Shown here: one piece after another, positions 1 through 33,494 of the stretch
Layout of the letters: each line of letters starts with the position of its first letter
Position numbering within the stretch: the stretch's first letter is position 1
From: a bacterium
GTDB lineage: Bacteria > Verrucomicrobiota > Kiritimatiellia > CAIKKV01 > CAITUY01
Reading direction: 5' to 3'
Assembly: GCA_037143175.1 (NCBI GenBank)
Contig: JBAWZF010000030.1
Location: 1 to 33,494, forward strand
Length of the DNA stretch: 33,494 bases
Notes under the pieces: model-generated
What the model was told of the DNA's origin: nothing
Seen by the model: only the letters and a program-made list of their open reading frames with translations
The model's database searches: none
Position numbers and translations under genes: made by a program

Positions 1-790
1 GCGTCGTCCGGCTCTTCGCCATGCAATGCGGCACTTCCGCCGAATACAGGGTCCGAGTCCCGGCCCCACGCCCCTTGCCATCCTTTCCGACGCTCACGTC
101 GTACCCGACAAACAAAACGTGATCGGCCCATTCCCGGACACGTAATCGAATGGAGGCCTTCCCACTGTTCGGGCTCTGGAGCCGGGGTTCATATCGGAGC
201 CAGTCCTCCCCGGCCGGGTTCGGCACAGTGGATGTGCAATCGTGGCAGACCAGCACGACGTTCCGACCGGCCCGCGCGTGGCGATCCAGATCGGCCAACA
301 GGGGGAGGAACGTGTCGAACACGAAGCCAAACCCCCTGCCGTACCCGTACCCCTCGACATTGTTTATCCGTTTTCCGTCTGCCAGGACGGTCTCCAAGGT
401 ATGCGCCACGGCCAGTTCCTCGGCTCGTGTCCCGGTGTCGATCACGATGCTCTGCACCTTTTCCCAACCATCCGCCTGGATCACATCGCGCAACGTCTGC
501 CAGTTGTGGATCCCCGTCACCGGCATGATGTTTGCCATCCGTCCGGATTCCTCCAACTGCAACCGCAAGCGCGGCAGCGATTCATCCAGGTCGATGAACG
601 CGACCGGCCCCGGCAACTGCGACGCCAGCGTCGTCTTGCCGATTCCGCCAGGACCATAAATCAACACCCGGTGTCCGCTCGTTGTAGCCACCTGTCCAAA
701 CTGCACCGCCTTTCTCATCTGTGCCATCGGCACCGCCGGTGGCGCCAACACCCTCTGCCTGCCTGTATTTCCCAACTTCATCTCCGTCAT
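1..790 (-). CDS. Phage-type RecA-fold ATP-binding protein (Sak4-like), partial at window edge
   Basis: The frame is open from the ATG at 788-790 to the left edge (263 codons), so the 3' end lies outside the window. The start is preceded by an AAGGAAAGGAAG purine-rich ribosome binding site. A Walker A motif GPGGIGKTT lies near residues 45-53, followed by a PVAFIDLDES strand. A hydrophobic Walker B-like strand, QSIVIDTGT, lies near residue 105, and a NVVLVCHDC strand near 165. This pattern matches the phage nucleotide-binding AAA_24/Sak4-type single-strand-annealing ATPases. The adjacent upstream gene on the same strand is a Cas4/AddB-like nuclease, a usual partner in phage recombination modules. 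A role in recombination is inferred from family and context; the general ATPase fold is clear. Confidence 0.75.
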   Translation of the reverse strand, partial: MTEMKLGNTGRQRVLAPPAVPMAQMRKAVQFGQVATTSGHRVLIYGPGGIGKTTLASQLPGPVAFIDLDESLPRLRLQLEESGRMANIMPVTGIHNWQTLRDVIQADGWEKVQSIVIDTGTRAEELAVAHTLETVLADGKRINNVEGYGYGRGFGFVFDTFLPLLADLDRHARAGRNVVLVCHDCTSTVPNPAGEDWLRYEPRLQSPNSGKASIRLRVREWADHVLFVGYDVSVGKDGKGRGAGTRTLYSAEVPHCMAKSRTT

Positions 791-834
791 ATCTTCCTTT
801 CCTTTCTTGGTTTCTCTTGTTTTCACGATCTTCA

Positions 835-880
835 CCCTCTCCCTGTCGCAGATCCGCCTGTGGCGGAGGAGGGGAGAGGG
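835..880. repeat. Nested palindrome between nuclease and ATPase genes
   Basis: CCCTCTCCC at 835-843 pairs with GGGAGAGGG at 872-880 and encloses a second hairpin, TCCGCC TGT GGCGGA, at 853-867. The inner hairpin recurs in variant form near 9006 and 11553, so this is probably a dispersed palindromic element rather than a dedicated terminator. It lies in the 197-bp gap between two minus-strand genes. Confidence 0.55.
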
Positions 881-945
881 CCTGCCCTGAGCCCGGTCGA
901 AGGGGTGGGGGTGAGGGTTGCTTTCTCCTCTTTTCCCCCTGATTT

Positions 946-988
946 GGTCTAATGTCTGCAGTCTGCAGTCTGCAGTCTGATGTCTGCC
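946..988. repeat. GTCTG-rich intergenic repeat, copy A
   Basis: Tandem near-copies of GTCTGCA, ending in GATGTCTGCC. The same style of repeat (YCTGYRGTCTG) occurs at about 4117-4157 and 6121-6202. It ends at the 3' end of the nuclease gene. Confidence 0.6.
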
Positions 989-1887
989 TACTGGCTCAAC
1001 TCCCCATGCACCTCCCCAACCACAAACCCCGCTGGCGGATGCTCCGCATCAATCACCGCGTTCTGCAGGCAGAACCCTGCGTAGTCACAGAGTTTGCAGG
1101 TCATTTCCCCGACATTGCGCGGCCAGCCGTGCTCGGGACGCTTCGTACGGCGCGCCTCACCGCGGCAGGAGAGGATCTGACGGGCGAGTACCTGCCGCTG
1201 AACTTCGAATTCGGCCAGGTCATCTTCGAGGATCGGCACTTCGCGCCTGGCGAAATAGAATTCCGGACGATCCTTGGTGTCTGCCCCAAGCCGGTCGCCG
1301 AACTGCTCCGCCGTTTCGCCCTGCTTCTGACGGATCGCCGGTTTGCGTGCTACGTCATAGATCACGAGCGCCACATCCCACCCGAGCGCGCGCGCTGCCA
1401 GGACGTACTGCATCACCTGGGCATTCCCGCGCAGGCGTAACCAATAGTCACTGTCGGGGGCGATGTCGCAGCCGGCCGTCTTATGTTCCACCAGGGCCAA
1501 CCGCCCATCGTGCATGACGGCAAGCCCGTCAATTTTGCCGGCGCTCTCGAATGTGCGGGATCCGGCCAGCGGGTGACGGAATTCAACCTCCGGGTGTACG
1601 CTCTTGATTGGATCAGCCGCATAGCAGGTGTAATAACCCGCCAACATCCCAGAGAGGGTGGCTAGTTGCACTTCGCCCAATTCCGTCTTTCCATCCAGGG
1701 CGGCCGCAAAGGCGGCCTCCAAATCCGCGCCCGTCCAACGTGCCTCCATTGCCGCATGCCAGGCCGTCCCAAACCGCAACGCATCAGCGTCCACAGTTCG
1801 CTTCATTCCAATCTCATACCGCCAGTAATGCCGCCGCGGACACCCCAACAACGTCGCCATTCTCGTCGCCGTCAATAATTCCTTCAT
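988..1887 (-). CDS. PD-(D/E)XK nuclease with Fe-S cluster (Cas4/AddB/RecB-like phage exonuclease)
   Basis: This 299-aa protein has the PD-(D/E)XK core: G-K-I-D120-G, then A-L-V-E134-H-K136. A lone cysteine near the N-terminus (C16, in LLGCPRRHYW) and a C-terminal CxxCx5C (C264, C267, C273) match the split four-cysteine [4Fe-4S] site of Cas4, AddB and phage RecB-like nucleases. Its likely role is a DNA exonuclease producing single strands for annealing by the neighbouring ATPase. The ATG at 1887 has GGGAG 5 nt upstream. The next gene on the strand is the Sak4-like ATPase. The large repeat array at 1961-2317 lies directly upstream and may hold its promoter or a replication origin. Confidence 0.85.
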   Translation of the reverse strand: MKELLTATRMATLLGCPRRHYWRYEIGMKRTVDADALRFGTAWHAAMEARWTGADLEAAFAAALDGKTELGEVQLATLSGMLAGYYTCYAADPIKSVHPEVEFRHPLAGSRTFESAGKIDGLAVMHDGRLALVEHKTAGCDIAPDSDYWLRLRGNAQVMQYVLAARALGWDVALVIYDVARKPAIRQKQGETAEQFGDRLGADTKDRPEFYFARREVPILEDDLAEFEVQRQVLARQILSCRGEARRTKRPEHGWPRNVGEMTCKLCDYAGFCLQNAVIDAEHPPAGFVVGEVHGELSQ

Positions 1888-1960
1888 CGCATCTCCCTTT
1901 CATGTTGCATGGCAACACGATTGCAAGAAGGAAGGGGGCGCGCCATTTCTGGCGGTCGAA

Positions 1961-2317
1961 ATGTCCACAAAATGTCCACACCCGCAAAAGGGTTGGATGG
2001 GCTCATACCCCTATAAACAAAGGCCGTTGCGGCCTTTTGAGCTTCTTAAGAAATAGGGAAAATATGTGGGAAAATGTCCACAAAATGTCCACTCGGTCGT
2101 CCAAATGTCCATTTTCGACCAAATGTCCGCAAAATGTCCGCGAAATGTCCGTAAAAAATGTCCAAATGTCCAGAACCGCGCAGCTCGCAGCACCATCCTG
2201 GCCAATATTTACGGGGGTTTCGCTCGAATGTCCGGACAAATGTCCAAATGTCCACAAAATGTCCAAATGTCCGCATTTCCAGACAAAAATGTCGCAAAAA
2301 TGTCCGCACGAATGTCC
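1961..2317. repeat. Dense ATGTCC/GGACAT direct-repeat array (iteron-like)
   Basis: About 17 same-orientation exact copies of ATGTCC, mostly as AAATGTCC(A/G), occur between 1961 and 2317, with one ATGTCG variant at 2289. Start-to-start spacing is mainly 11 bp (six or more intervals) or 8 bp. Examples are 1961/1972, 2074/2085, 2123/2134/2145, 2240/2248/2259/2267 and 2289/2300/2312. It fills the 464-bp gap between two minus-strand genes of the phage-like module. Two stray copies follow at about 2410 and 2518 inside the next gene. This looks like an iteron origin or a cooperative protein-binding region. The repeats also give artificial reading frames rich in W-T-F-G-H, which I do not call as genes. 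Confidence 0.8.
2019..2037. terminator. GC-rich hairpin within the repeat gap
   Basis: AAAGGCCG (2019-2026), a TTG loop, and CGGCCTTT (2030-2037) followed by one more T form a perfect 8-bp stem with A- and T-rich flanks. It could terminate transcription in either direction or be part of an origin. It splits the ATGTCC array into a short leftward block (two copies) and the main block. Confidence 0.5.
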
Positions 2318-2351
2318 AACAAACCATCCGGCTCTTATTTGCGCCCAGCCG

Positions 2352-3512
2352 CTAGGTTTGTCCGATGGCCCGGCGATATCGCCGATGAAGAGCGACTGCA
2401 CGTGTCGCGATGTCCACAGCTCTCATCGCGTCACCATGTACTGCCTGTCTATAATGTCGGTTGGCTTCGCTCAATCGCATCCAAGGTGCTTTGTCGGGGG
2501 TCTTGCGCGCCGTTTCAATGTCCAAACGTGATAGGGCCCTAAACGTTTCCCTGTCTGTCGCATGTTTCTTCCGTTCCAGGTTGTAGGCCTGCACCAAATC
2601 ATCAGTTGCGCCCCGGTTCGGGTTCAACTTTGAACACCGTAATGCGGGCGCAATGGTGGCCAGTGCGATTTCCGCAGCTTGCTGGGCAACCGTGGCAGTG
2701 GTGTCATCACCCTTCGCTACTTTCTCTTTTCCTCTACGTCGCCCACTGTGGGCGTCAGTATGGCGATCCTTACCGCCTTCAGTCGCCGTCGGCCCAAAAG
2801 GGAATTCCTCCTGTAAACGCACGTCAAACGCCCTTGCTATCCCACCGGCGCCGAAAGTCGCTATCGCCTCATCTCTGCAAGGCTTCACTCTATATCCGCC
2901 AGCATGCCGGGTCACCCGCACCCGCACATCCATGGCCTTGTCTCTTTCGATTCTCTTTACCCAGAACTCGACGCTTTCCCCCTCTATCCTCGCGTCCATT
3001 TCCGGGCCTTCGCTGATAAAATTCAGAGTGTTGATGAAAGCTCGCTCTGCCGCCTGGATGCAGCGCCGCATCAGATCGCGGTTCTTTTCCGTCTCACCCG
3101 GGTCATCAAAGGGGTCCATTCTATGCCGGTCGCACTCTGGTAACCGGGCCATGTTGTGCTTTTGCATACACATCAGCAGGTAGTTCTGCAGGTGCTTCCG
3201 GTAAATCCCTCCAACCTGTAACTGGTGCTTGCTTAAGGCGCCGAAGAGTTCCGTGTGATCCAGAATATCCCCGTTCAGTGCCAGCATGGCCGCCCGCGCC
3301 CGGAAATAAACCGTCACATGGAGGTACGCGAAACTCGATTCTGGCTTTTCCAAAAGCTCAACAAGTCGCCCCACCGTATACCAGGGGAAGGCGTTCATCT
3401 CATGCTCGACATTCGTCAATGGTCGTAGAATCTGCGGTACACGTTTTTCATCCAAATCGGCAGGGTAGAAGATATCCCATTCAGCACGAAGAAACTCGCA
3501 ACATACAGACAT
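2352..3512 (-). CDS. Unrecognised 386-aa protein of the phage-like module
   Basis: I do not recognise a family. The frame is open further upstream to 3614, but the ATG at 3512 (MSVCCEFLRAEWD) is chosen because GGAAGGAAAG lies 5-7 nt before it. The N-terminal half is probably helical and ordered. A hydrophilic segment around residues 235-265 (GGKDRHTDAHSGRRRGKEK) looks like a linker. The C-terminus is basic (RHYRQ, HRRYRRAIG), which suggests nucleic-acid binding. It is transcribed toward the iteron-like array. In a phage or plasmid module this position could hold a replication initiator or array-binding protein, but no motif supports that directly. Confidence 0.6.
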   Translation of the reverse strand: MSVCCEFLRAEWDIFYPADLDEKRVPQILRPLTNVEHEMNAFPWYTVGRLVELLEKPESSFAYLHVTVYFRARAAMLALNGDILDHTELFGALSKHQLQVGGIYRKHLQNYLLMCMQKHNMARLPECDRHRMDPFDDPGETEKNRDLMRRCIQAAERAFINTLNFISEGPEMDARIEGESVEFWVKRIERDKAMDVRVRVTRHAGGYRVKPCRDEAIATFGAGGIARAFDVRLQEEFPFGPTATEGGKDRHTDAHSGRRRGKEKVAKGDDTTATVAQQAAEIALATIAPALRCSKLNPNRGATDDLVQAYNLERKKHATDRETFRALSRLDIETARKTPDKAPWMRLSEANRHYRQAVHGDAMRAVDIATRAVALHRRYRRAIGQT

Positions 3513-3661
3513 TTGCACTTTCCTTCCAACATTCCACATGACTGCAAAGAAAATGAGCCACAAACATCTCTCTAATGTTCGTGACCCATAAATTGTATCT
3601 GACAACGAAAACAATCATTTTAACAACCCAAAAGCTATCAGTAAAGCGTATCTCAAAAAAA

Positions 3662-3683
3662 TCAGCGAAAAGCTGAATTTTTT
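3662..3683. terminator. Bidirectional terminator-like hairpin
   Basis: TCAGC, a GAAAA loop and GCTGA are followed by ATTTTTT on the plus strand and preceded by a run of A, so both strands read as stem plus T-tract. It lies between the divergent 386-aa gene and the XRE gene. An arm ATCAGCGAAA (3661-3670) is repeated in inverted form as TTTCGCTGAT at 3715-3724, so the whole block may instead be a regulatory site. Confidence 0.5.
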
Positions 3684-3690
3684 GCGAATG

Positions 3691-3703
3691 CACTATTATA
3701 GTG
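3691..3703. promoter_or_regulatory. Perfect palindrome upstream of XRE gene (candidate operator)
   Basis: CACTATTATAGTG is a perfect 13-bp palindrome containing TATTAT/TATAGT -10-like hexamers, 20-32 bp upstream of the XRE reading frame. XRE regulators usually bind such sites over their own promoter. Autoregulation is inferred. Confidence 0.45.
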
Positions 3704-3722
3704 GGTAGTCATTCTTTCGCTG

Positions 3723-3974
3723 ATGTGTTGCCCTATACGCATGACTGTTCGTTCTGCATCCCCGCAACGTTGTCGGCTTGGGGCGGCCATACGAGAGCGC
3801 CGCCGTGCCATCGGCCTGTCCCAGGAGGATTTGGCTGAGCTCATTGATTGCCATCGCAATTACGTTGGCACCGTTGAGCGCGGCGAACAGAACGTCACCT
3901 TTGACCTGCTCATGCGTTTCGCCAAGGCGCTCGAGACGTCTCTTGGGACGATCATCAATTCTGCCAAACTTTGA
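3723..3974 (+). CDS. XRE/Cro-C1 family HTH regulator
   Basis: This small protein (up to 83 aa) consists almost entirely of an HTH_XRE domain: LGAAIRERRRAIGLSQEDLAE, then a CHRNYVGTVERGEQNVTFDLL recognition-helix region, then LMRFAKALETSLGTII. It is probably a DNA-binding repressor of its own promoter or of the divergent 386-aa gene. The second in-frame ATG at 3741 could be the true start, since neither has a clear Shine-Dalgarno sequence. A palindrome at 3691-3703 and a terminator-like hairpin at 3662-3683 lie upstream. It is likely the control gene of the phage-like module. Confidence 0.8.
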   Translation: MCCPIRMTVRSASPQRCRLGAAIRERRRAIGLSQEDLAELIDCHRNYVGTVERGEQNVTFDLLMRFAKALETSLGTIINSAKL

Positions 3975-4315
3975 CCGCTATATTGTCCAATTCGTGACAC
4001 CGGACTAATACATTCGCTGATTCAGGATGAGCGTCGGTCACTGCCCACTGTTTTCCGCCCACCCACCATCACCACGATCTTTCCCTTTTGTCCCATCAGT
4101 CCCATCTGTCTTCTAAAATCTCAAGTCTGATGTCTGCGGTCTATGGTCTGTGGTCTGTTCTCCTTCTCCTCCCACCCCCAACTGCTTCCCCACTGTAGTA
4201 GCCGCTGCCTGCGGTGAGCGCAGTCGAACCGTCCCCGGCGGCATTCTTTGAGCCTATTTGTAAATAAGTAAACCGAAAAATAGATAATAAACTATATTGC
4301 TTTAATGTCGAAAAT
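3975..4315. other. Intergenic region, no gene seen
   Basis: These 341 bp carry C/T-rich low-complexity DNA, GTCTG repeat copy B, and an AT-rich stretch at about 4255-4300. TTGTAA (4258) and TAGATA/GATAAT (4281-4288) there may be the promoter of the following two-gene module. No convincing reading frame was found. Confidence 0.5.
4117..4157. repeat. GTCTG-rich intergenic repeat, copy B
   Basis: AATCTCAAGTCTGATGTCTG is followed at 4132-4157 by GTCTGCGGTCTATGG and TCTGTGGTCTG. The stretch 4132-4156 is identical over 25 nt to 6178-6202, which defines a dispersed intergenic repeat family. Confidence 0.7.
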
Positions 4316-5317
4316 ATGATGTATTATTTAAGTATGAAGATCAATCAACAGTTAGCCCAATACTTGGAGCAGATTCTGGGGAAAACCGCGGATCTGGGGC
4401 CACTTCCTGCTGATCGGTTGTCTGGACTGCCTGTTTTCCTGACTTCTGACTACCATTTCATAGAATGGCGTTGGCTTGATCAGTTGCTCATTCTGGCCCA
4501 GGTGGAATCTGATAAGGAGGGGCCATCCGCGGCGGACCTCAAATCCATCCATCATCTCCTGACGAATCAGTTCAAGTGTCCGGTGGTCTTTGTGTATCCG
4601 ACCATGGATGCCTACCGCCGCAATCGCTTTGTCCAGTTGGGTTTGCCTTTCGTTGTGCCTGGACTCCAACTCTTCATCCCTCCGTTCATCAGTTTGTGCG
4701 AGAAGTTCATGCGTACAGTAAAGGCCGTGAAACTCTCCGCCGCCGCCCAGGTCGCGGTCCTGTATCAACTCTACCGTCCTCAACCCGACGGAACCCTGCT
4801 GAATCAATGGGCCGAATGGCTGGGCTATTCCGCCATGACCATGACCAAGGTGCGCGATGAACTGGTTGCTCATAACCTTTGCATGAGAGAGGAGGGGGCC
4901 AAACCGCGCGGGCTCCGGTTCCTTCATCAAAAACGCGCCTTGTGGGAAACCGCCCTGCCAACCCTGCGATCTCCTGTCGGACGTGCTCATTGGGCCAAAT
5001 TTCAAAAACCGCCGTCTGAATTGCGTCTTGCCGGGCTCACCGCCTTGTCAAAACACAGTCTGCTGGAAGACGATCCTCTCCCCACCTATGCCTGTTATGG
5101 CAATGCCTGGAAGAAACTGATTGATCTTCCCTCTGTAACGGAAGTGGGCCATGTTGAGGAAGCGTCCGCCCGAGTTGAGTGCTGGCGCTATGATCCCGGA
5201 CTCCTGGCAGGGGCGGACATGGTGGATCCTCTTTCTTTGTTCCTAAGCCTCGCAGATTTTCCCGATGAGCGGGTGCGTCTGGCTTCCAAATCTTTATTGG
5301 AGGATATGCAATGGTAA
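4316..5317 (+). CDS. AbiEi-like regulator/antitoxin partner of nucleotidyltransferase
   Basis: This 333-aa protein (327 aa if the ATG at 4334 is used) has no Shine-Dalgarno sequence at either start. The central segment YRPQPDGTLLNQWAEWLGYSAMTMTKVRDELVAHNL is a winged-HTH (MarR-like). The overall pattern fits the large regulators encoded directly upstream of AbiEii-type nucleotidyltransferases. The stop overlaps the start of the following gene by 7 nt, which indicates translational coupling. I infer an antitoxin/autorepressor role from that pairing. A probable AT-rich promoter lies at 4255-4300. Confidence 0.65.
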   Translation: MMYYLSMKINQQLAQYLEQILGKTADLGPLPADRLSGLPVFLTSDYHFIEWRWLDQLLILAQVESDKEGPSAADLKSIHHLLTNQFKCPVVFVYPTMDAYRRNRFVQLGLPFVVPGLQLFIPPFISLCEKFMRTVKAVKLSAAAQVAVLYQLYRPQPDGTLLNQWAEWLGYSAMTMTKVRDELVAHNLCMREEGAKPRGLRFLHQKRALWETALPTLRSPVGRAHWAKFQKPPSELRLAGLTALSKHSLLEDDPLPTYACYGNAWKKLIDLPSVTEVGHVEEASARVECWRYDPGLLAGADMVDPLSLFLSLADFPDERVRLASKSLLEDMQW

Positions 5318-6093
5318 CCGGGATGGAAACCTTCAAGCATCATTTTGTTGGATTCGAGGATTCATTCGTCCTCATCGGCGGCGCGGCCTGCGATGCCTGG
5401 TTCACGAGTTTTGGCGGCCGTTTTCGTGCCACCAAGGATATTGACATGGTGTTGGTTCTGGAAGCCGTTCAACTTCGTTTCTTTTCCCGCTTCTGGATGT
5501 TCATCAAGGAGGGGGGATACGAAATCGGACAGCGGTCCGACGGCAAACGAACCTATTTCCGTTTCATCAAACCTGCCAGGGCGAAATATCCCAAGATGAT
5601 CGAACTCTTCTCTTCGGCACCCATGGAAATTGAGATTCTGCCGGGACAGCATGTCATCCCGATTCCTGCCGACGAGCACCTCTCTAGTCTTTCAGCCATT
5701 CTCATGGATCCCGATTATTACGGGTTTATCATGGGCCAGAGAGATTTGGTGGATGGTCTCCCACTCATAAAGCCCGCTGGGCTGATCGTACTCAAGGTCC
5801 GCGCATGGCTGGATCTCACCCAGCGCCGCTCGCAAGGTGACACGAAGGTCAAGGATGACGATGTGAGCAAGCACCGGGCGGATATTTTCCGATTGGCTAC
5901 ACTCCTGCCGGTTGGCGAGAAACTGGATACCCCTTCAGGAATATTGGATGACCTTAAAACCTTTCTGGCGATTTTTCCTGCCGAGTCGCCCGAATGGACA
6001 GCCATCCGGCAATCCCTGGACAACAGCGGCATTCGCATGACCCCGTCCGATTTGATCGGCATCATGAAAACGTATTTTCAGGTGAAACCTTGA
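5311..6093 (+). CDS. AbiEii-like nucleotidyltransferase (putative toxin)
   Basis: This 260-aa protein has a polymerase-beta-type nucleotidyltransferase signature: VLIGGAACDAWF (residues 20-31) and FRATKDIDMVLVL (38-50), that is GG followed by a DxD metal site. Enzymes of the AbiEii/MenT class transfer nucleotides to tRNA or other substrates and act as toxins or abortive-infection effectors. The ATG at 5311 is supported by GGAGG 7 nt upstream, and it overlaps the upstream regulator gene. Pairing with a wHTH regulator is the standard type IV toxin-antitoxin layout. Toxicity and substrate are inferred. Confidence 0.8.
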   Translation: MVTGMETFKHHFVGFEDSFVLIGGAACDAWFTSFGGRFRATKDIDMVLVLEAVQLRFFSRFWMFIKEGGYEIGQRSDGKRTYFRFIKPARAKYPKMIELFSSAPMEIEILPGQHVIPIPADEHLSSLSAILMDPDYYGFIMGQRDLVDGLPLIKPAGLIVLKVRAWLDLTQRRSQGDTKVKDDDVSKHRADIFRLATLLPVGEKLDTPSGILDDLKTFLAIFPAESPEWTAIRQSLDNSGIRMTPSDLIGIMKTYFQVKP

Positions 6094-6120
6094 ACACCCT
6101 GCCGTCCCCTGGTCCCTCCC

Positions 6121-6202
6121 TCTGAAATCTCAAATCTCACGCTTCACGTCTCATCTCTCTGAAATCTCAAGTCTACAGTCTGCGGTCTATGGTCTGTGGT
6201 CT
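6121..6202. repeat. GTCTG-rich intergenic repeat, copy C
   Basis: Two half-copies are present. TCTGAAATCTCAAATCTCAC begins the first at 6121, and CTCTGAAATCTCAAGTCTAC begins the second at about 6157. The stretch 6178-6202 then repeats the 25-nt core of copy B exactly. It lies immediately downstream of the nucleotidyltransferase gene. Confidence 0.7.
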
Positions 6203-6214
6203 CACCTTTCCGCT

Positions 6215-6250
6215 CACCCCCCAAGTCACCCCCCAAGTCACCCCCCAAGT
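6215..6250. repeat. Three tandem 12-bp repeats (CACCCCCCAAGT)
   Basis: There are three exact head-to-tail copies at 6215-6226, 6227-6238 and 6239-6250. In the plus frame they encode TPQVTPQVTPQV followed by RRLIAVI. That resembles the TPQV repeat linker found in some Fic-like and RecG/AlbA-type ATP-binding proteins, so this may be a fragment of a decayed gene. No intact gene extends from it. Confidence 0.7.
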
Positions 6251-6319
6251 CAGACGGCTGATTGCGGTGATCCGTCCCATCTGTCCGCTACGTCCGATTC
6301 CCCATCAAACACTTCCCTC

Positions 6320-6523
6320 TCACTGCATAAACCGATGTGTCACCCCAATACCCGGTAAAAGCATCTGTCCACTGCTGAGCGTGATGAGGGTGGGGGCCTC
6401 TTCCTCCCGGTCACTCGCACTCATTTCAACCCGCTCCACCGGAACATCTCTCTTCTGCTCCCGATTCCGCAGGAACCGCCCCAAGGTCAGTACCATGCTG
6501 TCTATAAAAATTGGTGCGCCCAT
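6320..6523 (-). CDS. Small protein of unknown function (67 aa)
   Basis: I do not recognise this protein. The start chosen is the ATG at 6523, because GGAGG lies 7 nt before it; longer in-frame starts exist at 6529 and 6544. The sequence begins MGAPIFIDSMVLTLGRFLRN. A charged middle (REQKRDVPVERVEMSASDREE) follows, then a C-terminus (PTLITLSSGQMLLPGIG). It lies just downstream of another small minus-strand gene and is probably in the same transcript. The good ribosome binding site and position support it as a real gene. Confidence 0.5.
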   Translation of the reverse strand: MGAPIFIDSMVLTLGRFLRNREQKRDVPVERVEMSASDREEEAPTLITLSSGQMLLPGIGVTHRFMQ

Positions 6524-6549
6524 ATTCATTCCTCCATCACTCAAATCTA

Positions 6550-6840
6550 TTACTTTCCCGCAACCCTATCACAGGGGGTCGGACATATAGTGTCCTGGGG
6601 TCGAATTATCTTCTCCCTCTTCCCGCCAATACATTTCTCATGTCTGGCCAGCAACCCTGTCAGTCTCTCGGCATCCAGACTTTTCACCCAGTTCACACGT
6701 GTCGCCACCGATTCCTCCTGCCGCACCCTGTGGAACGGGCAACTTGTGGCATTACGGTTGAGCGGGCAGTCCAGTATCAGACTCACGCATCTCAACTTCA
6801 TCTCCATCACTTCATTGGCATCACGTTCAGCATTTGTCAT
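6550..6840 (-). CDS. Small cysteine-containing protein with CPF-x-R motif (96 aa)
   Basis: No named family is recognised. The core is CPLNRNATSCPFHRVR, then VNWVKSLDAERLTGLLARHEKC. This has the regular spacing of a compact helical protein with a possible metal-binding cysteine/histidine set (CPF, Hx2C). A start at 6840 is preferred, with AAGGA about 9 nt upstream; an upstream ATG at 6858 would add six residues. It is divergent from the WYL regulator gene, and the shared 126-bp gap holds inverted repeats. It is likely the first gene of a two-gene operon regulated by the WYL protein. Confidence 0.55.
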   Translation of the reverse strand: MTNAERDANEVMEMKLRCVSLILDCPLNRNATSCPFHRVRQEESVATRVNWVKSLDAERLTGLLARHEKCIGGKREKIIRPQDTICPTPCDRVAGK

Positions 6841-6904
6841 ACGCGCCGTTCCTTTCATACTCTTTATCTTTGGACAGTATGCCGTCTGATGGTGTACAGA
6901 TGAT

Positions 6905-6931
6905 GTCCGTCAGATTAAATTTATGACGGAC
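6905..6931. promoter_or_regulatory. Inverted repeat between divergent genes (candidate WYL operator)
   Basis: GTCCGTCA (6905-6912) and TGACGGAC (6924-6931) form perfect 8-bp arms around an 11-bp AT-rich spacer. Related half-sites flank it: CCGTCTGA at about 6882 and CCGTCTAA at about 6941. The cluster sits in the divergent promoter region and is a good candidate binding site for the adjacent WYL-domain regulator. Confidence 0.6.
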
Positions 6932-6975
6932 AGTTTTTGACCGTCTAACCATGTAACTATGGAGGGATGAGCATC

Positions 6976-7965
6976 GTGAAAAGAAACAAGTCCCAGTTTT
7001 CCCGCCTTCTCGAACTCGACAAGCGCATCCGTCAGGGCCTTTACCCCAACTGCCTCAACTTCTCCGCCGACTGGGAAGTCTCCCAGAAGACCGTCCAGCG
7101 TGACATTGACTTCCTGCGCGATAGCCTGAACGCCCCGATCGACTACGACCGCGAGAAAAAGGGCTTCTACTACACCACCACACAATGGTTCATGCCATCT
7201 ATCAGTGTCAGTGAGGGTGACCTGGTGGCCATACTGGTGGCCGAGAAGGCCCTTGAACAATACCGGGGGACCCCGATTGCCGCCGAACTGGAGCGGGTCT
7301 TCAGCAAGATAACCGACCTACTGCCCGATAAGATCACAGTCCGGCCGGAACTCATCTTCAACAAGTTCAGCTTTACCACCCCGCCGACGCGTGCCATTGA
7401 TATGGAGACCTGGTCGACAGTCGTCCGTGGGCTGGTGAACCAAAAATGGCTGTCTCTGGTCTATCGGAGCCCTGATAAAGGGATTACGCCCGGGCGGATG
7501 ATCGCGCCACTGCATATGGCCAACCTGCAGGGGGAATGGTACCTGTTCGGCAAAATCGAAGGTGAGGACCGCGTCCGCCAGTTCTCCATCGGTCGTATCC
7601 AGTCAGTCAAACTGACCGACCGTTCATTCGATACACCTGCCGATTTCGATCCCAAGACGCTGCTCGCCAACACGTTTGGCCGTTTTGTCCTGAATGACCA
7701 CAACCACAGCGTCCGGCTCCTCTTTAACAAAGAGGTGGCAACCTGGGTCCTGGAAAAGCAATGGGGCCCCAAGCAGGTTATCCGCAAGAGGAAGAACGGC
7801 GACATAGAGCTCTCCTTCTCCGCCGCCGGTGTCTACGAGGTTTTCCGCTGGGTAATGGCCTGGGGCCGCTGGGTCAAAGTTCAGGCCCCCGGCGAACTCA
7901 AGAAAATGGTCGATGATGAGATTACGGCCATGTGCAAGGTCCGGCGGAAGAAGAGGAAAGGATGA
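6976..7965 (+). CDS. WYL-domain transcriptional regulator
   Basis: An N-terminal DeoR/HTH_11-type winged helix is visible (LNFSADWEVSQKTVQRDIDF, residues about 24-45). A WYL ligand-sensing domain follows, with LQGEWYLFGKIEG and the downstream RVRQFSIGRIQSVKLTD. A C-terminal WCX-like extension (VRLLFNKEVATWVLEKQWG and on) completes the PafB/DriD-type architecture. These regulators often sense single-stranded DNA or nucleotides and control defence or DNA-damage genes. GGAGGG lies 9 nt before GTG 6976 but directly abuts ATG 6967 (MSI), so the GTG start is preferred. It is coupled to the RhuM-Fic gene. Confidence 0.85.
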   Translation: MKRNKSQFSRLLELDKRIRQGLYPNCLNFSADWEVSQKTVQRDIDFLRDSLNAPIDYDREKKGFYYTTTQWFMPSISVSEGDLVAILVAEKALEQYRGTPIAAELERVFSKITDLLPDKITVRPELIFNKFSFTTPPTRAIDMETWSTVVRGLVNQKWLSLVYRSPDKGITPGRMIAPLHMANLQGEWYLFGKIEGEDRVRQFSIGRIQSVKLTDRSFDTPADFDPKTLLANTFGRFVLNDHNHSVRLLFNKEVATWVLEKQWGPKQVIRKRKNGDIELSFSAAGVYEVFRWVMAWGRWVKVQAPGELKKMVDDEITAMCKVRRKKRKG

Positions 7966-7970
7966 CTGGG

Positions 7971-8963
7971 ATGAAAAAGCAGGAAAACCAAAACGATATC
8001 GTCATCTATAAGGCCAAAGATGGCAGGACGTCGCTGGAAGTCAATTTGGCGCAAGATACCGTATGGCTGAATCAGACTCAGATAATGGCTCTCTTTCAAC
8101 GTGATCAATCGGTCATTTCCAGGCATATTCGTAACCTGTTCTCTGAAGGCGAGTTAGAACAGGAAAGCAATATGCAAAAAATGCATATTGCTGATTCAGC
8201 CAAACCTGTGATTCTGTACAGTCTTGATGTGATTATCTCTGTTGGATATCGGGTGAAATCGAAACAAGGTACCCAGTTCCGCATCTGGGCGACCCAGGTG
8301 CTCAAAGAACACCTTCTCCGGGGCTACACGGTTAACGAGAAGCGCCTGCTGGCGCAGAATGCCCGGCTTCAGGAATTGCAGAAGACCGTGGAACTCATGG
8401 GACGCCTGCTCGAAAACCATGAGCTCCAGAAGGATCAGGCGACCGGTCTGTTGAAAGTGATCACTGATTATGCCCTTGCATTGAGGCTTCTGGATCAATA
8501 CGACCATCAGCGGTTAACGTTTCAGGGAACGACGACTACCCCGGCATATATTCTGACCTATGAAATGGCTATGGACGGTATTGCCAAGCTTGGCCGGCAG
8601 GATGGAGCCAGGGGCAGTTTGTTCGGTCGGGAAAAGGATGCGTCATTCAGAAGTTCAATGGCCACCATCTATCAGACCTTTGGCGGAAAAGATGTTTATC
8701 CTAGCCTGGAGGAAAAGGCCGCGCACCTGTTGTACTTTGTAGTCAAGAATCATTCATTCGTGGACGGGAACAAACGCATTGGTGCCTTCATGTTCCTGTG
8801 GTTTATGGAGGCCAATGCCATTCTTTACGGGACAGAGGGTCGTAAGCGGATCGGGGATAACGCACTGGTGGCATTGACACTTCTGATTGCGGAAAGTCGG
8901 GCCTCCGATAAGGATACCGTTGTCAAGGTCATCGTCAACCTGATCAACCGCGAGAACCTCTGA
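7971..8963 (+). CDS. RhuM-type N-terminus fused to Fic/Doc domain
   Basis: The protein is 330 aa from ATG 7971, which has AAGGA 8 nt upstream; ATG 7962, overlapping the WYL stop, is an alternative. The N-terminal half has the RhuM-like pattern: LAQDTVWLNQTQIMALFQRDQSVISRHI, then ILYSLDVIISVGYRVKSKQGTQFRIWATQVLKEHL. The C-terminal half has a Fic/Doc active-site loop HSFVDGNKRIGAF (H about residue 261) within a helical domain. Fic enzymes AMPylate, or for Doc phosphorylate, target proteins, and they often act as toxins. The HTH-like RhuM part may provide DNA binding or regulation. No separate antitoxin is evident. Confidence 0.85.
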   Translation: MKKQENQNDIVIYKAKDGRTSLEVNLAQDTVWLNQTQIMALFQRDQSVISRHIRNLFSEGELEQESNMQKMHIADSAKPVILYSLDVIISVGYRVKSKQGTQFRIWATQVLKEHLLRGYTVNEKRLLAQNARLQELQKTVELMGRLLENHELQKDQATGLLKVITDYALALRLLDQYDHQRLTFQGTTTTPAYILTYEMAMDGIAKLGRQDGARGSLFGREKDASFRSSMATIYQTFGGKDVYPSLEEKAAHLLYFVVKNHSFVDGNKRIGAFMFLWFMEANAILYGTEGRKRIGDNALVALTLLIAESRASDKDTVVKVIVNLINRENL

Positions 8964-9005
8964 TTCGCCCCAAGATATCAGTTCAATCATGTACATCCTG
9001 TCTAT

Positions 9006-9037
9006 CTCCGCCTCAGGCGGATGCGCCTGTGGAGCAC
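9006..9037. repeat. Dispersed palindromic repeat copy (CCGCCTCAGGCGG type)
   Basis: CTCCGCCTCAGGCGGATGCG followed by CCTGTGGAGCAC matches the element at 11553-11585 with a few substitutions, and shares its hairpin with 853-867. Intergenic; no gene assigned. Confidence 0.6.
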
Positions 9038-9091
9038 ATGTTGAACCTTTCCTGATCGCAGCCAAACCGCCGCAAAATCCCTGAAATTATT

Positions 9092-10036
9092 ATGAACACT
9101 CAAGACCGATACCGCGGTACCGTGATTGGCCTCGCCGTTTGCGATGCCTTGGGCACCACCCTGGAATTCAAGCCGCCTGGCAGTTTTAAGCCAATAACCG
9201 ATGTTGTCGGAGGCGGCCCATTTGGCCTCAAACCTGGCCAATGGACCGATGATACCTCCATGGCCCTTTGCCTGGCCGAAAGCCTCGTGGAAAAACGAGG
9301 CTTCGACCCGGTCGATCAATTGGAGCGGTATGTGCGCTGGTACCGACAAGGCCACTTCGGTTGCACTGGCAGGTGCTTCGACATCGGAGGCACCACCAGG
9401 TCCGCCCTGGAGACCTTTATAGCCACTCACGCCCCCTATTGCGGGTCCACCAATCCACATGCCGCCGGCAACGGTAGCATCATGCGGTTGGCGCCAGTGC
9501 CCATGTTCTTTGCCAGCAGCGCGGTCGAGGCCATCGAGCGTTCCGGAGACAGTTCCCGCACAACTCACGGTGCCAGTACCTGTGTGGATGCATGCCGGTA
9601 TATGGGCGGACTCATTGCAGGGGCACTCAACGGGGTAGGGAAGAACGATCTTTTGTCCGATCACTGGGCGCCAATACCTGGATACTGGCACGCACACCCG
9701 CTATGTCCGGAAATAGCCGAGATCGCCGCCGGCTTATTCAAACTCCGTAATCCGCCAGAGATCAGAGGCACAGGGCACGTTGTCCGATCCCTGGAAGCCG
9801 CGCTCTGGGCATTCCACAAAGGCAACGACTTCCAGGAGGGTGCCTTACTGGCCGTCAACCTCGGCGACGATGCCGACACGACCGGCGCAGTATATGGCCA
9901 GATCGCCGGCGCCTTTTATGGCTACGATGCCATCCCCAAGTCATGGCGGGACATCGTGGCCATGAAAGATGTGATTTTGGCGTTCGCAGATAAATTACAT
10001 ACACTGTCCTCCAGTGGATCTGTACAAGGAGAATAA
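9092..10036 (+). CDS. ADP-ribosylglycohydrolase family protein (DraG/ARH3-like)
   Basis: This 314-aa protein has family hallmarks: GxxxGDALG-like GLAVCDALGTTLEF (residues 13-26), the metal-binding WTDDTSM at 51-57, and C-terminal GDDADTTGAVYGQIAGAFYG (about 258-277). The acidic residues coordinate the two magnesium ions. Such enzymes remove ADP-ribose from proteins, DNA or RNA. The next gene starts 3 nt downstream, so the two are probably co-transcribed. It lies near Fic and nucleotidyltransferase genes, so it could reverse a local modification, but this is unproven. Confidence 0.9.
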   Translation: MNTQDRYRGTVIGLAVCDALGTTLEFKPPGSFKPITDVVGGGPFGLKPGQWTDDTSMALCLAESLVEKRGFDPVDQLERYVRWYRQGHFGCTGRCFDIGGTTRSALETFIATHAPYCGSTNPHAAGNGSIMRLAPVPMFFASSAVEAIERSGDSSRTTHGASTCVDACRYMGGLIAGALNGVGKNDLLSDHWAPIPGYWHAHPLCPEIAEIAAGLFKLRNPPEIRGTGHVVRSLEAALWAFHKGNDFQEGALLAVNLGDDADTTGAVYGQIAGAFYGYDAIPKSWRDIVAMKDVILAFADKLHTLSSSGSVQGE

Positions 10037-10039
10037 ACG

Positions 10040-10693
10040 ATGAAAATACTCGGAATCTGTGGTAGTCCCAGGGGCACCAAAAGCCAAACCCGTGCCTTAC
10101 TCGAAACACTACTGGCCGAAGCCGCAACCAAAGGGGCCCAGGTCGAATTCGTCGATCTGGGCAAGGCTCGGATCGGCTTCTGCCAGGCTTGTGAAGCCTG
10201 TCATAAGGGGCCTGACTGTGTTCTGAACGATGACTGCCGGGCTATCCTGCGCCAGATGCTGGAGGCGGATGGGATCGTGCTGGCATCTCCGGTCTACCTC
10301 GACCACGTTACCGCCCAAATGAAGGCGCTTCTTGACCGTACCAGCCACTTTGTCCACTGCCTGCGGCTGACCGGTAAATATATGGCCGCGCTGACAACCA
10401 GCGGCGGAGGAGGCGGTGAGGCGACGATGGCGTTCATGAAACGATATGCCGTGACGGTAGGCGCGCAGTTTGTTGGGGGCGTTGATGCCCGAGTGCCGTT
10501 GAGCGAATCCGATGTCGTTGCCGCCGGAAGGCTGGGCAATGAGCTGGTCGCCGCGATTTCGAATAAACAGTCATGGCCGGATCAGGCTCAGGCCATTCAG
10601 TCCCAGCAGATCCGTTTCCGCAACCTCATTGCCTTCCACAAAGATCACTGGCCCTACGAGTACAAGTACTGGCAGGATAAGGGTTGGATGTGA
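10040..10693 (+). CDS. Iron-sulfur flavoprotein / NADPH-dependent FMN reductase family
   Basis: This 217-aa flavodoxin-like protein has the FMN-binding N-terminus (LGICGSPRGTKSQTRALLETLL). A compact cysteine set follows, CQACEACHKGPDC (C48, C51, C54, C60, spacing Cx2Cx2Cx5C), matching the [4Fe-4S] motif of Isf-type flavoproteins. Then comes the flavodoxin loop DGIVLASPVYLDHVTAQMKALLDR. It probably transfers electrons between NAD(P)H or ferredoxin and an unknown acceptor. AAGGAG precedes the start inside the end of the glycohydrolase gene, 3 nt separating stop and start, so the two form one operon. Confidence 0.88.
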   Translation: MKILGICGSPRGTKSQTRALLETLLAEAATKGAQVEFVDLGKARIGFCQACEACHKGPDCVLNDDCRAILRQMLEADGIVLASPVYLDHVTAQMKALLDRTSHFVHCLRLTGKYMAALTTSGGGGGEATMAFMKRYAVTVGAQFVGGVDARVPLSESDVVAAGRLGNELVAAISNKQSWPDQAQAIQSQQIRFRNLIAFHKDHWPYEYKYWQDKGWM

Positions 10694-10809
10694 TGTTATG
10701 AGGTATGGGAAAAGAGGTAATACCTTTATATGAAGGTAATAAAGAGGGTAATGTCTGGCTTTGTATTGGCTAATAGGTATGGGTAATAGCTCATTTATGT
10801 TGACTTATT

Positions 10810-10827
10810 CGCTATTCGCGAATAGCG
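10810..10827. promoter_or_regulatory. Perfect 18-bp palindrome upstream of wHTH gene
   Basis: CGCTATTCGCGAATAGCG is fully self-complementary and ends 7 bp before ATG 10835. A TTGACT -35-like box lies at 10800-10805. It is a strong candidate operator for autorepression by the downstream wHTH protein. Confidence 0.6.
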
Positions 10828-10834
10828 TATCTGC

Positions 10835-11362
10835 ATGATTATCAAGCCACAAGACATCCTTGTTGTACTCAAGTTGCTGGCGACAGAATGGCCGGGGAGT
10901 TTTGCCTTGATGGGAAAGCAGTTAGGGATTAGTGCCTCTGAAGCCCATGCCGCCTTTCATCGGGCCCGCAGCGCTGGGCTTATCCATCCAGCAACCTATC
11001 AACCCAACAGATTCGCTGTGGCGGAGTTTATGATTCATGGGTTGAAGTATGTGCTGCCCGTTCGACCAGGGGGGCGAACCAGGGGGATCCGTACAGGTTT
11101 TGCTGCAGCCCCACTCTCCAGTCATTTCCGGGTCTCAGATGATGATCCAGATATTCCCGTTTGGCCGGACCCGGAAGGCGAGTCAGCTGGTTTGGAAATT
11201 CGCCCCATCTGCCGATCGGTCGCTGTTGCGATCCGGCAGGATCCGGCGCTTTATGAGTGGCTTGTCCTTGCCGATGCCCTGCGGGGGGCAGGACGTGCCC
11301 GAGAGCGGGAATTGGCCGAGAAAATTATACGCGAACGATTGGAGTACTATGCGCCCCGTTGA
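10835..11362 (+). CDS. Winged-HTH protein, probable antitoxin/regulator of a lost nucleotidyltransferase
   Basis: This 175-aa protein starts with a MarR/HTH-like domain: DILVVLKLLATEWPGSFALM, then GKQLGISASEAHAAFHRARSAGLI. A conserved-looking middle follows (FMIHGLKYVLPVRPGGRTRGI, then DIPVWPDPEGESAGLEIRPI). The C-terminus (DPALYEWLVLADALRGAGRARERELAEKII) is charged and helical. From memory this resembles a regulator family usually encoded just before a nucleotidyltransferase. Here the downstream partner is reduced to a short remnant at 11375-11524. The 18-bp palindrome immediately upstream suggests autoregulation. No Shine-Dalgarno sequence is obvious. Confidence 0.65.
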   Translation: MIIKPQDILVVLKLLATEWPGSFALMGKQLGISASEAHAAFHRARSAGLIHPATYQPNRFAVAEFMIHGLKYVLPVRPGGRTRGIRTGFAAAPLSSHFRVSDDDPDIPVWPDPEGESAGLEIRPICRSVAVAIRQDPALYEWLVLADALRGAGRARERELAEKIIRERLEYYAPR

Positions 11363-11374
11363 TATTCAGAGGGC

Positions 11375-11524
11375 GTGAACATTCTGGCCTTGCTTCAGTT
11401 GTCAGCTTTTCGAGATGCACTGCCAGGCCATCTCCCCTCAGATGATGCCAGTCAAGCGCGCCTCCCCCTTCTTGTCCAGCGCTTGGAGCAGATAGCATCG
11501 CTTGCTTCACCAAAATCACACTAA
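11375..11524 (+). pseudogene. Internally deleted remnant of a nucleotidyltransferase-like partner gene
   Basis: A GTG start at 11375, preceded by GAGGG, opens a 49-codon frame in the position where the partner of the wHTH gene would begin. After VNILALLQL it runs into SAFRDALPGHLPSDDASQAR and LPLLVQRLEQIA. I recall that segment as the C-terminal tail of nucleotidyltransferase-type proteins paired with such regulators. This suggests that the catalytic middle was deleted in frame. The assignment relies on remembered family sequence and is tentative. It could instead be a genuine short protein. Confidence 0.4.
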
Positions 11525-11552
11525 GATCACGAGCATTATATTTCCCCCAATT

Positions 11553-11585
11553 CTCCGCCACAGGCGGATGCGCCCGTGGCGCACC
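11553..11585. repeat. Dispersed palindromic repeat copy (CCGCCACAGGCGG type)
   Basis: CTCCGCCACAGGCGGATGCG followed by CCCGTGGCGCACC is the counterpart of 9006-9037. The CCGCC ACA GGCGG hairpin is perfect. Confidence 0.6.
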
Positions 11586-11653
11586 AGGAAGAACCGTTTC
11601 TGAATTTTTCTGCGGTGTATCTCCTCCCCCTCACCGTATTCCTTCAAGAAACC

Positions 11654-11702
11654 GTGGCGTTTATTTTCTCCACATGTACTCGTGTGGAAAAATTAACGCC
11701 AC
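11654..11702. repeat. Long hairpin with ~20-bp arms
   Basis: The left arm (11654-11674, GTGGCGTTTATTTT then CTCCACA) and the right arm (11683-11702, TGTGGAAAAATTAACGCCAC) pair over almost their full length, with one bulge and one mismatch. The loop is TGTACTCG. This is far more stable than neighbouring sequence. It could be a MITE-like or REP-like unit, or a structured RNA end. Confidence 0.7.
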
Positions 11703-11901
11703 ATTTGCATTTTCTTTCCCGGCCTTCGTAGCCTTGGCGAAGTAGGCTCGGTGTCTCGGAGTCTCGAGCGAAGCGGGTGGTAAACATCTTCCCTTCGCGA
11801 TCTTTGCGAGCTTCCATGGCCGCCGGCATGTCGGACGGAGTATCGTAGGCTGCTGTTCAAAAATCCTACTCCGGATTTCTTCGCTTCCCTCAATCAGCCT
11901 G

Positions 11902-11935
11902 CCCTCCGTAGTCCCGCCTGCGGGACGAAGGAGGG
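11902..11935. repeat. Hairpin with internal loop (CCCTCC / GTCCCGC stem)
   Basis: CCCTCC (11902-11907) pairs with GGAGGG (11930-11935), and GTCCCGC (11911-11917) pairs with GCGGGAC (11920-11926), separated by a 3x3 internal loop and capped by CT. It lies 73 bp before the VWA gene start and has the look of a dispersed palindromic element. Confidence 0.6.
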
Positions 11936-12008
11936 TGGTGAAGTCCCTCTTCTCTTCCCGGAATCACACGGACGCTATTTGTCCGTGCCCTTATGCGAAT
12001 ATACCCCC

Positions 12009-12680
12009 ATGAAAACACAAAAAGCGTCTCAAAAAGATTACGTTCACATGGTGGTTATCTTGGACCGTACCGGCTCCATGGATTCGATCCGTGACGACAC
12101 CATCGGTGGATTCAACACATTCCTGAAGAAGCAGCAGGCGGAGCCTGGCAAGGCAACGCTCTCCCTGATCCAATTCGACTCCCAGGATCCCTACGAGGTC
12201 ATTCACAAGTTCATGCCTCTGGCGGATGTCCCGGAATTGACGCGGGAAACATTTGTGCCTCGCGCCAGCACGCCGCTGGATGCCATGGGGCGGGGGATCA
12301 ACGACCTGGAGGCTAGTCTGGCGGCCATGCCGGCCAAGGCGCGGCCCGCTCGTGTGGTCATGGTTATCATCACCGACGGACAGGAGAATTCCAGTCGTGA
12401 ATTCACCAAGGGTCAGGTGGAGAAGATGGTCAAGGTGAAACAGGATAAATCCGACTGGCAGTTTGTCTTCCTGAGCGCCGATCTGGCCGCCATCAATGAT
12501 GCCGTCAAGACTGGTATCAAGATGTGCGCCTCGATGGCCTTCGATAAGGATGCCCACGGAACCTCGGCGGCCTTTTTCAGCGCCTCGGAACGGATTTCAG
12601 ATTACCGTGCCAATCGTGTTCCGGCCGTTTCCTTCAACGAAGAGGACCGCGCCCAGCAGAAAAACGAAAAGAAACGGTGA
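12009..12680 (+). CDS. VWA-domain protein
   Basis: The protein is 223 aa from ATG 12009; a TTG 30 nt upstream is in frame but less likely. The von Willebrand A fold is complete: MIDAS DRTGSM (D19-x-x-G-S, residues 19-24), FVPRASTPLDAMGRG supplying the MIDAS threonine, and VVMVIITDGQEN supplying the aspartate. There is no signal peptide or membrane segment, so it is cytoplasmic. Related stand-alone VWA proteins occur in phage, tellurite-resistance and defence contexts, where they scaffold protein complexes. No kinase or phosphatase partner is adjacent. The next gene starts 15 nt downstream. Confidence 0.85.
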   Translation: MKTQKASQKDYVHMVVILDRTGSMDSIRDDTIGGFNTFLKKQQAEPGKATLSLIQFDSQDPYEVIHKFMPLADVPELTRETFVPRASTPLDAMGRGINDLEASLAAMPAKARPARVVMVIITDGQENSSREFTKGQVEKMVKVKQDKSDWQFVFLSADLAAINDAVKTGIKMCASMAFDKDAHGTSAAFFSASERISDYRANRVPAVSFNEEDRAQQKNEKKR

Positions 12681-12695
12681 GGGAAGGGGATAGCG

Positions 12696-13217
12696 ATGCA
12701 CACGCTTGGTAACATGACAAAATCGTTGAACCGCTCGGCGTTCTATCTCCATGGCTTACAAACACGGTTTGAGTTGCCGATATTTGAAGGTTCTAGCTAC
12801 TCAGACGCTTATCTCGCCTTCCTCCGCACCATCACATTCCTCCGGATGCTCAATGTCTCGGAAGAATCCCTGCGCGACCTTTGGCGTCTTGAAAAAAAAC
12901 TACTGCAACTCCTGCACGTGGATTCAACCGGTTCACCCACATGGTTCCTTGACGCCTGTGCTCAAACCACGGATCTAAGCCACCGGTTACTTCTAACGAA
13001 TCATAATATGGGCGTTAAACTTTCGCCTCGGATGATTCAACTCGGATTGGACTTCGGCCAGGGCTTACCTGAGTTTTTCCCTGGCAAGGACATGGGAGAA
13101 GATGTGCTGCGGGTTCTGGGGGAATATTTGAAGCTCTACACGCGCATCCAATCTGAGGTGAAAATTGAAGTCCCCCTCATGCGCGACGCCACGCGCTGGG
13201 CGGCTAGGGTGAAATAG
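12696..13217 (+). CDS. Protein of unknown function (173 aa)
   Basis: No family is recognised. GGAAGGGGAT lies about 5 nt before the ATG, which supports translation, and the gene follows the VWA gene by 15 nt in a probable operon. The sequence looks helical throughout (FLRTITFLRMLNVSEESLRD, WRLEKKLLQLL, DVLRVLGEYLKLYTRI). There is no catalytic motif and no membrane segment. An N-terminal stretch, KSLNRSAFYLHGLQTRFELP, is echoed by a remnant immediately downstream (13218-13373). Confidence 0.6.
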   Translation: MHTLGNMTKSLNRSAFYLHGLQTRFELPIFEGSSYSDAYLAFLRTITFLRMLNVSEESLRDLWRLEKKLLQLLHVDSTGSPTWFLDACAQTTDLSHRLLLTNHNMGVKLSPRMIQLGLDFGQGLPEFFPGKDMGEDVLRVLGEYLKLYTRIQSEVKIEVPLMRDATRWAARVK

Positions 13218-13373
13218 TGGGACCTTGGTGATAAATTGCCAGTCCCGTTGCCGACTATTGAATTGTTCGAGATGGGTGAGCGTGATGCTTTAAGTGGTAA
13301 ATCGAAATCGTTGGACCAGTCATTGGTAGATTTTCGTGGTGCACAGGCACGGTTTGAGTTACTAACATTGTAG
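13218..13373 (+). pseudogene. Short coding remnant in frame after the 173-aa gene
   Basis: After the TAG at 13215-13217 the same frame stays open for 51 codons and ends in a TAG at 13371-13373. Its last part, KSLDQSLVDFRGAQARFELL, resembles the N-terminus of the preceding protein (KSLNRSAFYLHGLQTRFELP; roughly 10 identities over 20 residues). It therefore looks like a truncated, diverged tandem copy. The only ATG in frame is at about 13273, and there is no obvious ribosome binding site. The remnant marks the left edge of the large plus-strand operon. Confidence 0.4.
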
Positions 13374-13457
13374 GTTACCAACTACTAGGCTTATGAGCAC
13401 CGATCTTGATTTATTGGACAGATTGTATAGATTGAATCATGCGAAATCTTTGTCGGC

Positions 13458-16148
13458 ATGGTTATGTCAAATAAAAGCCAAGCATCAACCTTTGATGTTA
13501 TCTCTTCAGAATTATCTGTTAGGGCAATGCATGTCCTTGAGAAATGCGCTATTAAGGACGGGGAAGCCTTTTTGCGGCTTACCAGAGAAGATATGTCGAG
13601 AACTTGGGGCTGTGGCAAAGGAACAATTGCCGAGATTGAAAAAAAACAGTCGAAACTTCGCATGCAAGGCGCGCGCAAAATAGTTCAATTGCCACGTATC
13701 GAAGATTGTTCCGAATCCATCCAGAGCGATGTGTTTCGTGCTATCCAGGGTGAACTCAGTGTCCGAGCCGCAAATGCGATACAATCATTAGGTATTAGCG
13801 ACTTGAAGTCATTCATGAGGCTTAATTTGGATCAACTTTTAGATTGCCGTAATTGTGGGCGCAAATCAGCCTGCGAAATTTTAAAAATTCAAGGTAGTGT
13901 TGCCGAAATGATTCAGCGCTTCGCTGTGAAGTCAGGGGATCCCAACATAAAGGAATTCTCGATTGACGTTGCCAATCCCGTGCCGTGGTTGACTAACTGG
14001 ATTCTTGGCCTTGCTAGGTCGAAACGAGAAGCGAATGCTTTCATGTTTCGGAAAGGTATGCTTGGGTTCGCCCCTATGACGCTTGATTCCGTTGCGCAGC
14101 AAGTTGGCGATGTTACGCGCGAGCGGGTTCGTCAAATGGAGAATTCCATCGAAAAGAGAGCCGCCGCCCGGTATCAACAACTTAGGTTGCGTCCACTGAT
14201 GGAAGAGATAGCGGTCGTCGTTGAACTAAAAGGTGGGATAGCAACTTCTAGAGAATTGGTTAAAGATGTTTTATGTAAAGGAACCGATAGTTCTCAATTT
14301 AGATTCGCAACAGAACTTATCGCTTATTTTGCGACGCTTCAAGTATGGAAGGACACTGGCCTAGTACTTCAAAATGGCAATAATGTCACGAAAGGGGATG
14401 CGTTGCCTCTGATCGAAAATTTGGCGTCTATTATTTGTGAGGTCGCATTAAGCGAGGCAGACGAACGAAGGTCTGATGATCTTTGGAGCATAGAGCGTGA
14501 AAGACTAAAAGGCGTTCTGCAAAAAAAAGCTCATATTCTCAACTGGATACCTGACACCTCCGTTTTGTCAGATGCAATATTTGAATCCGTGCTCGAACGG
14601 TGCAAGAATCGAATCAAAACGCGGACGAAACGGATATATTCTGCGGGTATGTGGCAACTTAGATTTGGCAACATAGTCCATATGATCGATACAATATTGC
14701 GCGATGCGAAAAAGCCTACGCACTATTCCGTAATTGCGGAAGAAGCTGCGAAATGGCGTCCCGGCTTTTCTGTCCGAAATACTTATGCGACTTTGTCCCG
14801 CTGCGAAACTGCGATGCTTTGGGATGTAGGGACGTATGTCCATCGAGACTATGTCGTTTTACCGCTCAGTCTTATTCACGATGTTGAACGCTGGCTACTT
14901 AATGCTCTGAGTGAAGATGTTCCTTACGTTTCAATATATGGCGCATTTGTTCATTTTCATTCTCGGTGCGAACAGGCGTTACTTCCTTCAGAGACCGCGC
15001 TCTACTCATGCCTAAGACAAAGCAATCACAGGAATCTTGTCTATCCGCGGCCACCCAGTGTCTATCTTTACAAAAACTTTAGTGAGAGAGTACCTGTTTC
15101 GCTTGCCCTTACCAACTTCTTGCGTGATGCTGGTGGCCCCGTAACCCAGCAGGAATTGGAGGACTTTGCGTTAAGAAGAATGTTTTTGAAGGATCATCAG
15201 TTCGCCCTTCTATGCCAGCAGTTCACTGATGTAATGCGCACCTCTGATTGGGGCTATCTGCATCTTGATAATTATGAGTATGACTGCGAATCGCTCAGCC
15301 CTGTCATAGAGTATGCACAGCAAGTTCTTTCAGGAGAGGGCCACTGTTCGATTGAAAAAATCTATCGAGATAAATGTGTGACATGCTTGACAGTAGGTAT
15401 TGATGGACCAGTCATGTTGTATTCAGCGTTTCAATGCTTCGCAAATGATGTATTTACCCTCCCATGCTACCCGCAAGTAGCAAAGCGCCATGCAGGCGAA
15501 GATGAGCGTCAGCGCTCAATTACAACACATGTGGTAAATTTTGTCCTCGAAGCTCATCGCCCATGTACCTATGAGTACCTTGATGAACATTTCGTTCAGG
15601 AGCTTGGCTATCAAGAGCAGCATGTTTACGCGATTTACCGAGAGCCGGATTTGTGCATGTATCATTCTGGATGTGTAGTTCACTTTCAAACCTTGGCTTG
15701 GAATGTCGAAAAACAACGTGCGCTAGAAAATGTTGCTGCTGATGCATATTCCTGCTCCATGCAATCTGGGGGTGTCTATTCTCGAGTCTCGCATTTAGTG
15801 GAGTCGCCAGGTCTCCCGGAACTTCCCGATGGTCTTCATTGGTCTAACACGATGGTTGCGGATATGTTGAGAAAGGGGGGGCAGTACGTGGTTCTCGGCA
15901 ACGCGCGGGAGGCATTTCTTCCGAGGAACAATAAATTTCACATACAAAGTCTGGAATCGCTTATTGGAAATATATTGGAACGTGATTGGGGGGGGGCGGC
16001 AAAATTCACAGAATTCGAAGATGCGCTTGTGAAAGCTGGAATAATTATAAAAAGCCTCACGTCCGCCATGCTGGGTTCAGGGGAAATCGTTGTCATAAAG
16101 AACGCTGAAATAATGCTGAAGGAACTATTTGATGCTCAAAGAACTTGA
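13458..16148 (+). CDS. Large DNA-binding protein: two alphaCTD-like HhH domains, sigma-70 region 4-like HTH, HARE-HTH-like domain
   Basis: This 896-aa protein is the first gene of the eight-gene operon. Residues 17-62 and 98-146 are two copies of an RNA-polymerase alphaCTD-like helix-hairpin unit (ELSVRAMHVLEK, then CGKGTIAEIEK; ELSVRAANAIQSLGI, then CGRKSACEILK). Residues 207-236 (MTLDSVAQQVGDVTRERVRQ) match a sigma region 4 HTH. Residues about 406-465 (HMIDTILRDAKKPTHYSVIA) resemble a HARE-HTH domain. The remaining half, rich in cysteine and tyrosine, is unrecognised. No nuclease motif is visible. It may recognise modified DNA or recruit the helicase encoded next, whose start overlaps its stop by 17 nt. 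ATG 13464 is an alternative start; neither has a clear Shine-Dalgarno sequence. Confidence 0.7.
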   Translation: MVMSNKSQASTFDVISSELSVRAMHVLEKCAIKDGEAFLRLTREDMSRTWGCGKGTIAEIEKKQSKLRMQGARKIVQLPRIEDCSESIQSDVFRAIQGELSVRAANAIQSLGISDLKSFMRLNLDQLLDCRNCGRKSACEILKIQGSVAEMIQRFAVKSGDPNIKEFSIDVANPVPWLTNWILGLARSKREANAFMFRKGMLGFAPMTLDSVAQQVGDVTRERVRQMENSIEKRAAARYQQLRLRPLMEEIAVVVELKGGIATSRELVKDVLCKGTDSSQFRFATELIAYFATLQVWKDTGLVLQNGNNVTKGDALPLIENLASIICEVALSEADERRSDDLWSIERERLKGVLQKKAHILNWIPDTSVLSDAIFESVLERCKNRIKTRTKRIYSAGMWQLRFGNIVHMIDTILRDAKKPTHYSVIAEEAAKWRPGFSVRNTYATLSRCETAMLWDVGTYVHRDYVVLPLSLIHDVERWLLNALSEDVPYVSIYGAFVHFHSRCEQALLPSETALYSCLRQSNHRNLVYPRPPSVYLYKNFSERVPVSLALTNFLRDAGGPVTQQELEDFALRRMFLKDHQFALLCQQFTDVMRTSDWGYLHLDNYEYDCESLSPVIEYAQQVLSGEGHCSIEKIYRDKCVTCLTVGIDGPVMLYSAFQCFANDVFTLPCYPQVAKRHAGEDERQRSITTHVVNFVLEAHRPCTYEYLDEHFVQELGYQEQHVYAIYREPDLCMYHSGCVVHFQTLAWNVEKQRALENVAADAYSCSMQSGGVYSRVSHLVESPGLPELPDGLHWSNTMVADMLRKGGQYVVLGNAREAFLPRNNKFHIQSLESLIGNILERDWGGAAKFTEFEDALVKAGIIIKSLTSAMLGSGEIVVIKNAEIMLKELFDAQRT

Positions 16149-18264
16149 TCTTAAACCCGTCTATGACAGTGCTGACTGTGATCTGGTGCGTGATCTCATT
16201 GTTCCGCTGCTTACTAATTCTAGGGATTATTGGCGCGGTGTTGGTTTCTTTACGTCAGGTTGGCTCCGTAGTGCATGCGCGGGGATTGTCCCCCTCGTAA
16301 ATGGCGGCGGGAGAGCTCGTATTGTTACTTCGCCACTGATGCAGAAACGTGACTGGGAAGCACTTCAGGCTGGGGATATCGCAAAGCGCGATACTGTCCT
16401 CCACGAGATTCTTAGAGAGCACGTTGTGGACTTAGAAAAGGCTCTTTCTCAAGATACTTTAAATGCTTTGGCGTGGATGATTGCTGATGGTGTCCTTGAG
16501 CTTAGGTTTGCAATTCCTAGAAAATTCGATATGGGGGGCGACTATCACGATAAAGTTGGTGTTTTTATTGATAAGTTTGAAGATATGGTTGCGATACACG
16601 GCTCTTTTAACGACTCCGCTAAGGGCTCATTGAATGGAGAGGCCTTCTCTGTTTTCAAGTCATGGGAGGAAGGTCAACGCCCATATGTTGAACAGCATCG
16701 TGCACGATTAACCAAACTTTGGCAAAGTGGAAATGCTCAGTTCCAGGTTCTTCTTCTGCCTGAAGCAATTAGGCACGAAATAATTAAGCTACAGACTGCA
16801 GAACGACCCTACAGAGTGCCCGCACAAATAAATCATGTCAGTCTACCTGAGGATGCCGTTCACGAGTTGGGTGTCAAATTATGGCCTTATCAAAGAGATG
16901 CTATCGATGCTTGGATTGATAATGATTTCCGTGGTATTTTTGAAATGGCAACGGGAACAGGCAAAACATTTACAGCTCTTGCAGCGGCTGCCGATCGAAG
17001 AATTGCTATGAAGCAGGTAGCCATTATCATTCTTGTGCCTTATCTTCATCTTCTTGAGCAGTGGCGGCAACATAGTGAGACCTTCGGTTTTTTTCCAATT
17101 ATGTGTAGCGGGAATCATGATCATTGGCCCTCCTCGGTTCGATCCAAAATCCAGGATTACAAACTTGGAATGTTGCCTTCCATTTGTCTTCTTGCCGTAC
17201 ACGAGACAGCTTCTACGAAAAAATTCGCAACAGCAGTCCAAAGTCTCCCCTTAGAGAGTACGTTATTGATTGTTGATGAAGTCCACCGTCTAGGGTCACC
17301 GCACCTGCGTAATGCTTTAATAACAGGCGCTGGAATGCGGTTGGGCTTGTCGGCAACCCCTCGGCGTTGGTATGACGACGAAGGTAGTCAGATGCTTTCG
17401 GATTATTTCTCTGGCGTTTGTTTCGAGTTTTCCCTGAGTGAAGCTATTGGAAAATTCTTAACACCGTATCGGTACATGCCCATTTTGACTGAATTGACCG
17501 CAGATGAACGGGATGAATATGAAGAATTATCCCGCACTATTGCTGTTCTTGCGAGTCGTAATTTTGATAATGATAGTGAGGCTGAAGAGCGGATGAAGCG
17601 CCTGCTTCTTCGTAGGGCTCAGGTTGTGTCCGTTGCTGAGAATAAACTTCCCCTTCTTCTTACAGCATTACGGCGTCAAATTGCTGGTTGCATGGACGCT
17701 GGCACAGAGTTGCGGAATGTGCTTATCTACTGCGCGCCTGGCTCTCATAAGGCTGTTCTTAGTGCGGTTTCAGGGTTGGGTTTGCGTTGCCATGAGTTTG
17801 TTCATGCTGTATCGATGAAGCATAGAGAGACATTAATAGAACAATTTGCAAAGGGCGACGTCCAGGTGCTTGTGGCTATCCATTGTCTTGACGAAGGGGT
17901 GGATATTCCGTCTACTCAAACAGCATATTTTCTTGCCAGTACGACGAATCCTCGGGAATTTATTCAGCGCCGGGGGCGGATCCTGAGAAAATGTGAGGGG
18001 AAAAGCAGCGCCGATGTTTATGATTTTATTGTTGTACCTAATGCTGAGTTTGCCTACCTTCGTCGCGAATCAGATCTTGGATTACTTCGTCGCGAAATGC
18101 CTCGTTTTGCGGAGTTTGCATCCAATGCCTCAAATGAGTTTGAAGCTCGGGCTGTCATAAGAAATATCGTAGATTCCTTTCAGGTGTTGCATCTTCTTGA
18201 TGCCAAGCCTTGGGATATATACCGCCAGGTGATGGAGTCAGTTGAAATTAAGGATAGGAGTTAG
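16132..18264 (+). CDS. PLD-like nuclease domain fused to superfamily 2 helicase
   Basis: The protein is 710 aa from ATG 16132, with AAGGA 8 nt upstream inside the previous gene. The N-terminal ~200 residues form a phospholipase-D-like domain with a single HxK half-site (YHDKVGVF, H139/K141) and the following IHGSFNDSAKG strand. The helicase follows with WPYQ (251-254), Walker A ATGTGKT (273-279), DEVH (382-385), LSATP (406-410), a motif V region VAIHCLDEGVDIPS, and motif VI QRRGR (612-616). This fusion is common in type III-like and other restriction systems, where it translocates on and cleaves unmodified DNA. It is the likely effector of the operon. The 57-aa gene starts 2 nt after the stop. 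Confidence 0.9.
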   Translation: MLKELDLKPVYDSADCDLVRDLIVPLLTNSRDYWRGVGFFTSGWLRSACAGIVPLVNGGGRARIVTSPLMQKRDWEALQAGDIAKRDTVLHEILREHVVDLEKALSQDTLNALAWMIADGVLELRFAIPRKFDMGGDYHDKVGVFIDKFEDMVAIHGSFNDSAKGSLNGEAFSVFKSWEEGQRPYVEQHRARLTKLWQSGNAQFQVLLLPEAIRHEIIKLQTAERPYRVPAQINHVSLPEDAVHELGVKLWPYQRDAIDAWIDNDFRGIFEMATGTGKTFTALAAAADRRIAMKQVAIIILVPYLHLLEQWRQHSETFGFFPIMCSGNHDHWPSSVRSKIQDYKLGMLPSICLLAVHETASTKKFATAVQSLPLESTLLIVDEVHRLGSPHLRNALITGAGMRLGLSATPRRWYDDEGSQMLSDYFSGVCFEFSLSEAIGKFLTPYRYMPILTELTADERDEYEELSRTIAVLASRNFDNDSEAEERMKRLLLRRAQVVSVAENKLPLLLTALRRQIAGCMDAGTELRNVLIYCAPGSHKAVLSAVSGLGLRCHEFVHAVSMKHRETLIEQFAKGDVQVLVAIHCLDEGVDIPSTQTAYFLASTTNPREFIQRRGRILRKCEGKSSADVYDFIVVPNAEFAYLRRESDLGLLRREMPRFAEFASNASNEFEARAVIRNIVDSFQVLHLLDAKPWDIYRQVMESVEIKDRS

Positions 18265-18266
18265 GA

Positions 18267-18440
18267 ATGGTAGAAAAACACCAATTGATCAAGGAGAAAC
18301 TCAAAAAGTATCCCCCTGAAGTTCAAGCCCTTGCTGCAAGAGCATTTGAACTCTCTCAATCCTTGCCGGAATCCGCAGTTGCAGAGCAACTCAAGGGAAT
18401 TGTTCGTCAGGTCATAAAGGATAAGGAGACTCCACGATGA
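18267..18440 (+). CDS. Small operonic protein (57 aa), unknown function
   Basis: The ATG at 18267 follows AGGAG with a 6-nt spacer and lies 2 nt after the helicase stop. The TGA overlaps the next start as ATGA at 18437-18440, so the gene is translationally coupled on both sides, strong evidence that it is real. The product is charged and helical (KEKLKKYPPEVQALAARAFE, then LPESAVAEQLKGIVRQVIKD), with no cysteines or membrane segments. It may be a small adaptor between the helicase and the DndD-like ATPase. No family is recognised. Confidence 0.7.
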   Translation: MVEKHQLIKEKLKKYPPEVQALAARAFELSQSLPESAVAEQLKGIVRQVIKDKETPR

Positions 18441-20476
18441 TTCTCCACAAAATGACCCTCACAAATTTTCGACAATTCAAAGGGTCTCATGCGATTGAAT
18501 TTGCTCGAGGAGAAGGCGGCAATGTGACCGTTATTTTCGGAGAAAATGGACGCGGGAAAACTGGCATTTATCGTGCTTTGCTTTTTTGCCTCTACGGAGA
18601 GAGGCACCTCTCGCAAGACGCACAGGTGGATGATCGTGAACTGTACTTAGTAAATTACCCGGCGATGGAGGCTAATACGGCTAATAAGCCTGTTGCGGGT
18701 AGTGTACGACTTGAATTCGAACATGCAGGGCGTTCATATGAAATTGAACGGTCCATTCTAGGGATGCTGAAAGAGGGAGAGGTGATTCAGGAGCACAATG
18801 GCGTTAGACTTGTAACGCGGGATGAGACTGGAAATGCCGTGACGAGCAGAGATCCCAATCAGATTGCGGATATTATTGGAGGTATTCTTGATCGTGGGTT
18901 AAGGGAATATTTTCTCTTTGATGGGGAAAAAATCGAACGCTTAACTCGGGCTAGTTCAGAGCAACGACGCGAAATCTCCGCCGGTGTTCGAAAGCTTCTA
19001 GACATTGATACACTTGAAACTGCCATGAAGGCAACAGAACGTCTCCGGAAATATCTGGACGCAGAAGTGGAATCACGGGCAACGGGTGAATTGGCTCGTG
19101 TGATCAAACAATTGCGAGAGAATGAGGAGCAATTTGCAGCGCGTAATCCCAGGATTGGTTCAATTGACGAGGAGCTTCAATGCGCGGGGCAGGAGAAAAA
19201 GCAAATTGATTCTGAGTTGGAAAAAATTCGAGAGATCAGGGACCTGCTAACAGCTCGGACTAATATGGAGGAAAGAGCACAAGACCTTGAGCAACAGGTT
19301 GACGCGCTTCTCCTAGATATGAAGAACCGGACAGGGAAAACCTCCCTGCTACTTGTTAGAAAGTCTGCTGAAAAGGTTTTCCGCGACATAGACAAGCGTA
19401 AGCAGAAGCATGAAATACCTTCGGAAATCCGTAGTGACTTGATTGATCGGTTGATCTCAGATGGACGATGCATTTGTGGGGCTAACATCAAGCCGGGAAC
19501 TTCTGAGCATCATAATATCCTCTTGTGGCGAAACCGGACGCCTGATGTTGGGACAGAAGATTCGATGCTTGACCTCTGGCGTTACTTGAGTGGTGTTTGT
19601 AGTCATTATGAGGATATTGGAGTGGCTGCGGAATCGGTACTTCAGAAATACGCTTTAGTCAAAAATGACCTCCAGGTAACGGGGCGCAAGGTAGAGGAAT
19701 TGCGTCAAAAGATTGGATCTTCAGAGCGTGCCGATGCTGCTAATTTAGAGAATCATCGGCATCTGCTTGAACGGAAAATAATTAAGCTGGAGGCGGAACA
19801 AGCTCAAATTAAGGATGAGCTGCTTGTCCTGCAGGATGAGCATTCAACACTTCTGCAACAGCGTAAAGAAATTGAAACGGAAAACGGTATTCGTGATGAG
19901 ATGTCGCGACGTGCTGAACTTGCAGCAATGACAAGTAATGCACTGAAATGTATTCATGAAGAATTCGCAGGGGAGACTCGTGATCGCCTAGGCGCGAGTG
20001 CAACTAAATATTTCCGTGAACTCCTCGACGCTGAAAGTAAACAGACATTGCGAGATGTAGTCGTTGATTCTGACTACAGTATTCAAGTGTATGATAGATG
20101 GCAAAAGCCTTTCTTGGCCAACATTTCAGCAGGTCAGCGACAGATTATGTCTATTGCATTTATTGCGGCGCTTGCAGAGGCTGCGGCCGGTACATCTGTT
20201 CTTGAAATGCCGCTCTTTATGGATACGCCATTTGGTCGACTATCGCATGAACACAGACGTAATCTTTTAGTAAATGTGCCTGGATGGTGTACTCAATGGG
20301 TGTTGCTCGCGACTGATACAGAGTTTGGAAGGTTTGAGGCCAAGATTCTACGCGACACGAATAAGTGGTCTCATTTCTATGTCCTGAAGGGCGCAGGCGC
20401 CGGAAGCACGAAGATCGAATCTGTGGCCGTTGATCAAGCCGATGGCCTGCTGCGTGATGAAGCGGAGGTGGTGTAA
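18437..20476 (+). CDS. DndD-like SMC/Rad50-type ATPase
   Basis: This 679-aa ABC-type ATPase begins MILHKMTLTNFRQFKGSH, typical of DndD/RecF/SMC proteins. Walker A is FGENGRGKTG (34-43). The segment YFLFDGEKIERLT (158-170) is characteristic of DndD. Coiled-coil arms (about 200-330 and 400-500) flank a CxCG hook (C345, C347). The ABC signature is ISAGQRQ (563-569) and Walker B is LFMDTPFG (593-600). In Dnd systems DndD supplies ATP-dependent DNA nicking or remodelling needed for phosphorothioation. AAGGAG 8 nt upstream and the ATGA overlap fix the start. Assignment to the family is firm; the modification it serves here is unknown. Confidence 0.85.
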   Translation: MILHKMTLTNFRQFKGSHAIEFARGEGGNVTVIFGENGRGKTGIYRALLFCLYGERHLSQDAQVDDRELYLVNYPAMEANTANKPVAGSVRLEFEHAGRSYEIERSILGMLKEGEVIQEHNGVRLVTRDETGNAVTSRDPNQIADIIGGILDRGLREYFLFDGEKIERLTRASSEQRREISAGVRKLLDIDTLETAMKATERLRKYLDAEVESRATGELARVIKQLRENEEQFAARNPRIGSIDEELQCAGQEKKQIDSELEKIREIRDLLTARTNMEERAQDLEQQVDALLLDMKNRTGKTSLLLVRKSAEKVFRDIDKRKQKHEIPSEIRSDLIDRLISDGRCICGANIKPGTSEHHNILLWRNRTPDVGTEDSMLDLWRYLSGVCSHYEDIGVAAESVLQKYALVKNDLQVTGRKVEELRQKIGSSERADAANLENHRHLLERKIIKLEAEQAQIKDELLVLQDEHSTLLQQRKEIETENGIRDEMSRRAELAAMTSNALKCIHEEFAGETRDRLGASATKYFRELLDAESKQTLRDVVVDSDYSIQVYDRWQKPFLANISAGQRQIMSIAFIAALAEAAAGTSVLEMPLFMDTPFGRLSHEHRRNLLVNVPGWCTQWVLLATDTEFGRFEAKILRDTNKWSHFYVLKGAGAGSTKIESVAVDQADGLLRDEAEVV

Positions 20477-20477
20477 C

Positions 20478-20921
20478 ATGAATATGGCTCAAGATATTCG
20501 CGTCCGAACGGACCAGCATTATCGGACTCTGTATAATGACTGCCGTAATTTTGTTGCAAAGGATATGCACGAGATTTTTTTTCTTTGCGTCTGTCTCGGC
20601 TATCGGGATGGAAAGCGCAAACCTCTGGGGCGTAGCAAGGAAGACCGTTTTTGGTCGAATACAATTACCCCAGAGGAGTATGCGAGCTTTTATGCGATTA
20701 TGATCGAATCCAATAATATGGATTTCTCTTCTATCTCAGACGATAGATTAGTCATCGCGACAATGGAAGAATACGCTAATGCAGGTATGCAAATCTTGTT
20801 GGATGATGTGCTTGCCGACTATATTTTGAAACGCGGTGATGATCTGCATTTGGATCCAAGTTGCTCGAAAGAACTTCCCAAAGTGCTGCTCGCTCATGTG
20901 TATGAGAAGGCTGGGCAATAA
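20478..20921 (+). CDS. Protein of unknown function (147 aa) between DndD- and DndB-like genes
   Basis: It starts 1 nt after the DndD-like stop with GGAGG in good position. The sequence (RTDQHYRTLYNDCRNFVAKD, then HEIFFLCVCLGYRDGKRKPLG) continues to a C-terminus with EYANAGMQILLDDVLADYIL. It resembles small helical subunits encoded beside DndD, possibly in the role of DndE, but I see no clear DndE motif. There is no catalytic signature. Position and coupling suggest a partner of the ATPase. An 87-bp gap with its own promoter separates it from the next gene. Confidence 0.65.
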   Translation: MNMAQDIRVRTDQHYRTLYNDCRNFVAKDMHEIFFLCVCLGYRDGKRKPLGRSKEDRFWSNTITPEEYASFYAIMIESNNMDFSSISDDRLVIATMEEYANAGMQILLDDVLADYILKRGDDLHLDPSCSKELPKVLLAHVYEKAGQ

Positions 20922-20970
20922 CTTTGGCTGATGGAACTGGTGAAATCAAAGAGGCACGATAATTAGAGCA

Positions 20971-21000
20971 TTGATATCTTGATATAAAATGCAGTATATA
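20971..21000 (+). promoter_or_regulatory. Internal promoter upstream of the DndB-like gene
   Basis: TTGATA (20971-20976) and TATATA (20995-21000) are separated by 18 bp, 8 bp before the ATG. The largest gap in the operon is here (87 bp). The start would be nearly leaderless, consistent with the absence of a Shine-Dalgarno sequence. Confidence 0.5.
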
Positions 21001-21015
21001 TCTGCAATATGCAGA
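21001..21015. promoter_or_regulatory. Inverted repeat across the DndB-like start codon (candidate operator)
   Basis: TCTGCA ATA TGCAGA is a perfect inverted repeat spanning ATG 21009. A third TGCAG half-site lies at 20990-20994, overlapping the spacer of the internal promoter. DndB proteins are reported to act as regulators of dnd operons, so autoregulation through this site is plausible but inferred. Confidence 0.45.
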
Positions 21016-22010
21016 TTAGAAATGCACATTTATCGATATCTGGGATGGTTGGGATGTGTGGCGACCGTGAGGTGTTTGTTGGTTTTGCCCCGGCCAAGAC
21101 CCTCCATTTGGTATCGTTTGCGGATACCTTGGACGAAGACACAGGGATAGGTTACCAGCGTCCACGAGACCGTGGCCACAGTTTGGATTTCAAACGTTAC
21201 ATCAGCACTCCCGGGGCATCGACGATTCCTCTGACGTTTAATTTGCGGCAAGATCTCAAGAAATTTTGGCGGATTGAAAGGGAAGGGGGAAAGGCTATTT
21301 TGTGGATAAACCCTGATGCCGCATGTCTTGCTCAAGTCGACTGCCAACATCGTCTTGGCGAATTGGCTGATTCTGACATCAATCTAGCTTTTATGGCATT
21401 TATTGGCCTCGATCTTCGGGGAGAGATGGCGATGTTCACCATCATCAATAGTAAAGTGCGCGGACTGCAGTCATCCCTTACAGACTTCCACGAAAGCAAC
21501 TTAATCGAAAACCTCGTCCAGGATGCACCGCAACTTTTTCTTGCAAGGAAACTAAATGAAAATTGCGACTCCCCTTGGTTTAAAATGATCCGTTATGGTG
21601 GCGAAACGAGTTCAGGGATGCAACGACGTACGTCACTTAGGATGATGCAAACGGCGATTAGGCACTTATTGACCCGCATTCGGGCAGTGGCTGGCTACAA
21701 TGTAAATGGAGTTTATGATTTGTTGCTCAATTATTGGGGTGCTGTGGCATATGTGTTTGATGCGGAATGGCAGTCGCCGCGTGAACATCTGTTAACGAAG
21801 GGTGTTGGGCTGCATGCTCTCACTGAACTGTTGGGGACTATTGTGCAACGAGAGAAAAGGGTTGATTTGAGTCGTGGCGAACTGATCGAGAAGTTGAAAG
21901 CGCTGAAGGATAATATTGACTGGGGCCGAAAGGGAACTTTCGCTGATGCTGGCGGGAGAAAAGGGGCGTCGGCAGCGCATGAGACCCTTAGAAGGAGTCT
22001 TGGGATATGA
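21009..22010 (+). CDS. DndB-like DGQHR-family protein
   Basis: This 333-aa protein has the DGQHR family core. The signature here reads AQVDCQHRLGEL (residues 109-118), with the usual glycine replaced by C112. It is followed by the conserved FTIINSKVRGLQSSL segment (143-157). Family members (DndB, DpdB-like proteins) accompany DNA phosphorothioation or 7-deazaguanine modification and influence transcription or site choice. The N-terminal MVGMCGDREVFVGFAPAKTL also fits DndB. The TGA overlaps the radical SAM start as ATGA, so the two are translationally coupled. Its own promoter and inverted repeats lie upstream. The family call is good; the biochemical role here is unknown. Confidence 0.75.
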   Translation: MQIRNAHLSISGMVGMCGDREVFVGFAPAKTLHLVSFADTLDEDTGIGYQRPRDRGHSLDFKRYISTPGASTIPLTFNLRQDLKKFWRIEREGGKAILWINPDAACLAQVDCQHRLGELADSDINLAFMAFIGLDLRGEMAMFTIINSKVRGLQSSLTDFHESNLIENLVQDAPQLFLARKLNENCDSPWFKMIRYGGETSSGMQRRTSLRMMQTAIRHLLTRIRAVAGYNVNGVYDLLLNYWGAVAYVFDAEWQSPREHLLTKGVGLHALTELLGTIVQREKRVDLSRGELIEKLKALKDNIDWGRKGTFADAGGRKGASAAHETLRRSLGI

Positions 22011-23614
22011 GAGTTCTTCTTGTTGAACCACAGTACCGGCGTAGTGGTATGCTGAGTGAAGAGTCCGAGATTATTGAAGATAGCGGGGAATTGCCTACGA
22101 AGGTCGTTGCCTCGCAACGCAACGAGGATACTCTTTGGTATCCTCCCCTTGGACTTATGAAGCTGGCGCGCTTCCATAAAAAACGTGGGGATGAAGTCGT
22201 TTTCGTCAGAGGGTGTGATCGGAAGGTCGCGATGGCCGTGGATGCTGTGGAGGGAAAAGGCATGTGGGATCGTGTCTACATCACAACTCTTTTCACATTT
22301 CACTGGGATACCATAGTTGAAACGATCAGGTTTTATAAGGAAGCTGTAGGCGGAACAGCCGGGAAAATATTTGTCGGCGGAATTATGGCCTCGATGATGC
22401 CTGACGACCTATTCGAGGAGACCGGAATTTATCCTGTAACGGGAATAGTTAATACCCCAGGTCAAATCGGTTTGGAGGGGACTGAGGTAATTGATTCACT
22501 CCCGCCTGATTACTCGATCCTTGATCGGCGACAATACGCAATTAACGATACTTATTATGCCTACACTTCGAGAGGTTGTGTAAATAAGTGTGGTTGGTGC
22601 GGTGTTCCCAGGATCGAGCCGACATATCAGGAGTACATCGACATTAAGCCGACAATTAGAACTCTTAGGGATGAATACGGGGACAAGCCAAAGTTGAAGT
22701 TAATGGACAACAATGTGCTCGCATCCGATCAACTTGGGAAAATTATCGATGATCTGGTTGAACTCGGTTATGGCCGCGGTAAATTTACGGAAACTAAACC
22801 AAAAAGAAATCGGGTTGTTGATTTTAATCAAGGGTTGGATGCAAGTTTCTTGGACGATGCGCGCATGAGCCTGCTCGCAAAGCTGAACATCAAGCCAATG
22901 CGAATCGCTTTTGATCGGGCCATTGAGCGAGATGTCTATGTGAAAGCCTTGGGTATTGCTAAAGAGCACGGAGTTCAGGAGTTCTCAAACTACATGCTAT
23001 ATAATTGGCGGGATACCCCGCATGATTTGTATGCGCGGTTGATTGTGAATATTGAGATGAATGAAAAATGGGGAAAGGGGAATAATGGACAGGCAGAAGC
23101 TGAAATATACAGCTACCCGATGAGGTTTGCCCCTATCAATGATGAACTTGGTACGCATGCGAATCGCAAAAGAGATGCCCGTCCCATGGTCGCCAATAGT
23201 GACCGCAATTGGCTGAAAGATGCCGTGTGGACTCCACGCTTTGTCCGGAATATCGAGATCATGAAAGGGGCGGCACACGGCTGCATCTCCCCGACACCAA
23301 CTCTTGCTTGGCGTACTATCGGTCAGACATATGAAGAATTTCTGGCGAACCTTTATATGCCAGAAGAACTATTACGCAACCGGAATAAGCATGAAAATAG
23401 GGTATATAAATATGAACCCAAACGTAAGCCTGGGACGGGGCTGATCGAAGGGTTTCGTTCTTTTGTTTCAAAACTGCTGAAGGTAAACGATTCTAGATTT
23501 CAGATATTTCATGCTGCGGTAAGAGGGAATTCTTCCGAACAGGTTAGGCGTGCGATAGAAATTTGTAACGACAAGGAAATGAAAAAATGGCTCCAATTAT
23601 ACCTCAAGAAATAG
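22007..23614 (+). CDS. Radical SAM enzyme with cobalamin-binding-like N-terminal domain
   Basis: This 535-aa protein has the canonical CxxxCxxC cluster in SRGCVNKCGWCGVP (C191, C195, C198), which binds the [4Fe-4S] cluster that cleaves S-adenosylmethionine. The N-terminal ~160 residues have the B12-binding radical SAM layout (YPPLGLMKLARFHKKRGDEV, then KIFVGGIMASMM), although no DxHxxG lower-ligand motif is visible. The C-terminus is long and basic (KHENRVYKYEPKRKPG). B12-type radical SAM enzymes methylate or rearrange unactivated positions. AAGGAG lies 9 nt upstream, and the gene is coupled to the DndB-like gene before it and overlaps the GHKL gene after it by 28 nt. It is the only catalytic candidate for DNA modification in the operon. 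The substrate is unknown. Confidence 0.88.
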   Translation: MRVLLVEPQYRRSGMLSEESEIIEDSGELPTKVVASQRNEDTLWYPPLGLMKLARFHKKRGDEVVFVRGCDRKVAMAVDAVEGKGMWDRVYITTLFTFHWDTIVETIRFYKEAVGGTAGKIFVGGIMASMMPDDLFEETGIYPVTGIVNTPGQIGLEGTEVIDSLPPDYSILDRRQYAINDTYYAYTSRGCVNKCGWCGVPRIEPTYQEYIDIKPTIRTLRDEYGDKPKLKLMDNNVLASDQLGKIIDDLVELGYGRGKFTETKPKRNRVVDFNQGLDASFLDDARMSLLAKLNIKPMRIAFDRAIERDVYVKALGIAKEHGVQEFSNYMLYNWRDTPHDLYARLIVNIEMNEKWGKGNNGQAEAEIYSYPMRFAPINDELGTHANRKRDARPMVANSDRNWLKDAVWTPRFVRNIEIMKGAAHGCISPTPTLAWRTIGQTYEEFLANLYMPEELLRNRNKHENRVYKYEPKRKPGTGLIEGFRSFVSKLLKVNDSRFQIFHAAVRGNSSEQVRRAIEICNDKEMKKWLQLYLKK

Positions 23615-25128
23615 AAGGTCGACGCAGTATCTCCGCTCATATAGGCCGGCAGATTCTAGATGTGATCACAGCGGGTATGTATTCTGACCCGCGTATGGCG
23701 TTACGAGAATACGTTCAAAATGCAGCGGACTCGATAGACGCCTCAATAGAGGCGGGTGTCTGTCTCGTTCCCGAGGGTTCCATCTCGATAACTTTAGACG
23801 GGAAAACGCGATCCATTTTAGTGGAAGATAATGGATTAGGCATCAAGAACGAGGATGTCGAAACACGCCTGGGTGGGCTGGGATGCAGTTCAAAAGGCGG
23901 AGGGGGGCATCGCGGTTTTAGAGGTATTGGGCGCCTAGGCGGATTAGCCTATTGTGACTTGTTGAGGTTTGAAACAAGAAGCGATGCACGGGAAAAAGTG
24001 GCAGTTATTGAGTGGTCAGGTAAAGCGTTGCGGGAACAGGTTGCAAGCGCTAAGGGGAGTGAGCATGTCGAGGCTGCTATAAGGCGCATAGCCACTATAC
24101 ATTTCAGGGCTGCCGACAAGCATGCAGATCCGGCACATTTCTGCCGTGTCGAAATGGTGAATGTCCATCGGTTTCATGCTGACGTCCTGATGAATATTAA
24201 GGGTTTGCGTGAATATTTATCGCAAATAGTGCCCGCTCCCTATGACAGAAATAAATTTCGATTTGCAGAGAAGATTGAGCGCCATCTTTCGGAGGTTTCA
24301 GGATATCGATCGTACAGTATTACCTTGAACGGAACGCCTATTGTGCGGCCGTTCCAGGAACAGGTGGTCTTGCGGGCGGAACACGAAGATCGAATAATGG
24401 ACGTTAAACTATTAGAGTTAAAAACGCCGGACGGGCGGTTGATCTGTCGGGGCTGGTACGCGATGTCACAGTTTATGTCGGCAATGCCGCCTAATGTAAC
24501 AATGCGCGGGATTCGTGTGCGGCAGGGTAATATTGGGGTCGGTGATGAAGATTTCTTAAAGGCATCATTTATTGAGCCGCGATTTGCGACGTGGCACATT
24601 GGGGAATTACATGTAGGCGAGGGGCTTAAGTTGAATGCCCGCCGCGATGGTTTTGAGGAATCGCCGGAATATGAACTTTTTCTGGAATGGAGTTCAGGCG
24701 TATGCCGACTGTTAAGCTCTTTTTGCCGCCAGTCATCCAAAGAAAGAAGCGATAAGCAATTGCAATTGCGCGTTGGTATGGCAATGGATCGGTTGTTAGA
24801 AAATACATTCTTTTTGGACGAGGATCATAAGATGGCGGCAATAAAGGCCGCGGAGATGCAATTGGCACAACTTAGGAAAATGAACCCGGCTGGGGAAGTC
24901 TCTACGAAACTTGTCAATGACTACGAAGCGCGAGTCTCTGGGTTACGTCAGAAATCGATGTTTTTGTCAGACGTTCTGAACGGTCGATCAATTGGGCGTA
25001 AGAGCGGTGAGCAGGTTCTGACTGAGGTGTGCAAACGTATTCTTGATGCAGTACCCGGTATTGCTGGAACAACCCTTCTCCGCGAGATTGTGGCTCCTTA
25101 CGTTAGGGAGCAGAAGTCCAATTCTTAG
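23587..25128 (+). CDS. GHKL-type ATPase (Hsp90/MORC/MutL-like)
   Basis: This 513-aa protein has the Bergerat fold. The N-box is ALREYVQNAADSID (38-51, catalytic E41 and Mg-binding N45), the G1 box is VEDNGLGI (79-86), and the G2 box is GHRGFRGIGRLGGLAY (107-122). The middle domain resembles the transducer region of Hsp90/MORC proteins. The C-terminal ~150 residues are helical and charged. Such ATPases clamp DNA or act as chaperones, and several defence systems use them. AAGGA lies 8 nt before ATG 23587, inside the radical SAM gene. It ends the operon; the 290 bp downstream to the convergent HD gene hold no gene. Confidence 0.85.
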   Translation: MAPIIPQEIEGRRSISAHIGRQILDVITAGMYSDPRMALREYVQNAADSIDASIEAGVCLVPEGSISITLDGKTRSILVEDNGLGIKNEDVETRLGGLGCSSKGGGGHRGFRGIGRLGGLAYCDLLRFETRSDAREKVAVIEWSGKALREQVASAKGSEHVEAAIRRIATIHFRAADKHADPAHFCRVEMVNVHRFHADVLMNIKGLREYLSQIVPAPYDRNKFRFAEKIERHLSEVSGYRSYSITLNGTPIVRPFQEQVVLRAEHEDRIMDVKLLELKTPDGRLICRGWYAMSQFMSAMPPNVTMRGIRVRQGNIGVGDEDFLKASFIEPRFATWHIGELHVGEGLKLNARRDGFEESPEYELFLEWSSGVCRLLSSFCRQSSKERSDKQLQLRVGMAMDRLLENTFFLDEDHKMAAIKAAEMQLAQLRKMNPAGEVSTKLVNDYEARVSGLRQKSMFLSDVLNGRSIGRKSGEQVLTEVCKRILDAVPGIAGTTLLREIVAPYVREQKSNS

Positions 25129-25418
25129 GTAGGTCCCTATAGAAATAGTAGAAGAGGTATAGGAAGTCAGAATATTGATGAGTGGAAAGTTTCAAGAATT
25201 CGTTGCTCATTTTTGTTTTTTCTCATTTTGTGGCTGTCGGTTGTGAGGTCGATCCTAGCAATTCGTTAAGAATGACATTTTTGTCAACCTCAACCTTTAT
25301 TCGGTCGATAGCAAGGGTGCCAGAATTGGAATATCTCATTCTTCATGTTGCATCTTGCGTATGAATTATTCATTAAATATTCGCCTGGAGATGCAAGGAG
25401 AGGTTGGTCGACATCCGG

Positions 25419-26942
25419 TCACTCATTAGGGGATGCCATTCGCGCTTCAATGGTCATGCGAAAAGTTTGGTCACGGAGAATATTTGTGAATGCATTATAT
25501 TTGATTTGTTCGTTCTTAAGCAGTGTCTCTTCAGCCCATTCTACAAGTACGTGCGCTTGCTTGTTATTGATTTTGTACTGTTTTATTGCGATGCACGCCT
25601 TATCCCCTTTTCGTTTATAATCGTCCCATGTGTCTACATAATGAAGCAAGGAGGCGAGAGGAAATCTTTTGGTGCTGAGAGGGACTAGGTTCCACTTTTT
25701 CCCGTCAGCATGAACTCTCCAGTCGTGCAGCATAATAGCCAGTGCTGCAGGAACCGCATGGGCGAGTACGAAGGGCCTAGATTGGCGCTCGTTTGCTGCT
25801 TTTGCATTTTCACATACTGTTCGCAGGAAATCGATGCTACCGATAACGCCATGCCATTTATATTCATCATATATCCTAATCCATTCGATTTCCAATTTGT
25901 CCCCCGCTTCGTCTGCAAACGCACCCCCATCCCAGTTGCCTGTATCCTTATCACCCATGAAGGCGGCAAGGGAGCCGAGAAGCTTTAGGGCGTTTCGATA
26001 ACCCGGTTTCTTCCAGCGGTTAGGGCTTCCTGCAATGTTAATAGTCATGTCCTCATCGTTTAGTTCATCGCGCAAAATCGCTGTTGCGTATTGTCTTGCC
26101 CCTTCCTTCACGCGTCCAATATCATGAAATATTGAAGTCAGAAGCCACGCGTATTCGATTCGGGTGGTGTGGCATCTATCAGAGTAGCGACGGTGAGCTT
26201 GATCGAAGACATTGTAGAACTTGTTGACGATGGGGCAGCCAGCGAGAAAGACCCGAAATGCATGAATGACATGCTCTGATGAACCTGGGTTTACCAAATC
26301 AAATAACTGTTCGAAGTGAGCCAACTTCATGAATTCTTTTGTAGCACCTGTGAAACTGGGGTGCTGCGCGATCAAACTCTCTATTGTGGAATAGACTAGT
26401 TCAAGGGTTCTCTTCTTGATCTTGCTCTCGTCTGATTTTTGGATTCGCCTGATATTCTTGATAAAATGGTTCAGAGTATCACAAAACATCAGCCTGCTTA
26501 AGCCCTCTGCTTGGTCCAGTATAGCCTTTGGGAAGTAACCTGTCTCATGATCGATAGTCCGAAGCTGTTGGGGGTCAATATCAGTTTTCACAATCGTCGC
26601 TAAACCCAAGTGAGGTTGTAGCGATTTCAGGCCGACCCCCATGTCTCGGCATTCAGTTTCGGTCTCAGGAAAGTCCGCTAGCCCCTTTTCGGTAACGCAA
26701 ACAACTACAACTAGACCTGGCTGCTTTTGTTTCAGAGGAACGACAACATCTCTGAATACAGAGGTTGGAAGCCGACCGCTGAGTTCGATTGCAATTGCCA
26801 GGTATCGCTTCGTTATTTTTGAGCGCAGGAACAAAGCTGGGCACCACTGCGTCTTTCTCGACCATTTGGGAGGAGTAGTCGATTCAAAGTCCGGATAAAG
26901 TCTTCGTATGTATGTCTCGATCTGTTTGATTTGGCTTGCCAT
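25419..26942 (-). CDS. HD-domain protein with unrecognised N-terminal domain
   Basis: In this 507-aa protein, residues 1-120 contain an alpha/beta segment (KITKRYLAIAIELSGRLPTS, then PGLVVVVCVTEKGL) that could be a degenerate nuclease or ligand-binding fold. The middle holds an HD phosphohydrolase core: SSEHVIHAF (H224), LLTSIFHDIGR (H273-D274), and later HAVPAALAIMLHDW and LASLLHYVDTWDDY. HD enzymes hydrolyse phosphomonoesters, nucleotides or cyclic nucleotides. AAGGA 9 nt upstream overlaps the end of the ParB-like gene, 12 nt away, so the two form an operon convergent with the eight-gene cluster. A defence role is inferred from the neighbourhood only. Confidence 0.7.
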   Translation of the reverse strand: MASQIKQIETYIRRLYPDFESTTPPKWSRKTQWCPALFLRSKITKRYLAIAIELSGRLPTSVFRDVVVPLKQKQPGLVVVVCVTEKGLADFPETETECRDMGVGLKSLQPHLGLATIVKTDIDPQQLRTIDHETGYFPKAILDQAEGLSRLMFCDTLNHFIKNIRRIQKSDESKIKKRTLELVYSTIESLIAQHPSFTGATKEFMKLAHFEQLFDLVNPGSSEHVIHAFRVFLAGCPIVNKFYNVFDQAHRRYSDRCHTTRIEYAWLLTSIFHDIGRVKEGARQYATAILRDELNDEDMTINIAGSPNRWKKPGYRNALKLLGSLAAFMGDKDTGNWDGGAFADEAGDKLEIEWIRIYDEYKWHGVIGSIDFLRTVCENAKAANERQSRPFVLAHAVPAALAIMLHDWRVHADGKKWNLVPLSTKRFPLASLLHYVDTWDDYKRKGDKACIAIKQYKINNKQAHVLVEWAEETLLKNEQIKYNAFTNILRDQTFRMTIEARMASPNE

Positions 26943-26954
26943 AAGAACAGGTCC

Positions 26955-28007
26955 TTATTCAAGAATGGTCTTATGGGTCCGACGCTTTTTCGATATAAGT
27001 GTTCTCAGAGCATCTAATCGGCTGTATAGTTCCTTTGTCTTGGCGGGGTAACTAAGCATGCCTAGAGGGCCGGGCAGTGTTTGCAGCATGTGCTCAAGGG
27101 ATTCTGCCTTTTCGATAGAGCGGTCAAGCAGGTCGAGTAATCCCGTTTGTGACTCAGGGAACTTAAGGTCGAATCGCCCCAAAACCGACTCGGCTGTCAT
27201 ATCATCGGTATTCAGAAAATCACGAAGAAGTTTTTCGGCAAATGTCTTTTCGTTAAGTCCCTGTGCTCTCGCTATAACCGGTACTATGTTCTCCATTAAA
27301 GCGCGAGTTCCTGATAGTACCTTTCGCTTCGCCTTCCGGAGGAGGATATTCCGAAGTTCATGCACTCCAAATTCTTTGAATAGATCTGGAAAATGTTGCT
27401 TAATAGGCTCTATAACGCTCACCTCAAACTGCACCAAAAAGCTCCATGAGAGTAGTTTGTTATCCACATCGTCGAGCACGCTGTCAGGGTATTTGGCGGC
27501 TTGAAGTAACGAGCTGAGTTGAGTTTTTGTGTAACCTGTGAGCGCCTGCAACTCGATGAAAGCTCCCTTTTGAAATAAGTCCGAAGAGTTTTGAGTCGAC
27601 TCTTTGAGGATGAGTTTTAATGCGCGAGTCTGAGCCGTACGCCCCCACTGCTTGCGGAGCATATGGATATGGAAGGCTTGAATGAGATCTTTTACCGATG
27701 GCTCGCGGTTGGCAACATGCGCGGGAATTTTTGCACGGTTTGTCTTCAGTGCAGCACGTAGTCTTCTTTCGCCGTCTATGAGGCTGTAGCGTTTCCCGCT
27801 GGCTTCGTCGTTTTGGCGGCAGATCACGATGGGAACTAGCACTCCGAAGCGGTAGACCGAATCTACAAGCTGGTTGAATTCTGGGTCTGCGTTGATTTGT
27901 TCCGCAGATTCACCTCGTGGGTTCTCGTTGTTGAATGCCACGTCTTTTGGATCCACGGAGATAAGTTTGTATTCTTGAGTTTTCACCGTTTTCTTTTGTT
28001 TGGGCAT
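26955..28007 (-). CDS. ParB/Srx-fold protein (ParB-like nuclease domain)
   Basis: This 350-aa protein has an N-terminal ParB-like domain: ISVDPKDVAFNNENPRGESA, then LVDSVYRFGVLVPIVIC, then YSLIDGERRLRAA (DGERR at 78-82), which is the nucleotide-binding box of ParB/Noc/Srx proteins. A central HTH-like region (ALTGYTKTQLSSLLQAAKYP) and a helical C-terminus follow. No ParA is present, so chromosome partition is unlikely; accessory ParB-like proteins often act as DNA-loading clamps or nucleases in islands. AAGGTG lies 5 nt before the ATG. A TATAAT box and a 12-bp tandem repeat lie about 140 bp upstream. Confidence 0.85.
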   Translation of the reverse strand: MPKQKKTVKTQEYKLISVDPKDVAFNNENPRGESAEQINADPEFNQLVDSVYRFGVLVPIVICRQNDEASGKRYSLIDGERRLRAALKTNRAKIPAHVANREPSVKDLIQAFHIHMLRKQWGRTAQTRALKLILKESTQNSSDLFQKGAFIELQALTGYTKTQLSSLLQAAKYPDSVLDDVDNKLLSWSFLVQFEVSVIEPIKQHFPDLFKEFGVHELRNILLRKAKRKVLSGTRALMENIVPVIARAQGLNEKTFAEKLLRDFLNTDDMTAESVLGRFDLKFPESQTGLLDLLDRSIEKAESLEHMLQTLPGPLGMLSYPAKTKELYSRLDALRTLISKKRRTHKTILE

Positions 28008-28314
28008 AAGGCACCTTGTAAAAAATTCTCAACAGGACCTCGGTTAATGTCCGGCATAGCGATCGGTCTTTTATACGTGTTGTTTTGTACACTGTCGCGA
28101 ACTGGGTTACAATCATTTCTACGCGGACAACAAAACTATCATTATAGTGGGGTTTCTTTTGGGGTTTCTTTTGTGCTTTAAATATTACTTTTGATTTTGT
28201 AAGCAGGTAAATTGCGGGGAAGGAGGGTCACCCATCGCAAATAACATTTATATTCGTCCCTGTCCTCCCTCCGCTTTCGATCACAGAGCGTGACGTTGCA
28301 GGTCATATTGCGCT
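28008..28314. other. Intergenic promoter region for the ParB-HD operon; no gene seen
   Basis: These 307 bp carry the TATAAT box and tandem repeat described separately, and on the left half an AT-rich untranslated leader of about 130 bp for the ParB-like gene. GGAGGG (about 28222) and CCCTCC (about 28267) are complementary but far apart, a weak terminator candidate for the HNH operon region. No supported reading frame. Confidence 0.5.
28141..28172 (-). promoter_or_regulatory. TATAAT box with adjacent 12-bp tandem repeat
   Basis: On the minus strand TATAAT lies at 28146-28141. Immediately upstream of it are two exact copies of AAAAGAAACCCC (plus strand GGGGTTTCTTTT at 28149-28160 and 28161-28172), occupying the place of a -35 box. 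This suggests activator-dependent or repressor-controlled transcription of the ParB-HD genes. ACTAT and ATAGT around 28136-28148 also form an imperfect palindrome. Confidence 0.55.
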
Positions 28315-29148
28315 CTAGGCGATCAGCCGTTCACGGTGATATTGCAGGAAAGATTGGGATGGAGTGAAGGTGAGGGGGAGGGTAACCGCATGGTTTTCGA
28401 ACGGTTGGAACTGCTGCTGAAATGCCTTGTTGGTGTGGTGATCCTTGAGTTGAGGACTGAAGATCAGGTGGAATTGCTCGTCCAGAGAAATCAGGTGGGC
28501 GTCAAAGGCCGCATCAAAGGTTGCCGATAGGCAGAGCCCATTCGTCGGGTTCAACCGGTTGTCCTTATCTTCTGCCCAGCCTACGATATGGCTCGCTCGA
28601 AGGACCTGCGGGATGTCCAGCCCTGTGATACAACATCGTCCATCGTAAACCTGTAGGATCATCTTTCGGAAAAAGTGCTGGTTCACCCGGGTTTTAACCT
28701 CGCGGATGGCCTCCTTGCCGATCACCCCCGTGTAGTCCAATTTCTGTTTGCTTAGTTGTTTGACTAAGTCATCGGCAGAAATGCCTGGCTGTTTGAAGAC
28801 ATCCCAAAGCTTAGTTTCGTGGCGAGTTGTGATTAGGAACTCTCTGAAACTATTGAGCGCAGCGGAACAGTAGCGATCGCGCCAGTAACTGATCGGCTTT
28901 TCACCGCCGAATATGCCTGACTCCCCAAGATTCTGTTGTTCTAGTACATATTCATAGAGTTCACCAATCCGGGTGATCGTGGTAATGCCCCAGATATTGC
29001 AGCAGTCCTTAAACAGGCTGGTTGGCTTGGCCAGTATTGGGCCTAGCAAGTCCAGTGCCCGAACATAGGAACTGGCTTTACCGCTCCCGGCGGTATTGGT
29101 CTCCTCCATAAATTCGGTAAAGCGGTCGCGGGGTGTCATGGTGCTCAT
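28315..29148 (-). CDS. HNH endonuclease (HNH_2 type)
   Basis: This 277-aa protein has a C-terminal HNH nuclease core: YDGRCCITGLDIP (C172, C173), LRASHIVGWAEDKDN (H187), then LNPTNGLCLSATFDAAFDAHL (N203). This is the arrangement of HNH_2-type restriction nucleases. The N-terminal ~150 residues are unrecognised and probably give DNA specificity. The gene follows the second HNH gene by 46 nt on the same strand. A TATAAT (29152-29147) overlaps ATG 29148. If used, the transcript would begin close to ATG 29139 (MTPRDRF), giving a leaderless mRNA and a 274-aa protein. Confidence 0.85.
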   Translation of the reverse strand: MSTMTPRDRFTEFMEETNTAGSGKASSYVRALDLLGPILAKPTSLFKDCCNIWGITTITRIGELYEYVLEQQNLGESGIFGGEKPISYWRDRYCSAALNSFREFLITTRHETKLWDVFKQPGISADDLVKQLSKQKLDYTGVIGKEAIREVKTRVNQHFFRKMILQVYDGRCCITGLDIPQVLRASHIVGWAEDKDNRLNPTNGLCLSATFDAAFDAHLISLDEQFHLIFSPQLKDHHTNKAFQQQFQPFENHAVTLPLTFTPSQSFLQYHRERLIA

Positions 29149-29177
29149 TATAACGGTAAGTTAAGATTAAGGGTCAA
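29147..29177 (-). promoter_or_regulatory. Promoter for possible leaderless HNH transcript
   Basis: Minus-strand TTGACC (29177-29172) and TATAAT (29152-29147) are separated by 19 bp. The TATAAT box includes the first ATG of the gene, so transcription would start at about the second ATG (29139). Confidence 0.4.
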
Positions 29178-29194
29178 GTTTCCATATTCCGCCA

Positions 29195-30163
29195 TCAGCA
29201 GGCGTCTCGCAACAATTCCATCCGCCGATCGATCGCCTCTTTTTTGGGTTTAAGCCTGATGTCACTGGGTAAGATGACGGTCTTGTTCCTCAGTCGCATG
29301 ACTTCTCGTTGTCCCTCGATCCTTTCATTCATGCCGTCCCGGATATACCAACGCAGATCATCATACACCGTTCCGCGTGCCGGTCCCGGTGCAATCAACT
29401 GGCAGTCCATCAACCAGTGATGGTTTTTGCAGAGCGCCATGCCGTTTTGGGGCGAATCGTCGCGGGTTTCGCTGAATGGGATCAAGTGCGCAGCATCTAT
29501 GAGGGTGACTTCGTCAAATAGGAATCGGATGCCACATGCGGCACACCGGTAGTCGTAAGCCTTCTTGACGGTTCGGGCGAACGCCGCATCGCGGGCGGTG
29601 GTCGCGGTTTCACCGGGGTTGACCTGGTAACCATGATCCCGCCATGTCTCGCGTACCATGCCGATTTGGCGCTCCTCACCGGATAATTCCAGCAGGGATT
29701 GCCGCTGGACGCTGAAATACCGGTCAATTATGGCCTGCCGCAGTATTTCCCGGCTTGCCGGTTGTGAGAACAGAACGAAAAGATCGGGATCCAGAGTTGC
29801 ATAGGACACGTTTGCCATGAGTGTTGCCCCACTACGGGCTGAGCCCGAATTCACCTCTTTTCCCGGCTGAGAATTGAGATGCCAAAACCGCTCGCCTCGC
29901 AGATAGAAGAAGGGATTCCATGGTGTGCATTGATCCGTCGGCCCCTTCACAACATTGAAGTACCGCTTAAATAACTCGAGCAGTTCAGGCCCATAAATGA
30001 TCCTGTTCTCGACAAGTTGACCGTTATCGGCCAAGGAAAGGACCGCAAGGAGCATGCAAGCCTTGTGGGGGCGGGGCCGCCCTTCATGCTGATCCGTTCG
30101 CAAGGACTGGAATCGGTCGCAGTACTGCTGAAGCATACTGCTTGTTGTTGCGCTGTAACTCAT
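29195..30163 (-). CDS. HNH endonuclease with SBD-like (phosphorothioate-recognition-type) N-terminal domain
   Basis: In this 322-aa protein, residues about 30-135 match the pattern of the sulfur-binding domain of ScoMcrA-type enzymes: RPHKACMLLAVLSL, then IIYGPELLELFKRYF, then NPFFYLRGERFWHLN. In that family the motif is usually YPF, here NPF (residues 83-85). Residues 205-253 form the HNH site: YRCAACGI (C207, C210), IDAAHLIPF (H226), NGMALCKNHHWLMD (N240, H248/H249). SBD-HNH proteins are type IV enzymes that cut phosphorothioated DNA. Its neighbourhood contains DndB- and DndD-like genes, which is striking. SBD identity is by pattern and should be tested structurally. Confidence 0.8.
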   Translation of the reverse strand: MSYSATTSSMLQQYCDRFQSLRTDQHEGRPRPHKACMLLAVLSLADNGQLVENRIIYGPELLELFKRYFNVVKGPTDQCTPWNPFFYLRGERFWHLNSQPGKEVNSGSARSGATLMANVSYATLDPDLFVLFSQPASREILRQAIIDRYFSVQRQSLLELSGEERQIGMVRETWRDHGYQVNPGETATTARDAAFARTVKKAYDYRCAACGIRFLFDEVTLIDAAHLIPFSETRDDSPQNGMALCKNHHWLMDCQLIAPGPARGTVYDDLRWYIRDGMNERIEGQREVMRLRNKTVILPSDIRLKPKKEAIDRRMELLRDAC

Positions 30164-30429
30164 GTGGAGACAAATAACAGATTGGCCCCAGAATTACCAC
30201 CGGACAAAGTAACTACCGATTCATCCTGAAGCACAATGGCACTGAGCGCGACCGGTGGCAGTGTATGTATTTCAATCACGGTTTTTGTTTTGTCTGACAT
30301 GTCTCTGTCATTGCAAACTTTTGCTGAGTGATGCAAATTGAGCCACAACACATCAACAACAATAGTCTGCGGTATGGCCACAGAATAATCAGTACTGGGT
30401 AAAGACAACTTATGGGATGGAAAGGCACA

Positions 30430-31512
30430 ATGCGCACGATGGAAGCGGCGGCTCGGCGGCAGCAACGCGACGCCAAGAAACGCCAGCGTGAACTTGAACG
30501 CCAGACCAAGGAAGCGGCGAAACTTTCTGCGCTGGAACAGGCGCGATTAGAAGTCGAAACCTACGACAATGCATTGGACGTTCTCCTGTCCGTTCACAAA
30601 GAACAAACCGATCCCGTGGATTGGTTGACCCTCGCTTCATCCCTGCCGCCAGTCTTGCCGCGCCGCCAATCGCACAATGAACTCAAGGCCCGCCAACGCC
30701 TTGCTATCAATCCGTCTACGCCGGAAGCCGACTCCACCATCGAACAGGCCCGGAAACAAGATGAACGTGAGTTCCAGGAAGCTATCCAGGCCCATGCCGC
30801 TGAATATGCCGAATGGGCGCAACTTTCAAGTCTTGCCCGGCGCGTTCTCCAGGGTGATACTGACGCATACATCGAAGCCATCGAAAAACTGAGTCCATTC
30901 ACTGAACTGGCCAGCATTGGTTCCTCTCTTCATTTTTCGGTTCACAACCCGCGCCTGATCGAAGTCGTCCTCAGCACCAACGGCCGCAAGGCAATTCCTG
31001 CCGAAGTCAAAACCCTCACCGCTTCTGGAAAAGTCTCAGTGAAGGCAATGCCCAGGCCTCGATTCATTGAAATCTACCAGGACTACATTTGCGGCTGCGT
31101 TTTGCGGGTTGCCCGCGAACTCTTCGCTCTCCTGCCAGTCGAAACGCTCCTCATCTCTGCCTCCGCTGAGACTCTGGATACGTCGACAGGGAAGACCGTC
31201 GAACGCCCATTCCTCTCCGTTGCCATCCCGCGCGCAACCCTGAATGACCTCAACTTTGATCGCCTCGACCCGTCTGATTCCGTACTCAGCATGACTCACA
31301 GGGGCGACCTGAAAGCGTCCCGGAAAACAGGCGACTTCGATTTCATTACGCCTTTGACCATCACTGATCTCGATCAGTCCGATTCCCCGGCCTCTGTTGA
31401 TTTCGCCACCATTTTCAACACCGTAAAACGCCTTCGTGCCGACTTGGCGACTCAATGCACCTCGCTTAATCCGCAGCCAGCAGAAGCGGCGGTATACACC
31501 GGAGAAACCTGA
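30430..31512 (+). CDS. Coiled-coil protein of unknown function upstream of DUF4041/GIY-YIG gene
   Basis: The protein is 360 aa from ATG 30430, with AAAGG 4 nt upstream; the frame opens at ATG 30412 without a Shine-Dalgarno sequence. Residues 1-50 form a strongly charged coiled coil (RRQQRDAKKRQRELERQTKE). The middle is helical. The C-terminal half is more beta-rich (FLSVAIPRATLNDLNFDRLD and on). I do not recognise the family. The TGA overlaps the next start, giving a coupled two-gene unit. Homologues of this arrangement may occur in phage-defence loci, but that is inference from the partner. Confidence 0.65.
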   Translation: MRTMEAAARRQQRDAKKRQRELERQTKEAAKLSALEQARLEVETYDNALDVLLSVHKEQTDPVDWLTLASSLPPVLPRRQSHNELKARQRLAINPSTPEADSTIEQARKQDEREFQEAIQAHAAEYAEWAQLSSLARRVLQGDTDAYIEAIEKLSPFTELASIGSSLHFSVHNPRLIEVVLSTNGRKAIPAEVKTLTASGKVSVKAMPRPRFIEIYQDYICGCVLRVARELFALLPVETLLISASAETLDTSTGKTVERPFLSVAIPRATLNDLNFDRLDPSDSVLSMTHRGDLKASRKTGDFDFITPLTITDLDQSDSPASVDFATIFNTVKRLRADLATQCTSLNPQPAEAAVYTGET

Positions 31513-33353
31513 TGACCATATTCCTTATCCTTGTTTGTGTGGGTCTCTTCATCACCTTGGCCGTGGTCTTGTTCAAGAACAAGGCCCTGAAACGTCTTGT
31601 TGCTCAACGCGAAGGGGAGATTACTACCGTAAAGCAGGAAACTGTCCGAGTAAGAACCGAAACCGAGCTGTCACTCAACGAGGCCCAGAAACTCATCGAC
31701 CAGCAGGTCGCCGATATGCGAACCGAAGCCGACCGCATCCGCCAGCACTACGAGACTGAAGCCCGCAAGATCGCCGAAACATCGCAAACGCAACTCTCCA
31801 AAGCGCTTGAAGATGTAGCAGCCCTTCGCCGTTTCGCTCCGCTTCGCGATGCAGAAGTCGAGGTCCGCCAAACCCTTGAAGCCGCCATGTTAGAGGCTGG
31901 CGCCCTCCGCGATCAGGCCCAGGCGCTCATTGAACAGTCCCGGTCAGCTGCAGAGACTGAACGCCTTTGCGCCACCGAACGTGCCAAAGCAATTTATGAA
32001 CAGGCCGACGCCCGCCTCAATCAGGCAACCCGCGACGCTGGTCGCATTGTCGCCCAAGCCGAAGAGCGTGCCAAGGAGATAGCCGGGGAGGCCCACGATG
32101 CCCTTCGTGACAAACAACTACTCGAACACGCAGCTGAGGCCATGCGCAACGTCATTGAAGGTTATGGCGACCGTTACATTATTCCCACTCACAGCCTGCT
32201 GGATGACCTGGCCGTCGAATTCGGTTACACGTCAGCCGGCGAATCCTTGAAATCCGCACGCGAACAGTCCCGCCGAATGGTCGAACAAGGGGAGGCCGCC
32301 GCTTGCGACTATGTTGAGGCGAGCCGCCGCAAAACCGCTATCCGTTTCGTCATCGACGCCTTCAACGGCCGCGTGGATGCCATCCTCACGCGGGTGAAAC
32401 GGGACAATTACGGCCAACTCGAACAGGAGATCCGCGATTCATTCAACCTCGTCAACTTGAACGGAGGGGCTTTCCGCGATGCCCGTATCCTCGATGCCTA
32501 TCTGAATGCCCGCCTGGCGGAACTTAAATGGGCGGTTGTGGTGCAGGAGCTGGCCCGCAGACAACTTGAAGAACAGCGCGAACTCAAGGCCCGCATGCGC
32601 GACGAGGAAAAGGCTCGCCGCGAGTACGAACAGAAAATGCGCGAAGCCGCCAAAGAAGAAGAACTCAAGAAGCAGGCTCTGGACCAGAAGGAGAAGGAAC
32701 TGGCGGACCTCAAGCAAGCCTTAGCCCACGCCGCAACCCAGGATAAAGCTCAATTGGAACAGAAACTGGCGGATATGCAGAAAACCAACGAGGGGCTCCG
32801 TCAGGACTTGGCGGCCGCCACGGAAAAGAAACTGACGATCGCACAACAGACCAAGATGGGCACTGTTTACATCATCTCGAACGTTGGAGCCTTTGGCGAA
32901 GGTATCTACAAGATCGGCCAGACGCGCCGACCGGATCCGCAGGAACGCGTCGACGAACTGGGGGATGCGAGTGTCCCGTTCGACTTCGATGTTCATGCCT
33001 GGATCAAAAGCGATAACGCACCTGTCCTCGAGCACAAGATTCAGAAGCGTTTCCTTGCCATGCAGATCAATAAGGTGAACACCCGAAAGGAGTTCTTCCG
33101 GGTGTCACTGAAAGCCATACGGGAGGAAATTGACAAACTGAGCCAGGGAGAACCAGTCACTATTATCCACTGGACGGAAACGGCCGCTGCTACCCAGTAC
33201 CGCGAAAGCCTCGACATTGAGAGCAACCCTGAGAAACTCAACAAGTGGCTGAAATATCAGGAAGCCCGTACCGATCGCGACATCCGTAAAGATTCCCTTC
33301 GGCTCACTTTTGCTGACGTTGTGGATGCGGAAACACGAGAAGCACCACTGTGA
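31512..33353 (+). CDS. Membrane-anchored DUF4041-like protein with Mug113/T5orf172 (GIY-YIG-type) domain
   Basis: This 613-aa protein begins with a single transmembrane segment at residues 2-22 (IFLILVCVGLFITLAVVLF). It continues into long coiled coils (25-210 and 340-440) around a conserved-looking DUF4041-like region (LDDLAVEFGYTSAGESLKSA, then NLNGGAFRDARILDAYLNAR). The C-terminal domain has the GIY-YIG-like Mug113/T5orf172 pattern: GTVYIISNVGAFGEGIYKIG (450-469), QTRRPDPQERVDELG, then LEHKIQKRF. It may be a membrane-tethered nuclease acting on incoming DNA. GGAG lies 7 nt upstream, and the start overlaps the previous stop. Confidence 0.8.
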   Translation: MTIFLILVCVGLFITLAVVLFKNKALKRLVAQREGEITTVKQETVRVRTETELSLNEAQKLIDQQVADMRTEADRIRQHYETEARKIAETSQTQLSKALEDVAALRRFAPLRDAEVEVRQTLEAAMLEAGALRDQAQALIEQSRSAAETERLCATERAKAIYEQADARLNQATRDAGRIVAQAEERAKEIAGEAHDALRDKQLLEHAAEAMRNVIEGYGDRYIIPTHSLLDDLAVEFGYTSAGESLKSAREQSRRMVEQGEAAACDYVEASRRKTAIRFVIDAFNGRVDAILTRVKRDNYGQLEQEIRDSFNLVNLNGGAFRDARILDAYLNARLAELKWAVVVQELARRQLEEQRELKARMRDEEKARREYEQKMREAAKEEELKKQALDQKEKELADLKQALAHAATQDKAQLEQKLADMQKTNEGLRQDLAAATEKKLTIAQQTKMGTVYIISNVGAFGEGIYKIGQTRRPDPQERVDELGDASVPFDFDVHAWIKSDNAPVLEHKIQKRFLAMQINKVNTRKEFFRVSLKAIREEIDKLSQGEPVTIIHWTETAAATQYRESLDIESNPEKLNKWLKYQEARTDRDIRKDSLRLTFADVVDAETREAPL

Positions 33354-33494
33354 ATCCCAACCTCACCAAGTGAACGCGGATACGCAAATGGACTGGGCGC
33401 ACACTCCCGAAGTGGTGGGTTGCGGTTTCGCCGCGCTAACTCTTCCTAATGTAAACACAGGGCGGTCGGGGTAAGGCTACATATTATATTTAAT

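Follow-up and report, generated by a model that had tools for sequence, protein, structure and literature searches.

PbeABCD is a named system linked to phosphorothioation (PMC6459918, PMC10853773). In the accessible sections of both papers, Pbe is paired elsewhere only with phosphorothioation or with DNA methyltransferases. Of 553 PbeAC pairs, 320 had no dndCD nearby; candidate base-modifying genes were located within 10 kb of 155 of these, and the rest stood unexplained in the sections of that paper (Xiong et al., PMC6459918). The gene order PbeA, PbeB-sized gene, PbeC and PbeD-like gene, given there for DndCDEA-PbeABCD (Xiong 2019, PMC6459918) and for the CxC ABC-ATPase-DndE systems (Kaur 2024, PMC10853773), is also the order of the locus presented here. 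It differs from DndCDEA-PbeABCD in the absence of DndC; a radical SAM enzyme (rSAM) and a GHKL ATPase are in its place. A Ruegeria plasmid has almost the same order, with dndCDE-desulfurase, a sigma/HTH gene, PbeABCD and a DGQHR gene. The cluster is probably a PbeABCD-type restriction machine in which self-marking would be performed by a B12-type rSAM with an Hsp90-like GHKL ATPase and a DGQHR protein, and not by phosphorothioation or a classical DNA methyltransferase. Its new part is the B12-type rSAM module, for which searches of an open-access library found no description.

Features of the eight-gene cluster (positions in the window)
Gene	Position	Strand	Description
1	13458..16148	+	896 aa; two RNAP alpha-CTD-type HhH stretches, sigma-70 region-4-like helix-turn-helix
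2, PbeA	16132..18264	+	HKD (PLD-type) nuclease plus SF2 helicase
3, PbeB-sized	18267..18440	+	57 aa, between PbeA and PbeC
4, PbeC	18437..20476	+	CxC-type ABC ATPase
5, PbeD/DndE-like	20478..20921	+	small protein; weak matches, position
6, DGQHR/DndB-family	21009..22010	+	motif DCQHR
7, rSAM	22007..23614	+	B12-type radical SAM enzyme, proposed modification enzyme
8, GHKL	23587..25128	+	Hsp90-like GHKL ATPase, rSAM partner

All eight genes are present in the order proposed by a sequence-only reading of the window, that is, the whole analysed stretch of 33,494 nt; they occupy positions 13458-25128. The ORF coordinates agree with the overlapping and abutting junctions of that reading, whose list did not include the spacing of 87 bp between genes 5 and 6, a junction without overlap. 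The GC content of the cluster is 0.46-0.48 versus 0.50-0.61 on the left flank, and the low GC continues on the right to about 28 kb. Among the loci examined, the exact eight-gene set occurs in the window only. The rSAM, GHKL, gene 1, PbeA, PbeC and PbeD recur in a different order and without a DGQHR gene in another genome (G273, locus L027), and the grouping is therefore not due to chance. The window also carries PD-Lambda-1 (31512-33353) and PDC-S23 (7932-8963) and is a defence island.

Domain matches and motifs confirmed the DndB-like, DndD-like, PLD-helicase, radical SAM and GHKL assignments. The sequence-only reading knew of no named system with this set, which does not hold for the restriction half: genes 2-5 correspond to the already known PbeABCD, genes 2 and 4 by strong profile matches, gene 5 by weak ones and gene 3 by position. 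Gene 2 matched PADLOC PbeA (1.9e-213) and gene 4 PADLOC PbeC (8.4e-167). Gene 2 also matched ResIII/helicase in Pfam and, under the model cut-off, dnd_restrict_1 (2.4e-135); it has the motifs HDKVGVFID (HDK...D), GSFN, Walker A and DEVH and shares 38% identity with the Ruegeria PbeA. A further in-frame TTG lies at 16129. The AAA_23/DndD-like gene 4 contains Walker A, a CIC Zn-hook at 345, the signature motif and DTP. Gene 3 had no family match in Pfam, PADLOC and TIGR profile searches and was called PbeB-sized by size and position; a similar small ORF occurs in 5/80 rSAM relatives. For gene 5, the matches to TIGR04062 (2.1e-4, below cut-off) and PADLOC PbeD (0.0043) were both weak. Gene 1, with Pfam PF03118 (9.6e-14), RpoD_Cterm (2.3e-6) and a weak PglW match, is a probable DNA-binding accessory according to its domains. 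It had been described as a sigma/HARE protein; the sigma-70 region-4-like stretch was found, and there was no HARE match at E<0.1. Its family is present in 7/10 relatives with Pbe and rSAM. In Ruegeria, the Pbe locus includes a protein at a comparable position, whose likeness to gene 1 is limited to the HhH/sigma stretches.

The radical SAM superfamily assignment of gene 7 is based on a CxxxCxxC motif at 191-198, invariant in 50 aligned sequences, and on the radical SAM barrel in fold comparisons. Pfam matches to B12-binding (1.8e-5) and Radical_SAM (9.5e-4) were both below the Pfam cut-off; the putative cobalamin-binding Rossmann domain is covered by the fold match. The predicted structure (pLDDT 87.8) had AprD4, MgmA, TsrM, MiaB, OxsB and CysS as nearest folds. 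The best matches, at Z 16.5, were to two-domain enzymes and covered both domains over 322-361 residues; the predicted fold is closest to B12-type enzymes. The likeness to MgmA, TsrM, OxsB, CysS and AprD4 lies in the predicted arrangement of an N-terminal Rossmann domain plus radical SAM barrel, at a sequence identity of only 11-16%. Among these enzymes, AprD4 has a sugar as substrate, MgmA a protein and MiaB tRNA, and the fold therefore does not name the substrate. In MiaB and RimO, three further cysteines serve an auxiliary cluster. A methylthiotransferase of this type was rejected for gene 7, which has six cysteines in all, with only the triad invariant in the 50 sequences.

According to the accessible part of PMC12926258, the viperins of prokaryotes belong to the radical SAM enzymes and act against viruses. 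The rSAM might likewise be an independent effector beside restriction genes, producing a small molecule or a modified nucleotide with antiviral action. This is unlikely. The fold match to viperin was far weaker and restricted to the barrel (Z 9.5, 190 residues). Although 31/80 rSAM loci have none of the four restriction sets found beside it, an independent effector is not expected to replace DndC, SspD and methyltransferases or to abut the last DISARM gene in 12/12 loci.

The restriction partners were followed in the loci of 80 rSAM relatives. Pbe genes were present in 10/80 (one doubtful, two identical), DISARM DrmAB in 13/80, an SNF2-helicase/ParB-like set in 23/80 and a fourth set in 4/80. 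Exactly one restriction set was found in 48/49 such loci and two sets in one locus. The other 31/80 loci had none of the four sets within the available DNA; 24 of these 31 had GHKL or DGQHR. Where an rSAM ORF was called, it was on the Pbe strand in 11/11 loci (window included), with a gap to Pbe of <=150 bp in 6/11, and on the DISARM strand in 12/12, where it abuts or overlaps the last DISARM gene throughout (gap <=150 bp in 12/12). Three loci (L039, L057 and L072) have the run gene 1-PbeA-PbeB-PbeC-PbeD-rSAM. A PbeA clade linked to rSAM comprises records labelled with five phyla. In a quick rSAM tree, at least 4 changes were forced for Pbe and at least 3 for DISARM; the PbeA tree, without the doubtful L062 and the copy L040, had 3 changes for rSAM, 2 of them forced. 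These trees require repeated re-pairing of the rSAM with restriction sets.

The rSAM-GHKL-DGQHR genes might instead form a system of their own, with frequent insertion close to other defence genes. The island character of the window and the occurrence of DGQHR-rSAM-GHKL without any of the four sets fit this explanation, which is nevertheless improbable in view of the gene order, the overlap of the rSAM with the restriction operon, the single set per locus, the five-phylum PbeA clade and the absence of the usual genes for modification.

This absence was a claim of the sequence-only reading and was borne out for DndC and a DpdA-like TGT in the genome and for DNA methyltransferases by motif scan of the window. 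The DndC model had no match in the window's genome (95% complete) and none over the cut-off in 22 genomes, host included; one partial match of 20.7 bits was outside the window's genome. An SspD-like protein is absent from this genome, in which CysD and CysH are the only representatives of the PAPS-reductase family. SspABCD is another phosphorothioation module able to accompany Pbe, as in L224 and L225 (named from the annotated gene set). The single TGT, a full-length match of 516 bits on another contig, can be taken by inference from sequence as the housekeeping Tgt. These results support the proposed position of the rSAM in the modification slot.

Methyltransferases were sought by motif, not profile; this recovered 7/7 annotated DNA methyltransferases. 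In curated loci, DndC, SspD or a DNA methyltransferase was present in 0/11 with Pbe and rSAM versus 14/19 PbeA loci without rSAM (Fisher 8.7e-5). The Fisher tests take no account of relatedness, pool different taxa and set loci retrieved by different searches against each other. Without one doubtful and one copied locus, the counts were 0/9 versus 14/19 (Fisher 5.8e-4); a single motif rule at face value in both arms gave 1/11 versus 15/19 (p 3.8e-4) for Pbe and 2/13 versus 8/14 (p 0.046) for DISARM, a borderline and weaker contrast. Neighbourhoods without rSAM, regarded by the sequence-only reading as evidence against its proposal, do occur, yet the 14 carry DndC (7), an Ssp-like set (2) or a DNA methyltransferase (5) instead, which looks like substitution. 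The remaining 5/19 have no modification gene (one of these loci is at the end of its contig), so an empty slot is by itself poor evidence. Among the plasmid Pbe loci viewed, 3/14 had no modification gene nearby. This would suit an orphan Pbe using a methyltransferase elsewhere in the genome, with an rSAM unrelated to marking. Such an orphan is hardly probable: the rSAM shares the strand of Pbe and, in 6/11 loci, lies within 150 bp of it, much like DndC and methyltransferases in other loci.

The GHKL ATPase had been placed on the restriction side, but it goes with the rSAM: the same family is present in 54/80 rSAM loci and adjoins the rSAM in many loci without Pbe. Gene 8 has a Pfam HATPase domain, GHKL motifs plus Hsp90-like domains, and a GHKL-family profile match to HtpG (5.8e-13). 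The Foldseek alignment with TRAP1 (3.7e-17) spans the protein; a TM of 0.44 and an rmsd of 17.8 indicate domains placed differently. Gene 6 matched TIGR03187 (126 bits, over cut-off), Pfam DndB (2.4e-7) and DGQHR (2.1e-36). It also resembles DpdB of the 7-deazaguanine system (6.3e-21, under the model cut-off; PADLOC search 7.2e-20), and by profile matches DGQHR proteins are part of the DNA-modification families Dnd and Dpd. In the third restriction set, the SNF2 helicase resembles DpdE/ZorD; the window's genome lacks an additional TGT as a DpdA candidate. Among the 80 relatives, the rSAM is often followed by GHKL and sometimes by a DGQHR/DndB protein. GHKL is absent in 7/10 and DGQHR in 10/10 of the relatives with Pbe and rSAM, several of which are short contigs; the trio is therefore not obligate.

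An Hsp90-like partner suits protein handling, and the near folds include MgmA, a protein glutamine methylase, and MiaB/RimO, acting on tRNA or protein. The rSAM might thus switch the restriction machine on or off by modifying either a tRNA or a protein of the complex, such as a helicase subunit or the small PbeB. This is not a likely role, as Pbe, DrmAB and SNF2/ParB have no obvious common protein substrate and the auxiliary-cluster cysteines of MiaB/RimO are absent.

For the preferred self-marking by the rSAM, the enzyme would alter host DNA, for example by adding a methyl group to a base, sugar or phosphate or by changing one of these through other radical chemistry. Site choice may lie with the DGQHR protein, with a PbeC-PbeD scanner or with both, and the GHKL ATPase may remodel or clamp the complex. 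PbeABCD, with its SF2 translocase and HKD nuclease, would stop replication of unmarked DNA or cut it. The best reading is a non-phosphorothioate mark and an interchangeable module. There is an even chance that rSAM-GHKL(-DGQHR) is a portable module that uses radical SAM chemistry of the B12 type to write a DNA mark not known so far, and that it was adopted by at least three machines (Pbe, DISARM and SNF2/ParB) in place of phosphorothioation or methylation. The module is a concrete candidate for part of the unexplained PbeAC remainder, and also for some of the DISARM loci that lack a methyltransferase. If true, this would be a new DNA modification in bacteria of many phyla, culturable strains included, and would add a third class to the self-marking chemistries of prokaryotic restriction.

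DISARM itself is not part of the window: no Drm protein matched in a PADLOC scan of 20 window proteins, and no DrmA over 1e-40 was found in the window's genome. Among the 13 relatives with DrmA/DrmB sets, GHKL is present in 10. Of 9 DISARM loci in Verrucomicrobiota, none had an rSAM and only 4 had a methyltransferase motif. In another genome, the gene that overlaps PbeA encodes a more distant rSAM (HHalign probability 99.4).

The eight genes of the cluster overlap or abut at nearly all junctions, and the ORF coordinates confirm the sequence-only reading in this respect. The GC content is 0.46-0.48 in the cluster and 0.50-0.61 leftward; rightward, the low GC extends to about 28 kb. The restriction half is the known PbeABCD. 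The earlier statement that no named system holds this set therefore has to be corrected for this half, which is named in PMC6459918 and PMC10853773. PbeABCD was first described as an antiviral cassette tied to phosphorothioation (PMC6459918); PMC10853773 reinterpreted it as a system of the CxC ABC-ATPase-DndE kind that includes a small protein and an HKD nuclease-helicase. Within the available text of both papers, the partners of Pbe are phosphorothioation or methylases. The available main text of PMC10853773 lacks the terms B12 and GHKL and has radical SAM twice, both times about DndC. Radical SAM joined with Pbe, DISARM or DGQHR appeared in no title or abstract found in the open-access literature, taken without preprints and supplements. 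In the text available, radical SAM is mentioned in PMC3226654, a radical SAM gene flanks a Pseudomonas defence hotspot (PMC10250203), and mentions concern viperins in PMC12926258 and EVE contexts in PMC7641849.

Features of the window and of one comparison locus (domain calls from Pfam, NCBIfam and PADLOC scans)
Feature	Position	Strand	Observation
WYL/WCX-domain regulator	6967-7965	+	upstream of the PDC-S23 candidate
PDC-S23 candidate defence protein	7932-8963	+	5.8e-134; relatives near other rSAM genes in loci L024, L026
Cluster, eight genes	13458-25128	+	
Gene 1		+	RNAP alpha-CTD-like HhH, sigma region-4-like stretch
Gene 2, PbeA		+	HKD half-motif HDKVGVFID, GSFN, helicase motifs
Gene 3		+	57 aa; no match in Pfam, NCBIfam, PADLOC
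Gene 4, PbeC		+	CIC hook
Gene 5		+	weak PbeD/dnd_assoc_4 match
Gene 6		+	DGQHR (above NCBIfam cut-off) and DndB; motif DCQHR
Gene 7, rSAM		+	weak B12-binding and Radical_SAM matches, no PADLOC match; motif CVNKCGWC
Gene 8		+	GHKL/HtpG-like ATPase
507-aa protein without any match and ParB_N protein	25419-28007	-	convergent with the cluster
Two HNH endonuclease genes	28315-29148, 29195-30163		beyond the ParB_N pair
PD-Lambda-1-like protein	31512-33353	+	PADLOC 8.2e-87; T5orf172 and DUF4041 domains; further defence gene of the same island
Reverse transcriptase with HNH domain (locus L210)	2141-4006		few kb upstream of rSAM-PbeA-PbeC

Gene 1 had been read as a sigma/HARE protein; Pfam shows no HARE domain in it at E<0.1. 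Its identification with a Ruegeria sigma/HTH gene beside PbeA was rejected. Both proteins are alike only over short HhH and sigma stretches (E 0.001), so the claim is limited to similar domains. A profile search of solved-structure sequences gave no match for the DGQHR protein.

The B12-type radical SAM enzyme (rSAM, gene 7) takes the place of other modification genes in Pbe loci. The loci examined were found by a PbeA search, independently of rSAM, and comprised 9/9 of Verrucomicrobiota and 14 of the 28 plasmid records. They carry DndC (L207-L209, L197, L200, L222, L226), an Ssp-like set (L224, L225), a DNA methyltransferase (L198, L220, L221, L223, L201), no visible modification gene (L205 at a contig end, L206, L199, L227, L228) or rSAM (the window, genome G273). 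None of the 23 PbeA loci examined showed rSAM alongside DndC, SspD or a DNA methyltransferase. Two loci with more distant rSAMs, L210 (overlapping PbeA, HHalign 99.4) and L211 (BLAST 8e-13 only), were excluded from both arms of the Fisher tests. These tests treat loci as independent of kinship, with mixed taxa and some short loci; after curation, other modification genes were present in 0/11 Pbe-rSAM loci (the window and 10 relatives) versus 14/19 PbeA loci without rSAM (8.7e-5). The contrast persisted after removal of the doubtful L062 and of L040, a copy of L039 (5.8e-4). Taking one motif rule at face value for both arms alike gave 1/11 versus 15/19 (p 3.8e-4); the single case, gene 1 in the window, is a false motif match. 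Plasmid loci were scored by annotation: the NPPY ORF of L228 is DprA and that of L199 lies over cas3, and neither was counted. Counted as methyltransferases were the dam gene of L201, which has IS elements next to it and PbeA about 5 kb away, and the methyltransferase genes of L220, more than 6 kb from PbeA. The PbeABCD-like genes of L224 and L225, on Rhizobium and Sphingomonadaceae plasmids, lie beside an SspABCD-like set of desulfurase, DUF4007, ATPase and PAPS-reductase-family genes.

For DISARM, the face-value count was 2/13 loci with rSAM (L068 and L099, both 6-7 kb off) versus 8/14 DrmA loci without rSAM (L216-L218, L229, L230, L245-L253), with p 0.046 and both arms treated alike. Judging L068 false gives 1/13 versus 8/14 and p 0.013, a value that includes by-eye curation in the rSAM arm only. 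The DrmA records examined on plasmids were 2 of 83. In Verrucomicrobiota, rSAM was found in 0/9 DISARM loci and the methyltransferase motif in four. The motif rule recovered 7/7 annotated DNA methyltransferases and flagged 10 ORFs in the window and 80 rSAM loci. Three resemble DNA methyltransferases, in L099 (+7 kb), L100 (-4 kb) and L104 (-5 kb), among which only L099 is a DISARM locus. The other seven, including gene 1 and the SPPW ORF of the DISARM locus L068 (+6.5 kb), were judged false by eye.

DndC, SspD and DpdA were sought as hidden partners in the genome of the window, a 107-contig assembly, 95% complete. It gave no DndC match, and none above the cut-off was found in the 22 genomes searched. 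As the control genomes also stayed below the cut-off, this search had no positive control; one genome matched a portion of the DndC model at 20.7 bits. BLAST with an annotated DndC recovers DndC in L207-L209. The two PAPS-reductase-family proteins of the window's genome are CysD and CysH, and it has one TGT. The claim that DndC and DpdA are missing was thus borne out. Hidden DndC, SspD or DpdA and a neighbouring methyltransferase were rejected on the DndC search, the PAPS-reductase family, the TGT and the motif scan near the cluster.

An rSAM match at E<=0.001 was present in 11/387 genomes of the phylum; the count includes the genome of the window and some matches that are weak or partial. At least 524 relatives were confirmed in genome contigs. 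The best 80 were analysed together with flanks of up to 10 kb per side; the 1338 ORFs of the window and these loci were clustered, and cluster representatives were annotated. The neighbourhood check suggested by the sequence-only reading found rSAM recurring with PbeA or PbeC in 10 of these best 80 of at least 524. Among the same best 80, 13 loci have DISARM genes, 23 an SNF2 helicase, mostly accompanied by ParB-like and small proteins, and four a further set (ORF clusters c19-c20). The union of the four sets covers 49 of the best 80, with two sets only in L062, whose PbeA is doubtful (branch length 9.09). The remaining 31 have none of them, and GHKL or DGQHR occurs in 24/31. Overall, GHKL neighbours rSAM in 54 and DGQHR in 22 of the best 80.

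The link of rSAM to the restriction sets is operonic. Among loci with a called rSAM ORF (L067 has an open frame that the ORF calling missed), the Pbe gene nearest to rSAM shares its strand in 11/11, window included, and lies within 150 bp in six. The nearest DISARM gene has the same strand and a distance within 150 bp in 12/12; for the nearest SNF2 gene, the strand agrees in 20/23 and the distance is within 150 bp in 11/23. A co-oriented GHKL gene within 150 bp accompanies rSAM in 54/55. The order gene 1-PbeA-PbeB-PbeC-PbeD-rSAM is found in L039, L057 and L072 with no GHKL or DGQHR in the sequence examined; neither is therefore required for the Pbe-rSAM pairing. Among the Pbe-rSAM relatives, GHKL is present in 3/10 and DGQHR in 0/10. 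In L039 and L040, records whose names place them in two phyla, the gene run is the same and the rSAM identical, suggesting either contamination or a very recent transfer.

The SNF2 set (L029, L107 and 22 others) combines an SNF2 helicase similar to ZorD/DpdE with two ParB-like proteins and a small protein; it is found with rSAM, and also on a 66-kb viral contig. To our knowledge it has no name. The c19-c20 proteins (about 380 and 550 aa; c20 weakly HerA/mad8-like) accompany GHKL and rSAM in L044, L079, L096 and L101 and are a possible fourth pairing. On alphaproteobacterial plasmids (L202, L203, L204), DGQHR-rSAM-GHKL repeatedly has a PIN-domain protein and a second ATP-binding protein as neighbours. 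Among named strains, Novosphingobium aromaticivorans DSM 12444 has an rSAM hit, with a DGQHR-rSAM-GHKL neighbourhood in the pNL1 record of this species, and [Clostridium] ultunense DSM 10521 (L036) combines DISARM with rSAM. Phage homologs of rSAM are distant: a short radical SAM gene amid cytosine/adenine methyltransferase and PAPS-reductase genes in LoVEphage, a Bacteroides phage (L235), and a homolog near HerA in Marinitoga camini virus 1. These contexts are suggestive and were not used as evidence.

Phylogenetic trees showed changes of partner on both sides. On a quick tree of 79 rSAMs, with four long-branched entries where stars are less safe, the Pbe label (10 entries) requires 5 changes, of which starred branches force at least 4; for DISARM (12 entries) all 3 required changes are forced, and for SNF2 (22 entries) 13 of 15. 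A careful tree, built on 31 PbeAs, implies 4 changes for the 10 that are linked to rSAM; 3 are forced, and the doubtful L062 accounts for one of them. Eight rSAM-linked PbeAs, including L039 and L040, form a starred set with L227, and L031 groups with L210 and L211. A quick tree of 29 PbeAs, lacking L062 and L040 and with distant rSAMs scored as rSAM, gave 3 changes, 2 forced; Dnd required 6, with 5 forced. The forced changes on the rSAM and PbeA trees mean that each half changed partner repeatedly, as modules would be expected to do.

The slot that rSAM takes and its exchange are observed. We think that rSAM serves as modification enzyme in a self/non-self system, for which we infer a DNA substrate, a mark and what GHKL and DGQHR do. 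Host DNA would be marked by rSAM at sites picked with the aid of the DGQHR protein or a PbeC-PbeD scanner, and unmarked DNA would be the target of PbeABCD. Since GHKL and DGQHR are not obligate in Pbe loci, they may be helpers in the window.

The AlphaFold2 model of rSAM (50 sequences) has a pLDDT of 87.8 and a pTM of 0.87. VIA-align placed it closest to AprD4 (Z 16.5, 361 residues, 3.8 A) and MgmA (Z 16.5, 322 residues, 3.6 A), followed by MtaB (Z 14.9), TsrM (14.6), MiaB (14.6), RimO (14.0), OxsB (13.9) and CysS (13.1). TsrM, OxsB and several lower-ranked matches are cobalamin enzymes according to their record titles. MgmA and CysS use cobalamin; AprD4 is not known to. The rSAM profile had one weak match among solved-structure sequences (9ccb, 0.016). 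A viperin-like enzyme is disfavoured, as viperin matches the barrel only (Z 9.5). A methylthiotransferase is likewise disfavoured: the radical SAM triad provides the only invariant cysteines in the 50 aligned sequences, which argues against this activity. The GHKL model (pLDDT 84.5) aligns with Hsp90/TRAP1 along the whole protein (E 3.7e-17); TM is 0.44 and rmsd 17.8, and the domains are therefore arranged differently.

Follow-up and report, generated by a model that had tools for sequence, protein, structure and literature searches.

Restriction by PbeABCD was described as dependent on phosphorothioation of the DNA by the Dnd enzymes, and 165 PbeAC loci have been found without a nearby modification gene, for which pairing with other modifications was proposed (Xiong 2019, PMC6459918). 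The ABC-ATPase/DndE core is also able to recruit cytosine methylases (Rakesh, Aravind and Krishnan 2024, PMC10853773). A complete pbeABCD set is encoded in a 33,494-nucleotide stretch of bacterial DNA (contig JBAWZF010000030.1; here termed the window), in an operon that also encodes a radical-SAM enzyme. The question that this locus raises is which enzyme marks the DNA of the host where pbeABCD occurs without Dnd, and whether the radical-SAM enzyme, put forward in a preliminary description of the window as a candidate DNA-modifying defence enzyme, takes that part.

A pbeABCD operon with a radical-SAM gene

The operon extends from position 13458 to 25128 in a single direction, with gene ends that mostly overlap or nearly touch, and comprises the following genes in this order:

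13458-16148 (+), large 896-aa protein with RpoA-CTD-like repeats and a sigma-region-4-like HTH, the first gene of the operon (PF03118, 9.6e-14)
16129-18264 (+), pbeA, an SF2 helicase with an N-terminal nuclease-like region (PADLOC PbeA, 1.9e-213)
18267-18440 (+), pbeB, a small protein of 57 aa between pbeA and pbeC (open reading frame; homologues at the equivalent place)
18437-20476 (+), pbeC, a DndD-like ABC ATPase of the CxC clade (PADLOC PbeC, 8.4e-167)
20430-20921 (+), pbeD, a DndE-like small protein, dnd_assoc_4 (weak profiles, position, phmmer)
21009-22010 (+), DGQHR-domain protein, a DndB/DpdB relative of the ParB/sulfiredoxin superfamily (TIGR03187, 2.1e-36; DndB Pfam, 2.4e-7)
22007-23614 (+), radical-SAM enzyme with a B12-binding-like Rossmann N-terminus (open reading frame, Pfam, AlphaFold2, Foldseek, 109 full-length relatives)
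23587-25128 (+), GHKL (HSP90-like) ATPase (HATPase_c_3, 6e-9; Foldseek match of the model to TRAP1/HSP90, 3.5e-16)

PbeA additionally matches TIGR04095 (2.4e-135), under that profile's cut-off. A pbeB homologue occurs at the equivalent place in one relative (L038; 2.2e-13), with similar peptides in three others (L064, L073 and L082), while PbeD is recognised by its position, two weak profile matches (TIGR04062, 2.8e-4; PbeD, 0.0058) and a phmmer match to the Haloprofundus PbeD (3e-8). The 896-aa protein, homologues of which are encoded in six other Pbe-type radical-SAM loci, was considered as PbeB and rejected, PbeB being 66 aa long in the original system (Xiong 2019, PMC6459918) and the 57-aa pbeB being present at 18267-18440. 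The coupling of the radical-SAM gene to a DGQHR gene, as previously described, is borne out by both the TIGR03187 match (2e-36) and the 4-nt overlap (ATGA) of the DGQHR stop with the radical-SAM start; the radical-SAM and GHKL genes overlap by 28 nt. Among plasmid records, the 12 closest DGQHR relatives are all found in records with the radical-SAM gene, and the thirteenth is DpdB. An Rfam scan of the window gave no match.

DndC (TIGR03183) was absent from the window genome (95% complete) and from 15 other genomes with the radical-SAM gene, in a search where no control genome scored above the cut-off. In Ruegeria pTHAF33_d, dndCDE and a cysteine desulfurase gene lie beside an HTH-pbeABCD-DGQHR set, and in Haloprofundus pMHR1-1 a site-specific DNA methyltransferase gene directly follows pbeD of pbeABCD. 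In four relatives of the window locus (L064, L073, L082 and L097) it is the radical-SAM gene that is located directly after pbeD. Beside pbeABCD, this enzyme thus takes the position that Dnd or a methylase occupies in other loci, suggesting that it is the DNA-modifying subunit, and it may be the self-mark enzyme for part of the 165 PbeAC loci without a modification gene. The Ruegeria 'sigma factor-like' protein occupies the place of the 896-aa protein, yet shows no pairwise match to it, and none was found between the DGQHR proteins of Ruegeria and the window. Directly downstream of one Pbe-type radical-SAM locus (L097, 12177-17190), an EVE-AAA (McrB-like) protein and McrC are encoded, a possible candidate reader of modified DNA.

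Facing the operon on the opposite strand are genes for a 507-aa protein without a Pfam match (25419-26942, -) and a ParB_N protein (26955-28007, -), both rejected as parts of the system since they do not recur in other radical-SAM loci. Two tandem HNH_2 endonuclease genes (28315-30163, -) adjoin the system, which is consistent with a defence island. Further away, the window codes for a protein with DUF4041 and T5orf172 (GIY-YIG-like) domains (31512-33353, +) and, consecutively, a WYL-domain regulator, a RhuM/Fic protein and an ADP-ribosylglycohydrolase (6967-10036, +).

The radical-SAM enzyme and its predicted chemistry

The radical-SAM gene starts with ATG and codes for a protein of 535 aa, in which the CxxxCxxC motif of the preliminary description was recovered at the same three cysteines. 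Two motifs stand out in the alignment of its relatives:

22577-22600 (+), CxxxCxxC motif of C191, C195 and C198, the predicted ligands of the [4Fe-4S] SAM cluster (invariant in 169/169 sequences)
22820-22840 (+), family signature D272-F-N-Q-G-x-D278, near-invariant (alignment of 169)

The first reads GC(191)VNKC(195)GWC(198) in the window protein, and no cysteine other than these three is conserved in the alignment. D272, F273, N274 and Q275 of the second are likewise found in all 169 sequences. Together with the further near-invariant polar positions E204, D234-N-N236, R299, D303 and R344, the signature likely constitutes the active site, judging by conservation.

As a single sequence, the protein scores below the curated cut-offs of Pfam for both the B12-binding domain (E=1.8e-5; 25 bits against 32.1) and the Radical_SAM domain (E=9.5e-4; 19.8 bits against 29.5). 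The AlphaFold2 model, built from 63 sequences, has a mean pLDDT of 89.7 and a pTM of 0.88, and its top PDB fold matches in Foldseek are AprD4 (3e-9), TsrM (5e-9) and MiaB (2e-8), at 11-13% identity; TokK and OxsB are also matched. The Pfam matches, the model and the fold matches together identify a radical-SAM enzyme with a B12-binding-type N-terminal Rossmann domain, and in the model the CxxxCxxC motif falls within the radical-SAM barrel. Homologues with a conserved gene order exist, which rules out chance. The basic C-terminus noted earlier is real in the window protein (+12 across the final 80 residues). Net charge is zero or below in 65 of the 109 full-length relatives, however, and a DNA-binding tail was rejected, since only some members of the family have a basic end; this feature lends no support to an action on DNA.

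The type of Rossmann domain at the N-terminus is a feature of class B radical-SAM enzymes, seen here in the sub-threshold Pfam match and the folds of TsrM, TokK and OxsB. The cobalamin-domain-like N-terminus proposed before is thus upheld as to its fold; the DxHxxG motif is missing from it throughout the alignment. This motif is also missing from some class B radical-SAM enzymes, and of the structural relatives, TsrM binds cobalamin, whereas AprD4 has this type of domain but no cobalamin. C-methylation may be considered a candidate chemistry if cobalamin binds. The class A methylases (Cfr/RlmN) were set aside, as their extra catalytic cysteines are missing from the 169 sequences, where three cysteines are conserved. 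Similarly, neither the auxiliary [Fe-S] cluster cysteines of the MiaB/RimO/BioB/LipA type nor those of the SPASM type are conserved among these sequences. Sulfur insertion, one of the chemistries previously suggested, is disfavoured because just the three SAM-cluster ligands are conserved and an auxiliary cluster is lacking; methylthiotransferase and phosphorothioate-like reactions were rejected on these grounds and on the absence of DndC. A better fit is a radical reaction that modifies a carbon atom of a base or sugar.

Relatives in bacteria and phages

Alignment-based scans of public genomes and of viral contigs each listed relatives, at least hundreds in all, and the 80 best matches of either scan were taken; a scan of the viral contigs with the single radical-SAM protein gave no match. 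The best 80 listed from the scans, plasmid records and genomes of the same phylum together provided 109 full-length loci, and restriction modules were defined by clustering all open reading frames that neighbour the radical-SAM genes. Among the matches listed, a recognised module is present in 87 of the 109 loci, and many of the 22 loci without one are on short contigs. A ParB - small protein - SNF2 helicase - ParB module occurs in 41 of the 109 loci listed. Thirteen loci have a large DGQHR protein that weakly matches HEPN_Swt1, and ten have the PbeABCD module. DISARM-like DrmA (2e-178) and DrmB (1e-58) are accompanied by a NERD helicase and UvrD in nine loci, and HerA by a NurA-like protein in another nine; the names HerA and NurA are taken from the annotation of homologues in Marinitoga camini virus 1 (HMM, 3e-117 and 2e-40). 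A PIN_8 protein together with a second GHKL protein accompanies other loci. GHKL is encoded in 80 of the 109 loci, directly downstream of the radical-SAM gene in 72, where the two usually overlap or lie at most 23 nt apart. The top seven plasmid matches to the SNF2 helicase (at least 39% identity) all come from records with the radical-SAM gene.

No DNA methyltransferase was found in the genes flanking selected Pbe-type and DISARM-type loci (by Pfam; elsewhere by motif). Two gene sets have clean boundaries. In Clostridium ultunense DSM 10521 (L044) the DISARM-like set and the radical-SAM gene lie between purine genes, and in a Pbe-type relative (L041) PbeA, PbeC, a PbeD-like protein, the radical-SAM enzyme and GHKL are encoded between isocitrate-dehydrogenase-like and pseudouridine-synthase genes; a methylase is encoded inside neither. 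Seven DISARM-like loci, mostly of Clostridia (L068, L074, L077, L079, L081, L108 and L123), combine DrmA, DrmB, the NERD helicase and the radical-SAM enzyme, with no methylase found, and represent a possible candidate for an unrecognised DISARM class. Plasmid pNL1 of Novosphingobium aromaticivorans DSM 12444 (NC_002033.1, L020) carries PIN-GHKL, DGQHR-rSAM-GHKL (rSAM, the radical-SAM gene) and a large DGQHR gene.

In a maximum-likelihood tree of the 109 enzymes, constructed by a quick method and with some long branches, the window enzyme (Pbe) is sister to that of a ParB-SNF2 locus (L037; support 97), and a second Pbe-type enzyme (L041) is sister to another from a ParB-SNF2 locus (L045; support 100). 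The starred branches force at least six changes of label for Pbe and at least four for DISARM. The modules have thus been swapped repeatedly around the radical-SAM enzyme, which remains constant while the restriction half is exchanged, as expected of a modification component.

Shorter forms of the enzyme, of about 290-440 aa, are encoded in phages (phrog_9298; 9.4e-38 to the window protein). The form of about 400 aa is preceded by a gene of the ParB superfamily, usually with overlapping ends, whose products have a common C-terminal motif (WLANGE...GVMKRCGLL) and match phage families annotated as DNA methyltransferase or ParB. In most loci of the form of about 300 aa a fixed partner is missing. 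A search with the phage ParB protein returned 18 loci, in 15 of which the radical-SAM gene is next and in three, near-identical to each other, just its first codons. In the latter (L208, L209 and L211) these codons are joined in frame to a terminase-like open reading frame, an apparent natural deletion of the radical-SAM writer. GHKL is encoded in none of the 65 phage-form loci listed, which provides an internal control for its association with the full-length enzyme.

The proposed defence system and its known counterparts

The operon in the window quite probably constitutes a restriction-modification-like defence system in which the radical-SAM enzyme writes a DNA mark that PbeABCD reads. In such a system the radical-SAM enzyme would place a mark on the DNA of its own host, with the DGQHR protein as a partner that engages the DNA, on the model of DpdB and its neighbour DpdA. 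The HSP90-like GHKL ATPase would serve as an accessory of the writer or couple it to restriction, and PbeABCD would sense whether DNA bears the mark and block unmarked invading DNA. In the relatives the same writer would be joined to other restriction modules. We infer this role, and the action on DNA that the preliminary description had proposed, from gene context: the enzyme occupies the modification position next to several restriction modules that are unrelated to one another, these swap repeatedly around it on the tree, it takes the place of Dnd or the methylase beside pbeABCD, and a phage form coupled to ParB exists. A consistent association of homologues with lipid or peptide pathways, previously named as the observation that would speak against a DNA-modifying role, was looked for and did not overturn it.

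Taken by itself, the genomic context fits a writer, an eraser or an enzyme whose target is one of the system's proteins alike. The radical-SAM enzyme could instead convert nucleotides into a small antiviral compound, like the prokaryotic viperins, with its neighbours as independent or auxiliary effectors. In favour of this, viperins are the radical-SAM enzymes known from defence, members of the present family lie in defence loci, and viperin appears far down the list of fold matches. This match is generic for the superfamily (E 0.04), however, and the PADLOC models, the viperin defence profile among them, did not match the enzyme at E<=0.1, so that a prokaryotic viperin was rejected. The ties of the enzyme to DNA-binding partners (DGQHR and ParB), as well as to modules whose action in other systems requires a DNA mark, also speak against such a product, while the phage copies beside ParB and terminase argue against a self-poisoning antiviral, and this explanation is unlikely.

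About as improbable is an activating modification of RNA or of a protein of the system, such as the GHKL ATPase or the DGQHR protein. The position of GHKL directly downstream in most loci would agree with it, as would the resemblance to TsrM and MiaB, which act on a small molecule and on tRNA, respectively. The phage form does without GHKL, however, which is thus not needed as a substrate; SPASM-type cysteines are not conserved, and DNA, rather than one protein, is the likely target common to the partner modules. Least probable is the removal or repair of a DNA mark or lesion, for while the gene context is DNA-centred and damaged DNA is the substrate of some radical-SAM enzymes, such as spore photoproduct lyase, no other writer was detected in the loci of the adjoining restriction modules and the enzyme takes the place of the methyltransferase after pbeD.

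With a DNA-marking enzyme as the preferred reading, it seems likely, if somewhat less so than for the window itself, that this family, which spans more than ten bacterial phyla and extends to phages, uses radical chemistry to write a new DNA mark and is an interchangeable writer for at least five restriction modules. The family probably represents a large undescribed group of modification-dependent defence systems with exchangeable restriction modules. To our knowledge, the marks in the DNA-modification defence systems known so far come from methyltransferases, from phosphorothioation or from 7-deazaguanine. With a radical-SAM writer, a chemistry that can functionalise unreactive carbon atoms would join them, and a new natural DNA mark would be predicted. 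Such a writer would also offer a possible answer to the question of which self-mark is used by PbeAC loci that lack both Dnd and methylase genes. An association of radical-SAM enzymes with DGQHR, pbe, DISARM, defence islands or DNA modification was not described in the open literature searched. The presence of the family in cultured strains, including N. aromaticivorans DSM 12444 (pNL1) and C. ultunense DSM 10521, makes the proposal directly testable.

The closest known counterpart is the DndCDEA-PbeABCD system, which has the complete pbeABCD set, its gene order and its overlaps in common with the window and, in Ruegeria pTHAF33_d, is likewise accompanied by genes for a DGQHR protein and a large HTH protein; in the window genome DndC is missing and the modification slot is instead occupied by the radical-SAM enzyme and the GHKL ATPase. 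With the Dpd system the window shares a DGQHR protein, DpdB being a close named relative (PADLOC, 7e-20), but the window protein scores 74.7 bits against the DpdB cut-off of 300, and neither the transglycosylase DpdA nor queuosine genes were found among the annotated genes of the operon. DISARM systems consist of DrmA, DrmB and DrmC with a methyltransferase, DrmMI or DrmMII. Homologues of DrmA and DrmB are encoded ahead of the radical-SAM gene in nine relatives, though not in the window, and these nine differ in having a NERD helicase-nuclease and a UvrD helicase, with no methyltransferase found. AprD4, TsrM and MiaB resemble the window enzyme in overall fold, including the N-terminal Rossmann-type domain, but at low identity (11-13%) and with other substrates, and MiaB requires an auxiliary cluster for which the window enzyme lacks the cysteines. 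The phage proteins of phrog_9298 are shorter, lack GHKL and are coupled to ParB in a subset, yet form one enzyme family with the window protein, with the DNN and DFNQG motifs in common.
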